A stretch of 64,000 bases of DNA from a virus, in the IMG/VR virus record IMGVR_UViG_3300030329_005813, positions 108,362 to 172,361 of that record, one strand, 5' to 3'. This document shows, piece by piece, positions 1 through 64,000 of this stretch. The position numbers and the translations under genes are program-made. The notes under the pieces were generated by a model that was not told the origin of the DNA, ran no database searches, and worked only from the letters and a program-made list of their open reading frames with translations. Each line of letters begins with the position of its first letter. The stretch's first letter is position 1.

Positions 1-1082
1 TTAAACTTTCGAACTTGAGAGCCATCATTTTTTGTTACGACTCTGGTATTATCTAAAGTTTTTGCAGAATGATTTCTGGGATCTATCGTATGTACTGTGG
101 CATGTTGGTGGCGAACTGCTTCTTCTACAATGTCAGCAATATTTGCACAATCTTCTTTTATTCGTCTTGAATACTGAGGGCTTGTAAAAGTTACTACTTT
201 AATTTGCATATAGTTTATAGCACGATCTGTAATCGGATAGCAACACTCATCACAGTCATCAGAGTACCAACTAGGAGGCACCCTAGGAGGGGGTGGTTGG
301 GGCGTCGATATCGCCGGTGGTTGGTTATTTAAAATTTCTTGAAGATTGGTTTCGAGAGTTTCATCCATCGTGTTCAAGGAAGATTGAATTGTATTTCCTA
401 TAAGGCCTCCTAAACCGGACGGTCCTGATGTTGCAGGTGGAACAAGATCTGGATCATTATAGCATACTAATTCTGTAACTTCGCCGCCGGCCGTTTCCTC
501 TGTTGTGCGCTCTGAGGATCCAGGGCCGCCACCGGTACCGGCGGCAGCGGACATCATTCCGCCAGACATTGCAGCATCTTTTATATCACTAATTAAAACA
601 GCCTGAAGAGTTGTTTCAAGAGTTTCCCCCATAGTTTCAACAGATGTTGAAACAGCTGCCTCGATTAATCCACCAGCACCCAAAGGTGTTAAGCCGGTAT
701 CGTCTTCTTGTGACAATACAATTTCAAGGGTAGTCTCAAGAGTTTCGTCCATATTTTCGGCGGCGCCGGTGATTGAACTTCCTATAAGGTTTCCGAACCC
801 AGACAGTCCTTGTTGTTCTTCTGCAACTTCTTGTAAAATTTCCGGGTTTTCTTCTTCTGCCTGTTCAATTAATGCACGAGCTTCATCATAAGCGTCTAAT
901 GCAGCTTGAGCAGCAGCAACGGCCGCCTCAAAGTTCTCCAGGCTTTGATCAAAAGTTTCACCGCGAATGGAAAAGTCGCCGGCGATCAACCCTTCCAGGC
1001 TTTCCTGTGCGGCTTCAAGTTCTGCCAGCAGTTGATCGCGTTCGCTATAAGATGTATCATATGAAACTGATTCAACGGGCAT
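1..1082 (-). CDS. Virion/tail-associated protein with three internal repeats (partial)
   Basis: The reading frame runs leftward off the window; the TTA at bases 1-3 is out of frame, so about 360 residues are visible and no stop is seen. It starts with ATG one base after the stop of the upstream gene. The first ~110 residues are Ala/Glu-rich and look helical. Three ~28-residue repeats follow at about residues 92-120, 132-160 and 223-250, each pairing a G-x-L-I start with a core M-x-E-T-L-E-T-x-L. They are separated by Gly/Ser/Pro-rich linkers. A proline run and a CDECC cysteine cluster (about residue 275) precede the visible end. I recognise no family. Its place at the distal end of the baseplate operon suggests a tail or fibre component. 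Confidence 0.75.
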   Translation of the reverse strand, partial: MPVESVSYDTSYSERDQLLAELEAAQESLEGLIAGDFSIRGETFDQSLENFEAAVAAAQAALDAYDEARALIEQAEEENPEILQEVAEEQQGLSGFGNLIGSSITGAAENMDETLETTLEIVLSQEDDTGLTPLGAGGLIEAAVSTSVETMGETLETTLQAVLISDIKDAAMSGGMMSAAAGTGGGPGSSERTTEETAGGEVTELVCYNDPDLVPPATSGPSGLGGLIGNTIQSSLNTMDETLETNLQEILNNQPPAISTPQPPPPRVPPSWYSDDCDECCYPITDRAINYMQIKVVTFTSPQYSRRIKEDCANIADIVEEAVRHQHATVHTIDPRNHSAKTLDNTRVVTKNDGSQVRKF

Positions 1083-1083
1083 T

Positions 1084-2157
1084 TTATTCTTGTTCCTCGC
1101 ACTTTTCAGTACCGGCTTTATCCTTGTGTGTAATAGTTGTTACAGGGCCAGTATAAATATCATAACGCGTTGAACGTCTTGTGTCCGGACAGTTAACATC
1201 CAATCCAACGCGTAATCTTTTCTTCTCAAACGTTGACTGTGCCTCGCATAAATCTGCTACATCTATTTCGTCGTCGACCAATACATTAAAATAATAATCT
1301 ACCATTTTATCGTCCAAGTTAATTAAAGGCTCTGCCGGCAACTCATCTCTATCAAATAAAATATTGTTCTTTACTAAATTAGTCTTTTTCTTAAAAAATA
1401 ATGGCTTAAGATTTTCTTTAATACTTCTATTTCCTGCTAAACCAGAACGAGCAGAAATCATATCTTCTTCTACTATTTCAAATATTTCCACCTCGACATT
1501 ACTCTTATCGTGTTCAGTGTTTTCCTCTATAACTTCTAACAATAAGTGATCCGGGTCAACGACAACATACGTTCCATCAGCGTAAACTTCACTGTTAAGA
1601 GCAGGATCTGGTACAATGGCTAGCTCATTTGTTGCCACTTGAGTATTAAATATGGATGTTTTATGCACTAAATCAACGTCAATTTGTGGAATCCTAAGTG
1701 TTTGATAGCTCGCTGTTAAGTGTGTGACTGAACCGCTTATTTCGCCGTTTAATACTTTAATTGACCATTTTGGAGCAGCATCTGTTTCTGGTGAGCATGT
1801 CCCAAGCGGCTCGGTTGCTAAGAAAAGTTTCTGCTCGTGAGCCTGTTCAACTGTTGCCAACATTTGAGCTTTATCTGTGTAGGCTCCCAAAGAAATAGCC
1901 GGTTGATATATTTTTTTTAAATTATATTCACGACCAACACGAGTGGTTACTGTTTTAAGCTGAGGGGTATTGTGTTGAATTCTGTCTTCTATGTCTTTAG
2001 AATATTCGGTTACATTAGCATAGTCACCATCGTAAAGAATATTACTATCGTGAAAAGAATAATATACTGGACGTAGCTTGCCAATAGATAGCAAATATCT
2101 TCCGTGAGGCGTTAGTTGTATATCTAAGACTTCTTCTTTTTTGTTTGCAAAAAGCAT
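1084..2157 (-). CDS. Probable tail/baseplate-associated protein, unknown family
   Basis: A 357-residue protein, ATG start with GGAAAT ribosome site, placed 3 bases after the giant gene upstream and 1 base before the next one, so clearly in the same operon. The N terminus (residues ~10-50) has a compact motif, DIQLTPHGRYLLSIGKL, followed by PVYYSFHDSNILYDGDY. My recollection, which I could not check here, is that similar openings occur in hypothetical structural proteins of large environmental phages. No signal peptide or membrane segment is visible. The C-terminal third is acidic (IEENTEHDKSNVEVEIFEIVEED). Function is not known; the virion assignment rests on operon context. Confidence 0.75.
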   Translation of the reverse strand: MLFANKKEEVLDIQLTPHGRYLLSIGKLRPVYYSFHDSNILYDGDYANVTEYSKDIEDRIQHNTPQLKTVTTRVGREYNLKKIYQPAISLGAYTDKAQMLATVEQAHEQKLFLATEPLGTCSPETDAAPKWSIKVLNGEISGSVTHLTASYQTLRIPQIDVDLVHKTSIFNTQVATNELAIVPDPALNSEVYADGTYVVVDPDHLLLEVIEENTEHDKSNVEVEIFEIVEEDMISARSGLAGNRSIKENLKPLFFKKKTNLVKNNILFDRDELPAEPLINLDDKMVDYYFNVLVDDEIDVADLCEAQSTFEKKRLRVGLDVNCPDTRRSTRYDIYTGPVTTITHKDKAGTEKCEEQE

Positions 2158-2160
2158 ATA

Positions 2161-5100
2161 CTATTTCCTTGGCGGCAATTTAGATCTTTTTTTCGAGGGG
2201 CTCGCTTTTTTTTGAACTCCTTCCGCAACCTTTTCTTCATCCGACTTAATAACTAGTTTAGAATCAATATCTTTATCGATAGGTGAAAATTTAATTTCTG
2301 ACTCTAGTTTTATAAGCTCTATTAATGAAAAGAAGTCATATGGCCAGTTATAACTAAAACTTGTTTCAGCTGTTGCTTCTTTACTAGAGCGGCCGGCTTG
2401 AGACCTAAATCGATATCTTGGATCAGCATCCGTATCAAATCCTGCCACTTTAGAATAATAGTTGTTATTTGCTTTCTGCTTAACTTTGAAAACCATCCAT
2501 TTAAGTTTATCATTTATTGGCTCATTTGTTCTTTCGGCCACATTTCCAAATATTTCGTTTAATAATAGTTTGTGACTTATTTTGGTCTCAGCCATTTTTA
2601 CTATCTTGCCGGTAGGGGGCATTAAGTTTTGCCACATATGTACTAAATCATTTTGTGTAAACTCGTATTCAAATTCAAAAATATACATAGAAATTGGATC
2701 TACTTTGTCTGGGAACGAAAGGAAGTCCATTGTCGGAGGAATAACAAATTTTTGCATAGAGTTAACTAAGCTTTTAACGGACTCTCCGACTAAATCAGTG
2801 TCCGGATTTTTAACAACTGCGTTAACGAGCCTTTTATCGATATTAAAAAACTTTCTAGTACCGGCCTTCTCAATAAATGGAACAGCAACTATTCCCTCTC
2901 GTACTACTTTCTTATTGGCTGTTTGTCCGAGTTTAATTGATTTTTCTTCAAAAGTAATCACATCAAGTAATGAATTAATTCCGCCGCCGGCACCATAATA
3001 GCTATTATAGTTTCTGTGATCGTAAGCAGATGCGTTTTGATCAATTGTGTGGTTAGAGTCGCCGGCTGAAGATACATAAAGCGGTACTCGACCCTCAATA
3101 AACTCTGATGGAATTTCTGTAACTTCTAAAAAGATTCCCCTGGATGGATCCGTTGGAATTACGCCAAATTGATGCCACATGCCTCTGGAGACAGATTCAG
3201 AGTTGTTTGATGGATATGTTAAAGTTCCTACACTATTTTTAATCGGATGGACTCCAGTGTCTGAAAAATTATACATTGGTGTCTCAAACTTAGGCTGAAT
3301 CACCCAGCTTGAATTTTCTGCGCCTCCGGGTCGAACGGCTTTTGGATTTCCATTTTCATCAAATTCGGCAACTGGTTCAATAACCTTTTGGAAGAGGTTA
3401 AAAGATGAACTTAGCTGCATAGCAAATCTATTAATATTCATTTCACCATATGGATGTGTATTATTTGCTAATGAAAGGCCACCAGCAGAATGATCAAAGC
3501 GCCAATATATTTTTCTAGAAGTTGACAATATATCATCCAATGTCACGAAACTTGAACTAGGACTAAACAAAACATCACACCAAGCTTCACCATCATAATA
3601 TGGAGGGGTAAATCCTGGATTTACTCCCCTTAAGGAGTCGACTACTTTAACTCTATTATAGTAGTTGGCGGCGCCAATATCTTTTCCTCTTCCAGATACC
3701 GGTGGCCCGAAAGCTGATGGGCGACTATACATTGTAAATGTTTCGCGCAGATCTCTTATGCTATAATCTAAAAGAGTATCTTGAGGAACAAAATATTTCC
3801 CAATTCGACTTCGCTGGCGTGCAATATTGTAAGATTTACGAATTTTAATTCTCATACCATAAATTTCACCTTCCTTGAAGGCTTTAAATTGTTTTTCTGG
3901 TTTAGATTTAAGAGTGGTAAATTCTCCATTTGGTAAAAAGAATTCTGGTACCTCGGCTAAAAAGTTACTGGCCATCATCTTGTATAGATTATCGCCGCGA
4001 CCATCCCAAGAGCTTGTTAATCGCATTGAGGCTGATGGATGAGGTTCCATATCAACAAACTGTACATATGGAATATGATCTTCCGGTCTCACCAGTGTCT
4101 CGAATGGCACACGATAATCCCAACCAGATAGCTTTCCACCAGAGTCTTTCGGTGCATTGGAACTAGTTGCCAACAGGTAGTAATCTGTAGTTTCCCCGTC
4201 TACATCTTTAGGTCGGTTAACTCTATAGGAAGAAGTAAATACTGGATAATCTACGGCGATACCTGATTTAATTGTGTTAAATAGAATGCCCGGGGCAAAC
4301 AATGGTGCGATTAAAGGCCTAAGGCGCGCATTTGCAAACCCTTCATCGTTTGCACTACCCGGGGATGGGTTTGTTGTAAACGCAGCGTATGATTTGGAAA
4401 ATTGCGTTGCTATCTCTACAGTTCTTTCTGCTGGATAAAATCCATTATAAGGTAGAAATTTCATTGCCGCTTTACAAGTTAGTATCAACTCGGTGGGATT
4501 TGCAATTTCCTTATGATCTTTTCGTAGAGAAGCAAAGTGCTTTAAGAAGTCAGAAGTAGAATATACTGAATAAAAACTATCTTCTGAACTGTTTTGTGGC
4601 ACACTTGAGCCAGTGGGGGATCCCTCGATTGATAATAATTTAGGATTCTTAGCTAAGAAGTTACCTTGCTGCTGCTTCATATAAAAATCAATATGCTCGC
4701 TGATTCTAAACTCTGGCACTATTGAATAATCTTTGGCCATAACTCGCAAGTCTTCAGCATAGTCATCGTAACTATCGTAAAATGGAGCAGCTGATGCGCT
4801 TACAAAAACCCCGTCGGCGTTAATCTTACCTGCTTGTTCGCCGGCTTCCCACTTAGTAATTCCACCATAAATTTTCATTCTTCCCATAGGATGGCCGCCA
4901 ATTGGCGACACTGATGAAGTTGCTGCTAAATGAGGCCCTGTCAAAGAGCGCACAGAAGAAGTAGTTTGAATTAAATGTGGTCTTGCGTATATGCAAGAAG
5001 CTGTTACTGTAGTCTTATTGCCATGATGGATAAAGCTTGATATATCTTGTAAAATGCCCACCGAACCAGTATCTGCCAAAACAGCTTTAACGCTATCGGA

Positions 5101-8100
5101 GGAAGCCGTAACGTAAGATCCCTCTCTCATACCATCCAGGTTCCAAGAACTTCTCTTAGATCCTGGACCTACTATCGCCGCATCTGTGGCCGGGTCATTG
5201 CTATCAGCAGTTATACCGTGCCAACTTAGTTTTGATTGTCCCAAAGCTCTTCTATCGACTTCTGACGTTCTCCAAAAGTTGTTTGTATACGAGTTTCTTT
5301 TCCTTGCTTTGTAAATATAAGTGTTTGACTCTCTCGGATAAACACACTCTTTGTAAGAAAAATTAATAAAACTTTCAATAGGAGTGGAAGGGCTCTCTAA
5401 TCCGCCTCTTAAATAATATTCTGAGACTGTTTTATATCCAGCGGGAGGAGACTTGGTAAATCCTCTGTCTCTGTCAAGTTTCTTATCGGTAAAGAACACA
5501 AGATCATTTCCATACGTTGAATTAATATTAATCGGACGGGTTGCTGTTACTTCCTTGCCACGCTCTTTAAAAGTAGTTCTAGTGCCTAATCTAAATCTAG
5601 TAGGATAATATTTAGACGATACAGGAGGCTCTGTAAAAGTCCTTAAGGCGCCAAATCTTTCAACTTTTTCTTGCCTTCCTCTTCCCATATCCTCTGTAAC
5701 AAGATGACGGCCGGGAGTTTCATTATAGGAAATAATATTATTTCTTCTTAAGTAACGACCAATACGAGTTTCACCAGTACGAATCTGTTTCCAAGTAGGA
5801 TATCCGTATGGGCCATTTCTATTAAGGGTAAGAGAGTTTAAGACCGTAGCATCAATTCCTGGATTTCCACTAATCCCTAATGGCGTTGAAATAACCTCAC
5901 CGGTTGATGAGCCAGCAAGAGTGTTGCCATACAAGAACACAGCCCTGTCTGTTTTGCCAGATTGTGAACTACCAGTTAAAGTCAGAGTATTTGTATCGAT
6001 GACTTGGCGTATATTTAAATTTAAACCTACAAAGTCAGTATTAAGGAATCCCGTACCATAAGTTCCGTCATTAACAGATTTATCAAAAGTATTGGCATTA
6101 CCCCAAACTCTCAAACCATTACTATCAACCTTTGTAACATAATCACTAGCGCTTACAAAGTTATAAGCGGGTATAAATCCGGGACCAATAGAAACACCAT
6201 CACGATACGTAAAAGAGACTGAACTAGAGTGCATACCATCTGGATGGGGGTGTCCCAAAACAACGGTACGCTGACTTGGCTCATTATCAACTAAAGAAGC
6301 TGTAATCCAAGCATACTGTGTATCTGATTGCGGAATTTCGTGTGATATGTAATAGTTATCGCGGACGGCTTCTCTTACAGTTGTTTCAGACACTGTTCTA
6401 GAACTTGACAACTTGTATCTTAACGCAGAGTTTCTATTTGTCTTATGGAAAGCAGCAATTCCAGTATAATCGTCGCTGCTAACAGATGACCCTGAAGCAA
6501 ATCCAAACTGACCGGCGTGTTCTCTTAAAAGTATTTTTAAGGGAATCCTAACAGTTAAGTTTCTATAGTTTATACTATTGTAGGGTGAATATTGAGCCGA
6601 AGCGTAGTCTAAGGCTGGTCCACCATTTGCATCACCGGCTGTTTCAGGGCCGCCGGGTGCAGAAAATCTTTCTACAAAAATATAATCTGTTCTTCCAACC
6701 GAGCTGGACTGGATAGAAAAGTCTGGCTTGGCCACATCGGCAAACTCACCTAACTTACCAGCTGGGTTAGCTGAGGAATATCCTCTTGCGCTTTCTGCCC
6801 CGTCGCCTCCAGGATTAAATTTGCCCGTACCTTGATGTTTGATAAACGCTCTCTTGTTAGTATCGCGATCCGTAACTTGCACAATTTCATAGTGTTTTGT
6901 AAAGTTACCAATACTGTTTAGCTTGCCGGAACCAGTTAATTGTTGAATATTTCTAATATTAACAGGTCTTTTGGCCTTAACATTTCTATAAAAATCTCCT
7001 CTAGGCTTATCTGTATCTTGGCTAAGCACTTTGATACTGGTGCTTGAAACAGAAAGCTTCCAGCCCTCCAATCGGCTAGCTAGGGAGTCTAAATCGGTAT
7101 TTAAGTCGACGTGACGATGAGGCAACCCACCAACGTATTTTTCTGTAAATGGCCCCTGCATTGATGCTTCGCCAGTTTCAACGACATCTTGATGCAAGTT
7201 ATTGATTTCTAAAGTTCCAGCAGTAGAAAGACCTCCAATACTAACACTACTAAGGGTTGAAGCATAGCCTGTAGCTACACTTGATTTATATAGCGTAAAG
7301 GGAGCTATGCCCCCCTTAGAGGTTACTGCGGAGGCGTCAGTAGCCTGAAATATAAGTGGTGTTTTGTTGTTCGGAAGAGTTGGGTATGTTCCGGCTAAGG
7401 GCAGATGACGACTTTGAACACAGCTTTGTTCATCTTTAATGTTTGAAATTTCTATAAACTTAGATGCATCTCCCGGTGTTGTCGAATTTCTCCAATACGT
7501 ATACTTAGAATTTGGCCCACCTGCTGGGTTATGACCGGCGCCAATTTGACCATTCCAGGCGCCAATAATAGAGCGACTGCTCATTCCAATGCCCATAAAT
7601 AATCGATAAACTCTAGAAAATCTATTATTAGGATAATAAGAGCCTGTATAAATCGGAATGTTATTTACACCAACTTTTGTTACGCCGGCTGTGCCTTGAA
7701 GCGCGGTGTGCTGTGGAACAGAAGCGGATATAAAAGAGTAGCCTTTTTTCTTATATATTTCTCTTTGCTCATCAATAATCGCCACCTGCGCTGCACTTCT
7801 ATCTACAGATGCCTTATCAGAAGTAAGCGAAGCTCCTTGTCTTTCAGCTCTTTGCTTCCACCAAAGACAATTTTTGCCTTGGGGCTGTGGATGCACAACT
7901 TTGGTACCAGGATTATTTAATGGTGCGTGACCAATACGCCAGTTATACGTATGCTCGTAAAGTCCCTTAATTTGACCTTCTATTTCTGTCTTGGGAGTCC
8001 GAAGAGTTGGTAATTTATGACGATACTTATTTCTAGTTAATACAGTATCCTCTACCATATTTCGTATATCGTCAGAAAATCTAGATGAACCTGGGACCAA

Positions 8101-11100
8101 CTGCTGGAGCATTTGTCCTAAGGCTGTATCGAGCCATTGATAGTATGAAAGATACTTGTCTAAGTCTGGAATATTTTCGACTCTTTCGTAGAATATCTGC
8201 CTCAGCTTAGACATGTCTTTATATTCATGCCTATACCTGTTGATTGGCTCACCAATAAGATTATTAAACTCTTCAATTCCAGCAAACATATTTAACATTT
8301 CTTCTGAGATAGCTTGATACATACTCTTTTCAAATGTAAAATAATGCTTTATCGGTCTGGTTTCTCTGGTAAAAAGAAGATCGTCATCGGTTCTAATTTC
8401 AACCATATCGTGACTATTCATTTCTTCCGGAAGTTGGTATCTAGCGGAGCTAATGTAATTTGTATCAACCGCAGCAGTGGTATTTGTTTTGAAAAAATAA
8501 CCACGAGCATTATATTGATTGTTAACTATGGGATCCATATCCGGGTCACGAAATCTTCTTTTCGTTAGTGACCCAGAGGAAAAATCCTGTACAATAAACT
8601 CTCCGTCTGCATCTGAACCAGTGACGTTAGAAAAGTCCCAGTTAAGGGCTAGAGTTTCATATTCCGGGATCCACACACCAGTTAGCGCATTTTCTAATAA
8701 ATACGCACTTCTTAGAGGATGACGGGCGCCATAGTTTTCGGTATCACGGGCATGTGCTTGTATAACTTTGTTGTCCAGATACATTTGCCAGTGTCGAAGG
8801 TAACCAACTTTAACACTAGAATACTCATTAATTGTTCCGCCGGTAACATTAGTTCTACGAGCACCAACATAATATCTTCTAGGTACTGTAATGTCAGAGT
8901 GAATCGCATTACCACTTAAAGCAAACTCTTCTACAACTTGATCGTATACTGTATGTACGCCGTAAAGACTAACTTCTACATGAGTACTAGGGCCGGTATC
9001 TCCTGGGCCGCCGGTTAAATAGGTACCTATATGACCGTGAGTTGAAGATGGATCGGCTGGGGTGATGGATGAAGTTAAAACATTTCTAGTTCTTAGTGCA
9101 AAGGTCCAGCGTTGATCGTCGTATACATCCATATACATACTAGAAGTTGCTATTGTTACGTTATTTGATCGATCAATTAAATAGAAACTAGCGTGTTTAG
9201 ATTCAGAATCTGGTCGAACAGCAAGGACTTGATATCCTGAACCGCCCGAAGGTTTAATAAAGTCATCTGGGTCTGGATCAGCTTGGTCCCAACCAAATAT
9301 AGAAGAGGACACAAAAGTTAACTCGACATATCCAATATCAGCTGGTGATTTAATCCGTGGAAAAATAACTTCCGATTCTGCTGTAGTAGATATATCCTTA
9401 TGAGAAGCTGAGATATAAGTTACGCCAATCGAATCAGAGTTTTTGGCCCCACCAGCCTGACTAGATGTCTGGTGTGTTACAACGGCATCTTGATTATCTG
9501 TTTGGTGAAAATCAATAAAATTCTTTTTTACAGCTTTTGGTCTGAAATTATTTCTCAGTAGTTGTGTCGTATTATCCGCGTAGAGGTTAATTCTTATGAG
9601 ATCTTCATCTACACCAAAGCAACGTATTAAGTTACGAAATGATTTTTCAGTTCCCTTTGATTTAAAAATATAAACTAAGTTGTTGTAGATATTCTTATAG
9701 ATTAAATTCTTAATCTTATGCAGATCTTCGCTATACTCTCTTTTTGAGTCTAAGTTTCGAATTGCAGATATTACATCAGCGTTGGCAAATATCTCTGAAT
9801 TTATGAAACCTTTGGATTCCAAGAGACGATTTGCAAACGGCAGTGGTTTTCCACTTGAAGTTTGATACGTGGTAGAATGTAGTGATGGTATTGCCTCTAT
9901 CTGAAGATAAAGCGTATCAAAGTAATTACCAATAATCTGGGTTAGGTTTTTAAGCTGGCCGCCGGACTCTGTATCTTCATCAATAATCCAACTTGGAAGA
10001 GAATGATAAATAGAATTGCTATTTCTAATATCGTGATAGCTAGCTGAGGCCGCAAGATTATTTCTCAGTGTTTGTATATCTGGATGCGTATGGTATACTA
10101 CAGGATCTTTGTACTCTGATTTATTAGAGCCGCTGGACTCTATGATAGCCGAGCCCGTGCTTCTTGCATCGGATGCATAACCAACCCAAATACCGTTTGA
10201 CGTGCGACCAGAGTAGTCCAACACAACGGAGTCTAAAGTAGAATCAGTTGTAATCCCTTCGTTGAATTTATAATATACGCCCAGCTCAGCGTTTGATATG
10301 TCTGTATTTGTTCCGCCGCGAACTTGTGTAAAATAATTGTCTCTAATTTGTTTACTAGTTCTTTGCACTTTCCAATATCTAAACTCATCGATAGAGCCAG
10401 ATAACTTGCCCCAGCCAACCATATTGTCGGATGGAGTAGTTGTAGACACTGGCAGATTAGGATGCGTCTGAAGGGCGCCGATAAATCCAATCAAAGAGCC
10501 TGTAACTTCGCCAGTTGTAGAGCCGGTGGCTACTGTATTGACAAGTTGGCCGTCGCGATAAAACTTAACGACGTTATTGGAGGCACCTTTTACAATTGAA
10601 AAAGCATAATGGTGCCATTTATTATCGGCCACTTTTGAAGTAGTTATAGTTGCGCCACCTAGCGGCAGGTTTTGGAAGCCAGCACCTGCACCGGTTGCAA
10701 TTGCCCCGGAAACAAAAGTAAGGCGAAAAGGGTTCTCATTAGATTCGGCAGGACCGGAAGCGGTAAGCTCAATTCTTAAACGGCCGTGCCTAGCATCCGA
10801 AGAAGTGACTTGGTTCCATAGATCAAAAATAACTTCCTTTTGTGTTTTGCTAGCGATAAAAGATTCTTTTTTAAGCCAAAATTCGACCGTGATACCATCG
10901 TCAAGGTTCATACGAAGGTTTGATTCATAAGTGCCGTCGCGGCCCGCTGGAGACGCCTTAGCGGCGCTGTAAATGTCTGTACTGTAATAGTTTGAACCAG
11001 TAAATGAAACTCCGAGCGAACCTGAGGGCATACCATACGATGCGGTATGAGGGCCACCACGAACTTCAATATACTCTTTATTTGTGGGCTCACCATAGTA

Positions 11101-11514
11101 TTGGTTTGCTGCTGCTGGAGATGTATCATTTGCACCCCAGCCGCCATTATCATCGGAAGTATCGTGAGGTGAGAAAGTAATATATCCTGTTGTTCTAGGA
11201 TATAAGTTGTCAAATATATACCTATCAATATAATTTGACTCATTGTGGTATTCGTTTATTTCAGCTTCTGAACCATCGTAAGGATAAGATCTAAGAATCC
11301 TATCAACAGCATCTACATAATACTTCTCTGCTAATCCGAATCTGGCAAAGTTCTCAGGATTTGAAAAATCAACTTGAGGGATATAACGGTCGATATCGAT
11401 AAATCTTTGTTTTATGTTTCTTTCTGATTCAGCGCCAGCATCTAGGCTCTGGAGGTCAGTAGACGTAACAACTTTATCGGTCTTACCCTTGTCAAAAAGT
11501 TTCTTAATAGCCAT
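2161..11514 (-). CDS. Giant baseplate/tail structural protein with LamG-type domains
   Basis: A single uninterrupted 3117-residue frame. Residues ~205-395 look like a concanavalin/LamG domain: GITVEFWLKK, then WHHYAFSIVK, FYRDGQLV and GSIDEFRYWKVQRT, the usual jelly-roll strand order. A second, more diverged lectin-like segment lies at about residues 740-930 and ends GYLRHWQMYLDNKVI. Between them (~480-650) is a helical segment beginning LPSWIIDED that resembles baseplate/tail-protein-I type sequences. The rest is Ser/Thr/Tyr/Gly-rich, as in fibrous virion proteins, with a basic tail (KKASPSKKRSKLPPRK). It lies directly after the gp6-like and DNRLRE-like genes, where T4 has gp7-gp12, so a peripheral baseplate or receptor-binding role is inferred. 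The size is about three times T4 gp7. Confidence 0.85.
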   Translation of the reverse strand: MAIKKLFDKGKTDKVVTSTDLQSLDAGAESERNIKQRFIDIDRYIPQVDFSNPENFARFGLAEKYYVDAVDRILRSYPYDGSEAEINEYHNESNYIDRYIFDNLYPRTTGYITFSPHDTSDDNGGWGANDTSPAAANQYYGEPTNKEYIEVRGGPHTASYGMPSGSLGVSFTGSNYYSTDIYSAAKASPAGRDGTYESNLRMNLDDGITVEFWLKKESFIASKTQKEVIFDLWNQVTSSDARHGRLRIELTASGPAESNENPFRLTFVSGAIATGAGAGFQNLPLGGATITTSKVADNKWHHYAFSIVKGASNNVVKFYRDGQLVNTVATGSTTGEVTGSLIGFIGALQTHPNLPVSTTTPSDNMVGWGKLSGSIDEFRYWKVQRTSKQIRDNYFTQVRGGTNTDISNAELGVYYKFNEGITTDSTLDSVVLDYSGRTSNGIWVGYASDARSTGSAIIESSGSNKSEYKDPVVYHTHPDIQTLRNNLAASASYHDIRNSNSIYHSLPSWIIDEDTESGGQLKNLTQIIGNYFDTLYLQIEAIPSLHSTTYQTSSGKPLPFANRLLESKGFINSEIFANADVISAIRNLDSKREYSEDLHKIKNLIYKNIYNNLVYIFKSKGTEKSFRNLIRCFGVDEDLIRINLYADNTTQLLRNNFRPKAVKKNFIDFHQTDNQDAVVTHQTSSQAGGAKNSDSIGVTYISASHKDISTTAESEVIFPRIKSPADIGYVELTFVSSSIFGWDQADPDPDDFIKPSGGSGYQVLAVRPDSESKHASFYLIDRSNNVTIATSSMYMDVYDDQRWTFALRTRNVLTSSITPADPSSTHGHIGTYLTGGPGDTGPSTHVEVSLYGVHTVYDQVVEEFALSGNAIHSDITVPRRYYVGARRTNVTGGTINEYSSVKVGYLRHWQMYLDNKVIQAHARDTENYGARHPLRSAYLLENALTGVWIPEYETLALNWDFSNVTGSDADGEFIVQDFSSGSLTKRRFRDPDMDPIVNNQYNARGYFFKTNTTAAVDTNYISSARYQLPEEMNSHDMVEIRTDDDLLFTRETRPIKHYFTFEKSMYQAISEEMLNMFAGIEEFNNLIGEPINRYRHEYKDMSKLRQIFYERVENIPDLDKYLSYYQWLDTALGQMLQQLVPGSSRFSDDIRNMVEDTVLTRNKYRHKLPTLRTPKTEIEGQIKGLYEHTYNWRIGHAPLNNPGTKVVHPQPQGKNCLWWKQRAERQGASLTSDKASVDRSAAQVAIIDEQREIYKKKGYSFISASVPQHTALQGTAGVTKVGVNNIPIYTGSYYPNNRFSRVYRLFMGIGMSSRSIIGAWNGQIGAGHNPAGGPNSKYTYWRNSTTPGDASKFIEISNIKDEQSCVQSRHLPLAGTYPTLPNNKTPLIFQATDASAVTSKGGIAPFTLYKSSVATGYASTLSSVSIGGLSTAGTLEINNLHQDVVETGEASMQGPFTEKYVGGLPHRHVDLNTDLDSLASRLEGWKLSVSSTSIKVLSQDTDKPRGDFYRNVKAKRPVNIRNIQQLTGSGKLNSIGNFTKHYEIVQVTDRDTNKRAFIKHQGTGKFNPGGDGAESARGYSSANPAGKLGEFADVAKPDFSIQSSSVGRTDYIFVERFSAPGGPETAGDANGGPALDYASAQYSPYNSINYRNLTVRIPLKILLREHAGQFGFASGSSVSSDDYTGIAAFHKTNRNSALRYKLSSSRTVSETTVREAVRDNYYISHEIPQSDTQYAWITASLVDNEPSQRTVVLGHPHPDGMHSSSVSFTYRDGVSIGPGFIPAYNFVSASDYVTKVDSNGLRVWGNANTFDKSVNDGTYGTGFLNTDFVGLNLNIRQVIDTNTLTLTGSSQSGKTDRAVFLYGNTLAGSSTGEVISTPLGISGNPGIDATVLNSLTLNRNGPYGYPTWKQIRTGETRIGRYLRRNNIISYNETPGRHLVTEDMGRGRQEKVERFGALRTFTEPPVSSKYYPTRFRLGTRTTFKERGKEVTATRPININSTYGNDLVFFTDKKLDRDRGFTKSPPAGYKTVSEYYLRGGLESPSTPIESFINFSYKECVYPRESNTYIYKARKRNSYTNNFWRTSEVDRRALGQSKLSWHGITADSNDPATDAAIVGPGSKRSSWNLDGMREGSYVTASSDSVKAVLADTGSVGILQDISSFIHHGNKTTVTASCIYARPHLIQTTSSVRSLTGPHLAATSSVSPIGGHPMGRMKIYGGITKWEAGEQAGKINADGVFVSASAAPFYDSYDDYAEDLRVMAKDYSIVPEFRISEHIDFYMKQQQGNFLAKNPKLLSIEGSPTGSSVPQNSSEDSFYSVYSTSDFLKHFASLRKDHKEIANPTELILTCKAAMKFLPYNGFYPAERTVEIATQFSKSYAAFTTNPSPGSANDEGFANARLRPLIAPLFAPGILFNTIKSGIAVDYPVFTSSYRVNRPKDVDGETTDYYLLATSSNAPKDSGGKLSGWDYRVPFETLVRPEDHIPYVQFVDMEPHPSASMRLTSSWDGRGDNLYKMMASNFLAEVPEFFLPNGEFTTLKSKPEKQFKAFKEGEIYGMRIKIRKSYNIARQRSRIGKYFVPQDTLLDYSIRDLRETFTMYSRPSAFGPPVSGRGKDIGAANYYNRVKVVDSLRGVNPGFTPPYYDGEAWCDVLFSPSSSFVTLDDILSTSRKIYWRFDHSAGGLSLANNTHPYGEMNINRFAMQLSSSFNLFQKVIEPVAEFDENGNPKAVRPGGAENSSWVIQPKFETPMYNFSDTGVHPIKNSVGTLTYPSNNSESVSRGMWHQFGVIPTDPSRGIFLEVTEIPSEFIEGRVPLYVSSAGDSNHTIDQNASAYDHRNYNSYYGAGGGINSLLDVITFEEKSIKLGQTANKKVVREGIVAVPFIEKAGTRKFFNIDKRLVNAVVKNPDTDLVGESVKSLVNSMQKFVIPPTMDFLSFPDKVDPISMYIFEFEYEFTQNDLVHMWQNLMPPTGKIVKMAETKISHKLLLNEIFGNVAERTNEPINDKLKWMVFKVKQKANNNYYSKVAGFDTDADPRYRFRSQAGRSSKEATAETSFSYNWPYDFFSLIELIKLESEIKFSPIDKDIDSKLVIKSDEEKVAEGVQKKASPSKKRSKLPPRK

Positions 11515-11522
11515 TTATTAAC

Positions 11523-13124
11523 TTATTCCACTCTAAATTTAAATGTTTCCGGTTGCTCATCCCAAGACCCAACGGAGCCATTATAGTAAGCCACTTTGAT
11601 AGCATATGCGTATCCTGGTTCAAACAATCGCATATCAACGTCAAAATAGTTTCCTGAAACGTCGTATGACATTTGTGTGTGTAGCAAACTACCGGTGCCG
11701 TGTGGAATAACTTCAAGCTCATCTATGACTCTGTAAAATCTATAAGACCCACTATCAATAATATATGGAGTTGCCTCAACAGTGGCTTTAGTGTAAATAG
11801 TTGGGCACCAATCTTTTTGTCTGACATATAATCTAAAACGAGCTTGTTCATTCGTGGAATATATTGATTTTAAATTCGTAATGCTAGAAGCATAAGTTGT
11901 AGATGGATTTAAAGCAGGAGTATCAAACTTCTTGGGCCTAAATGATGAAGTTAAAAATTCTATTCTGCCGGTTTGATTATGAACGCCTGTGTTTGCCCAA
12001 ACAGCGTATACTTTCGTTATGTCAACTGTTGAGGAAGTAATTGCAAAAGATGCAGAGTATATTCCTGTTGAAACATAACCACCTGTAATCACTGTGTTGC
12101 CAGCCGCTTGAACGCCGCCACCTTGAGGAAGCAAAATTGATGATGTTGATGGAGATGTATTTCCTATAGATCCTGAATAGAGTTCTACAAAAAGAGGTCC
12201 AGTGCCGATGTCTGGAATATTTCTTAGTTGCCCTCTAACGTAGTTATACATATAAATTGTATTTAAGTTTTCTGCTTGCGGGGCCAACGAGCTACTAAAA
12301 AATATGTTGCCAGTGTCGTCTTTAGTAGCGCTATTCCATCGAGCCTCAAGGCAGGGACGCTTAAAGAAAAACTCAGTTCCCCTTGCAAAAAACTTCTTTG
12401 TATAGAACGAAGTAGTTGACCCAGTAAGATTATTTAAGTTTCCATCGTGGTCTGTTCCGGATGGATTTCCTTGAAAGTAGGCCTCTTGTGATCCTGTTAG
12501 GCGAACTATAAAGCCATGATTCTTTTTTGTGCCGTCAAGCCATTGTTCGACTAACGTTGTCACGTTAATTTTTAAATCCGCGGTTGGGCCGCTACCAGTT
12601 ACTCCTGATACACCTGCACCAAAAGATGCCGTATATGTAGGAGACTGGTGGAAATTTCCACCTTGCCTATCCCACGCAACCCGAACTCCATTGTCACCAT
12701 CTTCGGCATAAACCCAGTTACAACCACCATCTCCATTAGTTAGATCTGTATAGCCTTCCATATCTAGGCCTTTGCCTTCGGACCAATCTTTTTGTAGTGC
12801 CTCGATCACTAAAATTGCATTTTTTGGAAGAGTCTGACTATGTTCAGCGTTATACAATCTTAAATAAAAATCTACTTGGTTTGCAGCAGGTAAATCACCA
12901 TTGTTTCTATCGACTTTAATGGTATTTGCGGCGCCGGACAAATCAAACTTGATTAGGGCTCGCGCAAGCTCTTGAGACCCGGATGATTCTTGCCCATAGA
13001 TAGAAAATACTTCTAGTATATCAGATAAACCCATATTAGCACCAGTAGCTCGGGTTGTTAGATTACTTTGAAAAGCGTTTGTTATTGTGTTGTCTGCACT
13101 GGCATAATATCTCTTAATAGCCAT
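11523..13124 (-). CDS. Baseplate/tail structural protein, DNRLRE-like
   Basis: A 533-residue protein whose ATG overlaps the stop of the gp6-like gene, showing translational coupling. The N-terminal half looks like a DNRLRE-type beta-sandwich: DNTITNAF near the start, then ALIKFDLSG, FYLRLYNAEHS, and aromatic/glycine strands around WSEGKGLDMEGYTD and NWVYAEDGD. Such modules occur in extracellular and virion proteins. The C-terminal half has repeated beta strands with Ser/Thr/Tyr. It opens MAIKRYY, close to the MAIKKLF of the giant protein that follows. The position between gp6-like and the giant tail protein supports a structural role in the baseplate rim. Confidence 0.8.
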   Translation of the reverse strand: MAIKRYYASADNTITNAFQSNLTTRATGANMGLSDILEVFSIYGQESSGSQELARALIKFDLSGAANTIKVDRNNGDLPAANQVDFYLRLYNAEHSQTLPKNAILVIEALQKDWSEGKGLDMEGYTDLTNGDGGCNWVYAEDGDNGVRVAWDRQGGNFHQSPTYTASFGAGVSGVTGSGPTADLKINVTTLVEQWLDGTKKNHGFIVRLTGSQEAYFQGNPSGTDHDGNLNNLTGSTTSFYTKKFFARGTEFFFKRPCLEARWNSATKDDTGNIFFSSSLAPQAENLNTIYMYNYVRGQLRNIPDIGTGPLFVELYSGSIGNTSPSTSSILLPQGGGVQAAGNTVITGGYVSTGIYSASFAITSSTVDITKVYAVWANTGVHNQTGRIEFLTSSFRPKKFDTPALNPSTTYASSITNLKSIYSTNEQARFRLYVRQKDWCPTIYTKATVEATPYIIDSGSYRFYRVIDELEVIPHGTGSLLHTQMSYDVSGNYFDVDMRLFEPGYAYAIKVAYYNGSVGSWDEQPETFKFRVE

Positions 13125-14920
13125 TATTCAATCGTTCCTTTGATATCAGCATCAGGATATTTAAGTTCCATACACACATTGTCTGGCACACTTACAAATC
13201 TACCGTCCGCTGATAACTGCTGATTAAAATTCATAGATGTGCTTGAGTAAGCACCCGTGGTGCGAGGCATTATTTTTACGTTTTTAACATCGATGATTCC
13301 AGGCACGTCTTTATTTAAAATATTGTATATATCAGTAATATATAATCTTTCTCCCATGTATAGAGGCTGAGCATACATCGCGGCAATTGCATTCTGGGCG
13401 GCTGCCAACACTTGAAATTTATTAAAACTTGGGTCTGCTACGGCATGAAACTCAATTGCAAAATTAACTATTTTTCCGTCTAAAATATCAATCGTATCGT
13501 GAATCATTTTGTAGTTGTTTAACCACATTTTTAAATTTTCTTTCAATGTGTTATTAGCTTGAACAAGATAACGATTCTGATTTTCGGCTAAAACATACAT
13601 ATTTAAGTTTCTTTTGAAAGAGTCTGGGTCTTGTACCACCCGAATTCTTTTAATTGTTCCAAATTTTGGCGGCATAGCGTATGAAATAGCCTCAAAATCC
13701 TGTAGTGTAACAGCGCGATTTTGTGTTGCGAAATGATCATAAGCTCTTCGCTTGATTTCATCAGCCGTTGGGAAAGACACACTACCAACAATTGGCTCTT
13801 CGTTATATACTTCTATAGACTCTCTAATTGTTCTTTGGGTTGCGGTGGGCACCTTGTCAGGACTGTTGTAAGTTACAATGGCATTATCTACCTTATCTAC
13901 AGCACCAATTCTAGCATTTGTATTTCTAGTTGTATTTTCTCTATAGGTAATCGTTAATATTGTATTAGATGGACCGACGCCAAACTTGTCGGTTTCTAAT
14001 AGTTTTGCGGGATCAAAACTTGTATCACTAATAAACTCTCTACCGTGCATTTTTAATGCTATATTTGTTGGCTCCGCAACTGTTGTGGTTTTTAGCTCTG
14101 AGTCCGAACCATATCCAAATTGAAGATAATACTTTCCGTCTTCTCTTTCTACCACAAATCTTCTAGCGGCAACAAAAGGTTTCATAATTGCCGGGGTCGA
14201 ATCTCCGTCAGTGCCTCTATTCGTTACGGATTTATAGATTACATTTTGTGATAAATAGTCAACCTCGTGATATTCGTGCCCCTCTTCATCGACAACTGAT
14301 ACTATTTCTGTCAACTGTCGCGAAGACAATGGAATTTTTCTAAATTTTATAAAGTCTCCAATGGTTATTCGCTCTCTGCTGAACCCACCGGATATTATTT
14401 TACCATAAGCTTTTATAGCGTATGACGTAGGTATACCGGTTGAGTCGTTAACTCGTGCGGCCACAACTTCATTAAATGCATTATCAAATCGAACGTCTTC
14501 ATCCAATATGTATTTATTACCGGTTTGAGACGAGACTGTTGTACCTCTTTTTAAAATAGGCTTATATGTACTATTCGGACCAAGACCAACATCATTAGCT
14601 GGTACAATACAGAAAAATGCTGCGACACCCACAGCCGATGGAACGCCCCGATATTTAAATCCGAGTTGTTTCGATAATCTAACAACATTTGTAAACTCTG
14701 CTGTTGAGTCAAGAAATGATTCATTAACCTGATAGTCTAGATAAAAAGACATAATGTCGCCAACGTAAGCAACTGTATCTAATATTAAAGACCCAAATGA
14801 AGCTTGATTAAAATCTTTATATACTTCTGGATAATAACGCTTGGCATACTGTACCAGATCACTCTTGATAGTGTCGAATTCTCTGTTTGTGTATTTAATG
14901 GGTGTTTTTAAATTAGCCAT
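13124..14920 (-). CDS. Baseplate wedge protein, T4 gp6-like (baseplate J family)
   Basis: A 598-residue protein (T4 gp6 is about 660). The opening, with YTNREFDTIKSDLVQYAKRY, PEVYKDFNQASFGSLILD and YVGDIMSFYLDYQVNESFLD, is the characteristic start of gp6/baseplate-J proteins in T4-like phages. The middle has QNRAVTLQDFEAISYAMPPK, and the C-terminal domain has the gp6-type GERLYITDIYNILNKDVPGI. In T4, gp6 dimers form the inner ring of the baseplate that drives sheath contraction. Start: GAAAGGAAGAAATGAATGG gives a strong ribosome site. A late-promoter-like motif lies immediately upstream, the only one found in the first 42 kb, and the gp25-like gene is next upstream. Confidence 0.93.
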   Translation of the reverse strand: MANLKTPIKYTNREFDTIKSDLVQYAKRYYPEVYKDFNQASFGSLILDTVAYVGDIMSFYLDYQVNESFLDSTAEFTNVVRLSKQLGFKYRGVPSAVGVAAFFCIVPANDVGLGPNSTYKPILKRGTTVSSQTGNKYILDEDVRFDNAFNEVVAARVNDSTGIPTSYAIKAYGKIISGGFSRERITIGDFIKFRKIPLSSRQLTEIVSVVDEEGHEYHEVDYLSQNVIYKSVTNRGTDGDSTPAIMKPFVAARRFVVEREDGKYYLQFGYGSDSELKTTTVAEPTNIALKMHGREFISDTSFDPAKLLETDKFGVGPSNTILTITYRENTTRNTNARIGAVDKVDNAIVTYNSPDKVPTATQRTIRESIEVYNEEPIVGSVSFPTADEIKRRAYDHFATQNRAVTLQDFEAISYAMPPKFGTIKRIRVVQDPDSFKRNLNMYVLAENQNRYLVQANNTLKENLKMWLNNYKMIHDTIDILDGKIVNFAIEFHAVADPSFNKFQVLAAAQNAIAAMYAQPLYMGERLYITDIYNILNKDVPGIIDVKNVKIMPRTTGAYSSTSMNFNQQLSADGRFVSVPDNVCMELKYPDADIKGTIE

Positions 14921-14937
14921 TCATTTCTTCCTTTCTT

Positions 14938-14951
14938 TTAATAAATAGTTT
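14938..14951 (-). promoter_or_regulatory. Late-promoter-like motif (ACTATTTATTAAAAG) before gp6-like gene
   Basis: On the minus strand the 33 bases between the gp25-like stop and the gp6-like ATG contain AACTATTTATTAAAAG followed by GAAAGGAAG. It matches the motif repeated at about 14 other gene starts in this window and sits ~20 bases before the ATG. Confidence 0.5.
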
Positions 14952-14952
14952 T

Positions 14953-15342
14953 CTAAGAAGAAACAGATAACTCTAAAACGTCTCTTTCGTTAAAAGGTAC
15001 TATTTTGTACTCAATTCTTAATCCCATAAAATTTTCAGGCAGGTCTGGATTGTTCAAAGGAGAATTGATGTATAATTTTTCTATTTTAACATATGGCAGA
15101 TAAGTTGCCAATTGTTCTTTTATTCTACCTTTTAAATCATTATATGTTATTTGAGTGTTTTGCCTAAATAAATATCTTTTTATTCCCACTCCAAAATTAA
15201 TATCCATTATACGTTCACCAGGATTAGTAAAGATTAGCATCTTTATATTTTGGGCGGCGACTTGCTTAATATCCTGTAATAGTTCATATGGACCATCTTC
15301 TAAAGAAGTATTTAAAGGTAATCTTGCTCCTAAACCTGGCAT
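14953..15342 (-). CDS. Baseplate wedge protein, T4 gp25-like (GPW/gp25 family)
   Basis: A 129-residue protein, the normal gp25 length. The family signature is clear: NIKMLIFTNPGERIMDINFG followed by VGIKRYLF, then a run of amphipathic helix and strands ending RIEYKIVPFNERDVLELSV. gp25 joins wedges to the central hub and seeds the sheath, and is among the most conserved contractile-tail proteins. It starts with ATG after a strong CAGAGGAGAAATAAA site. It lies between the 2393-residue protein and gp6, the same gp25-gp6 order seen in many marine T4-like genomes. Confidence 0.95.
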   Translation of the reverse strand: MPGLGARLPLNTSLEDGPYELLQDIKQVAAQNIKMLIFTNPGERIMDINFGVGIKRYLFRQNTQITYNDLKGRIKEQLATYLPYVKIEKLYINSPLNNPDLPENFMGLRIEYKIVPFNERDVLELSVSS

Positions 15343-15366
15343 TTTATTTCTCCTCTGTCTTAACTA

Positions 15367-18300
15367 TTAGTCTTCCGTAAAATCATCTTCTGGATCATAA
15401 CATAAGTTTCCATCTTTATCGTATGGCCTATCAACTTTCTTTTGCCAAAGGCGCACATTAAATTTTGGCCAGGGCGGGGCCGTATCTTGCCTGAGCATTT
15501 CTTCCATCTCTGTGCTTGTCAATGACTCACTAATATATAGTGGGTTTTCTAAATTATATAGGTCCATAAAATTGTGTGCAACTATTCTTTTTGTTCTACT
15601 AAACGCGTTTTTAAATTCCCATCTCTTAAAATTAACGGCAAATGGAGACAGGTTTAATCCTCCACCATAATATTCACTAGGGGCAAATGGACCACTGGGT
15701 TTATACCAACCGTCGTTATCTTCGCCTTGGCCGGGGCGGCCATGAGTATCGACCCACGCGCCGGGAAATTCATATGGGCCTTCCATTGTTCCATCAGCAC
15801 CCTCAGCCCCTGCCTTGCCAATAGAGGGCGGAAATGCGTTAATAATGTATACTGCTATGACTGACATAATTCTTGGCATATTAAAACAATATCTAAAAAG
15901 CATCTTGTACTCTGGACCACATACCAAGCCCTGTATTAACGGGGCCATACCACCTATACCATCATATGAATCATACCAACTTGCATCAGCTAAATCTGTA
16001 CCCATCGGCATAACTAACTCACTTTTTACTAGTGGTATGCTCATTGGATTTTCGTCTACATTAGAAGTACCTATGGAAAAAGCTTTATTATTTTGTCGTG
16101 TAGCAGCCGGATAATAAGAAGTTACTGTGCTGAGTAATTCTTTTAGATTAGAAGATTTTGGCAGTATGGATTCCGTACTTTTATTTGGTGGAACAAAAAC
16201 AATTCTTAACCCATAGGACCAGGATTGCCATAAATCAACTTTTTGAAGATTTAAAGGTTCAAAAATTGATGCCTTTGATGCTAACCAAGCTTGCCACTCT
16301 GAGGCCTTTACCACTCCGAATAAATGTGGGTCGCGACTCTGGACATGTTGCCGCCAAACTTTTGGTATTCCACTGGACTCAAGATCGCCATACTTAGACC
16401 TTAAACTACTAAGAACAGCCGTTGTATTTGCTGCGCCGGCGACAAGATTTACAAAATATTGCTCGTCGTAGTCCTCCACGTAAATATAACTCTCTAATAC
16501 AAAAGGTGAATAACGATTTTTACTTTCATTGGAAGGTTCAAGAGCGCTTGGAGACATAGGATTTAAGCGCTCTTCGGCGTCGGGATTTGAGTATTTTTCA
16601 AAAAAGATATTAGAATCTCCCGCATAGCCCGATATCTTGGGGTTGACCGCGTTATGCACAACGGCAAAAGGATTTGCTAAACTAGATGGTTTTGCAAAAG
16701 TATTAAAATCAATATTACCATAACACCCATATGTTGAATCACCCAAGAAAGCTTCATATAAAGTTTTGTACTCTGGTGGGATTCTTTTTGAAAACTCTCC
16801 GGAAATATAAGCCAACTCTTCTTTAATATATCTAGATAATATTATTTCTGCGTAGGGCTCCACTTCTCTCATAAAGTAGTCCCACGATCTTTCTTTTAAT
16901 TTTCTAGCTTCTTCAATACTAAGAGCATTGTCATTATTTAGTGGATTTAAAAATCCTTTTGATATATTTGCCAAGTGCTCACGAAATATACTAGGTGGCA
17001 TTACTCTTTTTAGTTTTTCGCCGGTATTAGCATATGGCTTATCGCTTGTAAGTGTAGGATCTTTTTTCCATATACCTTGCAGACCGTTAATGATATCAAC
17101 TGCTTCTTGTTCTTCTGTAGTGGCCTCGACCAAACCAGCGTCCAGCTTGCGACCAAAGTTTTGTACCGCTTGCTCTAAAAACTGAAAATAATACTCATCA
17201 TTTTTTCTTCTGCCAAAACCCTTAACTGAGTATTGTAGAAATCCGTCTTTTAATGTCTGAGTTATATATCGAGCCAAAAGACTATCATAAACTTCATTAA
17301 AGTCGGCCTTAAACTTAACAAAACTTGGCATGCCTTTGAGGACAGCTTCAGTAATATAGATTCTTATTGTTGATTTAATCAAGCCCTCTATCATTGAAGC
17401 TGTCGATCTTCTCATTACTTTGCCGCAGGGAGGCTCCAAAACACAATGAGAACTTTGATTTATTCTTGGATCGTCAGCTATTTTTTTGTGAAACTCCATC
17501 ACTTGCTTACCGATTTGTTTAAAATCAACAATATTTTTTCTTTTTGGGTCGCATGCATCAACTTCGGGTATCATTTTATCTGCTATTCCACACCATCCAT
17601 TTCTATTTTGTGGCGGCTGCATATAGAATGATGGAAAAACATCGTTTCCTCCAAATGCTATAGGGTCGATTGGTTCTGGAAGACCAGTTACTGGATGTCG
17701 ATGTGTCTTGTCTAGATTGATTTTTCTAGGGGCATATCTTACTGGATCATTTCCGCTGAAGGTGCTTCCACCTTCACCATAAAGAAATGCTGTATTGTTA
17801 TGTCCTATCATACTAGCTAATGAATTAAAAAGACTAGTATTAATATAGCCATACATTTCTGTTGCACATATTTCTGCAATATTACTAAAAGATTGAGCGA
17901 TTGCAGCACCTTCCATGATTGGGGTCGCTGCGGGCCACTCGTCTCTTAAGATTTTTTCTATGTATTTACCAAATACAACTCCTTGAGCCGATAGCCCAGC
18001 AGAACTAGCTATAGTATTATTTTTAATTTGATTAATTGTTTCTTTGACAGTTTTTATTACTTCGTCAATTGAAGTCTGTAGTTCGTCGCGAACATTTTGA
18101 AGTTCAGTTCGATCATAAGTTTGACCGCCAAATTGACCGGTATCTGGGGTTATTATTTGCTCTACATCTATTTCCCTAAGGGCAGGAAGTAGACCATTTT
18201 CTAAATGAGCATATTCATTTGATGGTGCATTTGAAATATTTACTGAATGCAAATCTAAAGTTAAATTAGTTGCATCAACATAAACTTTGTTTGAGTTGTA

Positions 18301-21300
18301 AATCTGTGAGGCCTCACGTATTTCAACCCTTAAATTGTATATTGCAGCTTCAATATCTGGATTTCCAGTTGTTTGAGTACTGGGTACCGTTGAACTATAG
18401 GGAAAGCCCGCAGTCATGACGCTTTCAATATCTAAGCCTAATTCATCTTCAATGTATTCTACTATATCTAATGGTATGCCTGGGTCTGTGTCGATTACTA
18501 CTGTTTCTTTGCCCTTTTCAACTTCTTCGTCTTCTGGTGGAAGAGCGTCAAAAGAATATTTAAAACTTTCAACTAGTTCCATTCTGTATCTGTTGTTAAG
18601 TGTTGTAGCATTATAATCTGAGGCAGTGTACTTAATCTTGAAAGAATACCAGTCTCTGTTCTTCTTAGGATAGTAGTTGCTATAAGAGAGAATTAAATCC
18701 GGGTTACCATTAGCTATAAATTGACGATTCATAAATTTATAACCTGCGTCGTGGTGGGCTTCTCCTGGATTTTTTAAGATATATTCTAAATATTTTGCTA
18801 CTGTTTCTGGTAGCAACATTTCACGGGTATTTTCTCTTGGACTAAAAATACCAAATATTGCCTGAAATGCTATAAATGCGTGATGGGAGGTTAAACTACG
18901 ACCATCCCTATCGGATAAAATCATATTTAAAAATCCGGCTGGTCCCATAAGATCCTGAATATATACTTGCTCAAGTATGGAATACATACCTTCAATGGCT
19001 CCAGCGGGACCAGAAGCCACAGCAATTGGGCCTGTAGGAAGCATTTCGGGCGAAGGATCGCGAGGTAGTATTCCAGGAACTGGACATGACGGATCCGAAT
19101 AATCATCTAATATTGGAGGCATATCCGCAAAAAGACCATTTTGTGCAATATTTGCTAAATCTTCTATGTCAGAGATTGCACGACATTTTAAAGATTTTAT
19201 TTGAGAGTCTACCAGCGCTGGATCTAAATTTTTATTGGTTAATAGCATTCTTCTTAAATTATCAACTTCTTCCGCGCCAGAAACATCTGAACAAACTTCT
19301 GGAAAAACTGGTAGACCTGGAGAGGTTCTTGTTCTAAATGCCGGATCGATCATCGCGCCCAATGACATAAAGAAGGCTTCTATTGCAGCATTATTTGGAA
19401 ATATGCATAAAAATGATCTATGCCTTAAATTAACCAAATGACCAATAGCGTCATACACTTCCTTTGCGGCTATTCCCTCAGTTAAATCAATAAATTCACC
19501 CTGTGTTAATACTAATCCGATTTCGTTTAGAAAAGCAGCCGATTCTTCAGCAGATGGTAAACTTTCGGCATCTGTACACGCTCTGCTAAAAGAACCAAAT
19601 AAATCTGCTGCTGCCTTATTAATTGTCTCGTCATCAGCTAATGGTAGTGGAATTCCCAGCGAAGATAAGCCAGTGTCACTAAGAGTGTCTTTGATTGAAT
19701 TGGCAAAATTATTTGAAGGGATATTCTCGAACAACCCAGAAGCCAAATCTCCCAAAAGACCTAGCAGGTTGCATATACCATTTAAAAGTATTTTTAAAAT
19801 CATATCTAATATGACTACAATGACTTTAACTGCTATTTGTATAATGGCTTCTAAAAGTCCATCCATCATCGATTTCATATTATCTGTTGTGGAAAACTTT
19901 GGTATTTCCGGCATTTCAATTGCCGCATTACCTCTATTAAAATCCAAATCTAAAGTCTTCATAAAAGAATCTAGCGGTGGATTAAATATTGGAGGAGGTG
20001 GACATTCACTCTTAATGAGTATTTTAGCTATTAATTCAGCTCCTGGAAACTTTTCTATTTCGGATAAAAGATAGTCAGTATCAACATTTTCTAATATACA
20101 ATCAACATATAGGCCCATATCGGCGTTCATCATATTGCTAGAGGCTGTACCTATTGTGCCAACATTGGCCGTCTGAGCCTCTGGTCTAAACTGTGCTGTT
20201 TGGCTAGCTACTGTTGCATTCTCATCGCCAACATTTAAATCAGCAACATTGTAGTTGTAGCTACCGGTTCTATAGCCAGATTCCCAAGGAGGTTGGGGGG
20301 CGCCACCTTTTTCAGTTACACAATTTTTAATTCTAGTTTGCATTTCAGGGGACAAGCCAGTAAATATTTTTTCAATATAGGCTGAGTCCATCGCCTTCAT
20401 TGCGGCACTAACAACTGCGTCTTGAGTATCGGCTAAACTAACCCCTTTCGTAAGGCACTCAAAAGCAGTATTTATTAAGTCTAGGAGGCCGCCTTGACCT
20501 AACTTATTAAGTATATTTTGAGATAATTCGTCTAAATTACTTGATTGCTCTAAAAGTTCTGGTAGCTTTAAAAATATGTTGTCGCCAAGCTGTAAACTAG
20601 AATTAGCAGAATTCTGAGCACGAGAAAGCATTCCTCCTAGATCACCAAGCTCGTTAAGATAATCAAGTTGTGAAGAAGAATCCCGACATACCTGAGATGA
20701 AAATTTTGCTGTTATTGCATCTGGTAGGCTAACAATCTTGTCAACAACGGCCTGTGCTGCCATATGCAGTGGATCATCCGATACTCCAGTAGATCCCAAC
20801 GGGCTGTTAACTTCATTAATAGTTATTTCTGGAAATGTATACTTGACGAAAAACTTATCCCATGCCATTGGCTTTCTTGCACCGGCGTCAGCAACTATGT
20901 CAGGCAAAGCAGCTATATATGCCATTGTGCGCGGATCATTGATTGGTTCTAAATCTTTAAACCCTCCAAGATTATCCCCTTCTTTTTTCCATAACAGCTC
21001 AACTGGCTCACAATATGGTTCATTAGCTTGACCATATATTACTTGGTATTCTTCATTAAATCTAAACTCTACTCTTTCAGCTGCCCCAGGACCATTTAAT
21101 TTAAAGCCGTTTCTATTCATTAAAGATACCAGAACAGGAACAAATTTCTTTAATTTTCTGATTTCTTCATTAGGATCAAAATTAGGTATTACTTGGCCGG
21201 TTTCATATGACCACAGTGCATACTGATGGCCGTAATATCTAAATGCTTCGCACACTTGACGAATCATAAGGCGAATCTTTGGAGCCTCTAACACAACGCC

Positions 21301-22548
21301 TACAGGACCAGCGGGTGGTTCCTCTATTGACTCGTCAACAGTAGGACTAAACTGTATTGACTCTATTAGTGCAACCGGAACGCACACTAAAGTTTTAATT
21401 GGCATTAAGTTCCTTAAAGGAACATCATATTCTTTTGCGGCTGCTTCATTTAAAACAGTTTGTCTAGTGGACGCGTCAAGAGGAGTTTTTTCAAAATTTT
21501 CTAATATTAATTCAACACCCGAAACTTTTTGTGCCTCAAGAAACGCTTCTCTGCTAGTGATATCATTCAATATTGATATGTTTGTTTCGTTTGATACTAC
21601 AGTTACGCAGTACTCACAAGTTTTTCTATTTAAAAATACCTCTCCGTGCCCATTGGTTCTCCAATTTGGCACTGGAGCGCTAGCATTTGGGATACATACC
21701 GGGCATTCTTCTGGAACAAAAGGCGCCTCGGATGTTGCACAAGGCCCAACTGCATTGCCGGCAGCTAAGTTTGCTTGATATTCCTCTTCTGATAAGCCAA
21801 ATGTGCCGGCTGGTGCCGCACTATCTTCAAATGTATTTACTTCAAATTCATATTCTTCACCGGTGCCGCGTGCAATACCCGAACCCGGTGGGGCGACACC
21901 TCGCTGTCCCGACACCAGTCCTGGACGATGATCTGCTATATGCTCCGCTACTTGAATTAAATATCCTAGCTCGCCGCGGCGATTCCCAACGTGTTCAAAT
22001 TGATATTTGTTTCCATATTGATCAACGCCGCCCGGAGCCCTGCTGTCAGGGTCTCCAAGAAGAGCAAACTTTGGTCCTTGATGATCATTTTGGGACCACT
22101 CATGGACAGTATATTTTTCTACATCTTTAAGATAATTTATAAGATCTTGGTCGGAAGCATAGGACACATAATTTGGCAATACAGTATCTTTTAAATACCT
22201 TACCATTCCCTCCGGATCGCCCCAAATATAAAAATCACAGTCTGAGCCTCCGGGTTTAGCCCATTCAGTTTCGTCGCAGTTATCATATTGATCCTTAAGA
22301 GAGGTTGGACTACCTGTCGATATATTCCAAACTGCGTAATGAGTATTATACCCTCGATCAACGGCGTACTGCGCTATAAATAATAATCTTTCAAGACCTT
22401 TTTTAAAATATTCTAAGGCCTGTGTCTCATCATCGATTCTAATAGATTCGCGAAGACCTGGATCTACTGCATTATAGCCATGCACATCTGAGGAATCACC
22501 GTATATAGGGTCGATTGGATAATCAACTAAAACAAAAGGGTAAGGCAT
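15367..22548 (-). CDS. Giant virion protein (2393 residues), probable baseplate hub/inner tail component
   Basis: An uninterrupted frame of 2393 residues between the hub-spike genes and gp25. No domain can be named with confidence. A markedly hydrophobic or amphipathic stretch at about residues 890-955 (MDGLLEAIIQIAVKVIVVIL, continuing DMILKILLNGICNLLGLLG) is flanked by helical, Asp/Glu-rich sequence. Other regions are Cys-containing (CATSEAPFVPEECPVC near residue 280) or rich in Asn and Tyr. Operon position and size suggest a structural protein of the hub or inner tail; the hydrophobic helix could insert in the host membrane during injection. Tape-measure function is possible but the composition is not typical of one. 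Confidence 0.75.
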   Translation of the reverse strand: MPYPFVLVDYPIDPIYGDSSDVHGYNAVDPGLRESIRIDDETQALEYFKKGLERLLFIAQYAVDRGYNTHYAVWNISTGSPTSLKDQYDNCDETEWAKPGGSDCDFYIWGDPEGMVRYLKDTVLPNYVSYASDQDLINYLKDVEKYTVHEWSQNDHQGPKFALLGDPDSRAPGGVDQYGNKYQFEHVGNRRGELGYLIQVAEHIADHRPGLVSGQRGVAPPGSGIARGTGEEYEFEVNTFEDSAAPAGTFGLSEEEYQANLAAGNAVGPCATSEAPFVPEECPVCIPNASAPVPNWRTNGHGEVFLNRKTCEYCVTVVSNETNISILNDITSREAFLEAQKVSGVELILENFEKTPLDASTRQTVLNEAAAKEYDVPLRNLMPIKTLVCVPVALIESIQFSPTVDESIEEPPAGPVGVVLEAPKIRLMIRQVCEAFRYYGHQYALWSYETGQVIPNFDPNEEIRKLKKFVPVLVSLMNRNGFKLNGPGAAERVEFRFNEEYQVIYGQANEPYCEPVELLWKKEGDNLGGFKDLEPINDPRTMAYIAALPDIVADAGARKPMAWDKFFVKYTFPEITINEVNSPLGSTGVSDDPLHMAAQAVVDKIVSLPDAITAKFSSQVCRDSSSQLDYLNELGDLGGMLSRAQNSANSSLQLGDNIFLKLPELLEQSSNLDELSQNILNKLGQGGLLDLINTAFECLTKGVSLADTQDAVVSAAMKAMDSAYIEKIFTGLSPEMQTRIKNCVTEKGGAPQPPWESGYRTGSYNYNVADLNVGDENATVASQTAQFRPEAQTANVGTIGTASSNMMNADMGLYVDCILENVDTDYLLSEIEKFPGAELIAKILIKSECPPPPIFNPPLDSFMKTLDLDFNRGNAAIEMPEIPKFSTTDNMKSMMDGLLEAIIQIAVKVIVVILDMILKILLNGICNLLGLLGDLASGLFENIPSNNFANSIKDTLSDTGLSSLGIPLPLADDETINKAAADLFGSFSRACTDAESLPSAEESAAFLNEIGLVLTQGEFIDLTEGIAAKEVYDAIGHLVNLRHRSFLCIFPNNAAIEAFFMSLGAMIDPAFRTRTSPGLPVFPEVCSDVSGAEEVDNLRRMLLTNKNLDPALVDSQIKSLKCRAISDIEDLANIAQNGLFADMPPILDDYSDPSCPVPGILPRDPSPEMLPTGPIAVASGPAGAIEGMYSILEQVYIQDLMGPAGFLNMILSDRDGRSLTSHHAFIAFQAIFGIFSPRENTREMLLPETVAKYLEYILKNPGEAHHDAGYKFMNRQFIANGNPDLILSYSNYYPKKNRDWYSFKIKYTASDYNATTLNNRYRMELVESFKYSFDALPPEDEEVEKGKETVVIDTDPGIPLDIVEYIEDELGLDIESVMTAGFPYSSTVPSTQTTGNPDIEAAIYNLRVEIREASQIYNSNKVYVDATNLTLDLHSVNISNAPSNEYAHLENGLLPALREIDVEQIITPDTGQFGGQTYDRTELQNVRDELQTSIDEVIKTVKETINQIKNNTIASSAGLSAQGVVFGKYIEKILRDEWPAATPIMEGAAIAQSFSNIAEICATEMYGYINTSLFNSLASMIGHNNTAFLYGEGGSTFSGNDPVRYAPRKINLDKTHRHPVTGLPEPIDPIAFGGNDVFPSFYMQPPQNRNGWCGIADKMIPEVDACDPKRKNIVDFKQIGKQVMEFHKKIADDPRINQSSHCVLEPPCGKVMRRSTASMIEGLIKSTIRIYITEAVLKGMPSFVKFKADFNEVYDSLLARYITQTLKDGFLQYSVKGFGRRKNDEYYFQFLEQAVQNFGRKLDAGLVEATTEEQEAVDIINGLQGIWKKDPTLTSDKPYANTGEKLKRVMPPSIFREHLANISKGFLNPLNNDNALSIEEARKLKERSWDYFMREVEPYAEIILSRYIKEELAYISGEFSKRIPPEYKTLYEAFLGDSTYGCYGNIDFNTFAKPSSLANPFAVVHNAVNPKISGYAGDSNIFFEKYSNPDAEERLNPMSPSALEPSNESKNRYSPFVLESYIYVEDYDEQYFVNLVAGAANTTAVLSSLRSKYGDLESSGIPKVWRQHVQSRDPHLFGVVKASEWQAWLASKASIFEPLNLQKVDLWQSWSYGLRIVFVPPNKSTESILPKSSNLKELLSTVTSYYPAATRQNNKAFSIGTSNVDENPMSIPLVKSELVMPMGTDLADASWYDSYDGIGGMAPLIQGLVCGPEYKMLFRYCFNMPRIMSVIAVYIINAFPPSIGKAGAEGADGTMEGPYEFPGAWVDTHGRPGQGEDNDGWYKPSGPFAPSEYYGGGLNLSPFAVNFKRWEFKNAFSRTKRIVAHNFMDLYNLENPLYISESLTSTEMEEMLRQDTAPPWPKFNVRLWQKKVDRPYDKDGNLCYDPEDDFTED

Positions 22549-22570
22549 TTAATATATTCCGACTCTATAA

Positions 22571-23515
22571 TTAGTTTGTATTATTATATTTACTATTGAA
22601 TTGCTTCGAACCAATTGCCTCAAGGTTATTGGCTCTAAAGGTTGTAGTATTTGTTCTATAGAGATACATTTCCATGACTCCCTGAGCGTATAACTTGCCG
22701 ATTGATTGTATCGCACTAGCCATAAGATCAAAAGATGGCGTGGTTGGGGTACCAGGGTATGGCCCCATAGAGTTGTGAGTATGGCTTGCTAAAGCTTGAT
22801 TAATTGTTATTAGTTCATTTTCAAGCGTTGATACTTGAGCGGCTAAGTCATCTATTAAGTCCATCATAGCTTTTAAAGTGTTTTTAAGATCTGTTCCTCT
22901 GGGGATTGGCTGTAATTTTTCATCATCATTACCAGCTATTAAATCGACACCTACAGTAGTTTTTATCTCTTCGCCGTGTGAATTCACGGCTCCACGACCT
23001 TCGGTAACAATTTTAATTCCATTTCGACCAACTACTCTTACTTCATCAGCTTTAACGCCAATGGCCGAACGGGCTTCATTCGCGCCGACGTTTCCCTCTG
23101 CTAAATTAAAGTTTTTATCAATATCAGTTAACTGGGAAACATAAATTCTTGCGGCGTCGGAAATTAAATTAGGATCGGCAAATACTTCTGGGTCTTTAGG
23201 GCCTAGGCCAGCAACAATATCAATAGTGCTGGCACCGGTTGAACCCTGGCCACCGTAACCACTAACTAGTGAACTTGGCCTATCTCTTCCTTGGCGAATC
23301 ATAGAAGCACCGTTTGCTATAATTCTTTCGCTTGAGGCGGCTGTAAAGTTAGCAATTGGTTCTGTAATTACACCATTATTTAAACCAGCGAATGACACCC
23401 CAGCATCCTGATCTGAAGATCGTGAGGCGCCATCTTTTACAACTTGTGGGTTTTTATCTAAATCTTGATTATTGCCGCCGGATTGTTTTTCTTGATTTTT
23501 AAAATAATCTGCCAT
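22571..23515 (-). CDS. Baseplate hub/spike-associated protein
   Basis: A 314-residue protein. The N-terminal 80 residues are polar and disordered-looking. The middle contains GVKADEVRVVGRNGIKIVTE, a strand pattern typical of the beta-rich spike region of baseplate proteins, and then NDDEKLQPIPRGTDLKNTLK, followed by a heptad-like helix (LIDDLAAQVSTLENELITIN) ending SHTH. It lies between the peptidase-containing hub protein and the giant 2393-residue protein. A role in the central hub or spike is inferred from context and the strand pattern; no specific T4 equivalent can be claimed. Confidence 0.7.
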   Translation of the reverse strand: MADYFKNQEKQSGGNNQDLDKNPQVVKDGASRSSDQDAGVSFAGLNNGVITEPIANFTAASSERIIANGASMIRQGRDRPSSLVSGYGGQGSTGASTIDIVAGLGPKDPEVFADPNLISDAARIYVSQLTDIDKNFNLAEGNVGANEARSAIGVKADEVRVVGRNGIKIVTEGRGAVNSHGEEIKTTVGVDLIAGNDDEKLQPIPRGTDLKNTLKAMMDLIDDLAAQVSTLENELITINQALASHTHNSMGPYPGTPTTPSFDLMASAIQSIGKLYAQGVMEMYLYRTNTTTFRANNLEAIGSKQFNSKYNNTN

Positions 23516-23527
23516 TTGCTTTATCCC

Positions 23528-24628
23528 TTAGCCTGTAGCTGACTCACTTGATTCTAAATGCAGGCCTGCTTGCATTTCACTCGTGGACCATTTTGAATAC
23601 TGAATATGAATTGGGTCATAGGGTTTTTGCCAATTTCCGCCCCACTCTAATCCAAGCGTTGAAGCAATCTCTGGGATTCCTGATTGAAGCCACATACTTT
23701 TTGGTGAAGTAGATAGTATTACTGTACCGTTGGCCAACTTAGGATTAAAATCTATGGCCATTCCAAAATTATGATAACTTGTACTATTTGATGGACGTGG
23801 ACCACATGTGCCACGACCATTGTGTGTGCAGTCAGACCACTCTGAATACAACTGATCTTGTTCTTCTTCTGAACGAAACCCGCTATTTAGAGTAATTGCA
23901 ATTCCTTTTTGGTCCCAGCAAGTACAAATAAATTTTTTAACCAATTTTTTAAATTCTGGATGCAAATTATTTAAAACTGGGGCATGTGCGTTTTTATTTG
24001 GTATTTCCATATTTTCGTCATAACAGGTCACATCTCCATCATCTTCAAAAAAACTAGCTGCGTAGCTAATGGCTTCGCTAGCAAAAGCGCCAATGGCAGA
24101 AGCTGTAGAACGATTTCTATCTGGTGGACTAAATTTAGACCTTTCTTCTACGCTTACAATAATTCCTTCTTTATCTACTAATACAATGTCTCCAGCATTT
24201 AATGCTCCTTCTGTCCATACTTTATCTGGACTAGTATAGTACGTACCGTGCATACTTAATAGCATTTTATCTCTAGGAGTTATGTCTCCGTTAGCCACCC
24301 TGTTAATATCTGGCTTTTCTATGCTAGCGTGGATCTCTGGGATTCTACAGATTGCAAAAAATCTTTGAGTATTCCACCCTATTCTATCTAAAAAAGTTGG
24401 GGCGGCGCCGGGGCCGGCTGATGATACTTGTCTGGATAGTAAAACTTCTGCACGCATCAGCTTATCGTTGAATGTAGAAGTTCTTTCGTATGCCCTATTA
24501 AGCGCTTGTTTTAGTAGATCTGCGCCCGATGCTCCATCAGAAATTAAAAGATCATCAGGCCTAAATCCTAAACTATTAAGCTCACCGATTTTAAAATCTC
24601 TATAGTCTGGACCGTCACCGTTAGCCAT
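23528..24628 (-). CDS. Baseplate hub protein with M15 (VanY-like) peptidoglycan peptidase domain
   Basis: A 366-residue protein. The C-terminal half is an M15-family D,D-carboxypeptidase/endopeptidase: SGFRSEEEQDQLYSEW, then the zinc motif SYHNFGMAIDF (S-x-H-x-x-G-x-A-x-D) and the terminal WGGNW...DPIHIQY with the third histidine. The N-terminal part (FFAICRIPEIHASIEK and DIVLVDKEGIIVSVEE) looks like an OB/beta-barrel as in hub proteins. It therefore probably acts as the tail-tip peptidoglycan-degrading enzyme, doing the job that the lysozyme domain of T4 gp5 does but with peptide-cleaving chemistry. The start codon ATG overlaps the stop of the upstream small gene by 8 bases. Confidence 0.85.
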   Translation of the reverse strand: MANGDGPDYRDFKIGELNSLGFRPDDLLISDGASGADLLKQALNRAYERTSTFNDKLMRAEVLLSRQVSSAGPGAAPTFLDRIGWNTQRFFAICRIPEIHASIEKPDINRVANGDITPRDKMLLSMHGTYYTSPDKVWTEGALNAGDIVLVDKEGIIVSVEERSKFSPPDRNRSTASAIGAFASEAISYAASFFEDDGDVTCYDENMEIPNKNAHAPVLNNLHPEFKKLVKKFICTCWDQKGIAITLNSGFRSEEEQDQLYSEWSDCTHNGRGTCGPRPSNSTSYHNFGMAIDFNPKLANGTVILSTSPKSMWLQSGIPEIASTLGLEWGGNWQKPYDPIHIQYSKWSTSEMQAGLHLESSESATG

Positions 24629-24932
24629 CTTCGGATACCTCTTCCGAGTCGCCCGATTCCTGAAGTAGGTTAAAAATATCTGCTTTATCTGCGTCGGTTA
24701 GGCCAGTTTCGCCACTCTGTTGTTTGTGAATTAGAGTTGATATTTTTACTAATTGCTCATTAGATCTCTGAAGAGTTTCAACATATTTAGCGGCCACTAA
24801 ACCAACTTGTCGATGATTTTCTTCATTCTTGCCCAAAAAACGAATGACATCATCAAGAAGCTCCCGGGTAACCTCTCGATCATCTTCTATGTTTGTTATG
24901 GCTTTTTCAAGATAGTGATCTAAATTTTTCAT
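24621..24932 (-). CDS. Small acidic helical protein of the baseplate operon
   Basis: About 103 residues from MKNLDHYLEK. I chose this ATG rather than the one 18 bases upstream because it overlaps the sigma-factor stop as ATGA and has GGGGATAT before it. The protein is nearly all helix (EKAITNIEDDREVTRELLDD, ENHRQVGLVAAKYVETLQRS) with an acidic tail. No family is recognised. It could be a baseplate assembly chaperone or a partner of the sigma factor; context alone cannot decide. Confidence 0.65.
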   Translation of the reverse strand: MKNLDHYLEKAITNIEDDREVTRELLDDVIRFLGKNEENHRQVGLVAAKYVETLQRSNEQLVKISTLIHKQQSGETGLTDADKADIFNLLQESGDSEEVSEDG

Positions 24933-25669
24933 ATATCCCCAGAATTCCACTTAATTCGAAAAGTTCTATACTTGACTCTCATTTTATTTAGATTGTTAAC
25001 CACCTGTTTAGTATTGAGGCCAGTTATTTCTCTCAGGTATAAATAAATAGCTTTCTTATTAAAAATTTCTATGTCATCACAGCTTTCCATAAGAATTTTA
25101 ACAGCTGAAAGAACCTTTCTTTCATTTTCTTTCATCTTGTCGTGTTCCCAAGAGTTAACCTCTTGTTCAAGAAAATGCCAAAATTCTTTTGATATACGAT
25201 CTTTAAAATAAGGATTACTGGTTGAGATGTGCTTTAACTCCAGCTCTTTGGGTAATCCAGATATTTCTATTTCTTGCCTATTTTGTTTAGCTTTTCTTTT
25301 AACTTTATGAATAAACCAGTTTTTTGTGATGACACTAAAATAAGAAAAAGCCTTTGAGCCTTTGTTGACATCGTATTTATCAAGAATAGTTATTAGCCAA
25401 ATTTTACACTCGTCTCGCAATGAGTCAATATTTGGTAATGTAGTAAACTTATAAGTAAATACGATTTTATCAACCATTTCGTCAAAGGCTGGGCCGATAT
25501 AATTTCTATACAGTTCCGTTCTTAATCTTATATCATCTGTCGCCACATACTTTAATATAGCGTCTTCATGAACTTGAGTAAAATATTGTCTAGATTTGGA
25601 ACCGGATCTGCGCCGGGATCTTTTTTTCTTCGGCGGATCCTTCTGGGGTGGGTTCGGGTTCTTGTCCAT
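24929..25669 (-). CDS. Late-transcription sigma factor, T4 gp55-like
   Basis: A 246-residue protein. A basic N-terminal tail (KKKRSRRRSGSKSR) precedes a sigma region-2-like core: LYRNYIGPAFDEMVDKIVF, RDECKIWLITILDKYDVNKG and SKAFSYFSVITKNWFIHKVK, the last closely resembling the -10 recognition helix of T4 gp55 (AYFTQIIYNSF type). The C terminus is a helical segment with a possible HTH (YLYLREITGLNTKQVVNNLN). gp55 replaces sigma70 to read an 8-base -10 element at late promoters. The gene sits between tail and glycan genes, and its first 80 bases overlap the 3' end of the upstream membrane-protein gene in another frame. It probably reads the ACTATTTATAAG-type motif found throughout the window. 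Confidence 0.85.
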   Translation of the reverse strand: MDKNPNPPQKDPPKKKRSRRRSGSKSRQYFTQVHEDAILKYVATDDIRLRTELYRNYIGPAFDEMVDKIVFTYKFTTLPNIDSLRDECKIWLITILDKYDVNKGSKAFSYFSVITKNWFIHKVKRKAKQNRQEIEISGLPKELELKHISTSNPYFKDRISKEFWHFLEQEVNSWEHDKMKENERKVLSAVKILMESCDDIEIFNKKAIYLYLREITGLNTKQVVNNLNKMRVKYRTFRIKWNSGDI

Positions 25670-25979
25670 TCACGTCATCCTCTTCTATGTCTTCTTCTGT
25701 GAGATATATAATGTCTTCAAATTTTTCTAATTGCTGAACAACACTTTCACCGTGTTGCATTAAATTATGCAAAGTTACATCGCCATAAAATGTTTCTAGT
25801 TCGTATACTGACTTGATATGTGATGTAAAATTTTCAATAATATCAAGCAAATCGTTTAAGTTTTCAGAAAAAAACATAAGTTTTTTTGTAAGATTCGACA
25901 AATACCAAAGAAAAAAAACATTAATCAATATAGAAAATAATAATATTACGCTTAGAATCAATATTAAAACGTTACTCAT
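25590..25979 (-). CDS. Small membrane-anchored protein
   Basis: A 129-residue protein with a strong N-terminal transmembrane helix (residues ~4-26, ILILSVILLFSILINVFFLW), a helical cytoplasmic segment with coiled-coil character (LSNLTKKLMFFSENLNDLLD), and an acidic, Pro-rich tail. Its start overlaps the stop of the zinc-ribbon gene; its last 80 bases overlap the sigma-factor start in a different frame. Function unknown. Confidence 0.7.
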   Translation of the reverse strand: MSNVLILILSVILLFSILINVFFLWYLSNLTKKLMFFSENLNDLLDIIENFTSHIKSVYELETFYGDVTLHNLMQHGESVVQQLEKFEDIIYLTEEDIEEDDVNGQEPEPTPEGSAEEKKIPAQIRFQI

Positions 25980-26235
25980 TAAAATACTCTTTTGTTAAAT
26001 TTTCTTTTTCTTGTTTTACTTCTTCTTTCGTCCGCTCTATAAAATCATTTGTGATTTGGCCTACGGGAAGATTGTCTTGTTTTTTTACTGTACTAGTATT
26101 AAATGGTGTAGAATAATCTCTTTGAAGTGAATTTTTTACTCCACACAACTTACAATCCGAAACAACCTCTGAGAAAGAATGAAATATACTCATTGTTTCC
26201 GAACAAGAGGCACATTTATATACATAAGTAGGCAT
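25972..26235 (-). CDS. FmdB-like zinc-ribbon protein
   Basis: An 87-residue protein starting MPTYVYKCASCSETMSIF, the standard opening of FmdB-family putative regulatory proteins, with two zinc knuckles (CASC near residue 8 and CKLC near residue 28). The C-terminal half is helical and charged (ERTKEEVKQEKENLTKEY). Small zinc ribbons of this type are common in T4-like phages, often near the sigma factor or DNA-processing genes. Role unproven. Confidence 0.8.
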   Translation of the reverse strand: MPTYVYKCASCSETMSIFHSFSEVVSDCKLCGVKNSLQRDYSTPFNTSTVKKQDNLPVGQITNDFIERTKEEVKQEKENLTKEYFNE

Positions 26236-26238
26236 TAA

Positions 26239-26439
26239 CTAGTATTCTTCTATATTTTCTTCATTTGGAATTCTCACAACAGGTGGATTTAAAATCTTTA
26301 AGCCATCCGTCGAGCTAATAAACTCAAAATCTTTAAGCACCGGAACAATATCAGATTGCTCCAAAAGTGACTTCTGTAAAGCCATCATTAAGGCGCCTAG
26401 GGCCTGATCTGATAAATTATATGTTTCTGTCTCACTCAT
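26239..26439 (-). CDS. Small helical protein
   Basis: 66 residues from MSETETYNLSDQALG. This ATG has an excellent AAGGAGAG site and its start overlaps the end of the dehydrogenase gene, whereas the longer frame would run deep into it. Residues 8-25 form an amphipathic helix (LSDQALGALMMALQKSLLEQ). No family recognised. Confidence 0.65.
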   Translation of the reverse strand: MSETETYNLSDQALGALMMALQKSLLEQSDIVPVLKDFEFISSTDGLKILNPPVVRIPNEENIEEY

Positions 26440-27301
26440 TTGTACTCTCCTTAATAATTGCTCTTCCGAGCAGTTTTTCCCAGTCTTTCTCTGGTCTAAC
26501 ATTTAGATTAGTTTTCCAAGCTCCATCTAGCACAGATGGTTCAACACCAATAGATCGAGCGTGACTCATCATTGCTTGGATATCCTTTGGAAAACAGCTT
26601 CCCCCAAAACCAAACTTGCCATCTGGTCCGGGTACAGATACGTGTGAGTGTCCTATGCGGCCATCACGCACAAATCCGTCTACTGCAACATTCCAATCAA
26701 CATTGCTTTTATCTGCTATCAGTCTCATTTCGTTCATAAACGAAACCTTGGTCGCAAAATAACAGTTATTCATATACTTAATAAACTCTGCTGTTTCAAA
26801 GTTTGTTTGTATAGTTGGTGTAGAGCCTCCGAATCTAATGCGAAAAAGCTCAGCCACCTTACTTGTATTTTTTGATTCTCCACCAAGAATAAATCTGGCT
26901 TGATTAATAAAATCAAACTTTGCCGATCTTTCTGTTAAGAATTCCGGATTGAACACAAGAGTTATATTGCTATATTTTCCCTGAAATGCTCTTGTTGTTC
27001 CTGGTATGACTGTTGAACGCACCAGGACGACACTACCATCTTTTGTCCCGTGCGCGTCTACTTCGCCAAGAACACTTTCTAAGATCGAAAGGTTGATGGA
27101 GCCATCAACATTTGATGGGGTAGGCACAGACAAGAAAATAAAATCTGACTCATCCAATACTTCGTCTAGACTGTGCGTTGACTTGGCTGGATTTTTATCA
27201 AAGATTCTTAACTTAGCCTGATCAAATCCAGTCTGTGGTGAAAACCCATAAGCAACTGAGGATCCGACAAAACCAAAACCAATGATCCCAATATTAATCA
27301 T
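26432..27301 (-). CDS. UDP-glucose/GDP-mannose dehydrogenase family protein, short form
   Basis: 289 residues. The N-terminal Rossmann domain (IGIIGFGFVGSSVAYGF) and central helical domain are present, with the catalytic cysteine in FGFGGSCFPKDIQAMMSHA. Standard enzymes are 390-450 residues and have a C-terminal UDP-binding Rossmann domain, which is missing here because the gene ends soon after the central domain. It may oxidise a nucleotide sugar as a compact form, or act on another activated sugar. It is the last gene of the glycan cassette and overlaps its neighbours by a few bases. Confidence 0.85.
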   Translation of the reverse strand: MINIGIIGFGFVGSSVAYGFSPQTGFDQAKLRIFDKNPAKSTHSLDEVLDESDFIFLSVPTPSNVDGSINLSILESVLGEVDAHGTKDGSVVLVRSTVIPGTTRAFQGKYSNITLVFNPEFLTERSAKFDFINQARFILGGESKNTSKVAELFRIRFGGSTPTIQTNFETAEFIKYMNNCYFATKVSFMNEMRLIADKSNVDWNVAVDGFVRDGRIGHSHVSVPGPDGKFGFGGSCFPKDIQAMMSHARSIGVEPSVLDGAWKTNLNVRPEKDWEKLLGRAIIKESTNE

Positions 27302-28155
27302 TGTAGTTTTTCCTTAAGCTGTTTAAAACAATTCGAAATACCTTCTTTAACATTAATTTTTGGTTCGAACCCTAATTTTTTTAATGGACTCATATTAGCT
27401 TTTGTAAATAATACATCACCTTTTCTTTTTTCTACATAATCAAACTGCACATCTGGGAAGTATTCGTTAACGATATCTTTCATTTCATTGAGTGAAATAT
27501 TGCTACCCGTACCAACATCATAGTGACGACCATTAAATGCTCCTTCGTATTCCATAGCAAAAATATTAGCTGAGACAACATCACTTTTATGAGCCATATC
27601 TCTACGTTGCTTGCCGTTACCAGTAATAAAAGGATTTTTACCTTCGCGGATATATCGCATCCAGTTAGCTACAGCTGTAGCATATGGACTATCTGCTTTT
27701 TGGTCAAAACTATATACATTAAAATAACGTAGCGTTACCGTATCAAGATCATACAAATCTGAATATAATTTAGTTTCTAGTTCGGACGTTAGTTTTTGTA
27801 ATGCGTATGGACTTGCGGGGCCGTCGCCATTACCCACAACAGATGAGGATCCAGAATAAATAAATCTTTTAACATTTTTTCTTTTGGCAAAGTCTAACAT
27901 TATACTTGTTGATAAAACATTATTCATCATAGTATGAATTGGCTGCTCTACACTATATGCAACGCGTGGAATACATGCTAGATGAAAAACATAATCAAAA
28001 TCATATTGTTCCAGTTTTTCTAAGCCATTTAAAATATCCCATTCGCTATTGTCCTTGTAATCAATTCCTACAACATTGTGTCCCATTGACACAAGTCTCC
28101 AATACAAGGTGCTTCCTATGTAGCCGCGATGGCCAGTTACTAAACAATTAGCCAT
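27298..28155 (-). CDS. NAD-dependent sugar epimerase/dehydratase (SDR family)
   Basis: 285 residues. NAD-binding GHRGYIGSTLYWRL (G-x-x-G-x-x-G), SSS motif in FIYSGSSSVVGNG, and the catalytic Y-x-x-x-K in SPYALQKLTSELE mark an extended short-chain dehydrogenase like GalE or related nucleotide-sugar epimerases. Full length for the family. It overlaps the dehydrogenase gene downstream (ATGA type), implying coupled translation. Substrate cannot be read from sequence; a UDP- or GDP-sugar is likely given the neighbours. Confidence 0.9.
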   Translation of the reverse strand: MANCLVTGHRGYIGSTLYWRLVSMGHNVVGIDYKDNSEWDILNGLEKLEQYDFDYVFHLACIPRVAYSVEQPIHTMMNNVLSTSIMLDFAKRKNVKRFIYSGSSSVVGNGDGPASPYALQKLTSELETKLYSDLYDLDTVTLRYFNVYSFDQKADSPYATAVANWMRYIREGKNPFITGNGKQRRDMAHKSDVVSANIFAMEYEGAFNGRHYDVGTGSNISLNEMKDIVNEYFPDVQFDYVEKRKGDVLFTKANMSPLKKLGFEPKINVKEGISNCFKQLKEKLQ

Positions 28156-28829
28156 TATTTATCTCCTTTTAATTTCTTATCATAACTTTGAACCTGCTCA
28201 GAATCTTTAGTCCTGTTCGATTCGTGAATCCTATACTTATAAAGGGGTAGGGGTAAATTGTATACCTTATACTTTTCTTTAAATCTTCGGATCATTTCGT
28301 GCCCCTCCCTCATCTTATAATCCTCATCATAAAAACCAACGTCACATAAAGACTCATATGTAAACATAATGCCACACGCAACAAACTCTTTTTCTGCGCT
28401 ATGACGACTCATAAGTTGACCCGTATTGTCAACTTTAAAATAATCGCAAGCAACGGCCTGACAGTTCATTTCTGAATTCATAATTCTAGGGCCGGAGTTC
28501 ATATCAAGAAATGTGGACAGCATATAGAGAAAGTGGCGCGAGACATAATCATCGGAATCAATCCTAACAAAATACTGTCCTAAACTATTTTGCAGTATTT
28601 TGTTTAGAGACGATGGTAGTCCCAAATTCTTTTCGTTATTAATCAATCGAATATTAAGGTGGTCTGAAAAAATATTACATACATCTTCCAGTCTTTCTTC
28701 CGGATCATCGTTGACTAAAATAATTTCAAACTTATCTTTTCCTATCGTTTGGTTAACAAGGCTTCGTAAACATCGATGAAGCCATCTTTTTTGTTTATAA
28801 CAGCTGATCCCTACTGTAATTTTATACAT
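28155..28829 (-). CDS. Glycosyltransferase family 2
   Basis: 224 residues with the GT-A fold opening [31 protein letters not shown], and the DxD metal motif in VRIDSDDYVSRHFL. The C terminus (MREGHEMIRRFKEKYKVYNL, YRIHESNRTKD) matches small inverting GT2 enzymes. The last residues of the upstream dehydrogenase overlap its start. Likely adds a sugar in the same glycan pathway. Confidence 0.87.
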   Translation of the reverse strand: MYKITVGISCYKQKRWLHRCLRSLVNQTIGKDKFEIILVNDDPEERLEDVCNIFSDHLNIRLINNEKNLGLPSSLNKILQNSLGQYFVRIDSDDYVSRHFLYMLSTFLDMNSGPRIMNSEMNCQAVACDYFKVDNTGQLMSRHSAEKEFVACGIMFTYESLCDVGFYDEDYKMREGHEMIRRFKEKYKVYNLPLPLYKYRIHESNRTKDSEQVQSYDKKLKGDK

Positions 28830-29716
28830 AACTCTAGTATGCCTTTCAAAGCCTTTGTTTGGCTTTCTACCGTTGCCCCCGCAACGTGAGGCGTAATTAC
28901 TATATTGTCTCTTTTAAGATTAAAAAGTTTAGACTGCCTAAGGTCTTCAATATTTTGTTCATTACACAAAACATCACAAGAATAAAAAATCTTATCTTCT
29001 ATAATAAGGTCATAAATGTAGTCTTCGTCTACAGTTTCGCCCCTCGATGTATTGACGACAATTAAATTTTCTTTAAAATTATCTAATACACCGTTGCTTA
29101 TTATTCCTTTAGTTTCATCTGTAAGATAACAACTTATACATAATATATCAACTTTTTGTAGGTTTGTCAAGGAAAAAACTCTTTTATATTGATAACTTCC
29201 GACATATGGGTCGTAGTACTCAACATTCATCCCAAAAGCCTTAGCATATTTGGCTATTTTTCTTCCTATCCTTCCGAGTCCAATAATCCCTATATTTTTG
29301 CCGGCCAGCTCATTTGACCGCAAAAATCTTTCATTTTCATCATCTCTCCATTTATCAACATTGTTTACGGCCGGCACAAACTTTCGAAAGGCATTCATAA
29401 TGTGCAACCAAGTAAACTCTGCGGAGGCGTGAATATTTTCAAGAATATCTCGATTATCCAAAAGGCATTTTACAGGAATATTCCTTAGGCCCAAATAATG
29501 CATATCTAGGTGGTTCACTCCTGTTGACGGAGTGCCAACTACTTTAAGGCTTGGATATTTAGCGAAATGATTCTTATCTAAAAATACATCGGTACCTGGG
29601 TTTACAATAATGCATTCTGGATCATGACTATCTAATGTATAACCCAGCGAATCAATAATTGAATTAAAATCTTGTATCTGTAAAAAATTAATTGGACATT
29701 CAATTTTAACGCGCAC
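28811..29716 (-). CDS. D-2-hydroxyacid dehydrogenase family (SerA/phosphoglycerate-dehydrogenase-like)
   Basis: About 301 residues from a GTG ([11 protein letters not shown]) preceded by GAGGAAA at good spacing; a TTG twelve bases upstream is less likely. The NAD domain is [20 protein letters not shown]; the catalytic set is Arg ([14 protein letters not shown]), Glu and His ([13 protein letters not shown]). Within a sialic-acid-type cluster such enzymes may make or reduce a keto-acid precursor or decoration, but no pathway step can be assigned. Full length for the family without the ACT domain. Confidence 0.85.
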
Positions 29717-30410
29717 TTCTTTCCTCAAGTAAAATTTCTGCTAATCTAAAATCCATAAATGTATCGATATTGACAGAGCAGTCTTCTGGCATTAAATATG
29801 GACGGCAATCATTACCATGCCTTGAGAACCAATCTACAATACATTCTCTTGTCATTGCAAAAATAGCTCCGTTTCTTATATAACAAGGCTCTAAGTCCTG
29901 CCTTCGTGAGCCTTCCCCCTCTGGGAATTCTGTGGTAAAGTCTCTAATTTGATCTTCTATAATCCTTTTCATCCTGACTGGATGTTTATCCTGGACCGAG
30001 GTTAGAGACGTTACGCTGTCGGCTCCGGTAGCAATTAATTTATCTACAGCTTCTACAATGTGTTTTGACGTCCTTAGAGGGGCCACACAAGGCAGTTCAA
30101 CCACATAATCATATGTTACCCCGTAATGTTTCTCCGAAGCCAGTACGGCGTGCTTAAGAGCGTCCCTAGACCATATATGATCTTGGGCCAACTCGTCTGG
30201 CCTCATAAACGGAACATCAGCGCCGAGATCTTTAGCAATTGAAGCAATTTCTTTGCAATCTGTACTAACAACAAGGTGTGTAAATCTTTTACTGGCTAGC
30301 GCTGCCTCAATAGTCCAAGCAATAAGTGGCTTGCCGTGAATCATTTTTATGTTTTTTCTTGGGACTCCTTTGGAGCCACCGCGAGCTAAAATTACTGCTA
30401 TTGTGTTCAT
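29706..30410 (-). CDS. neuA: Acylneuraminate (CMP-sialic acid) cytidylyltransferase, NeuA-like
   Basis: 234 residues, the usual length for NeuA. CTP-binding motif [20 protein letters not shown] is intact, with [27 protein letters not shown], and the downstream [17 protein letters not shown]. It activates a nonulosonic acid (sialic, legionaminic or pseudaminic type) by joining it to CMP, supplying the sialyltransferase-like enzymes encoded nearby. Translation is coupled to the upstream gene (shared base at 30410). Confidence 0.92.
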
Positions 30411-31240
30411 TATAGATCCTTCACTAAATTATTAATTTCATCTGCTAAGTTATTCATTATTAAAGTATAACGTTCTTTTTTTTCATTTATGCTAAGCCCT
30501 AAAACATCTAAAGATGCATATTCTTGAAGAATTTTATTTAAAACCGAATCTAAAACAACTTTTTTATTAGTATGTTTTATAACATCAATTAGCATCAATA
30601 TTTCAAGCAAACCATTATGCTTTTCTACGATAGTTTTATTGTGACTGACGGGTTTATTTTTTTGCAACATATGGCCGCCGCCGTGATACATTGTAAATCC
30701 AGTTATGTATACTTCTTTTGCATCAGAAGCTATCGACTCCATAATGGCGTTAAAACCAAGCTGGGGCCAAACATTATAAGGAGATTTAGAATTTATATTA
30801 GCCACTCTATTTTTACCATAACCATTCTCTGTGGCATAATCTTTTAAAATATATGCATACTGCTCGGAAGTATAGGACGTTGCTGAAATACCGTGATACA
30901 TTTTATTTTCTAGCTTAGTTCCTAGTTTGCATTCAGGGTGTCTGGTAAATTTAATGCTAGTCTTTGCCAACACATCATAATCTGCCTGATGGTTAACCAC
31001 CGAACTGTACATAACGTGCGTTTCGTCCCCAACAAAATCTTTATATGTATTAAACCCTTTCATTGGTAACCACTTAAGTCGAATTACGACGTCATATTCA
31101 TCGATTTTAGAACCATTTGTTTCCAACAAAATGTGCTTCGATGGTCCAACAATCGCAACTCGTTTTCCCTTTAAATAATTATTATATTGTTCTTCGGGCT
31201 TAATAGCGTTTAAAAAACTTTCTACTCTTTCTGGGGTCAC
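30410..31240 (-). CDS. Sialyltransferase-like protein (GT29-type motifs)
   Basis: 276 residues, GTG start right after the NeuB gene with AAGGTGG as ribosome site. Residues ~25-70 resemble the L-sialylmotif: [16 protein letters not shown], then [18 protein letters not shown] and a [11 protein letters not shown] segment, the nucleotide-binding core of GT29 enzymes. A second motif around [20 protein letters not shown] and [12 protein letters not shown] matches the S-motif region. Predicted to move sialic acid from CMP to a glycan acceptor. Lacks a membrane anchor. Confidence 0.75.
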
Positions 31241-31923
31241 TTAGCCACCTTAGAAATATTATTAAACTGCTGGCCGTACTCTCTAATCATTTTTAACTCT
31301 GACAAATCCATTGAGCCAATATGATCGTTCCCTTCCATTCCCTTATTTAAAGTAAAGTGTTTTTCTATTACTTGTGCGCCGTGGGCTACATTGTATAGTG
31401 CGTATGCTGGCCCGTAGGAGTGATCACTGAACCCTACTATTTTATCGTTGTAATAAAACTTTTGAAGATCCAAGAAACTTGTTGGATATTTAGAGATGCA
31501 ATTAAAATATTTAACGTTATTATACTCAAATGGCAACCACTCATTTCTCCACATACCCAATGAAATATATGTTAACTTATTAGTTGAAATAACCTTTTCA
31601 CATAATGCCGGCTCTTTTACGATTGTTCTGCTGGCAATCTTATACAGTTTAACGCCCAGAGTTTCACACCAATCAATTTTTTCTTCATCAAATACAGATG
31701 CAAAAAATTCTATACCGTGCGCTTCACATATATCTTTAATTTGCTTTACCTGACAAAAAGTAAACTCATTGCGTTTTCTTGACTCGTCTCCAAAAACTCT
31801 TACTGAATCATACAGCTGAAATTTTGCGTAATCGGCGCCTCCGACAGCAGACTGTCGAATTAGCTCTTCTATTTTACGAAAGTCTCCGTTATGATTGATT
31901 CCGATCTCTGATATAATCTTCAC
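31237..31923 (-). CDS. neuB: N-acetylneuraminate synthase-like protein (NeuB), catalytic domain only
   Basis: 228 residues from GTG with GGGGAATCAA upstream. The TIM-barrel features of NeuB are clear: ISEIGINHNGDFRKIEELI, GGADYAKFQLY, FFASVFDEEKIDW, KIASRTI, GFSDHSYGPAYALYNVAHGA and VIEKHFTLNKGMEGNDH. Usual NeuB proteins are ~340 residues with a C-terminal antifreeze-like (SAF) domain that closes the partner active site; that domain is absent here. It should condense phosphoenolpyruvate with an N-acyl hexosamine, feeding the NeuA enzyme downstream. Confidence 0.88.
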   Translation of the reverse strand: MKIISEIGINHNGDFRKIEELIRQSAVGGADYAKFQLYDSVRVFGDESRKRNEFTFCQVKQIKDICEAHGIEFFASVFDEEKIDWCETLGVKLYKIASRTIVKEPALCEKVISTNKLTYISLGMWRNEWLPFEYNNVKYFNCISKYPTSFLDLQKFYYNDKIVGFSDHSYGPAYALYNVAHGAQVIEKHFTLNKGMEGNDHIGSMDLSELKMIREYGQQFNNISKVAK

Positions 31924-32870
31924 TTGATTCCCCTTAAATTTTCAAAAATTTCAATTGTCTCTGTATATTCATATTGCTCTAAATATGGTTTGCACATCTG
32001 ATAAATAACTTTTAAAATGTTTGCGGCTCCGGAGGCCAATTTTTGATCCTCTAGACTTGGCAAGATGGTCGATTTATATTTTAATACCTCTGACTTAGGT
32101 GGCGTTGGTATTTTTAATTTACCCGATATCTGTAAAATATCTTGCAGTAACTCTATTTCTTCTTTGTTTTGCATTACAATTTTTTCAAATCTTATCGCGT
32201 GAACATTTTTAATTTTATGATTTTGTATGTCTAAATTTAGTCTATCTTGAATCATTGTCCACCGTAAGACATATAACAAATTCCACAAAACAGGCCTTAC
32301 CCGAGTATTAACTTGCCATCCAGTTTCAGACGTTGGTTGCATTTTCCATCTTAGATCACCAAGAGCAGTAAACAAATATCCAATAGCGTCGACCAAATCA
32401 ATACTATTTGCATTATTTTGGTAATTTGCCCTATCCTGCATAAGAAGTCTTAAAAAATAATTATCTGATTCATACATTGCGACATCTATAGGATCCCTAA
32501 CAACGTTAATAATTGATGACTCCGGAAAAGCACTGTTTATTAGCGGCGTCATTAAACAAAAAGTAGATAGTTTACAGCAATTATGTTTAGGGCCGTGTGG
32601 AGATCTAGATTGAATTATTCTGTCTCGAAAACTATCACTATCTTTTTGAGCGACCTCATCAAACGGCCACTTAGTTTCTAGTATATCTTGAAGACTACCG
32701 GGACTATAGTTGCCATCCATAGAATAAAAAGGCCCTGTTTTCCAAGCAAAAACATTATCATTTCTTGAGTTTAATCTTCGACCAAGATCATAGCCGTTAA
32801 TACTAGCTATATCTGCTATATAATAGGCCCCTGACCACCATACTCCTGATATGAAGATTTGCTCATGCAC
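31920..32870 (-). CDS. Sulfotransferase-like P-loop protein
   Basis: 316 residues. The N terminus (IFISGVWWSGAYYIADIASI) occupies the place of the 5'-phosphosulfate loop, and INVVRDPIDVAMYESDNYFL matches the 3'-phosphate (R-D-P-x-D-x-A) motif of PAPS-dependent sulfotransferases. The classical PRSGTT loop is altered, so activity is uncertain. Overlaps both neighbours by 4 and 8 bases. It would place a sulfate on the glycan or on a lipid/protein carrier. The alternative is a kinase-like P-loop protein. Confidence 0.65.
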   Translation of the reverse strand: MHEQIFISGVWWSGAYYIADIASINGYDLGRRLNSRNDNVFAWKTGPFYSMDGNYSPGSLQDILETKWPFDEVAQKDSDSFRDRIIQSRSPHGPKHNCCKLSTFCLMTPLINSAFPESSIINVVRDPIDVAMYESDNYFLRLLMQDRANYQNNANSIDLVDAIGYLFTALGDLRWKMQPTSETGWQVNTRVRPVLWNLLYVLRWTMIQDRLNLDIQNHKIKNVHAIRFEKIVMQNKEEIELLQDILQISGKLKIPTPPKSEVLKYKSTILPSLEDQKLASGAANILKVIYQMCKPYLEQYEYTETIEIFENLRGIK

Positions 32871-33537
32871 CGATAATCTCCAAGTTTTTTAACGTTGGCA
32901 AATCTGCATTGGTAATCATCTTGAAATTAACATCGGGATTGCGCTTCACCACGTCAATAAAGTGCTCAACCATATTTGTTCTATCCATTTTGGCCTTTTG
33001 CTGCTTCAATGGGGCCTGCCAAGGACGTCGGAAAAGATAGTCATTCTGGTAGAAATCAAGTCCAACAACCCACAAATTCTTGGGTTTCAGCATATGAGCA
33101 GCGTAAATAATGGCCAAAACACCAGTATTTGGATGTTTTTTAGCGTAATTGCCCACCCCTTGAAAGAAATCGTTGTATCCAAGCAGCTCTTCTGGTAGCA
33201 TATGGCATTTAAGATTATAGCTTTCATAAAGACGTTTCATACCCAATATCATATGATCTAATTCACATTTGGTAAATTGAATATTTTGAATGTTAAGCTC
33301 TTTGTAATGTTCAGGTAGCAATGGGGCCGTATCTAGACGGTTTACAAAGTGAACTATTTCTTTACCTTTTAGTTCCGGTGCAACAATAGAGTACTCTGAG
33401 TCTTCGTTGTTTATGTTTCTATCAAAGTTGTTGACCATATAACAGTGATTAAACTTGTCGGATACTTGTGGTAGTCTGGCTACACTTGCACCTTTTAAAA
33501 TGACACCAAAGTCATTTAAGTTTTTTGGAAAGTACAC
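32863..33537 (-). CDS. Second sialyltransferase-like / GT29-related protein
   Basis: 224 residues, GTG start after GAGGTAACA. NDFGVILKGASVARLPQVS and the later NTGVLAIIYAAHMLKPKNLW continuing VVGLDFYQN resemble the two nucleotide-binding motifs of bacterial sialyltransferases (the S-G-x-x-A-I-x-x-A helix then a G-x-D-F strand). Shares this arrangement with the protein at 30410-31240 but is otherwise diverged. Predicted glycan-modifying transferase; donor not certain. Confidence 0.65.
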   Translation of the reverse strand: MYFPKNLNDFGVILKGASVARLPQVSDKFNHCYMVNNFDRNINNEDSEYSIVAPELKGKEIVHFVNRLDTAPLLPEHYKELNIQNIQFTKCELDHMILGMKRLYESYNLKCHMLPEELLGYNDFFQGVGNYAKKHPNTGVLAIIYAAHMLKPKNLWVVGLDFYQNDYLFRRPWQAPLKQQKAKMDRTNMVEHFIDVVKRNPDVNFKMITNADLPTLKNLEIIGA

Positions 33538-33539
33538 TG

Positions 33540-34382
33540 TTACCTCGTAATCATAAAACTGCGAACGATTTTACGACTGCCTGAATCCATATGTTCGTGA
33601 CAAGCAAACTTAGCTAAATGATCATTGCTTACATTATTATACAACCCTCGATGAAACCCATCTGTGTGTATCGTGCGAACCGGTTCATACCCTGCCATTT
33701 TGAACAGCTGTGGTTGTGGAACTGGCGTTGCAATAACCCACTTGCTGTTGAACCCAATCTTAAAATACTCTCGAAGAATCTTTTCAAAATCATTGTCATT
33801 GTCATAGGTGTTTGGATGGACTTCAAGAAGAATATTAGTGTGCCCTTCGTTCTTAGAAAAATAGTTTAGGCCACCTTCAAAAATCTTGACTTCGTGTCCT
33901 TCAACATCCATTTTTATGAAATTAGGATAACGACGGTCTTGCAGAAACGTCTCAAGCGAGTAGCAAGGTATATTTTTCTTGTTAACACTATATTTGTTCC
34001 TCTTAACACTGCTTAAGTTAGGTTTTGAGGCTTCCCAAAACTCTACTACACCATCGTGTCCAGAAATGGCACACTTAGTAACTTCACACCTATCGTTATA
34101 ATCATTATCTTCTACATTTTTACGCAATATATCAATACTCTGAGAGTCTGGTTCTACGGCGTATACAAAGCCTTCAGGGCCTACGTTTCGTAGCATAGGC
34201 AAAGTAGTGTATCCAATGTTACCACCCAAGTCTAGGCACACCATACCCTCCTTAACGGTCTCATTAAGCAGAGACATAAAAGCCTTTTCGCGGCCGCCTT
34301 GATAGTACAAGACACTAGAGATGCCTCCGTCATTAATGTTTAGATTCATTTTAAAATCGTCAATCTGTTTTTGTACAAGCAT
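33540..34382 (-). CDS. FkbM-family SAM-dependent methyltransferase
   Basis: 280 residues, ATG after GAGGAGACACTAA. Motifs typical of FkbM: MVCLDLGGNIGYTTLPML (SAM motif I), YAVEPDSQSIDILRKNVED, and FIKMDVEGHEVKIFEGG. These enzymes O-methylate sugars and are common in O-antigen and capsule clusters. The C terminus is extended by ~70 residues relative to minimal members. Confidence 0.88.
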   Translation of the reverse strand: MLVQKQIDDFKMNLNINDGGISSVLYYQGGREKAFMSLLNETVKEGMVCLDLGGNIGYTTLPMLRNVGPEGFVYAVEPDSQSIDILRKNVEDNDYNDRCEVTKCAISGHDGVVEFWEASKPNLSSVKRNKYSVNKKNIPCYSLETFLQDRRYPNFIKMDVEGHEVKIFEGGLNYFSKNEGHTNILLEVHPNTYDNDNDFEKILREYFKIGFNSKWVIATPVPQPQLFKMAGYEPVRTIHTDGFHRGLYNNVSNDHLAKFACHEHMDSGSRKIVRSFMITR

Positions 34383-35286
34383 TTAGTGTCTCCTCTAGAA
34401 AAGTTGCATATCTTTCAGATACATCAACCATATCAATATTACTATTATAACCGTTTGTTATAACTTTGTCAAACTTCATTTCAGGTAAATTTGTAGTACT
34501 AGCTGGGCTATAGTCCCACGGCTCTTCATATATTACAATCGCATCGGGTCCAGCTATCTCTTTAGTGCCAGCTATCGATGAACAAATAACTTGACACCCA
34601 GCGGCTCTTGCATCCACCACTGTGTTTGGACAAGAATCATATCTTGCTAAATGTATAAAATATTTAGATCTCTTGTATAGGGCATATAAGTTTTGGATAT
34701 CAATATCACCAACAAAAAATATTCTATCGTGTATAATAGTGTCTTTGACGTCAACGTGACCAGCAACAACTAAACAATCGTTAGGCCCGGAATGTTCTAA
34801 GAAATATTTTATATTTTCTTTTAATCTTTTCCATCTGCGCCAAGTTGCGGCGGAACACCATATGGTCTCAAACTTATCAAGAATTGGGTGACCCAAGGGC
34901 GCTATAGAGTTCATATACTCTATGTCAGCACCGTTGTTGACTACGGTATAGTTTGGGTGCTCTCCAAAATATTTAAATGAAATATCTCTATTAAACTCTG
35001 ATTGGAAGATTACGCCGTCAGCTTGGCTATAGGAGCGCAATATATTACTATTACGCAATTCATAGTTTTGATCCGGGTCAAAATAAATACCGTCTAGTCT
35101 TAATACTAGTGGTTCTGTTTTGACTATTTGTCGAGTTTCAATAAATGACAGCTTGATATCGGCACCATCCTGCGGAGGGACCAAGCATCGATGACCTAGA
35201 CGATCTAGATATTTAATAAGCTTTGTCCCAAAATGATTTGGGCCTGAGCGCGACATTATGTTAACGTTATCAAATAATACGTTCAT
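34360..35286 (-). CDS. Glycosyltransferase family 4
   Basis: About 308 residues from ATG (MNVLFDNVNIMSRSGPNHFG); an in-frame TTG 18 bases upstream would reach into the methyltransferase gene and is less likely. GT-B features: SRSGPNHFGTKLIKYLDRLG in the acceptor domain, VGDIDIQNLYALYKRSKYFI, and the donor-site ARYDSCPNTVVDARAAGCQV continuing ICSSIAGTKEIAG. Retaining transferase for the phage glycan. Confidence 0.85.
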   Translation of the reverse strand: MNVLFDNVNIMSRSGPNHFGTKLIKYLDRLGHRCLVPPQDGADIKLSFIETRQIVKTEPLVLRLDGIYFDPDQNYELRNSNILRSYSQADGVIFQSEFNRDISFKYFGEHPNYTVVNNGADIEYMNSIAPLGHPILDKFETIWCSAATWRRWKRLKENIKYFLEHSGPNDCLVVAGHVDVKDTIIHDRIFFVGDIDIQNLYALYKRSKYFIHLARYDSCPNTVVDARAAGCQVICSSIAGTKEIAGPDAIVIYEEPWDYSPASTTNLPEMKFDKVITNGYNSNIDMVDVSERYATFLEETLNACTKTD

Positions 35287-35287
35287 T

Positions 35288-35899
35288 TTATTTTGGTGTT
35301 GCAATAATAACTTGACACTCTTTTTGCATTGGTGTCATAAAGTGTTTTTCGATATTAAAATGTTGTGAGATATAATTTCCAAACTCTCTAAATGACCACT
35401 CCCTAACATGCATAGTGTTGTGTGGTGGCCCATTAACTTTTACATCCCAACCAAAACTTTTCTGTAGAGCCTGTATAACATCTCTATCGGGAGTCGAAAT
35501 AACAAGGTGCTTAAAGTTTATATTTCCAATAAACGCTAGAAGCTCATCTGGATCTAAAACGTGTTCCACAACATCCGAACATATAATCAAATCAAATGGC
35601 TCTTCCGGGGGACTATTGAAGTCTGATTTTCTAAAATCGTAAAGAGGGTATTTGTCTTTAATAAAGGACAAATTGGGCTCTAGATCTAGACCGACAAACT
35701 TTTTATCTCTAAAATACTTTATGAGCTTGTAGGCTGAACCGCAACCAATATCTAGTACTGTTTTATATTTGTTTTCAACGCATAACTTGCGAGCAGCTTG
35801 ATACACTTCATCTTGAAACTGATCTGTATGCGACATTTGTTCGCAAGTTACGAACTCTGTTCGATGCGTATACCCTTCATAAATGCAGTAATCTTTCAT
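35288..35899 (-). CDS. Class I SAM-dependent methyltransferase
   Basis: 203 residues. Motif I KTVLDIGCGSAYKLIKYF, motif II VGLDLEPN, and FDLIICSDVVEHVLDPDEL (the E-H box of Methyltransf_11/23 enzymes) are present. ATG start after GAGGCCC. Likely methylates a sugar or a glycan end group; lies one base before the next glycosyltransferase. Confidence 0.88.
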   Translation of the reverse strand: MKDYCIYEGYTHRTEFVTCEQMSHTDQFQDEVYQAARKLCVENKYKTVLDIGCGSAYKLIKYFRDKKFVGLDLEPNLSFIKDKYPLYDFRKSDFNSPPEEPFDLIICSDVVEHVLDPDELLAFIGNINFKHLVISTPDRDVIQALQKSFGWDVKVNGPPHNTMHVREWSFREFGNYISQHFNIEKHFMTPMQKECQVIIATPK

Positions 35900-36629
35900 A
35901 GGGCCTCTTAAAACGTATTTGTTGTTCTATTCTAAGCTGATCTTTACGATGGATCCTATCAACAGAAATAGGATTTTTTCTATTGTATACATACATAATC
36001 TGCTTAATCTCACGAAAATGTTCTGGGCCGGACATTTCGGCCATCGGGTACATCATTGCTTGATCAAATGTAAACTTATAAAAGTCGCCGTCTTCATCTT
36101 TTAAATCATCAAGTTTAATTTTTAAAAACAACTCTCTCCTAAAAGTTCTAAGATGTGATATGGTCCACGGCTTCATACGAATGTTGCCTTGCCAGTATCT
36201 ATCAACAATACTCGGACAGCTTATCATACCGGCCATATTATCGATATATGAACCAGCAGTCATCCAAACATCGCCAGAGTTATATACATCATTAAGCTTA
36301 CTTAAAATGCTGTCAGACGGAAACCAATCATCTCCGTCAAGCGTAACAATAATAGAATTTTCTTTGGCGCCTTGAATATGGTGGTATAGATTGTATAAAG
36401 CTTTTTGATTTGTTTTGTTGTTTACAATCTTGACCTTTGCAGCAGTCTCTGCTTCATCAAGTACTTGTTGTACAACTGTGGCTGTTTCATCTGTTGAACA
36501 ATCATTAATGTATACTATATCATAGTTATTGTAGTCTTGCCCCAGCGCTGAGCCTAGGCACTTTTGTACCCAGGACTCATTGTTGTACGATGGTATAATT
36601 ATAGTAAAATGATTATCCATTAAAAGCAT
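35877..36629 (-). CDS. Glycosyltransferase family 2
   Basis: 250 residues. IIIPSYNNESWVQKCLGSAL, INDCSTDETATVVQQ, and the metal-binding VTLDGDDWFPSDSILSKL identify a GT-A family 2 enzyme. The first ATG (MLLMDNHF) has GGATGA upstream; a second ATG nine bases further is possible. Overlaps both flanking genes. Confidence 0.88.
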   Translation of the reverse strand: MLLMDNHFTIIIPSYNNESWVQKCLGSALGQDYNNYDIVYINDCSTDETATVVQQVLDEAETAAKVKIVNNKTNQKALYNLYHHIQGAKENSIIVTLDGDDWFPSDSILSKLNDVYNSGDVWMTAGSYIDNMAGMISCPSIVDRYWQGNIRMKPWTISHLRTFRRELFLKIKLDDLKDEDGDFYKFTFDQAMMYPMAEMSGPEHFREIKQIMYVYNRKNPISVDRIHRKDQLRIEQQIRFKRPYERLLHL

Positions 36630-38718
36630 TCATCCAAAAATAATCTTTTCTAGTTTTTAGATACTTTATAATTTCTTCATTTGGCTGATTAAACCACTCT
36701 TCATTACGATGCTGAACATACTCGTTTGTATGTAGCTGGCATCCTAATAGCTTGGCTTCAATGGCTAACCTGGGGCAAGTATCGTAGCCAGCTGGCAAAG
36801 CACAGAGGCCTTTGGCCTGCGCTAACCTTTTAAGAAACTGGTTGTATTCCATTCCAAAAATAACTTCGTGTTCAACATTGTTTTCTTTACACCAATTTTC
36901 TGACTGCGTGGCGCCCTTAACCCAACTATTTGATCCAAGAACAATCCATTTATTATCGCGAGGCTCATTTTCATACTTTCGATTTAAAAGATCAATTCTT
37001 TCAAAGAACTGATCATCAAACAAGGAGGACAATACATATGTATTTTTTCCATTAACGCTAGGTAACGTATCTTGGTATATCTTTCGCTGCTCTTCGGACA
37101 TAAAAAATGTTGACTTAGAGTTGGTAACAAACTCTTCTATAATAGCACCACGCTCTGTTGCTTTGTAATCACAACTTTCGCCTTCAATGTAATCATATAA
37201 AATTGGATTTCTATGCTTACAAAATTTATAATCAAACTCTACAAATGAATACTGTATTTTACTATCGATAATATAACGAATAACTTCCGAGCTTAGGCCG
37301 GCTATATTTCCAAATACCCATTTACTCTCTTTGCAAAAATCCACAAATTCTTCGTCAACCATAGAAGAGTTAACCAGCGTAGTCGAACCAGGACTTGATT
37401 CAAATAATGTCTTAAGGCTCAACTCTGCCCCGCCTGCATATTGCTGGTGGAATAGATCTGACACAAATACATACTCTGTGGCCTCTAGCTTTGCATCGCC
37501 AACAACGTGGTTAGTAAATTGATCGTACAGCTTGTCTTTTGTAAAATTTTCTAAAATATGCTCTTGTAATGCTTGCGCCATTTTTAAAGCTTTATCATAT
37601 CTTTTTCTTATCTTACGAAGCTCCATCTTGTAGCTTCCCTGGTGTGGAAAGCACCACATTGAGCCCTCTTCTATAACACCTTGCCATAGCGCTTCTTTTT
37701 GAACAGGGCGCATATCGTAAGTTACATTATTAAAAAGCGCTCGGACTTTTTTCTTCTTACCGCCACTGGGGCCAGTGGCCATAGCATACAAGAAATCTGT
37801 TTGACCGCTCCAGCCTGGGGCGATAATTGGCAAGCCGTTGTATGCTGCCTCAAATAAAGGTAAGCCATACCCTTCACCGTGAGTAAGCGAAATCATACAC
37901 TTAACTTTAGGGTGTTGATACAAAGCTGTCAACTCTTCAGGAGACATATCTCCGTGCAACAAATAAACCTTACATTTTCTATCTGGGTAGGCCTTCAGCA
38001 ATGGTTTAAGTCTTTCTTCTAAGGTAAACTCTTTATCAATCTTGCAATTAGCTTGTGAGTTGGTCTTAATTATTAGTCCGACCTCTTCATCGATATTCTC
38101 TTCAATAAACCATTTAATAGAGTTTTCTATATTTTTTCGCGTTGACCATTGCGCCATTAAAAGATAGTTAAAATCATACTCTAAGTCTAAATTAAAATTT
38201 GCATCTGGCTCAAACTCTCTGACCGGGTAGTTAACTACTTCGATGGGTGTTTTGACTTGTAAATTAATTTTTTCACCGGTTTGTTTATTGTACGCTTCAT
38301 AGGCTGAGTTAACGAACACATCTTTGGAGTGATTCGAGACAACAATAATCTTGTCCATCATATTGGCTTTCTCAATCCAAACCGGTGCTACTCGGGTAGT
38401 TTCGATGCCGGCGGTGTAACCAATATTGACATCGGCCATTTTTTCCCACTCATTAGGAATGGTAATTTGGAGGGATAGATCAAAATGAGGATTTTCTTCT
38501 GACTGTAGATACATAGCAGTGCGTCGAATGTGGTTATCCATCCATTGACGCTCTTCATTATCATCATTAATCCAATTGGTATTTCCCCAAGGTATTGGAA
38601 CTACATAAATGTCAAATTTATCTTCGTGCTTCCTAAGCGATCTTAGGGCAAACCTGCTCTGCTCACCATAGCCAGACATAGATAAGACTGGTCCTCTTAC
38701 GATAATTTTAAACTTCAT
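36613..38718 (-). CDS. Tandem GT-B glycosyltransferase (two-domain fusion)
   Basis: 701 residues, roughly two glycosyltransferase lengths. The first unit (residues ~1-400) is a GT4: SMSGYGEQSRFALRSLRKH at the start and THGEGYGLPLFEAAYNGLPI continuing IAPGWSGQTDF as donor site. The second unit (~420-700) has VFVSDLFHQQYAGGAELSLK and GYDTCPRLAIEAKLLGCQL, the same donor motif in reduced form, like the protein at 34360-35286. Two transferases in one chain could add successive residues of a repeating unit. Strong GGAGGTAGC ribosome site. Confidence 0.85.
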   Translation of the reverse strand: MKFKIIVRGPVLSMSGYGEQSRFALRSLRKHEDKFDIYVVPIPWGNTNWINDDNEERQWMDNHIRRTAMYLQSEENPHFDLSLQITIPNEWEKMADVNIGYTAGIETTRVAPVWIEKANMMDKIIVVSNHSKDVFVNSAYEAYNKQTGEKINLQVKTPIEVVNYPVREFEPDANFNLDLEYDFNYLLMAQWSTRKNIENSIKWFIEENIDEEVGLIIKTNSQANCKIDKEFTLEERLKPLLKAYPDRKCKVYLLHGDMSPEELTALYQHPKVKCMISLTHGEGYGLPLFEAAYNGLPIIAPGWSGQTDFLYAMATGPSGGKKKKVRALFNNVTYDMRPVQKEALWQGVIEEGSMWCFPHQGSYKMELRKIRKRYDKALKMAQALQEHILENFTKDKLYDQFTNHVVGDAKLEATEYVFVSDLFHQQYAGGAELSLKTLFESSPGSTTLVNSSMVDEEFVDFCKESKWVFGNIAGLSSEVIRYIIDSKIQYSFVEFDYKFCKHRNPILYDYIEGESCDYKATERGAIIEEFVTNSKSTFFMSEEQRKIYQDTLPSVNGKNTYVLSSLFDDQFFERIDLLNRKYENEPRDNKWIVLGSNSWVKGATQSENWCKENNVEHEVIFGMEYNQFLKRLAQAKGLCALPAGYDTCPRLAIEAKLLGCQLHTNEYVQHRNEEWFNQPNEEIIKYLKTRKDYFWMNAFNG

Positions 38719-39974
38719 GCTACCTCCTCAAAAGTCCACGGCCTATACTCTTTACGAGTTGACCAAGAACCATATTTTTCGTGAATGTGATCCATCAAAT
38801 CAACCCACTTTTGTCCAAAATCAGCAAAATTGTAATTTTTAAGAACGTGCTCGCGTCCGGCAGCTCCTAATTTTTGTCGCTCTTCTTTTGGCATATTATA
38901 CATTGTTCGAAGTGCATTTAAAAAATCTTCTTTATTTAACCTATCTTCGTAGATATAAGGCACCTCTTGAGAGCCAATAATAGTTTTTGACGCAGGAGTC
39001 AATCCAATGCCAAACCAGTTTTCTCCATCGGTAACTTGTTCTTGAAGGCCGCCTGTCATATTAACTATAATAGGTACTCCACTTGAGAGAGATTCTAAAG
39101 TTGCCAACCCAAAACCTTCAGCATCAGAAATATTGATTGTACAATCTGAAATGTTATACATCTTGGCTAACTGATCTGGAGCAACCTTTTGATCTGAAAT
39201 CAATATACGATTATCAGTAGCCCCAATATTTTTCATAATAGCTACTAAATCTTGACCGTGTTGATCGGTAGGATCTGTATGCATAATTAAACGAACATTT
39301 TCTGGACCGACTTCATCGGCAAACTCATTAAACCAGTGAATTAGTGTGCCACTTTGTTTACGTCGTGCATTTCTGTTGTTCCAAAAAAACGTAAACCTGT
39401 CGTCAAAGTCAGGAAACATATGTTCCATAAAATGTTCTTTTTCTTCATCAGTCCGAGGCTTAAAGATGTCGGCGTCGACTGCATGAGGCATATAATGATT
39501 TTCAACATCTGGGGCAACGTTGTTAACAATATCGTATGTTACCTTTGAGATACTAGCAATTACATCATTTGAGTCATAAAACTTCTTATTAAACATAGGG
39601 AGCGGATAATTGTCCCAAACATGATAATAAATCATAGGGACATTTTTACGAATCTCATTTTCGATTTGCCACAGCCAACCATAAAACCTAGGATCCGTCA
39701 TAAACCATACCATATCTGGCTTTTCATTCCAGATTACAGAACGAACCATTTCAACTGTTCCGTATCCATCTACAGGCTGAATAATCCAGTCGTCGCCGAA
39801 GCCTTCTACCTTTTGTGGTTTATAGTCTGGGTGCTTAATCGCACCGCCGAAACATATAAACTTATATCTACCAGTCTTGATTAACGCCTCAATAATGTAC
39901 TTTGTCTGTGTGCCAACACCAGATGGAGCCATCGGGTGATCTGATATCACAAAAACTTTAATTTTTTCGCTCAT
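38715..39974 (-). CDS. Glycosyltransferase family 4
   Basis: 419 residues, standard GT-B length. APSGVGTQTKYIIEALIKTG near the start, a core with FTFFWNNRNARRKQSGTLI, and the E-x7-E donor motif in DAEGFGLATLESLSSGVPII continuing VNMTGGLQEQVTDGENWFG. Probably the first committed transferase of this cassette by position; its start has AGAGG upstream and is ten bases after the nuclease gene. Confidence 0.92.
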   Translation of the reverse strand: MSEKIKVFVISDHPMAPSGVGTQTKYIIEALIKTGRYKFICFGGAIKHPDYKPQKVEGFGDDWIIQPVDGYGTVEMVRSVIWNEKPDMVWFMTDPRFYGWLWQIENEIRKNVPMIYYHVWDNYPLPMFNKKFYDSNDVIASISKVTYDIVNNVAPDVENHYMPHAVDADIFKPRTDEEKEHFMEHMFPDFDDRFTFFWNNRNARRKQSGTLIHWFNEFADEVGPENVRLIMHTDPTDQHGQDLVAIMKNIGATDNRILISDQKVAPDQLAKMYNISDCTINISDAEGFGLATLESLSSGVPIIVNMTGGLQEQVTDGENWFGIGLTPASKTIIGSQEVPYIYEDRLNKEDFLNALRTMYNMPKEERQKLGAAGREHVLKNYNFADFGQKWVDLMDHIHEKYGSWSTRKEYRPWTFEEVA

Positions 39975-39983
39975 TTAAAACCT

Positions 39984-40745
39984 CTATCTACAGTGCGCTG
40001 TTTTATAAAATGCACAGCCTTTGCAGGATAATCTATTTTTAAAAGAAAGGTTTCTTTTAATGTTTATTACTGCTTTTTCTAAAAATCCTAAAGCATTTTT
40101 AATTTTTCTTGGGCCGCTGGTCACTCTAAAAATTTCTGTATTATTTTTTTTGGCAGTCCTTTTAAGAAGACCAAAGTGAGTTTCAATATTTTCTAATGGA
40201 ATATTATGCTTTTTAGCCCAAAAATACTTATACAATGTTAACTGATAGTTAACAATTTTATCTGATTTTCTTTTAGAGTCCCAACCCCAGCTGGTTGTCT
40301 TCCAGTCAAGAATATGATATTTTCCATCTGGGGTCTTTACGACTAAATCTATATAACCTTTAAAGTTTAGATCGTGCTCTTCCATAGTTTCGTAAAGCTT
40401 TTCTTCGGTTGATACTACTTCACAGTTACCGAAATAGTTATCAAGCTCATCTCTGAAAGAAGAAATAATAGGCCGATACTGGATCATCATCTGTTCTTTG
40501 AGTGACTTGTCAATCTCGACCTCTTTGTCTTCGAGGGAGATAATTTCTTTAGCGAACTCTTCAAGAAAATGCTTTTCTCTATCTAAATTTTCGTCTAATA
40601 GCCCCTGCTCACAAACACTATGTATAGCAGTTCCAAATGCAGTATGCAGATTGCCTTTAAATCCATCAATTTTATCAATATATTGTAGTTTGTGTTTAAA
40701 TGGGCATTCGTGCCATAATTTTATTTCCGAATAGGAAACATGCAT
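39984..40745 (-). CDS. Cas4/RecB-like PD-(D/E)XK exonuclease with Cys cluster
   Basis: 253 residues. The nuclease core is visible: FGTAIHSVCEQG (helix with His), FKGYIDLVVKTPDGKYHILD and WKTTSWGW (the GxxD and D/E-x-K residues), and a QLTLYKYF helix (Q-x-x-x-Y). One N-terminal cysteine (HECPFKHKLQY) and three C-terminal ones (CKGCAFYKTAHC) fit a 4Fe-4S cluster as in Cas4 and AddB-type nucleases. Likely used in phage recombination or DNA-end processing. No CRISPR array is present, so a Cas4 immunity role is not implied. Confidence 0.87.
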   Translation of the reverse strand: MHVSYSEIKLWHECPFKHKLQYIDKIDGFKGNLHTAFGTAIHSVCEQGLLDENLDREKHFLEEFAKEIISLEDKEVEIDKSLKEQMMIQYRPIISSFRDELDNYFGNCEVVSTEEKLYETMEEHDLNFKGYIDLVVKTPDGKYHILDWKTTSWGWDSKRKSDKIVNYQLTLYKYFWAKKHNIPLENIETHFGLLKRTAKKNNTEIFRVTSGPRKIKNALGFLEKAVINIKRNLSFKNRLSCKGCAFYKTAHCR

Positions 40746-41078
40746 TTATTCCTCAGTTGTACTCTTTTTAGCTGAAGCTCTAGTGCGTCGAGTACGCTTA
40801 GGTTTTGGTTGAGCTATTTCTTCTTTATCTAATATAACATTTTTTGTAGGTTTGTCAAGCACTTTTTTCTTAAAAGTCCAAGTTCCTTCAGTAATATCAT
40901 TTGCATTATTTAGATAAGCTGTTTCGACGGCCTCACCCAACTCATAACCTAATTTTTTAGCCTCAAGCACTACTTGACTAGTATTAACAATAGTCTTTCT
41001 CTTAATGCGTGTATTATAGGGTGATATACTTACGCAGACGCAATATAGATCGTCTTTTTCTTCAATTTTAATATCCAT
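40746..41078 (-). CDS. Small protein with basic C-terminal tail
   Basis: 110 residues. A compact alpha/beta N-terminal domain (DLYCVCVSISPYNTRIKRKT) is followed by a Lys/Arg-rich tail (KPKRTRRTRASAKKS), suggesting nucleic-acid contact. Overlaps the metallopeptidase-like gene by 11 bases and abuts the nuclease gene. Family not recognised; could assist the nuclease next to it. Confidence 0.65.
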   Translation of the reverse strand: MDIKIEEKDDLYCVCVSISPYNTRIKRKTIVNTSQVVLEAKKLGYELGEAVETAYLNNANDITEGTWTFKKKVLDKPTKNVILDKEEIAQPKPKRTRRTRASAKKSTTEE

Positions 41079-41763
41079 TTATTAGTTCCTCTATTTTTTC
41101 TACTAGCTTCGGACTTAGTATTTTTAAATATCTTCTATCTTCACCATCAAGTAAATACTTTTCTAAACCACTGGAAAAATATTCACTGAGAGAGGTTGCG
41201 GCGTAGGGATTTAAAAATAAACCGTTAATTAAATAATTTAGATTTTCATAACCGATTTCACGATATAAAAAATTATCAATATCTTCTTGAAACTCTGTAT
41301 CTAAATAGTTTAGATTACTAATATTATAATTTTCAGCTTGAATTTTATAAAATAGCCTTTGACGTTTTCCCAAAAATTCTCTTTCTATTTTTTTATCACC
41401 GTATATTTGAAGGCCACTGTTTTGTTCTAGAGAGTGACCAGCCTCGTGAATTATATTCTCTACATAATCTAAATTATTATTTAAAATATTGGTTATATAA
41501 ATTGCTCCACTTTCGTACAGTGCTTCTAACTCTCGCTCTATTAAATCTAAAAACTGCCCAACATAAATTAAGTCTATTCCATCAAATAAGTGTGATGGAA
41601 CAAACTCCTCTATTTGTTCTATAATTAATTCAAAATCAACCATATCACTAATGATAGGATCTTGTATATAAATAAATACACGACCAAAGAGCAAATATTC
41701 TTTTTGTTGTTTTTTGCTTCTGTTGACAGAATTTTCAATTATTTTATGAATCTTCTGTTGCAT
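41068..41763 (-). CDS. Putative zinc metallopeptidase (HExGH)
   Basis: 231 residues. ENIIHEAGHSLEQNSGLQI contains a zinc-binding H-E-x-G-H, followed ~20 residues later by EREFLGKRQRLFYKI, which could supply a third ligand. Upstream helix LIERELEALYESGAIYITNI. No signal peptide, so an intracellular or virion-packaged peptidase is suggested. Its start overlaps the preceding gene by 20 bases. Sequence outside the active site is not recognised. Confidence 0.65.
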   Translation of the reverse strand: MQQKIHKIIENSVNRSKKQQKEYLLFGRVFIYIQDPIISDMVDFELIIEQIEEFVPSHLFDGIDLIYVGQFLDLIERELEALYESGAIYITNILNNNLDYVENIIHEAGHSLEQNSGLQIYGDKKIEREFLGKRQRLFYKIQAENYNISNLNYLDTEFQEDIDNFLYREIGYENLNYLINGLFLNPYAATSLSEYFSSGLEKYLLDGEDRRYLKILSPKLVEKIEELINGY

Positions 41764-42073
41764 TTTCAGTCGCTTTCTTTTTTAACTCTTCTTCGTAGAG
41801 TCTCTTGCCCTCTTCCATATCATAAATGGCCTGATGATAACCACGCACCCAATTTTCTTCTGCTAAAGCCAAAAGAAATTCTGGAAACTCTTTTGCCATC
41901 ACCTCAATAACCATAGCAAGAGTAACTTCATCGTTTTCTGGATTGTGTTGGTTGCCTACATAGTTAACCAACCACTCTTTAAGGGGGCTGTCTTTTTCTA
42001 ATCCTTTTGCTAAGTCTGGATTGATCTCTCCATCTTTTAAATCGACTTTTGATTCAACAATATTTTGTTCCAT
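41744..42073 (-). CDS. Small acidic protein under an early promoter
   Basis: 109 residues: helical, acidic, with DEVTLAMVIEVMAKEFPEFL and a conserved-looking ALAEENWVRGYHQAIYDMEE segment. Family not recognised. It has an ideal AAAAGGAGACAATA ribosome site and a consensus sigma70 promoter directly upstream, so it is the first gene of an early transcript that probably continues into the metallopeptidase, nuclease and glycan genes. Confidence 0.75.
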   Translation of the reverse strand: MEQNIVESKVDLKDGEINPDLAKGLEKDSPLKEWLVNYVGNQHNPENDEVTLAMVIEVMAKEFPEFLLALAEENWVRGYHQAIYDMEEGKRLYEEELKKKATENATEDS

Positions 42074-42094
42074 TATTGTCTCCTTTTATACTTT

Positions 42095-42123
42095 ATTATA
42101 ACCAAATATTGAGTACTTGTCAA
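42095..42123 (-). promoter_or_regulatory. Consensus sigma70-type promoter
   Basis: On the minus strand TTGACA (42123-42118) and TATAAT (42100-42095) are separated by exactly 17 bases, a perfect match to the bacterial housekeeping promoter. It lies 22 bases before the ATG at 42073 and just downstream of the PhoH stop. Expected to serve host RNA polymerase early in infection and to start the leftward transcript through 40 kb and the glycan cassette. Confidence 0.85.
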
Positions 42124-42128
42124 GTATT

Positions 42129-43505
42129 TTATAAATATTTTGCTGCCATTGTTGCTACCTTAGATCTTTCGCCTTTTCGTAGAGTGACGTGACCTGACAG
42201 ATCAAGCGCTTTAAATTTTTCAACAGCGTGAACCAAGCCTGATGAAGTCTCATTTATATAGATGTTATCTATTTGCTCTATATCGCCTGTTAGAACGATT
42301 TTAGTCCCTTCCCCTACCCTAGTAAGGATTGTCTTGATCTCGTGTGCTGTGAGGTTCTGAGCCTCATCTATGACGATGTATGCATTGGCTATAGAGCGAC
42401 CTCGAATATAGGTAAGCGCTTCCATCTCAATAATACCTCGATCTAAATACTCATCTAAAGTTGTTTGATCGTCGCCAGTCAAAAACTTTAAATTATCTTG
42501 AATTGGCGCTAACCAAGGAGCCATTTTATCTTGCATAGAGCCTGGAAGGTACCCAATATCTTTGCCCATAGGCATTACAGGTCTTGACACGACAAGTTTT
42601 TTATACAATGAACTTTCAGTTGTAGAGTGCTTCTTACTTGAAGAGCCAAGCTTATTAGATAAGCGATCTACCGGATAATTTGGCATAACCTGCTCTAAGC
42701 CGGCCGCAATGGCCAATAGTGTCTTGCCTGATCCGGCTTTTCCGACTAAAGATATTACCTGAATGTCTGGATCCATTAAAAGATCTAGGGCGAACGCTTG
42801 TTCTTTATTTTTGGCTTTGACACCCCATAGGCCGGTTTTAAATTCACAGACTCGTAGAAGACTAGACCTATAATTTAAAAACCTACAGAGTGCTGTTTTC
42901 TTGTCGTTTGAACTTGAAACAAGCATAATAAACTGATTTGGGTGCAGACCAGGGTGTTCCTCTTCATCGATTATTATAATTTCGTCATCATAAAAGTGAT
43001 CGATGGTTTGATCATCCACTAATATTTCTGTAAAACCAGTGTATAGATCAGAGTCTTTTTTAATTATTTGATTTTCTGTGTAGTCTTCGCTTACTAGGCC
43101 AAGAGAATCACAAATGACACGCATATTAATATCGCGAGACACAACAATAGTTTTTCTGTTTCCATTTTCTTGGTTTTCTGCTAATGCGGTGGCAATAATT
43201 ATGTGGTCAGAAATGTTAGGATCTAAATCTGGTGGGCACTGAATATTAGCAGAACGTACCTTAAGTATGCCCTTTCCTTTTCCGATTCTTACGCCTTGTT
43301 GTAAGTTGCCTTTGGCTCTTAGTTCATCAAAAGTACGAATAATTGTTCGTGCATTAGAGCCAACACCATCTTGTCTTTTTTTGTGTTTATCAATTTCTTC
43401 TAAAACTTTTAAGGGTATTATAATATCATTATTTGAATAACTGTATATACAATTTGCATCTGATAAGCAAGCACTAGTGTCTAAGACGTAGGTTTTTTTG
43501 GCCAT
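42129..43505 (-). CDS. phoH: PhoH-family ATPase with N-terminal PIN domain
   Basis: 458 residues. Residues 1-135 form a PIN-type nuclease domain (TYVLDTSACLSDANC, PLKVLEEIDKHKKRQDG, IIIATALAENQENG and VVSRDINMRVICDSLG, with the expected Asp residues). The PhoH ATPase follows: Walker A VGKAGSGKTLLAIAAGLEQV (~residue 255) and Walker B YIVIDEAQNLTAHEIK with LTRVGEGTKIVLTGDIEQID. PIN-PhoH proteins are RNA helicase/nucleases; phoH is a well-known phage-carried host gene. Its transcript begins from a late-type motif right after a terminator. Confidence 0.93.
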   Translation of the reverse strand: MAKKTYVLDTSACLSDANCIYSYSNNDIIIPLKVLEEIDKHKKRQDGVGSNARTIIRTFDELRAKGNLQQGVRIGKGKGILKVRSANIQCPPDLDPNISDHIIIATALAENQENGNRKTIVVSRDINMRVICDSLGLVSEDYTENQIIKKDSDLYTGFTEILVDDQTIDHFYDDEIIIIDEEEHPGLHPNQFIMLVSSSNDKKTALCRFLNYRSSLLRVCEFKTGLWGVKAKNKEQAFALDLLMDPDIQVISLVGKAGSGKTLLAIAAGLEQVMPNYPVDRLSNKLGSSSKKHSTTESSLYKKLVVSRPVMPMGKDIGYLPGSMQDKMAPWLAPIQDNLKFLTGDDQTTLDEYLDRGIIEMEALTYIRGRSIANAYIVIDEAQNLTAHEIKTILTRVGEGTKIVLTGDIEQIDNIYINETSSGLVHAVEKFKALDLSGHVTLRKGERSKVATMAAKYL

Positions 43506-43534
43506 TTATATTTCCTTATTTTGCCTAATTTCCC

Positions 43535-43549
43535 CACTTATAAGTAGTT
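43535..43549 (-). promoter_or_regulatory. Late-promoter-like motif (ACTACTTATAAGTG) before phoH
   Basis: AACTACTTATAAGTGGGG on the minus strand, 30 bases before the phoH ATG and immediately after the terminator hairpin. It shares ACTAYTTATAAGT with the plus-strand site at 53624-53637. The core ACTTATAAGT is itself palindromic. Confidence 0.5.
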
Positions 43550-43551
43550 AT

Positions 43552-43583
43552 AAACAAAAGAACCCACCTCAAAAGAAGTGGGT
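43552..43583 (-). terminator. Rho-independent terminator after tRNA-Thr
   Basis: Minus strand: ACCCACTTC, loop TTTT, GAGGTGGGT (43583-43562) form a 9-bp hairpin with one G-U pair, followed by TTCTTTTGTTTA. It ends the transcript carrying tRNA-Thr 11 bases downstream of the tRNA. Confidence 0.8.
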
Positions 43584-43593
43584 ACCGGCAAAG

Positions 43594-43668
43594 AGCCAAC
43601 TATCAGATTCGAACTGATGACCTGCTGATTACAAATCAGCTGCTCTAAACCAACTGAGCTAAGTTGGC
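43594..43668 (-). tRNA. tRNA-Thr (anticodon TGT)
   Basis: Full cloverleaf on the minus strand: acceptor GCCAACT/AGTTGGC, D arm GCTC/GAGC, anticodon stem GCTGA/TCAGC around loop TTTGTAA, T arm ATCAG-TTCGAAT-CTGAT. The anticodon TGT reads ACA (Thr). The discriminator is U and CCA is not encoded. It is followed by a terminator. Confidence 0.93.
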
Positions 43669-43673
43669 GAAAT

Positions 43674-43728
43674 GAGGCACCTGTTTAAAAACGCACAATG
43701 GTTTTAGTTTGTTTTAACCCCGTGCCTC
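43674..43728 (-). ncRNA. Candidate structured RNA upstream of tRNA-Thr
   Basis: A 7-bp closing stem GAGGCAC/GTGCCTC (43728-43722 with 43680-43674) encloses ~41 bases, including a GGTT/AACC mini-stem, between the cytidylyltransferase gene and tRNA-Thr. It is too short for a tRNA. It may be a processing structure or a small RNA; there is no further support. Confidence 0.3.
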
Positions 43729-43746
43729 CCTGCGGGTGGGGGGAAT

Positions 43747-44208
43747 CTATTCTAATGCTACTTGTTTAATATATTTTTCGCGATCTAATACTCTTTTAGT
43801 AGTAGTGGCTGTATTGACTAAATTTGAACTACTGCGAACTTTATTTCCACCAACATTGTATACCATCTCTATTCCTAATTCTTTACAAATTTTAGATTCC
43901 GGAGTATTAGTAGAAACTCTATCTCCACCATTTGCAAAAATATCTGGTTTTAAAACTTTAAGTGATTCACAAACTGTCTTGTCGTCGTCTAAAGCCTCAA
44001 CAACATTGTCAACGCATTCGAACGCAGAAATAATTTCTGCTCGCTCTTCCCAGGTCATAAAAACATAACCTTTTTTTCTCTTAAGCCAATTATCAGAGTT
44101 AATAATAACTGTTAAACTACCTAATTTTGCTGCTTCTTGAAGCATTCTTAAGTGACCTACATGAATCGGGTCAAAGCCGCCTGATACAGCGACTGTCTTT
44201 TTACTCAT
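43747..44208 (-). CDS. Cytidylyltransferase-family nucleotidyltransferase (HldE/TagD-like)
   Basis: 153 residues. VAVSGGFDPIHVGHLRMLQE has the H-x-G-H nucleotide-binding motif, with VIINSDNWLKRKKGYVF, TWEERAEIISAFECVDNVVE and IFANGGDRVSTNTPES. This matches the adenylyltransferase half of heptose-phosphate enzymes or glycerol-3-phosphate cytidylyltransferase. It likely activates a sugar or polyol phosphate and may feed the surface-glycan pathway, although it sits apart from that cluster. GAGGTTGTAG ribosome site; overlaps the next gene. Confidence 0.85.
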   Translation of the reverse strand: MSKKTVAVSGGFDPIHVGHLRMLQEAAKLGSLTVIINSDNWLKRKKGYVFMTWEERAEIISAFECVDNVVEALDDDKTVCESLKVLKPDIFANGGDRVSTNTPESKICKELGIEMVYNVGGNKVRSSSNLVNTATTTKRVLDREKYIKQVALE

Positions 44209-44386
44209 CTACAACCTCTAATTTTTGTATTAAACAATCTTGAATTCCTAATATTTTAGATTGTTCAATATTTCCATACATAATTTGAAATGTTGTGAAA
44301 CTAACTACTGTTGCAATTGTTGCTCCAAATATTGTTCCTAAGCAAAACATAACATTTTTTTTAACAAAACTATTAATTATTTTCAT
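44201..44386 (-). CDS. Small single-pass membrane protein
   Basis: 61 residues from ATG (MKIINSFVKKN) with GGAAGG at 8 bases, preferred over an in-frame TTG. One transmembrane helix (VMFCLGTIFGATIATVVSF) preceded by Lys residues, then a short polar tail. Its stop overlaps the start of the cytidylyltransferase gene. Unknown function; holin-like size but only one helix. Confidence 0.6.
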   Translation of the reverse strand: MKIINSFVKKNVMFCLGTIFGATIATVVSFTTFQIMYGNIEQSKILGIQDCLIQKLEVVDE

Positions 44387-44409
44387 TTGCAAGCCTTCCC
44401 TACTCTATA

Positions 44410-44422
44410 CTGTAAATAGTGT
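44410..44422 (-). promoter_or_regulatory. Late-promoter-like motif (ACACTATTTACAG)
   Basis: Minus-strand ACACTATTTACAGTATAG, 24 bases before the ATG at 44386, between tRNA-Arg and the small membrane-protein gene. A shortened variant of the recurring motif. Confidence 0.4.
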
Positions 44423-44451
44423 AGTAACAAGCATTAATTAATAATATTTTA

Positions 44452-44528
44452 TGGTACGCCCTGTAGGATTCGAACCTACGACCTACGGCTTAGAAGGCCG
44501 TTGCTCTATCCAGCTGAGCTAAGGGCGC
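44452..44528 (-). tRNA. tRNA-Arg (anticodon TCT), CCA encoded
   Basis: Minus-strand cloverleaf: acceptor GCGCCCT/AGGGCGT, D arm GCTC/GAGC, anticodon stem ACGGC/GCCGT with loop CTTCTAA, T arm CGTAG-GTTCGAA-TCCTACA. The anticodon TCT reads AGA. The 3' end ACCA is encoded. Its first base directly abuts the stop codon of the upstream 65-residue gene, so the tRNA must be cut from an mRNA. Confidence 0.95.
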
Positions 44529-44726
44529 TTAATTTTTAATTAACATCCCTATGGGCCTTCGCTCTTCGTCTTCAAAGAAAAATTCAGTTTTGCTTTTTCC
44601 ATTTGGGGCAATATATTTGTGTCCTATGTATTTTTTTGCATATTTTATTGCATTTTCTTTTTTCTTGTATTTTTTAAGAAATTTTCCTCGAATGTGTTGA
44701 CCGTTCCAGGCCCATACTTCCCACAT
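44529..44726 (-). CDS. Small basic protein between two tRNAs
   Basis: 65 residues, ATG after GGATAAAAG. MWEVWAWNGQHIRGKFLKKY followed by a Lys-rich helix and a C-terminal strand pair (TEFFFEDEERRPIGMLI). No family recognised. It starts 15 bases after tRNA-Ile and its stop touches tRNA-Arg, so it is co-transcribed with both from the sigma70 promoter at 44883-44911. Confidence 0.65.
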   Translation of the reverse strand: MWEVWAWNGQHIRGKFLKKYKKKENAIKYAKKYIGHKYIAPNGKSKTEFFFEDEERRPIGMLIKN

Positions 44727-44740
44727 CTTTTATCCTTTAA

Positions 44741-44813
44741 TAGGCCCGGTGAGAATTGAACTCACGGCCTCCCGCTTATAAGACGGATGCTCTAACCTCT
44801 GAGCTACGGGCCT
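44741..44813 (-). tRNA. tRNA-Ile (anticodon TAT)
   Basis: Minus-strand cloverleaf: acceptor AGGCCCG/CGGGCCT, D arm GCTC/GAGC, anticodon stem TCCGT/GCGGG (two wobble pairs) with loop CTTATAA, T arm GTGAG-TTCAATT-CTCAC. The anticodon TAT reads the rare codon ATA directly, avoiding the need for a modified CAT tRNA. Discriminator A; CCA not encoded. Confidence 0.9.
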
Positions 44814-44818
44814 TTAAT

Positions 44819-44834
44819 TTTAGCATATGCTAAA
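44819..44834. other. Perfect 16-bp palindrome in the tRNA leader
   Basis: TTTAGCATATGCTAAA reads the same on both strands. It lies in the leader between the sigma70 promoter and tRNA-Ile, 5 bases before the tRNA 5' end. It could be an operator or an RNA hairpin for processing. Confidence 0.4.
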
Positions 44835-44882
44835 GGCTCGTATTTGTATAAAAATATACACCAGAGTGTTAATCATACTAAT

Positions 44883-44911
44883 AATATAGCATCAATCTTG
44901 TCCTCTGTCAA
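44883..44911 (-). promoter_or_regulatory. Sigma70-type promoter for the tRNA-Ile/tRNA-Arg transcript
   Basis: Minus strand: TTGACA (44911-44906), 17-base spacer, TATATT (44888-44883). It lies at the very 3' end of the small protein gene at 44908 and about 65 bases before tRNA-Ile. Expected to be active early. Confidence 0.75.
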
Positions 44912-45159
44912 GCTTTAAATAAAACTAAGTCTTTTAAAGCTTCTAAACAAATATATTTTTTTCCATTAATAATCCACTGAACATACACATAGCCTTCAAG
45001 CTTTAGTGGGCCGCCTGGAATTTTACAGTTATTTGGATTTCCAATTTTTGCTGGGTCTCTTGACCATATGAGACCATACGTATTTGTTTTTTGATTTTTA
45101 TATTTTACTCTTTGGCCTTGTTTAAAAGAGCTTTTCTTTTTTCTTTTTCTAATTGCCAA
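44908..45159 (-). CDS. Small basic KOW/SH3-like protein
   Basis: 83 residues with a TTG start inside the last 55 bases of the phosphoesterase gene (different frame); no better start is visible and the ribosome site is weak. It opens very basic (AIRKRKKKSSFKQGQRVKYK), then has strands YGLIWSRD, GYVYVQWIINGKKYICLEAL. The QGQRVKYKN...YGLI pattern resembles the small beta-barrel proteins at 51165-51416 and 60632-60832. Function unknown. Confidence 0.5.
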   Translation of the reverse strand: MAIRKRKKKSSFKQGQRVKYKNQKTNTYGLIWSRDPAKIGNPNNCKIPGGPLKLEGYVYVQWIINGKKYICLEALKDLVLFKA

Positions 45160-45809
45160 TTTTTAAGTCTTATTATGTCGTTTTCAATAGTAACATATGA
45201 TTGATGTTCGACCCAATCACCCGTATTGACATAGGTTTTAATATCTTCATCTTTGTCAACCCAGATAAGCACTTCCGGAGTGTGGACATGACCCATTATA
45301 AATACATCGGCGTCTTTGTTCCACTCAATAATATCCCAAATTCTTTTTGCTTTTCTTAGACGTAAATTATGATACCACGTTGTTAAATCAATATTTTTCC
45401 ATCTTTCAATAAAATCTTGTACTATAGAAATAATGCTTATGATAAAACGATGGTGAATAATACCTTTTTCATATTTATCTCCGTGTTCTATTCTATATTT
45501 TCTTTTACCTTCAATAAATTCATATTTATCAACAAAGTGTACACCAAATACTTCTTTGTTAATTAAATTTTGAAAAGATTTATCGTGATTTCCTATGATG
45601 TAAATTACTTTGTTTTTAAAATTTTCTATTATTTTAAATAAAGCATAACTGTGATCTGTGAAAGATGGAATTTTTATAAAATCTATGATGTCACCAGCTA
45701 AAATTAATTCATCACAATCATCTGAAATTGAAAACAAAAATTCAATTAATGCTTCTTCATTAGCATACTTACTACCAATATGAAGATCTGATATAATAAC
45801 TCTTTTCAT
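45105..45809 (-). CDS. Calcineurin-like metallophosphoesterase (LpxH/YqfE-like)
   Basis: 234 residues from ATG (MKRVIISDLHIGSKYANEEA). A longer frame exists but would run into the tmRNA 3' domain, so this start is preferred. Metal-binding motifs are in order: ISDLHIGS (D-x-H), LAGDIIDF (GD), IIGNHDKSF (GNHD), RIEHGDKYE, and IMGHVHTPEV (GH-x-H). The arrangement and length match UDP-2,3-diacylglucosamine hydrolase-like and related small phosphoesterases. A late-type motif lies in the 23 bases before the start. Confidence 0.88.
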   Translation of the reverse strand: MKRVIISDLHIGSKYANEEALIEFLFSISDDCDELILAGDIIDFIKIPSFTDHSYALFKIIENFKNKVIYIIGNHDKSFQNLINKEVFGVHFVDKYEFIEGKRKYRIEHGDKYEKGIIHHRFIISIISIVQDFIERWKNIDLTTWYHNLRLRKAKRIWDIIEWNKDADVFIMGHVHTPEVLIWVDKDEDIKTYVNTGDWVEHQSYVTIENDIIRLKNWQLEKEKRKALLNKAKE

Positions 45810-45821
45810 ATTGTACTCTTT

Positions 45822-45833
45822 ATGTAAATAGAT
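45822..45833 (-). promoter_or_regulatory. Late-promoter-like motif (ATCTATTTACAT)
   Basis: Minus-strand ATCTATTTACATAAAGAG between the tmRNA 3' end and the phosphoesterase ATG. A variant of the recurring motif at the usual distance from a start codon. Confidence 0.35.
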
Positions 45834-46165
45834 GGAGGTGGCGGGATTCGAACCCGCGTCCGCAATAATTTTCAATTCAAGTCATTCACAGGCTTGGATA
45901 GTTTTTACTCCACAAACTAACAAATGTAGGCCTTTTTATCCAACTATTTTTGGCCAATAATAGCTCGGGTGTTTTATTTTCAGCAGAACCATCTGCTTAT
46001 CTGGATTTGGGTAATAAGGTAACCAGAGACCCCACGATTAAGCCGCTAAGCGAACAGATTCGAAATGATTATTGTTATTGGCAATTATCAAGTTGTTTGA
46101 TTTTTAAGTCTCACGACTGCCTGCACTATCTTTTTCCATTACCCCGTCGAAACCAAAGCACCCCC
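45833..46165 (-). ncRNA. ssrA: Transfer-messenger RNA (tmRNA)
   Basis: One-piece tmRNA of about 333 bases. The 5' end GGGGGTGCTTTGGTTTCGAC continues with GGGGT, and the 3' end reads GGACGCGGGTTCGAATCCCG then CCACCTCCA. Together they form the alanyl tRNA-like domain: acceptor GGGGGTG/CACCTCC with the G3-U70 pair that marks it for alanyl-tRNA synthetase, and a GTTCGAATC T loop. CCA is not encoded. The mRNA-like part carries a tag frame ending in LAA. tmRNA rescues stalled ribosomes and tags the products for proteolysis. It begins 8 bases after a pilin-like gene, so it probably matures from a shared transcript. Confidence 0.95.
46038..46082 (-). other. tmRNA proteolysis-tag reading frame
   Basis: From resume codon GCC the frame reads A-N-N-N-N-H-F-E-S-V-R-L-A-A then TAA. 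The C-terminal L-A-A matches the degradation signal recognised by ClpXP-type proteases. The Asn run and H-F-E-S-V-R middle are unlike the common (A)ANDENYALAA tag. Confidence 0.85.
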
Positions 46166-46173
46166 TTAATATA

Positions 46174-46326
46174 TTATATTAAGTTGGTAATAATTGTGCT
46201 TACAACATTATTAAAATCAATTGTAAAAGTAACCCAATAAGTTACTATTAATGTTACCATTAACCCACTAAATATTCCATACTCTACAGCTGTGCTACCA
46301 ACATCATTTTTAAAAAATCTATTCAT
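46174..46326 (-). CDS. Flp/Fap-type IVb pilin-like peptide (50 residues)
   Basis: 50 residues with an AGGGAG ribosome site. The sequence has the Flp pilin layout: short basic leader (MNRFFKNDVG), cleavage glycine at residue 10, then STAVEYGIFSGLMVTLIVTY and a hydrophobic helix to the end. Glu at +5 and Tyr at +6 after the glycine give the G-(x)4-E-Y motif cut by TadV-type prepilin peptidases. Flp pilins are the subunits of Tad adhesion pili. No Tad assembly genes are in the window, so this would use, block or mimic the host system. Preceded by a late-type motif; 8 bases before the tmRNA. Confidence 0.82.
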   Translation of the reverse strand: MNRFFKNDVGSTAVEYGIFSGLMVTLIVTYWVTFTIDFNNVVSTIITNLI

Positions 46327-46362
46327 TTTTTTCTCCCTATACGCCCTTTCTTGAGATGAGCC

Positions 46363-46375
46363 AAATAAATAGTAT
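46363..46375 (-). promoter_or_regulatory. Late-promoter-like motif (ATACTATTTATTT) before pilin and tmRNA
   Basis: Minus-strand AATACTATTTATTTGG directly after the stop of the Fis-like gene and 37 bases before the pilin ATG. It would drive pilin and tmRNA together. Confidence 0.45.
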
Positions 46376-46377
46376 TT

Positions 46378-46731
46378 CTAATTTTCAAAGTATGATATTG
46401 GTTTGTATTTTTTCTTTAATTTCTGGAAATAATCCGGTCTCAGTCCCAAAAGTCTCATAGCTTCCACTTGAGTTCTGGTAGCTGAGTAAGCATACTTAAA
46501 CATAGCATCTTTTACTATGTTTGTCAAGTTATGCCATATAGGAAATCCATAAAGTCTATTATTAACTGGCTTACTGGCTAACTCCATTTTAAGACCAATT
46601 ATTTCTTCAAGAGTTAAATTACTGAGCATTATTTCAAAGTCAATATTTATTTTTTTCTCTTGACGTAGCTTCTTAGATAGACTATAATAGGTATTACGTC
46701 CTTTCCTTAATTTCTTTCTTTTCCAAGACAT
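46378..46731 (-). CDS. Small DNA-binding regulator with Fis-like C-terminal helix-turn-helix
   Basis: 117 residues. A basic N terminus (MSWKRKKLRKGRNTYYSLSK) precedes a helical domain; the C terminus (YSATRTQVEAMRLLGLRPDY continuing FQKLKKKY) fits the Fis-type HTH, in which an A-x-x-L-G-I-x-x-x-x-L core lies at the end of the protein. It starts only 6 bases after a sigma70 -10 element, with no ribosome site, so a leaderless mRNA is likely. Early expression and an HTH suggest a regulator of the phage or host program. Confidence 0.65.
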   Translation of the reverse strand: MSWKRKKLRKGRNTYYSLSKKLRQEKKINIDFEIMLSNLTLEEIIGLKMELASKPVNNRLYGFPIWHNLTNIVKDAMFKYAYSATRTQVEAMRLLGLRPDYFQKLKKKYKPISYFEN

Positions 46732-46737
46732 ATATAT

Positions 46738-46766
46738 ATTATAATATATTATATACTATATGTCAA
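46738..46766 (-). promoter_or_regulatory. Consensus sigma70-type promoter for the Fis-like gene
   Basis: Minus strand TTGACA (46766-46761), 17-base AT-only-rich spacer, TATAAT (46743-46738). Both hexamers are exact. The ATG at 46731 would lie at or near the transcription start. Confidence 0.82.
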
Positions 46767-47547
46767 GTATTTCAAATAATTCATCCTCACCAGAAGGTTG
46801 ATCTATTTTTTCTTTTTCATACTCAGGTGTTGTTGGTTCAGGTAAATTTGTTGTTAACACATCTTCAAATCTATCTCTCCAAAGAAGAACATTTGTTTTT
46901 AAATAATCGTGATATAACTCTCTATCTTCATCATTAGCTAATTCACCAAAATCATCTACAATAGTACCTTGAATTTGCTTAAATGTTCCAAGTGCGACAT
47001 TACGACCAGTTTCATCGTGTTCTTTGTCACCTATGCCTCTTGTCAAAAGCTCTTCATCATCATCAATTTCTATTTCTTCTTCCGGCTCTTCTTCTTCGCC
47101 ACCTAGGCCCAAATCACCAATATCAATAAATTTATCTTCCGTGCCAATATTAATATCTACTTCCTCTTCCAGTTCTACCTCATCAGCAGCCTCTGGGGCG
47201 TCAATATTAGTCTCGATAGGCGCCAATAGATTGTCAATACCATTTATTAAATGTGCCATATAAGATTTTCTTTGAGCTGGATCAGTTGTTAGGCTCAAAT
47301 AATCATCTTTGATTTGAGGGATAACTTTCTTAAGAGTTTTACGAAGAATGTTAATACCAGTTTTCTCGTGTGGGGCCTCGTCACCAACAGCAGTTTTTTC
47401 TAACAATAATGCTTTTTGAATAACTTTTCTTAATGTTTGTTCTTCCAGATATTGTTGCTTTTTATTATTAGATCTAACTTTTTTTATAATTTGACGAATA
47501 ACTTTTCTTAATACTTGCTCTTCGATTAATTCTTTTCTATCAACCAT
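46756..47547 (-). CDS. Acidic scaffold-like protein with tandem tag-B-like segments
   Basis: 263 residues. The N terminus carries two copies of a basic amphipathic helix, LRKVIRQIIKKVRS (~13-26) and LRKVIQKALLLEKT (~39-52), both resembling the tag-B peptide. A third, LRKTLKKVIPQI, lies near residue 69. The centre is extremely acidic (EEEEPEEEIEIDDDEELL). T4-like prohead core proteins are similarly acidic with L-x-E cleavage sites, here LLE near residue 47. Head-core or scaffold function is inferred. AAGGGG ribosome site; the last bases contain the sigma70 promoter of the next gene. Confidence 0.65.
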   Translation of the reverse strand: MVDRKELIEEQVLRKVIRQIIKKVRSNNKKQQYLEEQTLRKVIQKALLLEKTAVGDEAPHEKTGINILRKTLKKVIPQIKDDYLSLTTDPAQRKSYMAHLINGIDNLLAPIETNIDAPEAADEVELEEEVDINIGTEDKFIDIGDLGLGGEEEEPEEEIEIDDDEELLTRGIGDKEHDETGRNVALGTFKQIQGTIVDDFGELANDEDRELYHDYLKTNVLLWRDRFEDVLTTNLPEPTTPEYEKEKIDQPSGEDELFEILDI

Positions 47548-49699
47548 AGTGTAGCCCCTTATACTGTAATAAATAGTTTAAAACACGTTCAACGACTACA
47601 TCTTTTTCATCTTCCTCTTCGGTAGGTTCTTCTTCGCGAATAAGGGTTGATTTTTTATTTTTCCCAGCGCCACCTTCAACAGCACCGCCACCTGCTCCTC
47701 CCGCAGCCGAAATTTCTTCTACAGTACCATCTTGTAAGCCATCCATTTCCATATATGGCTTTTCTTTTTTCTTTTCGTTCAAAACTTCATACACCAATTC
47801 TGTGATAGCGCTTTCAAGACCACCAGCGGGTTCGGCAGATTCAGGCTGAACTCCCAAAATAGATAAAATGTCAGCAGGATCTGTATTATCTGGTATAAAT
47901 TTTTCTAGTCCCTGGCCCGTATCTAAAGCAGCACGAAAAGCAGAAGCGCTTAAAGGAGCCTCATCCGGCGCACTATAATACCAATCCATAATATTAGCTG
48001 GTATTACTCCATCTAACATTCCTTCTACTCCACGATGAAACTTAATAAATCTATTATAGTCTGGCTGCCCTCTGCTGTCAGGCTTGTTGCTAGCTGCTGG
48101 TATGACTAAATCTCCTGGCTGGGGTATATAGTCTGGGACTGTTCCTTTTAAGACTTCATATGAATTTTGCACAGGACTATTCCACGGCGCTGCCAAAATT
48201 AATACTTTATCGGATATACCAGCATCTTGTAAGTAGGTATTCCAAATTTGTTCTGAGACTCCACGATCAACAGGTCGCCCAGCTGGCGTTTTCCTGTCGA
48301 GTGGAGAAATAAAAATATAAACCATATCTGCGCCTTTCTCCAATAGAGATAAGACAACATTTAAATGACCTTTATGGGGAGGCTTAAATGCACCAGGAAA
48401 AACAGCTATTTTTCTTTTAACGTCTTGAACGTTGGCTTCTTCTTCATCTAGTTTTTGCAAAGGAGGTACGCTTCCGCGGCCATACTTAAAAAGACCAAGA
48501 AGTTGATTCATTGGCGCAAAGTTTCCAGTAAACTTATAGGTGACTCCATCATAATCAAAAACAAAACCTTCGGCTGCTGTTGAAACGCCTTCAACATCTT
48601 TTAGTTTGCTCATCTGTTTGGTTAGGATTTCCATCGCTTCTTCAGAACCGCTCTCTTCGATGGCTTTAATGGCCCTAGAAGTCTCTTGTCGAAGTCTTTC
48701 GACTTCGGATACGTTATCTAGAATGAATGCGCTCTCAAGCCCTCTAAGCATCTCTACGGAGAAGTCGTGTACAATCTCTTCAACTGGTGCAATAGCATCC
48801 TTAAGTAGAGCACTAGAATTTTTAACTAAATCACGTACTATAGCAATTGATTCTGCGTCTTCTTTTGGAATTAAACCAAGAACTTTTCTAATATTTCCGC
48901 CCTCTTCTTTAAAAATACGTTTTAAAAGTTCCATATTAGCTTCATCAGATAAAGAAATGCGCTGATCAATAGCTTTTTCAACGCGTGAAATCATATATTC
49001 TCCAACAGTTTGGTTGTCAGAGATGCCAGCTTGACTTAAAACACTTTCTAAACGTGCTATAGCTAAGTTAACAGCAGTATCATCACTTAAAGCTTCAAGA
49101 CGCCGAATAGCATTCATTTGAACGTAAAATCTTCCTTCTTCACGTTCTCCTTGAACTCTTTCTAGCGCGGCAGCTAATTTTTTAGCATTTTTTGAAACAT
49201 CGCGACCGGTTGGTCGACCGGTTTCTCTATCATATTCATTATGGCCAACTCTATGAATAGTTAAAGTAGGTAAATCATAATTAATAAGATTTGCTGCACG
49301 AGGATCTTGAACTTCGGCATTATAATAAACATTTGTGTCTGGTCCGAATATTTCTTCACGCTCTTCAATGGACATTTTGCCAACAGCTTCTTCAAAAGCA
49401 GCAAATGCTTCATTAAAAGCTGTTTCTAGTGCGCCACGTCCACCAAACTTTTCTGCCAGTCCAGCAGCGTCTAAACCTCCATCCTTAATATTTCCTTTAT
49501 TTCTAGCTGCTCTAGCCGAACTAGTTCTAATATTATAGGATAATTGAAGATTTTGACCATCTGTTTTTTCAGTACCTTTTAACTCGCCCCCTGAAGCAGC
49601 TTGAAAAACTTGTTTCATTTCGCGAAAAGTTAAATTTGGATTATCATACAGATGATTCATGTGGCCAGCGACGCCACCCTCTGAAAGAAATCGGCCCAT
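47540..49699 (-). CDS. RNA/DNA-ligase-like nucleotidyltransferase fused to NMNAT-type adenylyltransferase
   Basis: 719 residues. The N-terminal part shows ligase motifs: motif I GTEKTDGQNLQLSYN (K45-x-D-G), the Arg motif ARNKGNI, motif III VYYNAEVQDP, motif IV AEGFVFDYDG (~376) and motif V TYKFTG (~388). The C-terminal part (~430-620) is an adenylyl/cytidylyltransferase: KIAVFPGAFKPPHKGHLNVV with H-x-G-H, MVYIFISPLDRK, and SASAFRAALD. The tail has a tag-B-like VYEVLNEKKK and a Gly-rich then acidic end. A protein joining ligase-type and NAD-synthesis-type chemistry could repair nucleic acid and recycle its cofactor. Its location suggests it may be packaged. Confidence 0.8.
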   Translation of the reverse strand: MGRFLSEGGVAGHMNHLYDNPNLTFREMKQVFQAASGGELKGTEKTDGQNLQLSYNIRTSSARAARNKGNIKDGGLDAAGLAEKFGGRGALETAFNEAFAAFEEAVGKMSIEEREEIFGPDTNVYYNAEVQDPRAANLINYDLPTLTIHRVGHNEYDRETGRPTGRDVSKNAKKLAAALERVQGEREEGRFYVQMNAIRRLEALSDDTAVNLAIARLESVLSQAGISDNQTVGEYMISRVEKAIDQRISLSDEANMELLKRIFKEEGGNIRKVLGLIPKEDAESIAIVRDLVKNSSALLKDAIAPVEEIVHDFSVEMLRGLESAFILDNVSEVERLRQETSRAIKAIEESGSEEAMEILTKQMSKLKDVEGVSTAAEGFVFDYDGVTYKFTGNFAPMNQLLGLFKYGRGSVPPLQKLDEEEANVQDVKRKIAVFPGAFKPPHKGHLNVVLSLLEKGADMVYIFISPLDRKTPAGRPVDRGVSEQIWNTYLQDAGISDKVLILAAPWNSPVQNSYEVLKGTVPDYIPQPGDLVIPAASNKPDSRGQPDYNRFIKFHRGVEGMLDGVIPANIMDWYYSAPDEAPLSASAFRAALDTGQGLEKFIPDNTDPADILSILGVQPESAEPAGGLESAITELVYEVLNEKKKEKPYMEMDGLQDGTVEEISAAGGAGGGAVEGGAGKNKKSTLIREEEPTEEEDEKDVVVERVLNYLLQYKGLHYG
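47564..47577 (-). promoter_or_regulatory. Late-promoter-like motif (ACTATTTATTACAG)
   Basis: Minus-strand AAACTATTTATTACAGTATA, then AGGGG, inside the last codons of the 719-residue gene and 17 bases before the acidic gene's ATG. Shares ACTATTTATTACAGTA with the site at 50701-50713 except for one base. Confidence 0.5.
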
Positions 49700-49707
49700 A
49701 TTTATTT

Positions 49708-50010
49708 TTATTCCTTGGTAGATTTAGGTTTTCTACGTCGATAAGTTCTTTTGGGCTTAGGCTCAGGCACAGGTGTCTCTTCGGCCACAACTTCTTCCAC
49801 AACCTTTTCCACAACCAATTCTGGTTCAGGCTCGGGCTCTGGTTCGGGCTCTGGTTCTACAACTACTGCAACAGGCTCGGGCTCAGGTGCCGGCGCAGGA
49901 CTTTCAAGTCCTAGGGCTAATCTATATTTTTTGGCTTTTTCACTACTAGGGTCAGCAACCCTTGCAAGTTTTGCCATAAGCTTACGTCTTTGTCCTTTGG
50001 AAAGGCTCAT
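49708..50010 (-). CDS. Small head-associated-type protein with Pro-Glu repeat
   Basis: 100 residues, AAGGAGAA ribosome site. Basic helical N terminus (MSLSKGQRRKLMAKLARVAD), then a repeat of about nine Pro-Glu pairs (residues ~45-65), a Val/Glu helix, and a basic end (KPKRTYRRRKPKSTKE). A rigid P-E rod between two basic ends may join DNA or RNA to another protein. Unknown function. Confidence 0.65.
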   Translation of the reverse strand: MSLSKGQRRKLMAKLARVADPSSEKAKKYRLALGLESPAPAPEPEPVAVVVEPEPEPEPEPEPELVVEKVVEEVVAEETPVPEPKPKRTYRRRKPKSTKE

Positions 50011-50024
50011 TTTAAAATTCTCCT

Positions 50025-50273
50025 TTAACTATTTTTGTTATCTTTAATAACTTTGCAGGGCTTGTAATCAGTATCCGCTGCATTAAACCTTCTACGCAAA
50101 CTTAATGGTCCCGGCACACATTTTGAAAATGGAATTTGCGGTGTAATAGTTTGACTAGAAAATACTTTTTCTTGACCAGAGCCGTAGGCCTGTTGTTGGC
50201 CTTGGATTTGATCTGTTTTGTCTTTAAACGAATTGATTGATCCGTCGTCTGAAATTAATGGCTGGCGCTCCAT
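50025..50273 (-). CDS. Small polar protein, unknown
   Basis: 82 residues. Gln-rich (KTDQIQGQQQAYGSGQEKVF) followed by PQIPFSKCVPGPLSLRRRFN. No domain recognised. GGAAGA ribosome site; four bases after the metallopeptidase gene. Confidence 0.6.
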   Translation of the reverse strand: MERQPLISDDGSINSFKDKTDQIQGQQQAYGSGQEKVFSSQTITPQIPFSKCVPGPLSLRRRFNAADTDYKPCKVIKDNKNS

Positions 50274-50276
50274 AGA

Positions 50277-50684
50277 TTAGTCTTCCTTGTTGGACCGCGT
50301 TTTTAAAGCTTTAGTTATGGCTTCACGAATGGTTTTACGAATAAGGGTTTCATCAAGTTCTTTTTCTTCGGCGTTTTTAGCCGCGTCCGTCATTGATTCT
50401 TCTTTATCGCCATCTTTATCAAGATCTAAAAAGTCAGGTTTTGCTCCCTCTTCAAGCTCTTCCTCTTCCATAACAGGACAAATACAAGGGCTCATTCCAC
50501 ACTTTGGACACATACCGTAACCCTCTTCCAGATCATCTTCTCGTCGTCCACAATGCGCTTCGTCTAGTTCTTGCTCTTGAATTTCAATAGATTCTGTTAA
50601 AACTTCATTTTTTGGAGTTTTATAACCCCAAGACTCCATAAGACGGCCGTTGACCTCTTGATTTCTCCATTTTTTGTAGCTCAT
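50277..50684 (-). CDS. Nested in-frame C-terminal product of the metallopeptidase gene
   Basis: 135 residues starting at MSYKKWRNQEVNGRLMESWG inside the preceding gene. On the minus strand the ATG is preceded by CTATTTATTACAGTACAGGA then GATACTAAA: a late-type motif plus a strong AGGAGAT ribosome site at the correct spacing. The product would contain the zinc ribbon, EF-hand-like loop and tag-B-like helix without the peptidase. In-frame second products of this kind are known in phage head proteins. The signals are as good as those of ordinary genes here. Confidence 0.55.
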   Translation of the reverse strand: MSYKKWRNQEVNGRLMESWGYKTPKNEVLTESIEIQEQELDEAHCGRREDDLEEGYGMCPKCGMSPCICPVMEEEELEEGAKPDFLDLDKDGDKEESMTDAAKNAEEKELDETLIRKTIREAITKALKTRSNKED

Positions 50685-51137
50685 TTTAGTATCTCCTGTA
50701 CTGTAATAAATAGACTCTTGTAGTTGTTTTTTATAAGTTTCTTCCCACATTCTAAAGCACATATTACCTAATTCATACGCTTCACGTTCCATTTCACGCA
50801 TATAACTATCATTTTGAAAGTAACCCTCGCCCATTTCAGGCTTTAAATCAAAATCACCACGACAATTTTGAGCGTGGTGAACCAATTCGTGAGATAAAGA
50901 CCTCATAATATCTTTTGGATGCCTATGATCTGTATAAATTGATACTGAAGAGGTATTTGGATTATAAAAAGCTGTTTTTCCAAGTGGTTTTTCGGCATTT
51001 TTAACGTCAGAAATAAATGAAATTGTTGGCGCCGTGTCAAAACCCATCTTTTTTTGTGCAAAGGGTAAAAAACTTTCTAAAAATGGTTTAATCTCAGATA
51101 AATTTAAACTTGAACGATTTCTAATGTTAAATTTCAT
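50277..51137 (-). CDS. Gluzincin-type metallopeptidase with zinc-ribbon and EF-hand-like tail
   Basis: 286 residues. SLSHELVHHAQNCRGDF holds the H-E-x-x-H zinc motif, and MREMEREAYELGNMCFR ~30 residues later provides the downstream Glu. The C-terminal half differs: a Cys cluster (CGRREDD then MCPKCGMSPCICP), an EF-hand-like loop DLDKDGDKEESM, and a tag-B-like helix (LIRKTIREAITKALKT). Between them are two L-x-E sites before small residues, VLTES and ELDEAH, matching prohead-protease sites. It may be a packaged peptidase cut during head maturation. An internal promoter-like motif and start lie within the gene. Confidence 0.78.
   Translation of the reverse strand: MKFNIRNRSSLNLSEIKPFLESFLPFAQKKMGFDTAPTISFISDVKNAEKPLGKTAFYNPNTSSVSIYTDHRHPKDIMRSLSHELVHHAQNCRGDFDLKPEMGEGYFQNDSYMREMEREAYELGNMCFRMWEETYKKQLQESIYYSTGDTKMSYKKWRNQEVNGRLMESWGYKTPKNEVLTESIEIQEQELDEAHCGRREDDLEEGYGMCPKCGMSPCICPVMEEEELEEGAKPDFLDLDKDGDKEESMTDAAKNAEEKELDETLIRKTIREAITKALKTRSNKED
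50701..50713 (-). promoter_or_regulatory. Internal late-promoter-like motif (TCTATTTATTACAG)
   Basis: Minus-strand GTCTATTTATTACAGTACAG, followed by GAGATAC and the internal ATG at 50684. Lies wholly within the metallopeptidase coding sequence. Confidence 0.45.
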
Positions 51138-51164
51138 ACTTTTTATCTCCGAGGCGTAAAATAA

Positions 51165-51416
51165 TTAGTTTTTTTCTTGTTCAAGTTCATTTTTTGTTAG
51201 TATTTTTAAATTTACACATAAAATTTTATATGTTTTTTGCTCTTCGAAAGAAAAAATGTCTGCATAAGCAATATTTCTTCCGCCAATAGTGGAAAAATAG
51301 AGATCAGAAACAATACCAGTTTTTTTGGCGTCGTAATAAGTCCAAATTACAATATCGCCAACCTTAAAATTGTTTATTTTTCCAAAAGATTCACTTACAG
51401 ACTTAAAATTATTCAA
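51165..51416 (-). CDS. Small SH3/KOW-like beta-barrel protein
   Basis: 83 residues with a TTG start; no ATG is available nearby and the ribosome site is weak. The core INNFKVGDIVIWTYYDAKKT continuing GIVSDLY, with YADIFSFEEQKTYKILCVNL, fits a small five-strand barrel. The gene at 60632-60832 has the same YVGDLVKKK...GVIVEI layout. Function unknown. Confidence 0.6.
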   Translation of the reverse strand: MNNFKSVSESFGKINNFKVGDIVIWTYYDAKKTGIVSDLYFSTIGGRNIAYADIFSFEEQKTYKILCVNLKILTKNELEQEKN

Positions 51417-51422
51417 TTTAAT

Positions 51423-51713
51423 TCACATTTCTTTTAATTTACTGTCGATCATATTCTCAATAAAGCTTAGTTTTTCTTTTATTCTTCCTAAACCATTCTC
51501 TTTAATGCTAACTAAATCTTCTCGCTTTATATCTTCGCTCATTCTTAAGGAATCTTCTAAATCATTTAGGTCATCCCAAGTAACTTGAATTTTTTGATCA
51601 AAAACACCTGTTCTTTGTTGGACAATTCTTGCATTTATTTGATCTTTAGGCGATAAAGTGACAGTCATTTCCTGTAAAATCATATCGCGAAGAATATTTT
51701 TGGTAATTTTCAT
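51423..51713 (-). CDS. Tag-B protein, helical cargo
   Basis: 96 residues. The N terminus MKITKNILRDMILQEMTVTL is a diverged form of the shared tag-B peptide. The remainder is helical (WDDLNDLEDSLRMSEDIKRE, GRIKEKLSFIENMIDSKLKE). ATG after TTGGAGC, with a late-type motif 32 bases upstream. Predicted head-targeted small protein. Confidence 0.65.
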   Translation of the reverse strand: MKITKNILRDMILQEMTVTLSPKDQINARIVQQRTGVFDQKIQVTWDDLNDLEDSLRMSEDIKREDLVSIKENGLGRIKEKLSFIENMIDSKLKEM

Positions 51714-51744
51714 ATGTTAAAGCTCCAAAAAAATATTAATTTTA

Positions 51745-51756
51745 CTTATAAATAGT
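51745..51756 (-). promoter_or_regulatory. Late-promoter-like motif (ACTATTTATAAG)
   Basis: Minus-strand AAACTATTTATAAGTAAAAT in the gap between the lipoprotein gene and the tag-B gene at 51713. Exact core match. Confidence 0.5.
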
Positions 51757-51758
51757 TT

Positions 51759-52160
51759 TTACGGCGCTAAACTGCAAGGAATTATATCTGATAATGCGCT
51801 TAGCGCTCCCATTGAGGCCTCCACTGAGTATTGATTGTCCTGATTAACAAAAACTTCTAAAATAACATCGTAGTCAGATACATAATAACCTAAATCAATT
51901 CTTTCAAACCTGCTAAGCTCACGTATTTCTAATGTATCTTCATCGTAGTAATATATAATTCCACCATTTTCAATAAAAATATCAGTTTCCGAGTCAAAAA
52001 AGTAACATAATGGCACATCAGAAACCAATAAAGGAGGAAAATCTAGTATTTCCCACCAAATATTTTCAAATTCTATTTTTAATTCTTCTTCTTCTAAAAT
52101 TTCTCCCTGTGAACAAGAACACAACATAAGAAAACTTACAATTAATAAGCTTTTTAACAT
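51759..52160 (-). CDS. Putative lipoprotein
   Basis: 133 residues. Signal sequence MLKSLLIVSFLMLCSCSQGE with a lipobox-like L-C-S-C (Cys at residue 17), then an acidic domain rich in aromatic residues (IWWEILDFPPLLVSDVPLCY, GGIIYYYDEDTLEIREL). Probably anchored in the envelope facing the periplasm or surface. The ribosome site is a G-run inside a hairpin (next entry). Confidence 0.7.
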   Translation of the reverse strand: MLKSLLIVSFLMLCSCSQGEILEEEELKIEFENIWWEILDFPPLLVSDVPLCYFFDSETDIFIENGGIIYYYDEDTLEIRELSRFERIDLGYYVSDYDVILEVFVNQDNQYSVEASMGALSALSDIIPCSLAP

Positions 52161-52166
52161 TTTAAA

Positions 52167-52181
52167 CCCCCCATATGGGGG
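52167..52181 (-). promoter_or_regulatory. Hairpin covering a G-run ribosome site
   Basis: Minus strand CCCCCATATGGGGGGTTTAA then A-ATG: a perfect CCCCCAT/ATGGGGG hairpin whose 3' arm is the only plausible ribosome-binding sequence of the lipoprotein gene, 7 bases from its ATG. Could shut translation off, or end the transcript of the upstream gene. Confidence 0.45.
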
Positions 52182-52195
52182 ATAAATTTACAAGA

Positions 52196-52429
52196 TTACG
52201 TTAGCCCGTAGTATTTTAAAATATAGTGTTTTATAGTCTCGGCCCCTGGGTACCTAGATTCACATACTTTAAACATATAGTCTGCCGAAACAATATACAT
52301 TGTTCCGAACGGCGCGTCACTTATCCCAACACCAATTGAAGTTCTACCCACGCCACAGTCTCCAGGTTTATGTATGGCACCTTTTTTGGGCGTTCCTACA
52401 ATATATAAAAAATAATTGGGCTCTTGCAA
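52196..52429 (-). CDS. Small unknown protein, divergent from VWA gene
   Basis: 77 residues from TTG with GGGGGAT 7 bases upstream. Contains Gly- and Cys-rich GAIHKPGDCGVGRTSIGVGI and ends IKHYILKYYGLT. The layout (short beta motifs with DCGVGRTSIGVG, then YMFKVCESRYP) hints at a small compact, perhaps GIY-YIG-like or nucleotide-binding, domain, but I cannot assign it. Confidence 0.5.
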   Translation of the reverse strand: MQEPNYFLYIVGTPKKGAIHKPGDCGVGRTSIGVGISDAPFGTMYIVSADYMFKVCESRYPGAETIKHYILKYYGLT

Positions 52430-52492
52430 ACTATAAATCCCCCTATTATTAACTAGGCCTCGACAACTGAAAGGAAAGTTTAAAATAATTAT

Positions 52493-52507
52493 ACTATTTA
52501 CTTACAG
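52493..52507 (+). promoter_or_regulatory. Late-promoter-like motif, plus strand (ACTATTTACTTACAG)
   Basis: ATACTATTTACTTACAGAGA upstream of the plus-strand VWA gene, 27 bases before its GTG. It has the same orientation relative to its gene as the minus-strand sites, which shows that the motif is directional as ACTATTTA rather than TATAAATA. Confidence 0.45.
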
Positions 52508-52533
52508 AGAGGTGAACTAGGGGGTATTAAATA

Positions 52534-53598
52534 GTGCATTATATAAAATTTTGTTTTCTTTGGGCTTCGTTGCTGTCGGTAGTATCATGTGTAGAGTATT
52601 CTATCACTCAGCCAAATGTAATAAAAGGCGAAGCAAACCCCCCGGATGTTAAAATACAAGTAGAAAAAGACACTATAACACAAATAGCAAAATTTAAAAC
52701 TGATATTTTATGGGTTATTGATAATTCTTGTTCGATGAGCGAAGAGCAAACTGCCTTAACAAACAACTTTGATTCTTTTATCAACTACTTTATTGGCTCT
52801 GGATTAGACTGGCACGTCGGTGTTGTATCAACGGATATGCTACACCCTGATCAACAAGGAAGACTTCGCTCGTCTTTGGGATACAACTTTATTGACGAAA
52901 ATACTCCACAACCAACTTTAATATTTCGACAAATGGCGGCTATGGGAGTATCCGGATCAGGAGTTGAAAAAGGTTTAGCTACGAGCTATAATGCAATAGA
53001 GGTTCACGGAGAGGATGCAAATAAAGATTTTTATCGTGAAGATGCCTTACTGTCAATAATTGTTATATCAGACGAACCAGATTTCTCAACTGAAATTACT
53101 ATAGAAGAATACATTTCTTGGTTGCAAAATTTAAAAGATGATCCAGAAGATGTTATTTTTTCATCGATTGTGTGTTTACAGGAAGGGTATTTAAATGGAA
53201 TACGTTGTGATAACCCACCAGCCTGGACAGCACCTTTAGTTGGAAAACAATACATTGAAGTAACTAATGTTATTGGTGGAGCTTTATGGGATATTCGCGA
53301 AAACAACTGGGATGAAGTTCTGGACGAGTTAGGGTTTTTAACTTCTGGTCTTAAGAAAGAATTTTTCTTGTCTGATATTCCTGTTTTAGAAACTTTAGAC
53401 GTCTATGTTCAAGAGCCAGAGGGCAATACATATGAATTTAAGTTAGATTTAGATTACACTTATTCTAGAGTTAGAAATAGCATTACATTTATATCATATA
53501 CTCCTCCACAGTATTCAAAAGTTAATATTGAATATATACCTTTAGAGTCTTTTTATGGCGATATCAGCTTCGAAGATACAGACACTAGTTTAGAATAA
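52534..53598 (+). CDS. VWA-domain lipoprotein
   Basis: 354 residues from GTG, with AGGGGG at 9 bases. Lipoprotein signal MHYIKFCFLWASLLSVVSCV (lipobox V-V-S-C, Cys19). A von Willebrand factor A domain starts TDILWVIDNSCSMSEEQTAL with the MIDAS D-x-S-x-S at residues 63-67; VGVVSTDM and LLSIIVISDEPDFS follow as later strands. This style (ILWVIDNSCSMSEEQ) is frequent in secreted proteins of Myxococcota and Bdellovibrionota. It probably binds a surface partner in a metal-dependent manner. It is a rare plus-strand gene and looks captured from a host. Confidence 0.85.
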   Translation: MHYIKFCFLWASLLSVVSCVEYSITQPNVIKGEANPPDVKIQVEKDTITQIAKFKTDILWVIDNSCSMSEEQTALTNNFDSFINYFIGSGLDWHVGVVSTDMLHPDQQGRLRSSLGYNFIDENTPQPTLIFRQMAAMGVSGSGVEKGLATSYNAIEVHGEDANKDFYREDALLSIIVISDEPDFSTEITIEEYISWLQNLKDDPEDVIFSSIVCLQEGYLNGIRCDNPPAWTAPLVGKQYIEVTNVIGGALWDIRENNWDEVLDELGFLTSGLKKEFFLSDIPVLETLDVYVQEPEGNTYEFKLDLDYTYSRVRNSITFISYTPPQYSKVNIEYIPLESFYGDISFEDTDTSLE

Positions 53599-53623
53599 AA
53601 AATAAATATTTCGGCCATAACGA

Positions 53624-53637
53624 ACTACTTATAAGTG
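53624..53637 (+). promoter_or_regulatory. Late-promoter-like motif, plus strand (ACTACTTATAAGTG)
   Basis: CGAACTACTTATAAGTGTAA followed by CAGGAA and the ATG at 53657. Identical over 14 bases to the site before phoH (43535-43549, minus strand). Confidence 0.5.
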
Positions 53638-53656
53638 TAAAAAACAGGAATTTAAA

Positions 53657-53926
53657 ATGTCTGCTATTACCACCGAAAAAGCCTGGAAAATGTTTACTGT
53701 TGTGCTGGGCGTCGTAGTTGTCCCGCTTGCTGGTTGGGTTTGGAATACCAACGTGGCTGTTGCACAAATTCAAAATGATCTTTCAGATGCAGAGCAAGTT
53801 ATTATTGGCTTGGAAAGAAAAGTTGAAGAAGCTGAAGAAAATTCTAAAGCTATTATATCGATAGAAAAAGATATTGAATATATGAAAGCTGCTCTTCAAA
53901 GAATAGAAGACTTGGTAGCAAACTAA
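53657..53926 (+). CDS. Small membrane protein with coiled coil (holin/spanin-like layout)
   Basis: 89 residues. One N-terminal transmembrane helix (MFTVVLGVVVVPLAGWVW) followed by a long coiled-coil helix (IIGLERKVEEAEENSKAIIS, EKDIEYMKAALQRIEDLV). An inner-membrane anchor with a periplasmic coil is the layout of an inner-membrane spanin; small phage proteins of unknown role look the same. Its stop overlaps the next start as TAATG. Confidence 0.7.
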   Translation: MSAITTEKAWKMFTVVLGVVVVPLAGWVWNTNVAVAQIQNDLSDAEQVIIGLERKVEEAEENSKAIISIEKDIEYMKAALQRIEDLVAN

Positions 53927-54228
53927 TGGTTTGGGCATTAGTATATGTCTTATTCCAGGTTCACGTCCAGGCTCAAGAAGTCTTAGATACTCAAGTCCCT
54001 TCGCCAAATCAAGTTATTCCATCTGAGGAGCTTGATGGTTGTCAAGAAGATCTTAAAAACCTTGCAGACGATATGCGTGGTTTAGAGTTTTTTCTACAAG
54101 ACAAGAAAAACTATAAAAAATTCTGCCCCAATACTAAATGGGAGCAGCCGAAATTAGAAGAATATAAAAAAGAACCCAAGTCTTATTTACCCGATACGTG
54201 CAAAGTGGTAAAAGACTCAGGTATTTAA
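53926..54228 (+). CDS. Small secreted protein coupled to the membrane coiled-coil gene
   Basis: 100 residues with a signal peptide, MVWALVYVLFQVHVQAQEVL (likely cleavage VQA-Q). The mature part has a helix (CQEDLKNLADDMRGLEFFLQ) and four cysteines. No lipobox cysteine is visible, so it is not a typical outer-membrane spanin. Translation is coupled to the preceding gene; the 3' end overlaps the convergent 816-residue gene by 12 bases. Confidence 0.65.
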   Translation: MVWALVYVLFQVHVQAQEVLDTQVPSPNQVIPSEELDGCQEDLKNLADDMRGLEFFLQDKKNYKKFCPNTKWEQPKLEEYKKEPKSYLPDTCKVVKDSGI

Positions 54229-56667
54229 AAACTTTCTCCACCCTTCAAATAAGCTTTGACTAGTGGTTGTCTTGTCTTCGTTAAGATCTTGTTCCGGGTC
54301 AACCCCGGTAAGCTCCCAAGATTTTGGTATAAATTTATTAAATACATCTTGTGCAAATTCACGAATCTGATCTTCATCATTCCAATGTTCTATTATTTCT
54401 TTAAATACAGAAATTAAATCATCTGGCTCATCACCATCAACGTGAAAATTGAGTCTATATCCAATTACCTTTCTTTCGAGGTCACCCACTTGAGTATCTA
54501 AAAATCTTTCAAAGGATACAAAGTATTTACTATCAGCATTTTTTTGAGGTACTTCTAGCATACGTTTGCGAAGTTCAATCCAAAAGTCTCTAGAGTTAAC
54601 AATTTTTTCTGCGATTTCTTTTGTTGCATCAGCGTAAGAAAATTCTAAATGAGTAGTGGCAGAAATTAATTCATACTCAGGGTATTCTCCTGAGACTTCT
54701 AAGTCCCACTCATACGAATCTAGATCTCCATATTCTATGTCGCGCCCCAGTGCCATATACACACCACCCGGCATCCACTCTTCTCTCTGAAGGTATAGTT
54801 TAATAGCATCTCTAAGACTATCATTTTCTCGACCAGAATATTCCATTGAGTCTAATTTTTCTATAAATTGACTAAAATCATATTCGTCATAAAAATAACT
54901 TTGACCCTCTATGCTTAAACCCTCAACGCTCATTCTTAATTTTAATATAATATTGTTTGGATCGCTTGAGATAACAGAATCTACTCGGTCTACAGCTGCA
55001 TAAATACCACCATAATCTTCCAGCTCCTGTGGCAAATATATAATATTATAGACTGTTGGAAGTCTTATCCATTCATCACTCGGCCATCCTAATTTTAACC
55101 AAACTTTTGGAACTATTATACCTTCATCAACATCAATCTCAACCTCGTACTCTTCAAGACGATAATTACTTAAAACATCCTCTGCTTGTCTAAGAATTTG
55201 TTCATCCCGGGTAAATATTACATCTCTATCTAATTGATTTTCGGTGTCTTCGTTTTGTTCAATATTTCCAATATAAAATTCAAAGTCTAAAAAATCGCGT
55301 GTTAACATATCGATTTTGTTATCTTCATAGGATCCACCAAACTTAATAAAACGATCTAAATCTAAATGAGCACCTTCAGGGCGTCCTCTACTGGTAGTCA
55401 TTTTAGTAGGTACGTTTTTAATGGCCTCTGCTTGATTTTCTTTGGCCCAGTCTGCAACCACCTTTCGAAAACCAGGAATTTTTTTTGTACCATAAGTTGC
55501 TAGTTCAGGAATCGCTAGCTCTGTGCCTTCGTCATATCGAGCGGGCCTTTCATTATCATAATATCTAATTTGTCGAAGCCTTAATCTTTGTATTGGCTCT
55601 ATAAGACCTTCGCTTCTTGCTTCATCCCAAAGTACTTCTTCCTCTTGAAATTCCTCTGTATCAACCAGTCCTTCAAAACCCGGCTCATCTAAACTAGCCA
55701 ACAAGTCTTCATAAGCACCTTCGATGTGATCATTTTGTACAACATATGCTAGAGCACCGTGTCCGTGTGCCTCTGCAACAGCACATTTATAGTATTCAGA
55801 CTCGCCTCCTCTTGACGGGGGCGAGTGGCAGGACTCAATATCATCAAAGTCAGACATACGAAGAATATCAACTGGATGCCTGGTCAAAAGAATAGAATAG
55901 GTATCTTTGTCCTTAAGGCCCTCAGAATTCTTTTTAATATAATCAGCATTTTGTTGCCAATACTTGCGAAGTTGAGCAATTTTTTCAGGTAATTTAAGTA
56001 TGTCTTCGTGAGATATATTAAATTTTGTGCGTAGGAACAATAATCCCCAGCTTCGTGAAAGCCAAACATTTTCATCGCCAGATATGACACCTAACAATTT
56101 TTTTAATTTAGGGGCCGTTTTTAACGCAAACTCTGTTTGATTATCAATTCGTCTTTCTGCTGCTTCATCCGAAAAATAAACTTTTAAAGCCTCAGTAACA
56201 ACTTTTTCAACGGCAGCCAACCATTTGCCGATTTTCATTTTTTCTTTCGTTCTTTTTATAGCAGCTAAATGAGCCTCAGCCTCCTCGCGGCTGACCCAAT
56301 TATCTAGAATATCCGATACTGCCCTTGCTTCCTGTTCTGGAGTCAAAGGCTTTTCCCTAATCATTAAACCAGATCCAAAATCAGGCTCAAAAGAATCTTT
56401 TACTGTGCTAGCACTTGACGGTGACAAAATTTTTATAAATTGTCCAAGTTCAGACTTAGTGTCTGTAATAGGAAACGGGATAAGAATACGATTTTTACCA
56501 CCAAACATTTCATTAAAAGCAAGATCTTCAGGCCCCATTTCATCTAGCGCACGTCGAATATGCTCATATTCATCTTCATCAATTTCACGCAGCAACTTTT
56601 TATTGTCTGGGCCGGCAAAAGAATCTTCTGCTAAAAACTGACGCCAGCTGTTATGAAAATTATGCAT
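54217..56667 (-). CDS. 816-residue protein with tag-A peptides at both ends
   Basis: Starts MHNFHNSWRQFLAEDSF, a tag-A variant ending L-A-E, and finishes SLFEGWRKFLNT, again tag A. Around residues 270-320 is ILLTRHPVDILRMSDFDDIE, then a Cys/His motif CHSPPSRGGESEYYKC and EAHGHGALAYVV. The C-terminal half is acidic with many beta strands (YEVEIDVDEGIIVPKVWLKL). No enzyme family is certain. T4 packages Alt (~680 residues), an ADP-ribosyltransferase, with its DNA; this protein has a similar size and a head-targeting-like start, so an ejected internal protein is plausible. Ends convergently with a plus-strand gene. Confidence 0.72.
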   Translation of the reverse strand: MHNFHNSWRQFLAEDSFAGPDNKKLLREIDEDEYEHIRRALDEMGPEDLAFNEMFGGKNRILIPFPITDTKSELGQFIKILSPSSASTVKDSFEPDFGSGLMIREKPLTPEQEARAVSDILDNWVSREEAEAHLAAIKRTKEKMKIGKWLAAVEKVVTEALKVYFSDEAAERRIDNQTEFALKTAPKLKKLLGVISGDENVWLSRSWGLLFLRTKFNISHEDILKLPEKIAQLRKYWQQNADYIKKNSEGLKDKDTYSILLTRHPVDILRMSDFDDIESCHSPPSRGGESEYYKCAVAEAHGHGALAYVVQNDHIEGAYEDLLASLDEPGFEGLVDTEEFQEEEVLWDEARSEGLIEPIQRLRLRQIRYYDNERPARYDEGTELAIPELATYGTKKIPGFRKVVADWAKENQAEAIKNVPTKMTTSRGRPEGAHLDLDRFIKFGGSYEDNKIDMLTRDFLDFEFYIGNIEQNEDTENQLDRDVIFTRDEQILRQAEDVLSNYRLEEYEVEIDVDEGIIVPKVWLKLGWPSDEWIRLPTVYNIIYLPQELEDYGGIYAAVDRVDSVISSDPNNIILKLRMSVEGLSIEGQSYFYDEYDFSQFIEKLDSMEYSGRENDSLRDAIKLYLQREEWMPGGVYMALGRDIEYGDLDSYEWDLEVSGEYPEYELISATTHLEFSYADATKEIAEKIVNSRDFWIELRKRMLEVPQKNADSKYFVSFERFLDTQVGDLERKVIGYRLNFHVDGDEPDDLISVFKEIIEHWNDEDQIREFAQDVFNKFIPKSWELTGVDPEQDLNEDKTTTSQSLFEGWRKFLNT

Positions 56668-56870
56668 TACTTATTCCTTATGGTAATCTTTTTTAATTTA
56701 CCAAGTCTTGACGAAACAACATCTGTTAAAACCCAGGGCACAACAGAGTGAATAAAACATCCAATAGACATAAATAGTAATAAAAAGGCAATTTTTTGTG
56801 CCCCAAGCATATGACTAAAGTAAGATTCGTTTTGTTCTTTAAGATGCTTCATTTTTTTCTTGCCACTCAT
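56667..56870 (-). CDS. Small membrane protein, DUF6356-like
   Basis: 67 residues. After a basic start, HLKEQNESYFSHMLGAQKIA and FLLLFMSIGCFIHSVVPWVL, then SSRLGKLKK. This resembles a bacterial family of ~70-residue proteins (H-x-x-E-x-x-E-x-Y-x-x-H-x-x-x-A then a membrane helix with C-x-x-H-x-x-x-P). An inner ATG (MKHLKE, 56852) is an alternative start. The 3' base is shared with the 816-residue gene start. Role unknown. Confidence 0.65.
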   Translation of the reverse strand: MSGKKKMKHLKEQNESYFSHMLGAQKIAFLLLFMSIGCFIHSVVPWVLTDVVSSRLGKLKKITIRNK

Positions 56871-57282
56871 AAGATACTTTATCTTCGCTTATTGGACCAC
56901 CAGCAGCCCAAGTATAACAAGATCTTGCACTGTGACACTTAAAGTGATGCATCCAACAGTAACCTAGATACCCCTCTTCGTCTTCAATAGGCTCCGAAGT
57001 AGGTCCAGGCATACATTCCTTCATTCTAGGTGAAATATCAAATGCTATACAATTAGAGCATTTAGATTCTTTGGCAACTTCTTGTGTTGTGTTCCAATGT
57101 TCTGCGGCTCTATCCCAATACTCTTCGTCAGCAAGATTTAAAGGACCATACTGAATATGCTCCGCTTGAATAGCAGCGTTACGATTTTTAGTGTTTAACT
57201 CTAGGTCTTGGGTTGCTTTTGGGCAAACTAATTTTTTGGCCTCGTTTAAAAATTTATTCCAGTTTTCAATTAATGATTTCAT
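56839..57282 (-). CDS. Tag-A protein with Cys-rich (Fe-S/zinc-like) domain
   Basis: 147 residues from MKSLIENWNKFLNEAKKLVC, a clear tag A with L-N-E before Ala. I chose this ATG over one 57 bases upstream because it directly follows the preceding stop and places the tag at the N terminus. The cargo has nine cysteines in the order CPK, KCSNCIAFD, KEC, GYCWMHHFKCHSARSCYTW. The C-x-x-C ... C ... G-x-C-W pattern recalls high-potential iron-sulfur proteins; zinc binding is the alternative. Predicted head-packaged redox or metal protein. Confidence 0.72.
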   Translation of the reverse strand: MKSLIENWNKFLNEAKKLVCPKATQDLELNTKNRNAAIQAEHIQYGPLNLADEEYWDRAAEHWNTTQEVAKESKCSNCIAFDISPRMKECMPGPTSEPIEDEEGYLGYCWMHHFKCHSARSCYTWAAGGPISEDKVSYEWQEKNEAS

Positions 57283-57283
57283 T

Positions 57284-58099
57284 TTACCAAGCCTTGCACG
57301 ACCAATAGCGAGCTTTCCATTTTGGTCCGGGGTTATCACAGTTATGTCGGGCTCTAAATGACTTTCTACGAGCAGGAATATTTTTCTTGATTTTCATATT
57401 TGGATCGCCAAAGTTAACTTTTACAACGTTGCCCTTTTCATTTTTTACATATACTTTGGATTTTTTAACATCGCCTTTCATTGGCTTGTTAAGAGTAACT
57501 TTTCTTCCTTGATATTCTGCCTCTTCAAGAGTTTCGCCTTCGGCAAGCATTTCATAATAAAGCACTTCATCAAGCTCTTCGTTGATAATTTCCATTAGTT
57601 TTTGCTTGTTCATTTCCACGCCTTCTTTTTTGGATGCTTTTTTACCCCATGATTTACCTTTTCCACGTTCGCCACAGGCAGCAGGCGTCGGCCGACACGC
57701 CGGGTACTTAGATCTTTTTTCGCCCGCTTCACGACCACATGCTTTACATTTTTTTCTTCCTGTTTTTTTATCTTTTCTGCAAGTATTACAATCAACCCAT
57801 CCGCTTTTTTTACCTTTTTCACCCTTGCGACCAAACCAGTCATGTAGACTTGATTCTTTGCTTGACTCGGAGCCTGCTTTTTTAGCTTCTGTTGTTTCTA
57901 GTGGAATCTGGTCGCCCTCTTTAACATCTTTCCATATTTCGCCCTTTCGGCATCGAACTACGGCTCCGGAAGCATATGCCGATGGCCAAACGTCATATTT
58001 TCGTTTTGCAATACGAGTACACCGATCATCTTTTTCACTTAAAACTTGAATAAACTCTTCTTTGATAATTTTTTTAAGTTTGGTCTTGGTAATTTTCAT
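57284..58099 (-). CDS. Two-module Cys-rich protein with N-terminal and internal tag-B peptides
   Basis: 271 residues. Residues 1-22 are tag B, MKITKTKLKKIIKEEFIQVL then SE. A first basic domain (~25-160) contains CTRIAKRKYDVWPSAYASGA and a Cys cluster from WVDCNTCRKDKKTGRKKCKA to CGERGKG; its GWVDC and RSKYPACRP motifs recall a small DUF of phage and bacterial proteins. Residues 163-181, MNKQKLMEIINEELDEVLYY, form a second tag-B-like segment followed by L-A-E-G and L-E-E-A (possible protease sites). A second small domain ends ARHNCDNPGPKWKARYWSCK. The chain may be cut into two packaged products. Start overlaps the nuclease stop as ATGA. Confidence 0.75.
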   Translation of the reverse strand: MKITKTKLKKIIKEEFIQVLSEKDDRCTRIAKRKYDVWPSAYASGAVVRCRKGEIWKDVKEGDQIPLETTEAKKAGSESSKESSLHDWFGRKGEKGKKSGWVDCNTCRKDKKTGRKKCKACGREAGEKRSKYPACRPTPAACGERGKGKSWGKKASKKEGVEMNKQKLMEIINEELDEVLYYEMLAEGETLEEAEYQGRKVTLNKPMKGDVKKSKVYVKNEKGNVVKVNFGDPNMKIKKNIPARRKSFRARHNCDNPGPKWKARYWSCKAW

Positions 58100-58428
58100 T
58101 TGTAAATCTCCGCTAAGCCTTCTTCAATAAGTAGTTTATTGATATCCTTATTATCAATGAATATTGTGCCAAGACACCTGCCGTATTTACCTACGCCATG
58201 AGAGTGAAGCACAAATAGGCCGTTTGAGGCCTCTAACAGCTCCGTGAGACGTTCTTTAGTTAGGAACCCTCTTGCCTTCTCTTCTAGGTCTCTCGTGCGC
58301 GTCTCGGGTGCGTCAATGCCGTTTAAACGAATGCGCTTCTTAACCCAGACATCAAAGCCTAGATCAATCAGCGCATCAACTGTATCGCCATCTATAACGC
58401 GTTCAAGTTTGGCATTATATTCATACAC
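58096..58428 (-). CDS. Staphylococcal-nuclease-like (thermonuclease) protein
   Basis: 110 residues. RVIDGDTVDALIDLGFDVWV, RIRLNGIDAPETRTRD and GKYGRCLGTIFI provide the Asp, Arg, Glu and second Arg of the SNase active site. No signal peptide or tag, so cytoplasmic. The start is a GTG only 2 bases after a late-type motif with no ribosome site, suggesting leaderless translation. Likely degrades host nucleic acid or trims DNA. Confidence 0.87.
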   Translation of the reverse strand: MYEYNAKLERVIDGDTVDALIDLGFDVWVKKRIRLNGIDAPETRTRDLEEKARGFLTKERLTELLEASNGLFVLHSHGVGKYGRCLGTIFIDNKDINKLLIEEGLAEIYK

Positions 58429-58429
58429 A

Positions 58430-58442
58430 TTATAAATAGTTT
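58430..58442 (-). promoter_or_regulatory. Late-promoter-like motif (AAACTATTTATAATG)
   Basis: Minus-strand AAAACTATTTATAATGTGTA immediately before the nuclease GTG. Distance to the start is unusually short. Confidence 0.4.
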
Positions 58443-58458
58443 TTAAGTGTCGTCTAAA

Positions 58459-59094
58459 TCAAATTTTAACTCCTATTTTAAAATATCCAACGTGATTTAG
58501 GATCAGTACTTCTTTAAAATCTTGCTGCAATCGATATGATAAGTATAGTTTGAGAATTTTAGATGGACTATAGGTAATTCCCGTAGAGCTTCTATTTCTC
58601 GGAACCGGCTGCTCAGAATGTATAAAAAATATTTCATCACTCATATAAATTGAAAAATCATTTATTTTAACGGATATTTTGGTTTTGTTTCTGTATCTTA
58701 TTTGGGTTTCTTTAATTTCATAAAGACGTAGCTCTATCCTGAAACGATTTGAAAAAGAAACTTTTTTATGCTTATGCTTAAAGGCAACATTAAGGTGCGG
58801 CCTGTGTTCTATAAACCATCCGTCCCTGTTTTCAAAAACAATTCTATAATTTAAAGAAAATCCAAAAAGATCTAAAGAGTTGTTAGAAAAGCCAACATCA
58901 GCATGACTATAATAAAAACCGTCAGTATTTCGAATTCTTATTTCCTCTTCTACTGAAAATCCTAAATGTTTTTCTTTGAGAGCGACCGATATCTTATTTG
59001 TATTCCAGACCTCTCCTGTTTGCTCCACAGCTTGTGCCAATGGAGCAAGAAACGTTATAAAAAATGCAAATAATATTTTTTTATAATTAATCAT
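58459..59094 (-). CDS. Outer-membrane beta-barrel protein (DUF2490-like)
   Basis: 211 residues from ATG (MINYKKILF), chosen because CAGGAG lies 8 bases upstream; a GTG 9 bases earlier lacks that spacing. Signal peptide ending LAPLAQA. The mature protein is a run of amphipathic strands with alternating aromatic residues, including EIRIRNTDGFYYSHADVGFS, HKKVSFSNRFRIELRLYEI and RYRNKTKISVKI, and ends with YFKIGVKI. The F-S-N-R-x-R-x-E-x-R core fits DUF2490. Likely inserted into the host outer membrane late in infection. Confidence 0.78.
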   Translation of the reverse strand: MINYKKILFAFFITFLAPLAQAVEQTGEVWNTNKISVALKEKHLGFSVEEEIRIRNTDGFYYSHADVGFSNNSLDLFGFSLNYRIVFENRDGWFIEHRPHLNVAFKHKHKKVSFSNRFRIELRLYEIKETQIRYRNKTKISVKINDFSIYMSDEIFFIHSEQPVPRNRSSTGITYSPSKILKLYLSYRLQQDFKEVLILNHVGYFKIGVKI

Positions 59095-59110
59095 TTGTTG
59101 CACTCCTGGC

Positions 59111-60058
59111 TTAGCCTATAAAGACAACCGCAGCCACCAATACAACACTTAAAGCTAGGCCAACCATCATTTTAAGAAAGTCGCTAATTAACATTGGAAA
59201 AATTTCTTTTATGCCATCTTTATTAGCAAACGAACGATAAACGGCTAACTCACGTCCACATAGCAGCCCAACAAACACCCAAGTTGTTGACATAGGCAAA
59301 TTGTTGTATTCTTTAAAAAACCAAAGAATGATAGCATAAACAAAGTCGATTATCGTTGCAGAGCGCGTAAATCTTGTGCCACTCTTTGAGGATACAATTT
59401 CTTGAATTTTTCCACCTTTTGTATAAAATAGTTGGGCAAGGCCGGCAACCAAAATAAACATAAAGCCTAAAAACATTCCCGTCGACAAATCATTGCCTCG
59501 TGGCAAATAAACAGCAACATTTGCTATGTCGTGGCTAAGCCATTGATGCCACAAGAATCCAGTAGCTAACCATTGGCTAACCCTCCAGAATTTTTTGTGA
59601 TCTTCTTTTATGGGTTTTCTTTCATTCAAAAATCGCGAAAGCACAGTCCACAAAATATAAGCAACAATAGCAGCCAATCCATAACCAACTGCTGATTTAA
59701 TAATAATTTTTTCTAATACAAAGCTACTAGAAAATACACTAAGTGTTAAAAGTGTAGTGCTAACCGGAACACCAAACCGTGTTAGTCCCAGCAATAGAAC
59801 CGGCGCCAAGCCGTGATACCACTTAAAAGTTTCTGGGAGTGGTATTGAATCTAGACGATTATATGCAATGTCTCCTGTACACCACGCATAACCAAGTGTT
59901 GCGACCATAATAGAGGCCATATAAAGCCACGGTTTCCACCAAGCGGCATCTTTGTTGGAAGCTATAAACGTACCCAACGTTTGGGCGCTATCGTTTGCTA
60001 TGACAGCATATGCAGCAAGCAAAAATCCTACTAGCCCAATCATTATTGACAGACTCAT
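59111..60058 (-). CDS. pit: Inorganic phosphate transporter, PiT family
   Basis: 315 residues with ~8-9 membrane helices. The duplicated PiT signature is visible: AVIANDSAQTLGTFIASNK near the N terminus and HDIANVAVYLPRGNDLSTGM in the middle, with TRFGVPVSTTLLTLS and YNNLPMSTTWVFVGLLCGRE as paired P-V-S-T-T / P-M-S-T-T loops. Somewhat shorter than cellular PiT (400-500). It would take up phosphate for phage DNA synthesis, like pstS and phoH in marine phages. Good GAAGGAGAAAACAAG ribosome site and a late-type motif upstream. Confidence 0.87.
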   Translation of the reverse strand: MSLSIMIGLVGFLLAAYAVIANDSAQTLGTFIASNKDAAWWKPWLYMASIMVATLGYAWCTGDIAYNRLDSIPLPETFKWYHGLAPVLLLGLTRFGVPVSTTLLTLSVFSSSFVLEKIIIKSAVGYGLAAIVAYILWTVLSRFLNERKPIKEDHKKFWRVSQWLATGFLWHQWLSHDIANVAVYLPRGNDLSTGMFLGFMFILVAGLAQLFYTKGGKIQEIVSSKSGTRFTRSATIIDFVYAIILWFFKEYNNLPMSTTWVFVGLLCGRELAVYRSFANKDGIKEIFPMLISDFLKMMVGLALSVVLVAAVVFIG

Positions 60059-60103
60059 CTTGTTTTCTCCTTCGGAAAAATATTAATACTAATATCTTCT
60101 CTA

Positions 60104-60114
60104 ATATAAATAGA
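60104..60114 (-). promoter_or_regulatory. Late-promoter-like motif (TTCTATTTATATTAG)
   Basis: Minus-strand TTTTCTATTTATATTAGAG, about 45 bases before the transporter ATG. A variant of the recurring core. The rest of the 108-base gap shows nothing further. Confidence 0.4.
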
Positions 60115-60166
60115 AAATCACAACATCATTTGTGCATTTTCAAGGTGACACTATAGAAACAAAATT

Positions 60167-60616
60167 TTATTCTTTTTGTTGCTTAGCCGCAGTGCCAAAA
60201 ATATAATCTATAGAAGGATAAATACCAGAGTAATTACACCTAGGGTTAACAAGGTGGTGGTGCCTATGATGAATAGAAAAGTGAGAATCTAAATCTGTAT
60301 TATGTATACTTTTGTGTCTATAGCCATAGAACAATCCAAAAGATAGTAAGCCAAGTGAAAAAGACACATTAATGAAACAAACGCCAAGTAACACAACAGC
60401 GAATGCTGCTTTAACCCAAGCTGGTTCAAAATAATCATTCCTAACCTCGTCGTAAGCGTGAGCGTGATGAAGAGCATGCAATCTTTTTAATTTTTTCAAT
60501 ATGGGCAGTCGTCCAAGTCGACCGTGCAGCAAAAAACGATGGTTTAAATATACCGCCACCGCTGAAATAAGGTGACCGAACAAAAATAAGACAAGACAAG
60601 AGAAAAAGTACTGCAT
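60167..60616 (-). CDS. Fatty-acid/sterol hydroxylase superfamily membrane protein (short)
   Basis: 149 residues. A histidine-box di-iron enzyme: H26-RFLLH31, HALHHAHAYDE (H47-x-x-H-H), and HFSIHHRHHHLVNPRCNY, in the right order between membrane helices (LFGHLISAVAVYL; AAFAVVLLGVCFINVSFSLG). Similar small enzymes hydroxylate carotenoids or lipid chains. It may alter membrane lipids during infection. ATG with no clear ribosome site. Confidence 0.75.
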   Translation of the reverse strand: MQYFFSCLVLFLFGHLISAVAVYLNHRFLLHGRLGRLPILKKLKRLHALHHAHAYDEVRNDYFEPAWVKAAFAVVLLGVCFINVSFSLGLLSFGLFYGYRHKSIHNTDLDSHFSIHHRHHHLVNPRCNYSGIYPSIDYIFGTAAKQQKE

Positions 60617-60631
60617 CTATAGTAACTATGT

Positions 60632-60832
60632 TTATTTATTCGAAACGTGCTCAATTTCATTTTTTGATAACGTTACATATTCGTATTTGCCGGCCGGCAG
60701 CAAAAAACAAATTTTACACATATCGTGATCATCAATTTCTACAATAACACCGACTCTAGTTGGCGACAGCAAGATGCTCAATATATCCTTGCCGGTTTTC
60801 TTTTTTACAAGATCGCCTACATAGAAATTCAT
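60632..60832 (-). CDS. Small SH3/KOW-like protein
   Basis: 66 residues: MNFYVGDLVKKKTGKD, then RVGVIVEIDDHDMCKICFLL, GKYEYVTLSKNEIEHV. A five-strand barrel pattern (V-G-D-L-V ... G-V-I-V-E-I ... E-Y-V) common in phage hypothetical proteins. GAGATAAC ribosome site. A paralogue-like gene lies at 51165-51416. Confidence 0.65.
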   Translation of the reverse strand: MNFYVGDLVKKKTGKDILSILLSPTRVGVIVEIDDHDMCKICFLLPAGKYEYVTLSKNEIEHVSNK

Positions 60833-60875
60833 TGTTATCTCTTAGCATTGGTTAATTATGACGTATTTTTTAAAT

Positions 60876-61271
60876 TTAATCGCCTTGATACTTACCTCGA
60901 CCATACCCTCTTTCCCAGGATGGGTTGTAGGGTTTTTTTGATGCAGCAATTTCTTTTTCTCTTGCTCTTTTTCGCGCTTCTCCTGCTTCTTCTCTGTTAG
61001 CATCAACAGCGCTCCCCAAATCGTCGCTAGAAGGAAGTGTTAAACCACTATTTTTAAATTTTCTTTTATAAAATCTTAAACCTAAATCCTCTAAGCTATT
61101 CAAGTCAACGTTCTCATCAGTAAATGCATTAATCAAGTTTTCTTGGTTCGCACCGTCCAAATCCACTGCAAGGCGAATATGTTTCGCCACATCTTTAATA
61201 AGCCTTTCCCGCCCAGCATTTTCAAGTTCTTCTTTGATGATCTGTTTTAACTGTGATTTGGTGATTTTCAT
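60876..61271 (-). CDS. Tag-B protein with helical cargo and basic tail
   Basis: 131 residues. Tag B is MKITKSQLKQIIKEELENAG. The cargo is helical (RLIKDVAKHIRLAVDLDGAN, ENLINAFTDENVDLNSLEDL) and ends with a charged, then Gly/Tyr-rich tail (AREKEIAASKKPYNPSWERG). Starts as ATGA overlapping the previous gene. No family recognised; predicted head-targeted protein. Confidence 0.65.
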   Translation of the reverse strand: MKITKSQLKQIIKEELENAGRERLIKDVAKHIRLAVDLDGANQENLINAFTDENVDLNSLEDLGLRFYKRKFKNSGLTLPSSDDLGSAVDANREEAGEARKRAREKEIAASKKPYNPSWERGYGRGKYQGD

Positions 61272-61690
61272 TGGCTTATTTCTTTATCTTCGGGGTCTAC
61301 GAGGTCTTCGGGGTCTTCGGGGTTTTCGTGTCGTTTTAATACCACCCGAAACAACCCGTCAATTCCACCAGCTCTTCGGAAATTATCTACGGAAAATAAT
61401 TTTTTACTCATGAAGTCCACATCCTCTCCTCGCCGATGCGTATCCTTAACCTTTTGTACAGTCATTCCAACATCAAATATACTTTTGACTAGATCACGTA
61501 TGTCAAGAAGCTCCAAAGCTTCTTCCACATCTTTTGGCATAGTTAAACCATGTACTTCGTAAAGGTTACGGGCCAGCTCCATATATTCTTCTTTCATTTC
61601 CGGAAATGAAAAATATTCATTTTCTACCTCCAGAACTTTTTCAAGCTCCTCTTTGACAATTTGTTTTAGCTGGGTTTTTTTAATCTTCAT
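61268..61690 (-). CDS. Tag-B protein, helical cargo with Asp/Glu/Pro repeat tail
   Basis: 140 residues. Tag B is MKIKKTQLKQIVKEELEKVL; the leader ACTATTTATAAGCAAGAGGAG is nearly the same DNA as that before the 25-residue minigene. Cargo is helical (EEYMELARNLYEVHGL, KDVEEALELLDIRDLVKSIF) and ends with a repeat of P-E-D (ENPEDPEDLVDPEDKE). Unknown function, predicted head-targeted. Confidence 0.65.
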   Translation of the reverse strand: MKIKKTQLKQIVKEELEKVLEVENEYFSFPEMKEEYMELARNLYEVHGLTMPKDVEEALELLDIRDLVKSIFDVGMTVQKVKDTHRRGEDVDFMSKKLFSVDNFRRAGGIDGLFRVVLKRHENPEDPEDLVDPEDKEISQ

Positions 61691-61707
61691 AATAAGATCT
61701 CCTCTTG

Positions 61708-61719
61708 CTTATAAATAGT
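61708..61719 (-). promoter_or_regulatory. Late-promoter-like motif (ACTATTTATAAG)
   Basis: Minus-strand ATACTATTTATAAGCAAG then AGGAGATC, 18 bases before the ATG at 61690. Exact core. Confidence 0.55.
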
Positions 61720-61724
61720 ATATT

Positions 61725-61895
61725 TTAATCGTTACTGTTAGATTTTAGGTTAATTTTACTTATTTTTTCGAGCATTTTCTCTTGCTCTGGTGTCAGCGGA
61801 GAAGAAATCTCGTCACAACACATATATTGAAAAACAAAATTATATGATAACAAAGCCGGCAAAGCAAAAAGTAATGTATATTGTAATATTTTCAA
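61725..61895 (-). CDS. Small membrane/secreted peptide (56 residues)
   Basis: TTG start overlapping the stop of the upstream gene as TTGA, suggesting coupled translation. The sequence opens with a hydrophobic helix (ILQYTLLFALPALLSYNFVF) then QYMCCDEISS and a charged helix (TPEQEKMLEKISKIN). A single-pass membrane or signal-peptide protein, unknown function. Weak ribosome site, so coding status is moderate. Confidence 0.45.
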   Translation of the reverse strand: MKILQYTLLFALPALLSYNFVFQYMCCDEISSPLTPEQEKMLEKISKINLKSNSND

Positions 61896-62602
61896 TACGT
61901 TACCGATTTTTTAATATCTAACAGCTCATCATATAATTGATCTATGGAACTTAAACCAAGTTGGCCAGCAATAATTTCTTGTTCACTTTCGGGCCTTTGA
62001 AGAATAGAATCAATTTGTTTTTCGACTTTCTCTGCATAAACCTGAAAAGCAATGGCCCACGCCGGCGGAAGCATACTGGCTTTAATTTCTGGATGCACAT
62101 CAAAGGCTTGTTGGCCTTTGGCTTGGGAATAGGCCCAAGCGCCTTGATTAGAGAACAGCATTCTTTCTAAATCTTTTACAGTCCACTTATCTGTGTCTTT
62201 TTTGCCAATCTTGGCATTTCGAAGTTCATCGCGGAAACTTCCAGCTGTCTGTTGCCGTGAGGGCATTATATAATCATCTGATATTTGTTCTGGAGACACC
62301 CAGATTAAACCTCCTCCAGTTGGCGCTTTAGACCACGCAAACTCACCGGAGGTTGGCATCTTAGGCGCCTCATATTCAACACCAGTATCTCCAGTGTCTT
62401 CTTGATCAATGGCCAACTCTGTATCGACATTTTGTCCACCAGCACCAGCCAATCCGGCTGCGGCCCCAACAGAACCTCCAAGCGCCGTACCAAGTGCTGC
62501 CGTCCCCAAAGCTTTTTGAAGCCACTTGGGAACAGCCTCATCTAGCAACTCTTGCTCAGACTCTTCTAGATACTGTCGCCAGTTCTCAAGTATAAGCTTC
62601 AT
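61892..62602 (-). CDS. Tag-A protein with Gly-rich hydrophobic segment
   Basis: 236 residues. Tag A is MKLILENWRQYLEESEQELL with L-E-E before Ser; a second L-D-E before Ala follows at residues 20-23. Residues ~30-55 are a small-residue hydrophobic stretch (ALGTAALGTALGGSVGAAAG LAG split by Gly) that could insert in membranes. The C-terminal ~150 residues are helical (WTVKDLERMLFSNQGAWAYS, PPAWAIAFQVYAEKVEKQID). Its ATG lies inside the minigene in another frame. A packaged, possibly membrane-active protein. Confidence 0.7.
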   Translation of the reverse strand: MKLILENWRQYLEESEQELLDEAVPKWLQKALGTAALGTALGGSVGAAAGLAGAGGQNVDTELAIDQEDTGDTGVEYEAPKMPTSGEFAWSKAPTGGGLIWVSPEQISDDYIMPSRQQTAGSFRDELRNAKIGKKDTDKWTVKDLERMLFSNQGAWAYSQAKGQQAFDVHPEIKASMLPPAWAIAFQVYAEKVEKQIDSILQRPESEQEIIAGQLGLSSIDQLYDELLDIKKSVTY

Positions 62603-62663
62603 TCAAGACCCTTCCGAGTTCTTCCTTGATGATCTGTTTCAGTTGTGATTTGGAGATTTTCAT
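62586..62663 (-). CDS. Tag-B minigene (25 residues, tag only)
   Basis: ATGAAAATCTCC... encodes MKISKSQLKQIIKEELGRVL then NEAYT and a stop. It has the full expression signals: ACTATTTATAAG, then AAGGAGATC at correct spacing. Its last codons overlap the start of the tag-A gene at 62602 in a different frame. It may be a leader peptide that couples translation to the tag-A gene, or the remnant of a tag-B gene whose cargo was replaced. Confidence 0.6.
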   Translation of the reverse strand: MKISKSQLKQIIKEELGRVLNEAYT

Positions 62664-62678
62664 AACAAGATCTCCTTG

Positions 62679-62690
62679 CTTATAAATAGT
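62679..62690 (-). promoter_or_regulatory. Late-promoter-like motif (ACTATTTATAAG)
   Basis: Minus-strand GATACTATTTATAAGCAAGG before the minigene. The octamer AATCTTTA lies 11 bases upstream of ATACTATTTATAAG, exactly as at 63944-63955. Confidence 0.55.
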
Positions 62691-62764
62691 ATCACAGAAA
62701 AGATAAAGATTCTAGAATTTTTTTTCTATATTTTTTTCACCAAGCCCCTTTAAAAGGCCCAATG

Positions 62765-62998
62765 CTAGCCACCTTTTTGCTCAAGCAAACCTTGACTTAC
62801 CAACCATTCCTCTTCAAAGTCCGCAACAGTGGCACCACCCAGGTATGCAACCCGAGCTTTTTCTTTAAATTCTTTAGGATCATAGCCATCATTTTTAAGG
62901 CCTTCAAAAGCTTCCAAATGCCACTCTTCAAAGGTGGAGTTGGACTTATCCTTTTCTTCAGTCAAATACTGACGCCAATTTTCAAGTAGGAGTTTCAT
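62765..62998 (-). CDS. Tag-A protein, small helical cargo
   Basis: 77 residues. Tag A is MKLLLENWRQYLTEEKD (L-T-E). Cargo: FEEWHLEAFEGLKNDGYDPK, then ARVAYLGGATVADFEEEWLV. Two helix pairs rich in Glu and aromatic residues. No family recognised. First 26 bases are a near-perfect DNA repeat of two neighbouring gene starts. Confidence 0.65.
   Translation of the reverse strand: MKLLLENWRQYLTEEKDKSNSTFEEWHLEAFEGLKNDGYDPKEFKEKARVAYLGGATVADFEEEWLVSQGLLEQKGG
62973..62998 (-). repeat. 26-bp direct repeat encoding tag A, copy 1
   Basis: Minus-strand ATGAAACTCCTACTTGAAAA then TTGGCG. Differs from copy 2 at one base and from copy 3 at one base, while the downstream genes are unrelated. Confidence 0.85.
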
Positions 62999-63343
62999 TT
63001 ATATGTCCTCCTGCTCTACCGAGATAAATTGCGGATCGATTTTCGACATAGATGTTACTTCAAAGCCAGCAGCAGAACTATCAACTTCACCCACACCGCG
63101 AGGATCAACTTTTAACAAAGTTAATTTTTCTTCTTCACCAAACCTATCTCCAAGCCAATTCATAAGAGCGTCTTCGGCGTCTGTGACGCTTTTAAATAAA
63201 TAAACACCTTCAACATCTTGCATATCATCGGGCTTTGATGGTAGCAAACCATCTTTCATAATAAGTGGAATGTTTTCTGAGCGTGTAATGTGATAATAAC
63301 TCTCGTTCAAATACTTTCGCCAGTTTTCAAGTAGGAGTTTCAT
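62999..63343 (-). CDS. Tag-A protein with ADP-ribosyltransferase-like fold
   Basis: 114 residues. Tag A is MKLLLENWRKYLNES (L-N-E before Ser). The cargo begins YYHITRSENIPLIMKDGLLP and continues GVYLFKSVTDAEDALMNWLG, the H-x-T-x-x-x-N-x-x-x-I-x-x-x-G-L start seen in DarT/RNA 2'-phosphotransferase-type ADP-ribosyltransferase folds. The catalytic Glu cannot be fixed with confidence; candidates lie in FEVTSMSKIDPQFISVEQED. T4 packages ADP-ribosyltransferase Alt, so a head-delivered modifier fits. Confidence 0.65.
   Translation of the reverse strand: MKLLLENWRKYLNESYYHITRSENIPLIMKDGLLPSKPDDMQDVEGVYLFKSVTDAEDALMNWLGDRFGEEEKLTLLKVDPRGVGEVDSSAAGFEVTSMSKIDPQFISVEQEDI
63318..63343 (-). repeat. 26-bp direct repeat encoding tag A, copy 2
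   Basis: Minus-strand ATGAAACTCCTACTTGAAAA then CTGGCG, the first 26 bases of the ADP-ribosyltransferase-like gene. Confidence 0.85.
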
Positions 63344-63702
63344 GTTTCTGTCTCCAAGTATTCTGTTGGTGCATAAACTTTACTGTTGCCATAAAACTCG
63401 CCATCGGCATCATACGCTGTGTCATAAATTCTTTCTTCTATACCACCGTATTTATCAAACTGTGCGACAGATGGATCTATTACTTTGCCATCATCCATCA
63501 TAATCCAAGTATGCTCGGTTGGATACTGATCATCACTGCCTTTAGTCCAAATGTACCCCTCTATAACTTTGAAATCTTCGATGCCATCAGAAAGAAGTTT
63601 TTTGACTATCTCTTCGGCGGCGGTGATACATACACCATCTTGTTCACAATCAACCTCTAAATCACTAAGGTATTCTCGCCAATTTTCAAGTAGGAGCTTC
63701 AT
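63340..63702 (-). CDS. Tag-A protein with Cys-His-Asp (papain/transglutaminase-like) cargo
   Basis: 120 residues. Tag A is MKLLLENWREYLSDLEV. The cargo has DGVCITAAEEIVKKLLSDGI, KVIEGYIWTKG, EHTWIMMDDGKVIDPSVAQF: a Cys at the start of a helix, then His in a strand, then Asp in a Val-Ile-Asp-Pro strand. This order is that of small transglutaminase- or papain-like enzymes. It could be a protein- or peptide-modifying effector delivered with the DNA. Overlaps the next gene by 4 bases. Confidence 0.65.
   Translation of the reverse strand: MKLLLENWREYLSDLEVDCEQDGVCITAAEEIVKKLLSDGIEDFKVIEGYIWTKGSDDQYPTEHTWIMMDDGKVIDPSVAQFDKYGGIEERIYDTAYDADGEFYGNSKVYAPTEYLETET
63677..63702 (-). repeat. 26-bp direct repeat encoding tag A, copy 3
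   Basis: Minus-strand ATGAAGCTCCTACTTGAAAA then TTGGCG, the first 26 bases of the Cys-His-Asp gene. Confidence 0.85.
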
Positions 63703-63932
63703 CTTTTAAGTGACTCCTCAACCGCGTTAACGAGAGAATCGAATATTTCTATTACATTTAGTGGTATTTCCGATTGATTTCCATAGATTTCCCCCAACAT
63801 ATCAGCAACCTCACCCTCAAAGGTGGTAACCGTAAGCATATCCTCTTCAGACACTTTCGGCACAGAAGGAAAAGGAACAACTTCCCCTTCCAATAACTTG
63901 CGCCAACCTTCCATAATCTTTTCCATAGCCAT
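63699..63932 (-). CDS. Tag-A-like small acidic protein
   Basis: 77 residues. MAMEKIMEGWRKLLEGEVVP is a variant tag A (EGWRKLLE), close to the C-terminal FEGWRKFLNT of the 816-residue protein. The rest is acidic and helical (SEEDMLTVTTFEGEVADMLG, LNVIEIFDSLVNAVEESLKR). It has GAGAGG as ribosome site and a late-type motif upstream, so it is the first gene of the tag-A run seen here. Confidence 0.65.
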   Translation of the reverse strand: MAMEKIMEGWRKLLEGEVVPFPSVPKVSEEDMLTVTTFEGEVADMLGEIYGNQSEIPLNVIEIFDSLVNAVEESLKR

Positions 63933-63943
63933 AACCTCTCTTG

Positions 63944-63955
63944 CTTATAAATAGT
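63944..63955 (-). promoter_or_regulatory. Late-promoter-like motif (ACTATTTATAAG)
   Basis: Minus-strand GTATACTATTTATAAGCAAG then AGAGG and ATG. AATCTTTA occurs 11 bases upstream of ATACTATTTATAAG. Confidence 0.55.
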
Positions 63956-64000
63956 ATACCGCGAGGGTTAAAGATTACAGAAATTTTTTCCATATTTTTA

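What the first reader, a model, noticed from the sequence alone, without database searches (positions are those of the whole stretch)
46174..46326. A phage-encoded Flp (Tad) pilin-like peptide, only 50 residues
The frame has a prepilin leader, cleavage Gly, S-T-A-V-E-Y with Glu +5/Tyr +6, and a hydrophobic helix, plus a strong ribosome site and late-type motif. No Tad machinery is nearby. A phage could use it to poison pilus assembly, block pilus receptors against other phages, or decorate the host. I know of no described function for a phage-coded Flp pilin.
Basis: partly seen in the sequence, partly recalled or inferred. Interest (0 to 1): 0.85.

Follow-up and report, generated by a model that had tools for sequence, protein, structure and literature searches.

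The report
Phage-carried Flp (Tad) pilin cassette
A large virus of bacteria carries a tiny gene for a hair-like surface pilus subunit, and its relatives swap versions of this gene in and out, which suggests that the virus alters its host's pili during infection.

Summary
It encodes 50 residues: a 10-residue leader ending in Gly, then S-T-A-V-E-Y and a helix, with AGGGAG 6 nt before ATG and a late-type ACTATTTA 40 nt before it. Flp_Fap (PF04964) scores E 2e-5, below its cut-off; a phage-pilin profile matches solved Caulobacter Tad pilin, whose mature N terminus falls at the predicted cleavage site.

It is not a one-off. Five other related phage lineages carry Flp-type frames at the same site, between a conserved 117-aa gene and tmRNA. 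Pilin similarity is uncoupled from phage relatedness: one pair has 89% identical markers but 32% identical pilins, another 52% and 75% (dN 0.17, dS 2.8). Some relatives also encode a TadE minor pilin; the window's phage does not. None of nine records tested has a prepilin peptidase or pilus ATPase. An unrelated phage group carries Flp independently. No isolated phage matched by tblastn, and no paper was found.

Best reading: a late-expressed prepilin that uses the host's Tad machine, most likely to alter or block pili as phage receptors. Identity is well supported; function is inferred and the host unknown.

The parts
46174..46326 (-). Flp-like prepilin gene, 50 aa, ATG start, stop included
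   Evidence: ORF; Flp_Fap E 2e-5, 24.7 bits, cut-off 32.2
46297..46326 (-). prepilin leader MNRFFKNDVG; predicted cleavage after Gly10, i.e. between 46297 and 46296
   Evidence: sequence; a profile of phage pilins aligns its position 11 with residue 1 of mature Caulobacter Tad pilin chains 8u2b/8u1k
46177..46296 (-). predicted mature pilin, 40 aa, STAVEYGIFSG..., Glu+5 and Tyr+6, one long helix
   Evidence: AlphaFold2 helix 8-49, mean pLDDT 84; F4, G10, E15, Y16 invariant in 7 phage pilins
46333..46338 (-). Shine-Dalgarno AGGGAG, 6 nt from ATG
   Evidence: sequence
46366..46373 (-). ACTATTTA, probable phage late promoter element
   Evidence: 33 coding-strand vs 1 other-strand copies; also directly upstream of the capsid-like, sheath-like and tube-like genes
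46378..46731 (-). conserved 117-aa gene upstream of the insertion site (marker); function unknown
   Evidence: 260 relatives in viral contigs; no Pfam or PHROG family
45833..46165 (-). tmRNA, tag ANNNNHFESVRLAA, downstream border of the site
   Evidence: ARAGORN

Best explanation
The frame is a real gene for a class III (Flp/Tad-type) prepilin carried by a lytic T4-like phage as swappable cargo between a 117-aa gene and tmRNA. Shown: the frame, leader, motif, ribosome site, late-type promoter motif, recurrence at one site, optional presence, and pilin variation uncoupled from phage relatedness. Inferred: late in infection the prepilin enters the inner membrane, is cut by the host's prepilin peptidase, and enters the host's Tad assembly machine. 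There it co-assembles with or displaces the host pilin, jamming or re-coating the pili, so that pilus-dependent phages (competitors, or the phage's own released progeny) no longer adsorb to or enter the doomed cell and its debris. In some relatives a phage TadE minor pilin would do the same at the pilus base or tip.
For: Flp_Fap similarity E 2e-5, with homologues over the cut-off. Cleavage site in register with mature solved Tad pilin. Only F4, G-1, E+5, Y+6 invariant among 7 phage pilins, i.e. mainly what processing and assembly need. Same site in 6 lineages, absent in others. Pair L027/L081: marker 52%, pilin 75%, dN 0.17 / dS 2.8, so exchange plus purifying selection; pair L021/L043: marker 89%, pilin 32%, with flanks mostly 80-100% and pilin 44-59% at DNA level, the pattern expected of a host- or receptor-matching part. 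ACTATTTA upstream, as before capsid and tail genes. TadE co-occurs with Flp: Fisher p 0.003 by record, 0.011 dereplicated. An unrelated phage group with terminase_3 and portal_3 genes carries Flp next to its terminase. Literature: two PilA substitutions alter PhiCb5 Mat contacts and may account for its lost adsorption to strain NA1000, and pilA-stop60L gives retraction-deficient, PhiCb5-resistant cells (PMC11067988; PMC13170226); small phage proteins that shut down type IV pili to exclude other phages are known (PMC8764522).
Against: The window's own peptide is below the Pfam cut-off. Host unidentified; no proof that it has Tad pili. Late expression is unusual for an exclusion gene in a lytic phage. 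No TadE in the window's phage. Host-pilin matching was not shown. No expression data.
Confidence: 0.45

Rival explanations
1. The phage pilin builds functional, altered Tad pili that change adhesion or aggregation of infected cells, so that progeny meet new hosts (host augmentation rather than blockade).
For: Conserved helix and motifs look assembly-competent; a TadE partner in some relatives suits building a pilus as well as blocking it.
Against: A late-type motif leaves little time for a new filament to act; most relatives live without it.
Confidence: 0.2
2. A small late membrane peptide (lysis helper or other membrane protein) that evolved from an Flp pilin and no longer uses the pilus machine.
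For: Small, late-type promoter motif, one hydrophobic helix; in G029 the Flp-like frame sits next to a possible cell-wall hydrolase (hydrolase judged by eye).
Against: G-1, E+5 and Y+6 are kept in all seven although the rest has diverged to 20-38% in most pairs; a plain membrane peptide does not need them. TadE co-occurrence is unexplained.
Confidence: 0.15
3. A virion component (for example a pilin-derived fibre or membrane-contact part) made late with the particle.
For: Late-type motif shared with capsid and tail genes; variation like that of receptor-binding parts.
Against: Far from the structural cluster; optional; a class III prepilin needs the inner membrane and a pilus motor to polymerise.
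Confidence: 0.08
4. A recently acquired, functionless host gene fragment, or a chance frame.
For: Below the curated Pfam cut-off; short.
Against: Six lineages at one site, dN much below dS in the informative pair, ribosome site and promoter motif, signature absent from simulated DNA.
Confidence: 0.04

Closest known systems
Flp/Fap type IVb (Tad) major pilins, PF04964; Caulobacter PilA (PDB 8u2b, 8u1k)
   Same: Short leader ending in Gly, Glu+5, Tyr+6, mature chain a single helix of about 40-45 residues; profile similarity
   Different: Encoded by a phage with no tad locus; promoter motif shared with phage structural genes; weak profile score; diverged C-terminal half
PfsE of Pseudomonas phage Pf4, Tip of D3112, Aqs1 of DMS3 (superinfection exclusion through type IV pili)
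   Same: Small phage proteins that act on host pili and stop pilus-dependent phages (PMC8764522, PMC11436027)
   Different: They bind PilC or the PilB ATPase and are not described as prepilins; here the phage protein is itself a pilin-type subunit, and the effect is not shown
TadE/TadF pseudopilins, PF07811
   Same: Carried by four Flp-bearing relatives' records (G001, G003, G040, G041) with the same prepilin-type start
   Different: Not present in the window's phage
Flp genes next to terminase in an unrelated phage group (L132, L138, L142, L144; terminase_3 and portal_3)
   Same: Phage-borne lone Flp pilin, 68-72 bits, over cut-off
   Different: Much closer to bacterial Flp; different phage type and site

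Membership tests
Flp/Fap pilin (PF04964) | Profile match at the curated cut-off | tested here: inconclusive
   Window peptide 24.7 bits, E 2e-5, cut-off 32.2; syntenic homologues 32.5 and 36.1 bits, over cut-off
Flp/Fap pilin (PF04964) | Class III prepilin leader with Gly-1, Glu+5, Tyr+6 | tested here: met
   Sequence; invariant in 7 phage pilins; in register with mature 8u2b
Flp/Fap pilin (PF04964) | Mature chain is one hydrophobic helix of about 40-50 residues without globular domain | tested here: met
   40 residues; AlphaFold2 helix 8-49, pLDDT 84; Foldseek gave no match, as expected for a lone helix
Flp/Fap pilin (PF04964) | Encoded in or near a tad/rcp/cpa locus | tested here: not met
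   No Peptidase_A24 or T2SSE in the 172-kb record or 8 relatives; this is usual genetic context, not a sequence criterion
Flp/Fap pilin (PF04964) | Cleaved by TadV-type peptidase and polymerised into pili | not testable with these tools
   needs experiment
Phage superinfection-exclusion proteins acting on type IV pili | Expression removes pilus function and blocks pilus-dependent phages | not testable with these tools
   works-like argument only
TadE (PF07811) partner carried by the same phage | TadE gene in the genome | tested here: not met
   No match in G000 by Pfam model or by a phage-TadE profile; met in four Flp-bearing records of relatives

The most novel reading that the evidence does not exclude
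Lytic T4-like phages carry an exchangeable library of Tad pilins (Flp at a tmRNA-side cassette site, TadE elsewhere) that plug into the host's pilus machine late in infection and rebuild or jam host pili; the pilin type is under selection for the host or for competing phages, so the site records an arms race over the Tad pilus as a phage receptor.
Probability: 0.35. Interest if true: 0.85.

Novelty: new variant of a known kind. Interest (0 to 1): 0.7.

Why it matters
Phages are known to switch off type IV pili with small inhibitors, but a phage that supplies its own pilin subunit has not, as far as the searched literature shows, been described. If the prepilin is processed and inserted into host pili, it is a new way of remodelling the surface of an infected cell and suggests that Tad pili are fought over as phage receptors in the (probably marine) hosts of these phages. 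The gene is 153 bases long, so it is directly testable in Caulobacter, where Tad pili and pilus-dependent phages are laboratory tools.

Tried and rejected
PHROGs and NCBIfam give no usable family for the peptide or its homologues. A one-sequence search of viral contigs found nothing; only the neighbouring 117-aa gene opened the family. tblastn against 50,697 phage records found no convincing match for the window pilin, the L027 pilin or TadE, or a canonical Flp; low-complexity filtering may hide some. Host assignment failed: terminase is nearest to Flavobacterium phage immuto (45%), not decisive; phage TadE is nearest, at 33-34%, to TadE of high-GC Proteobacteria/Deltaproteobacteria MAGs, one of which has a tmRNA tag starting ANNN, too weak to name a host; Flp homologues are common across that class. 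Foldseek of the TadE model gave nothing significant, of the pilin nothing. Most other IMG/VR Flp hits (L126-L137 and the like) look like ordinary bacterial-type Flp; only the group with terminase and portal genes alongside was followed. The weak Listeria phage tblastn hit (E 0.5) was dismissed as chance.

Full report
1. Observation. The frame at 46174-46326 is on the minus strand: MNRFFKNDVG/STAVEYGIFSGLMVTLIVTYWVTFTIDFNNVVSTIITNLI. The leader is 10 residues with two basic residues and ends in Gly; Glu is +5 and Tyr +6; the rest is a helix (AlphaFold2 helix 8-49, mean pLDDT 84). AGGGAG stands 6 nt before the ATG and ACTATTTA 40-47 nt before it. A signature of leader, Gly, Glu+5, Tyr+6 and an uncharged stretch occurs once in the window and not at all in 60 first-order Markov copies of it.

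2. Family. Pfam finds only Flp_Fap, E 2e-5, 24.7 bits, below the curated 32.2. A profile of four phage pilins finds, in the whole PDB, only the Caulobacter Tad pilins 8u2b (E 2.5e-4) and 8u1k; profile position 11 falls on residue 1 of the mature chain, so the predicted cleavage site agrees with a solved structure.

3. Genome. The window is part of a 172,361-base virus record with a T4-type terminase whose nearest isolate match is Flavobacterium phage immuto at 45%. The record contains no TadE, prepilin peptidase or T2SSE ATPase, so a functional pilin would depend on the host's Tad machine.

4. Relatives. The 117-aa gene just upstream (46378-46731) led to 80 viral loci. In five other lineages a frame of 45-52 aa with the same anatomy sits between that gene and tmRNA: L002/L003, L021, L027, L043, L081/L082. 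L021 (32.5 bits) and L027 (36.1 bits) exceed the Pfam cut-off. L041/L042, whose markers are 74% identical to the window's, have tmRNA 1 base after the marker and no pilin. The gene is therefore optional cargo at one site. A seventh phage, G029, has an Flp-like frame elsewhere.

5. Evolution. Across seven phage pilins only F4, G10 (-1), E15 (+5) and Y16 (+6) are invariant. Pilin identity does not follow phage relatedness: L021 and L043 have 89% identical markers but 32% identical pilins, with DNA identity mostly 80-100% on both sides and 44-59% within the pilin; L027 and L081 have 52% identical markers but 75% identical pilins with dN 0.17 and dS 2.8 (dS is near saturation and the gene is short, so the ratio is rough). 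This combines exchange with purifying selection and looks like a cassette whose type matters.

6. Expression. ACTATTTA occurs 33 times on the coding strand and once on the other strand (about 5 expected each), directly upstream of the capsid-like, sheath-like and tube-like genes, of the pilin here and of the L002 pilin; L027 has one mismatch, L021 and L081 have no good copy. The gene roles of capsid, sheath and tube were judged by eye from size, order and start of sequence, not by profile search. Late expression is thus likely, not shown.

7. TadE. Four Flp-bearing records (G001, G003, G040, G041) also encode TadE over the Pfam cut-off at other genome places, beside dUTPase or tRNA genes. Among marker-bearing records the association is 4 of 9 Flp-positive against 1 of 40 Flp-negative, Fisher p 0.003; dereplicated by lineage p 0.011. 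Many records are fragments, and the counts of Flp-negative lineages were not strictly dereplicated. A model of phage TadE has the long helix plus three strands expected of a minor pilin, but Foldseek found no significant match. The window's phage lacks TadE.

8. Independent cases. In IMG/VR contigs L132, L138, L142 and L144 an Flp gene (68-72 bits, over cut-off) lies beside terminase_3, and in L132/L138 portal_3-type, genes: unrelated phages have captured Flp pilins separately. No record among 50,697 isolated phages matched by tblastn.

9. Mechanism. Retention of exactly the residues needed for processing and assembly, absence of phage machinery, and cassette-like variation point to a substrate for the host's Tad machine. 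In Caulobacter, two PilA substitutions affect residues that contact phage PhiCb5, and the strain bearing them does not adsorb it (PMC11067988); a PilA with a C-terminal extension makes cells retraction-deficient and PhiCb5-resistant (PMC13170226). A foreign pilin could therefore plausibly remove or alter the pilus as receptor. Small phage proteins that do this by other means are known: PfsE on PilC, Tip and Aqs1 on PilB (PMC8764522, PMC11436027). Late timing would suit protection of progeny from re-adsorbing to dying cells and debris as well as exclusion of rivals. Altered functional pili, a lysis-related role and a virion role remain possible.

10. Novelty. Flp pilins are a known family and pilus-targeting phage proteins a known kind; a phage that supplies its own Tad pilin, as a swappable cassette sometimes with TadE, was not found in the papers searched (only open-licence papers are held). 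I rate it a new variant of a known kind.

11. Limits. The host is unknown; no expression data; the window's peptide alone is below the curated cut-off and leans on its relatives; only Peptidase_A24, T2SSE and TadE were tested as machinery, not the platform or secretin.

Noticed in passing
L027 7088-7504; G001:C1:90764-91195; G040:C1:26788-27225; G049:C1:63035-63466: TadE-type minor pilins, 37-62% identical to the first sequence, encoded by related phages at different genome places; apparently a phage-specific group.
   Followed up: partly
L132 4974-5153, L138 4974-5180, L142 4974-5156, L144 4974-5156: Unrelated phage contigs carry a canonical Flp pilin gene next to terminase genes.
   Followed up: partly
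L149 and L153 (G052, 42 kb, high GC): A GC-rich virus contig with an Flp-like and a TadE-like gene close together.
   Followed up: no
L081 5380-5586, L067 5369-5590, L063 2690-2848: Another small membrane protein (MTRKEALIKSLIWRF..., resembles DUF2061 by eye) occupies the same 117-aa/tmRNA site, alone or with the pilin: a cargo hotspot.
   Followed up: no
window 45833-46165: Phage tmRNA whose tag (ANNNNHFESVRLAA) varies between relatives; it is 82% identical to L027's tmRNA although the markers are 59% identical, so it too may recombine.
   Followed up: partly
window 46366-46373 and genome-wide: ACTATTTA, strongly strand-biased, is probably the late promoter element of this phage group.
   Followed up: partly
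window 22571-39974: Long run of some 20 genes of 200-700 aa on the minus strand; two of those tested match phage glycosyltransferase families: a possible sugar-modification island.
   Followed up: no
window 42129-43505: PIN domain fused to PhoH ATPase.
   Followed up: no
L007 7054-8625, 12919-14046, 16066-17082; L008 5464-6468: Genes that look by eye like GroEL, IMP dehydrogenase, adenylosuccinate synthase and glutamine synthetase in the same phage.
   Followed up: no
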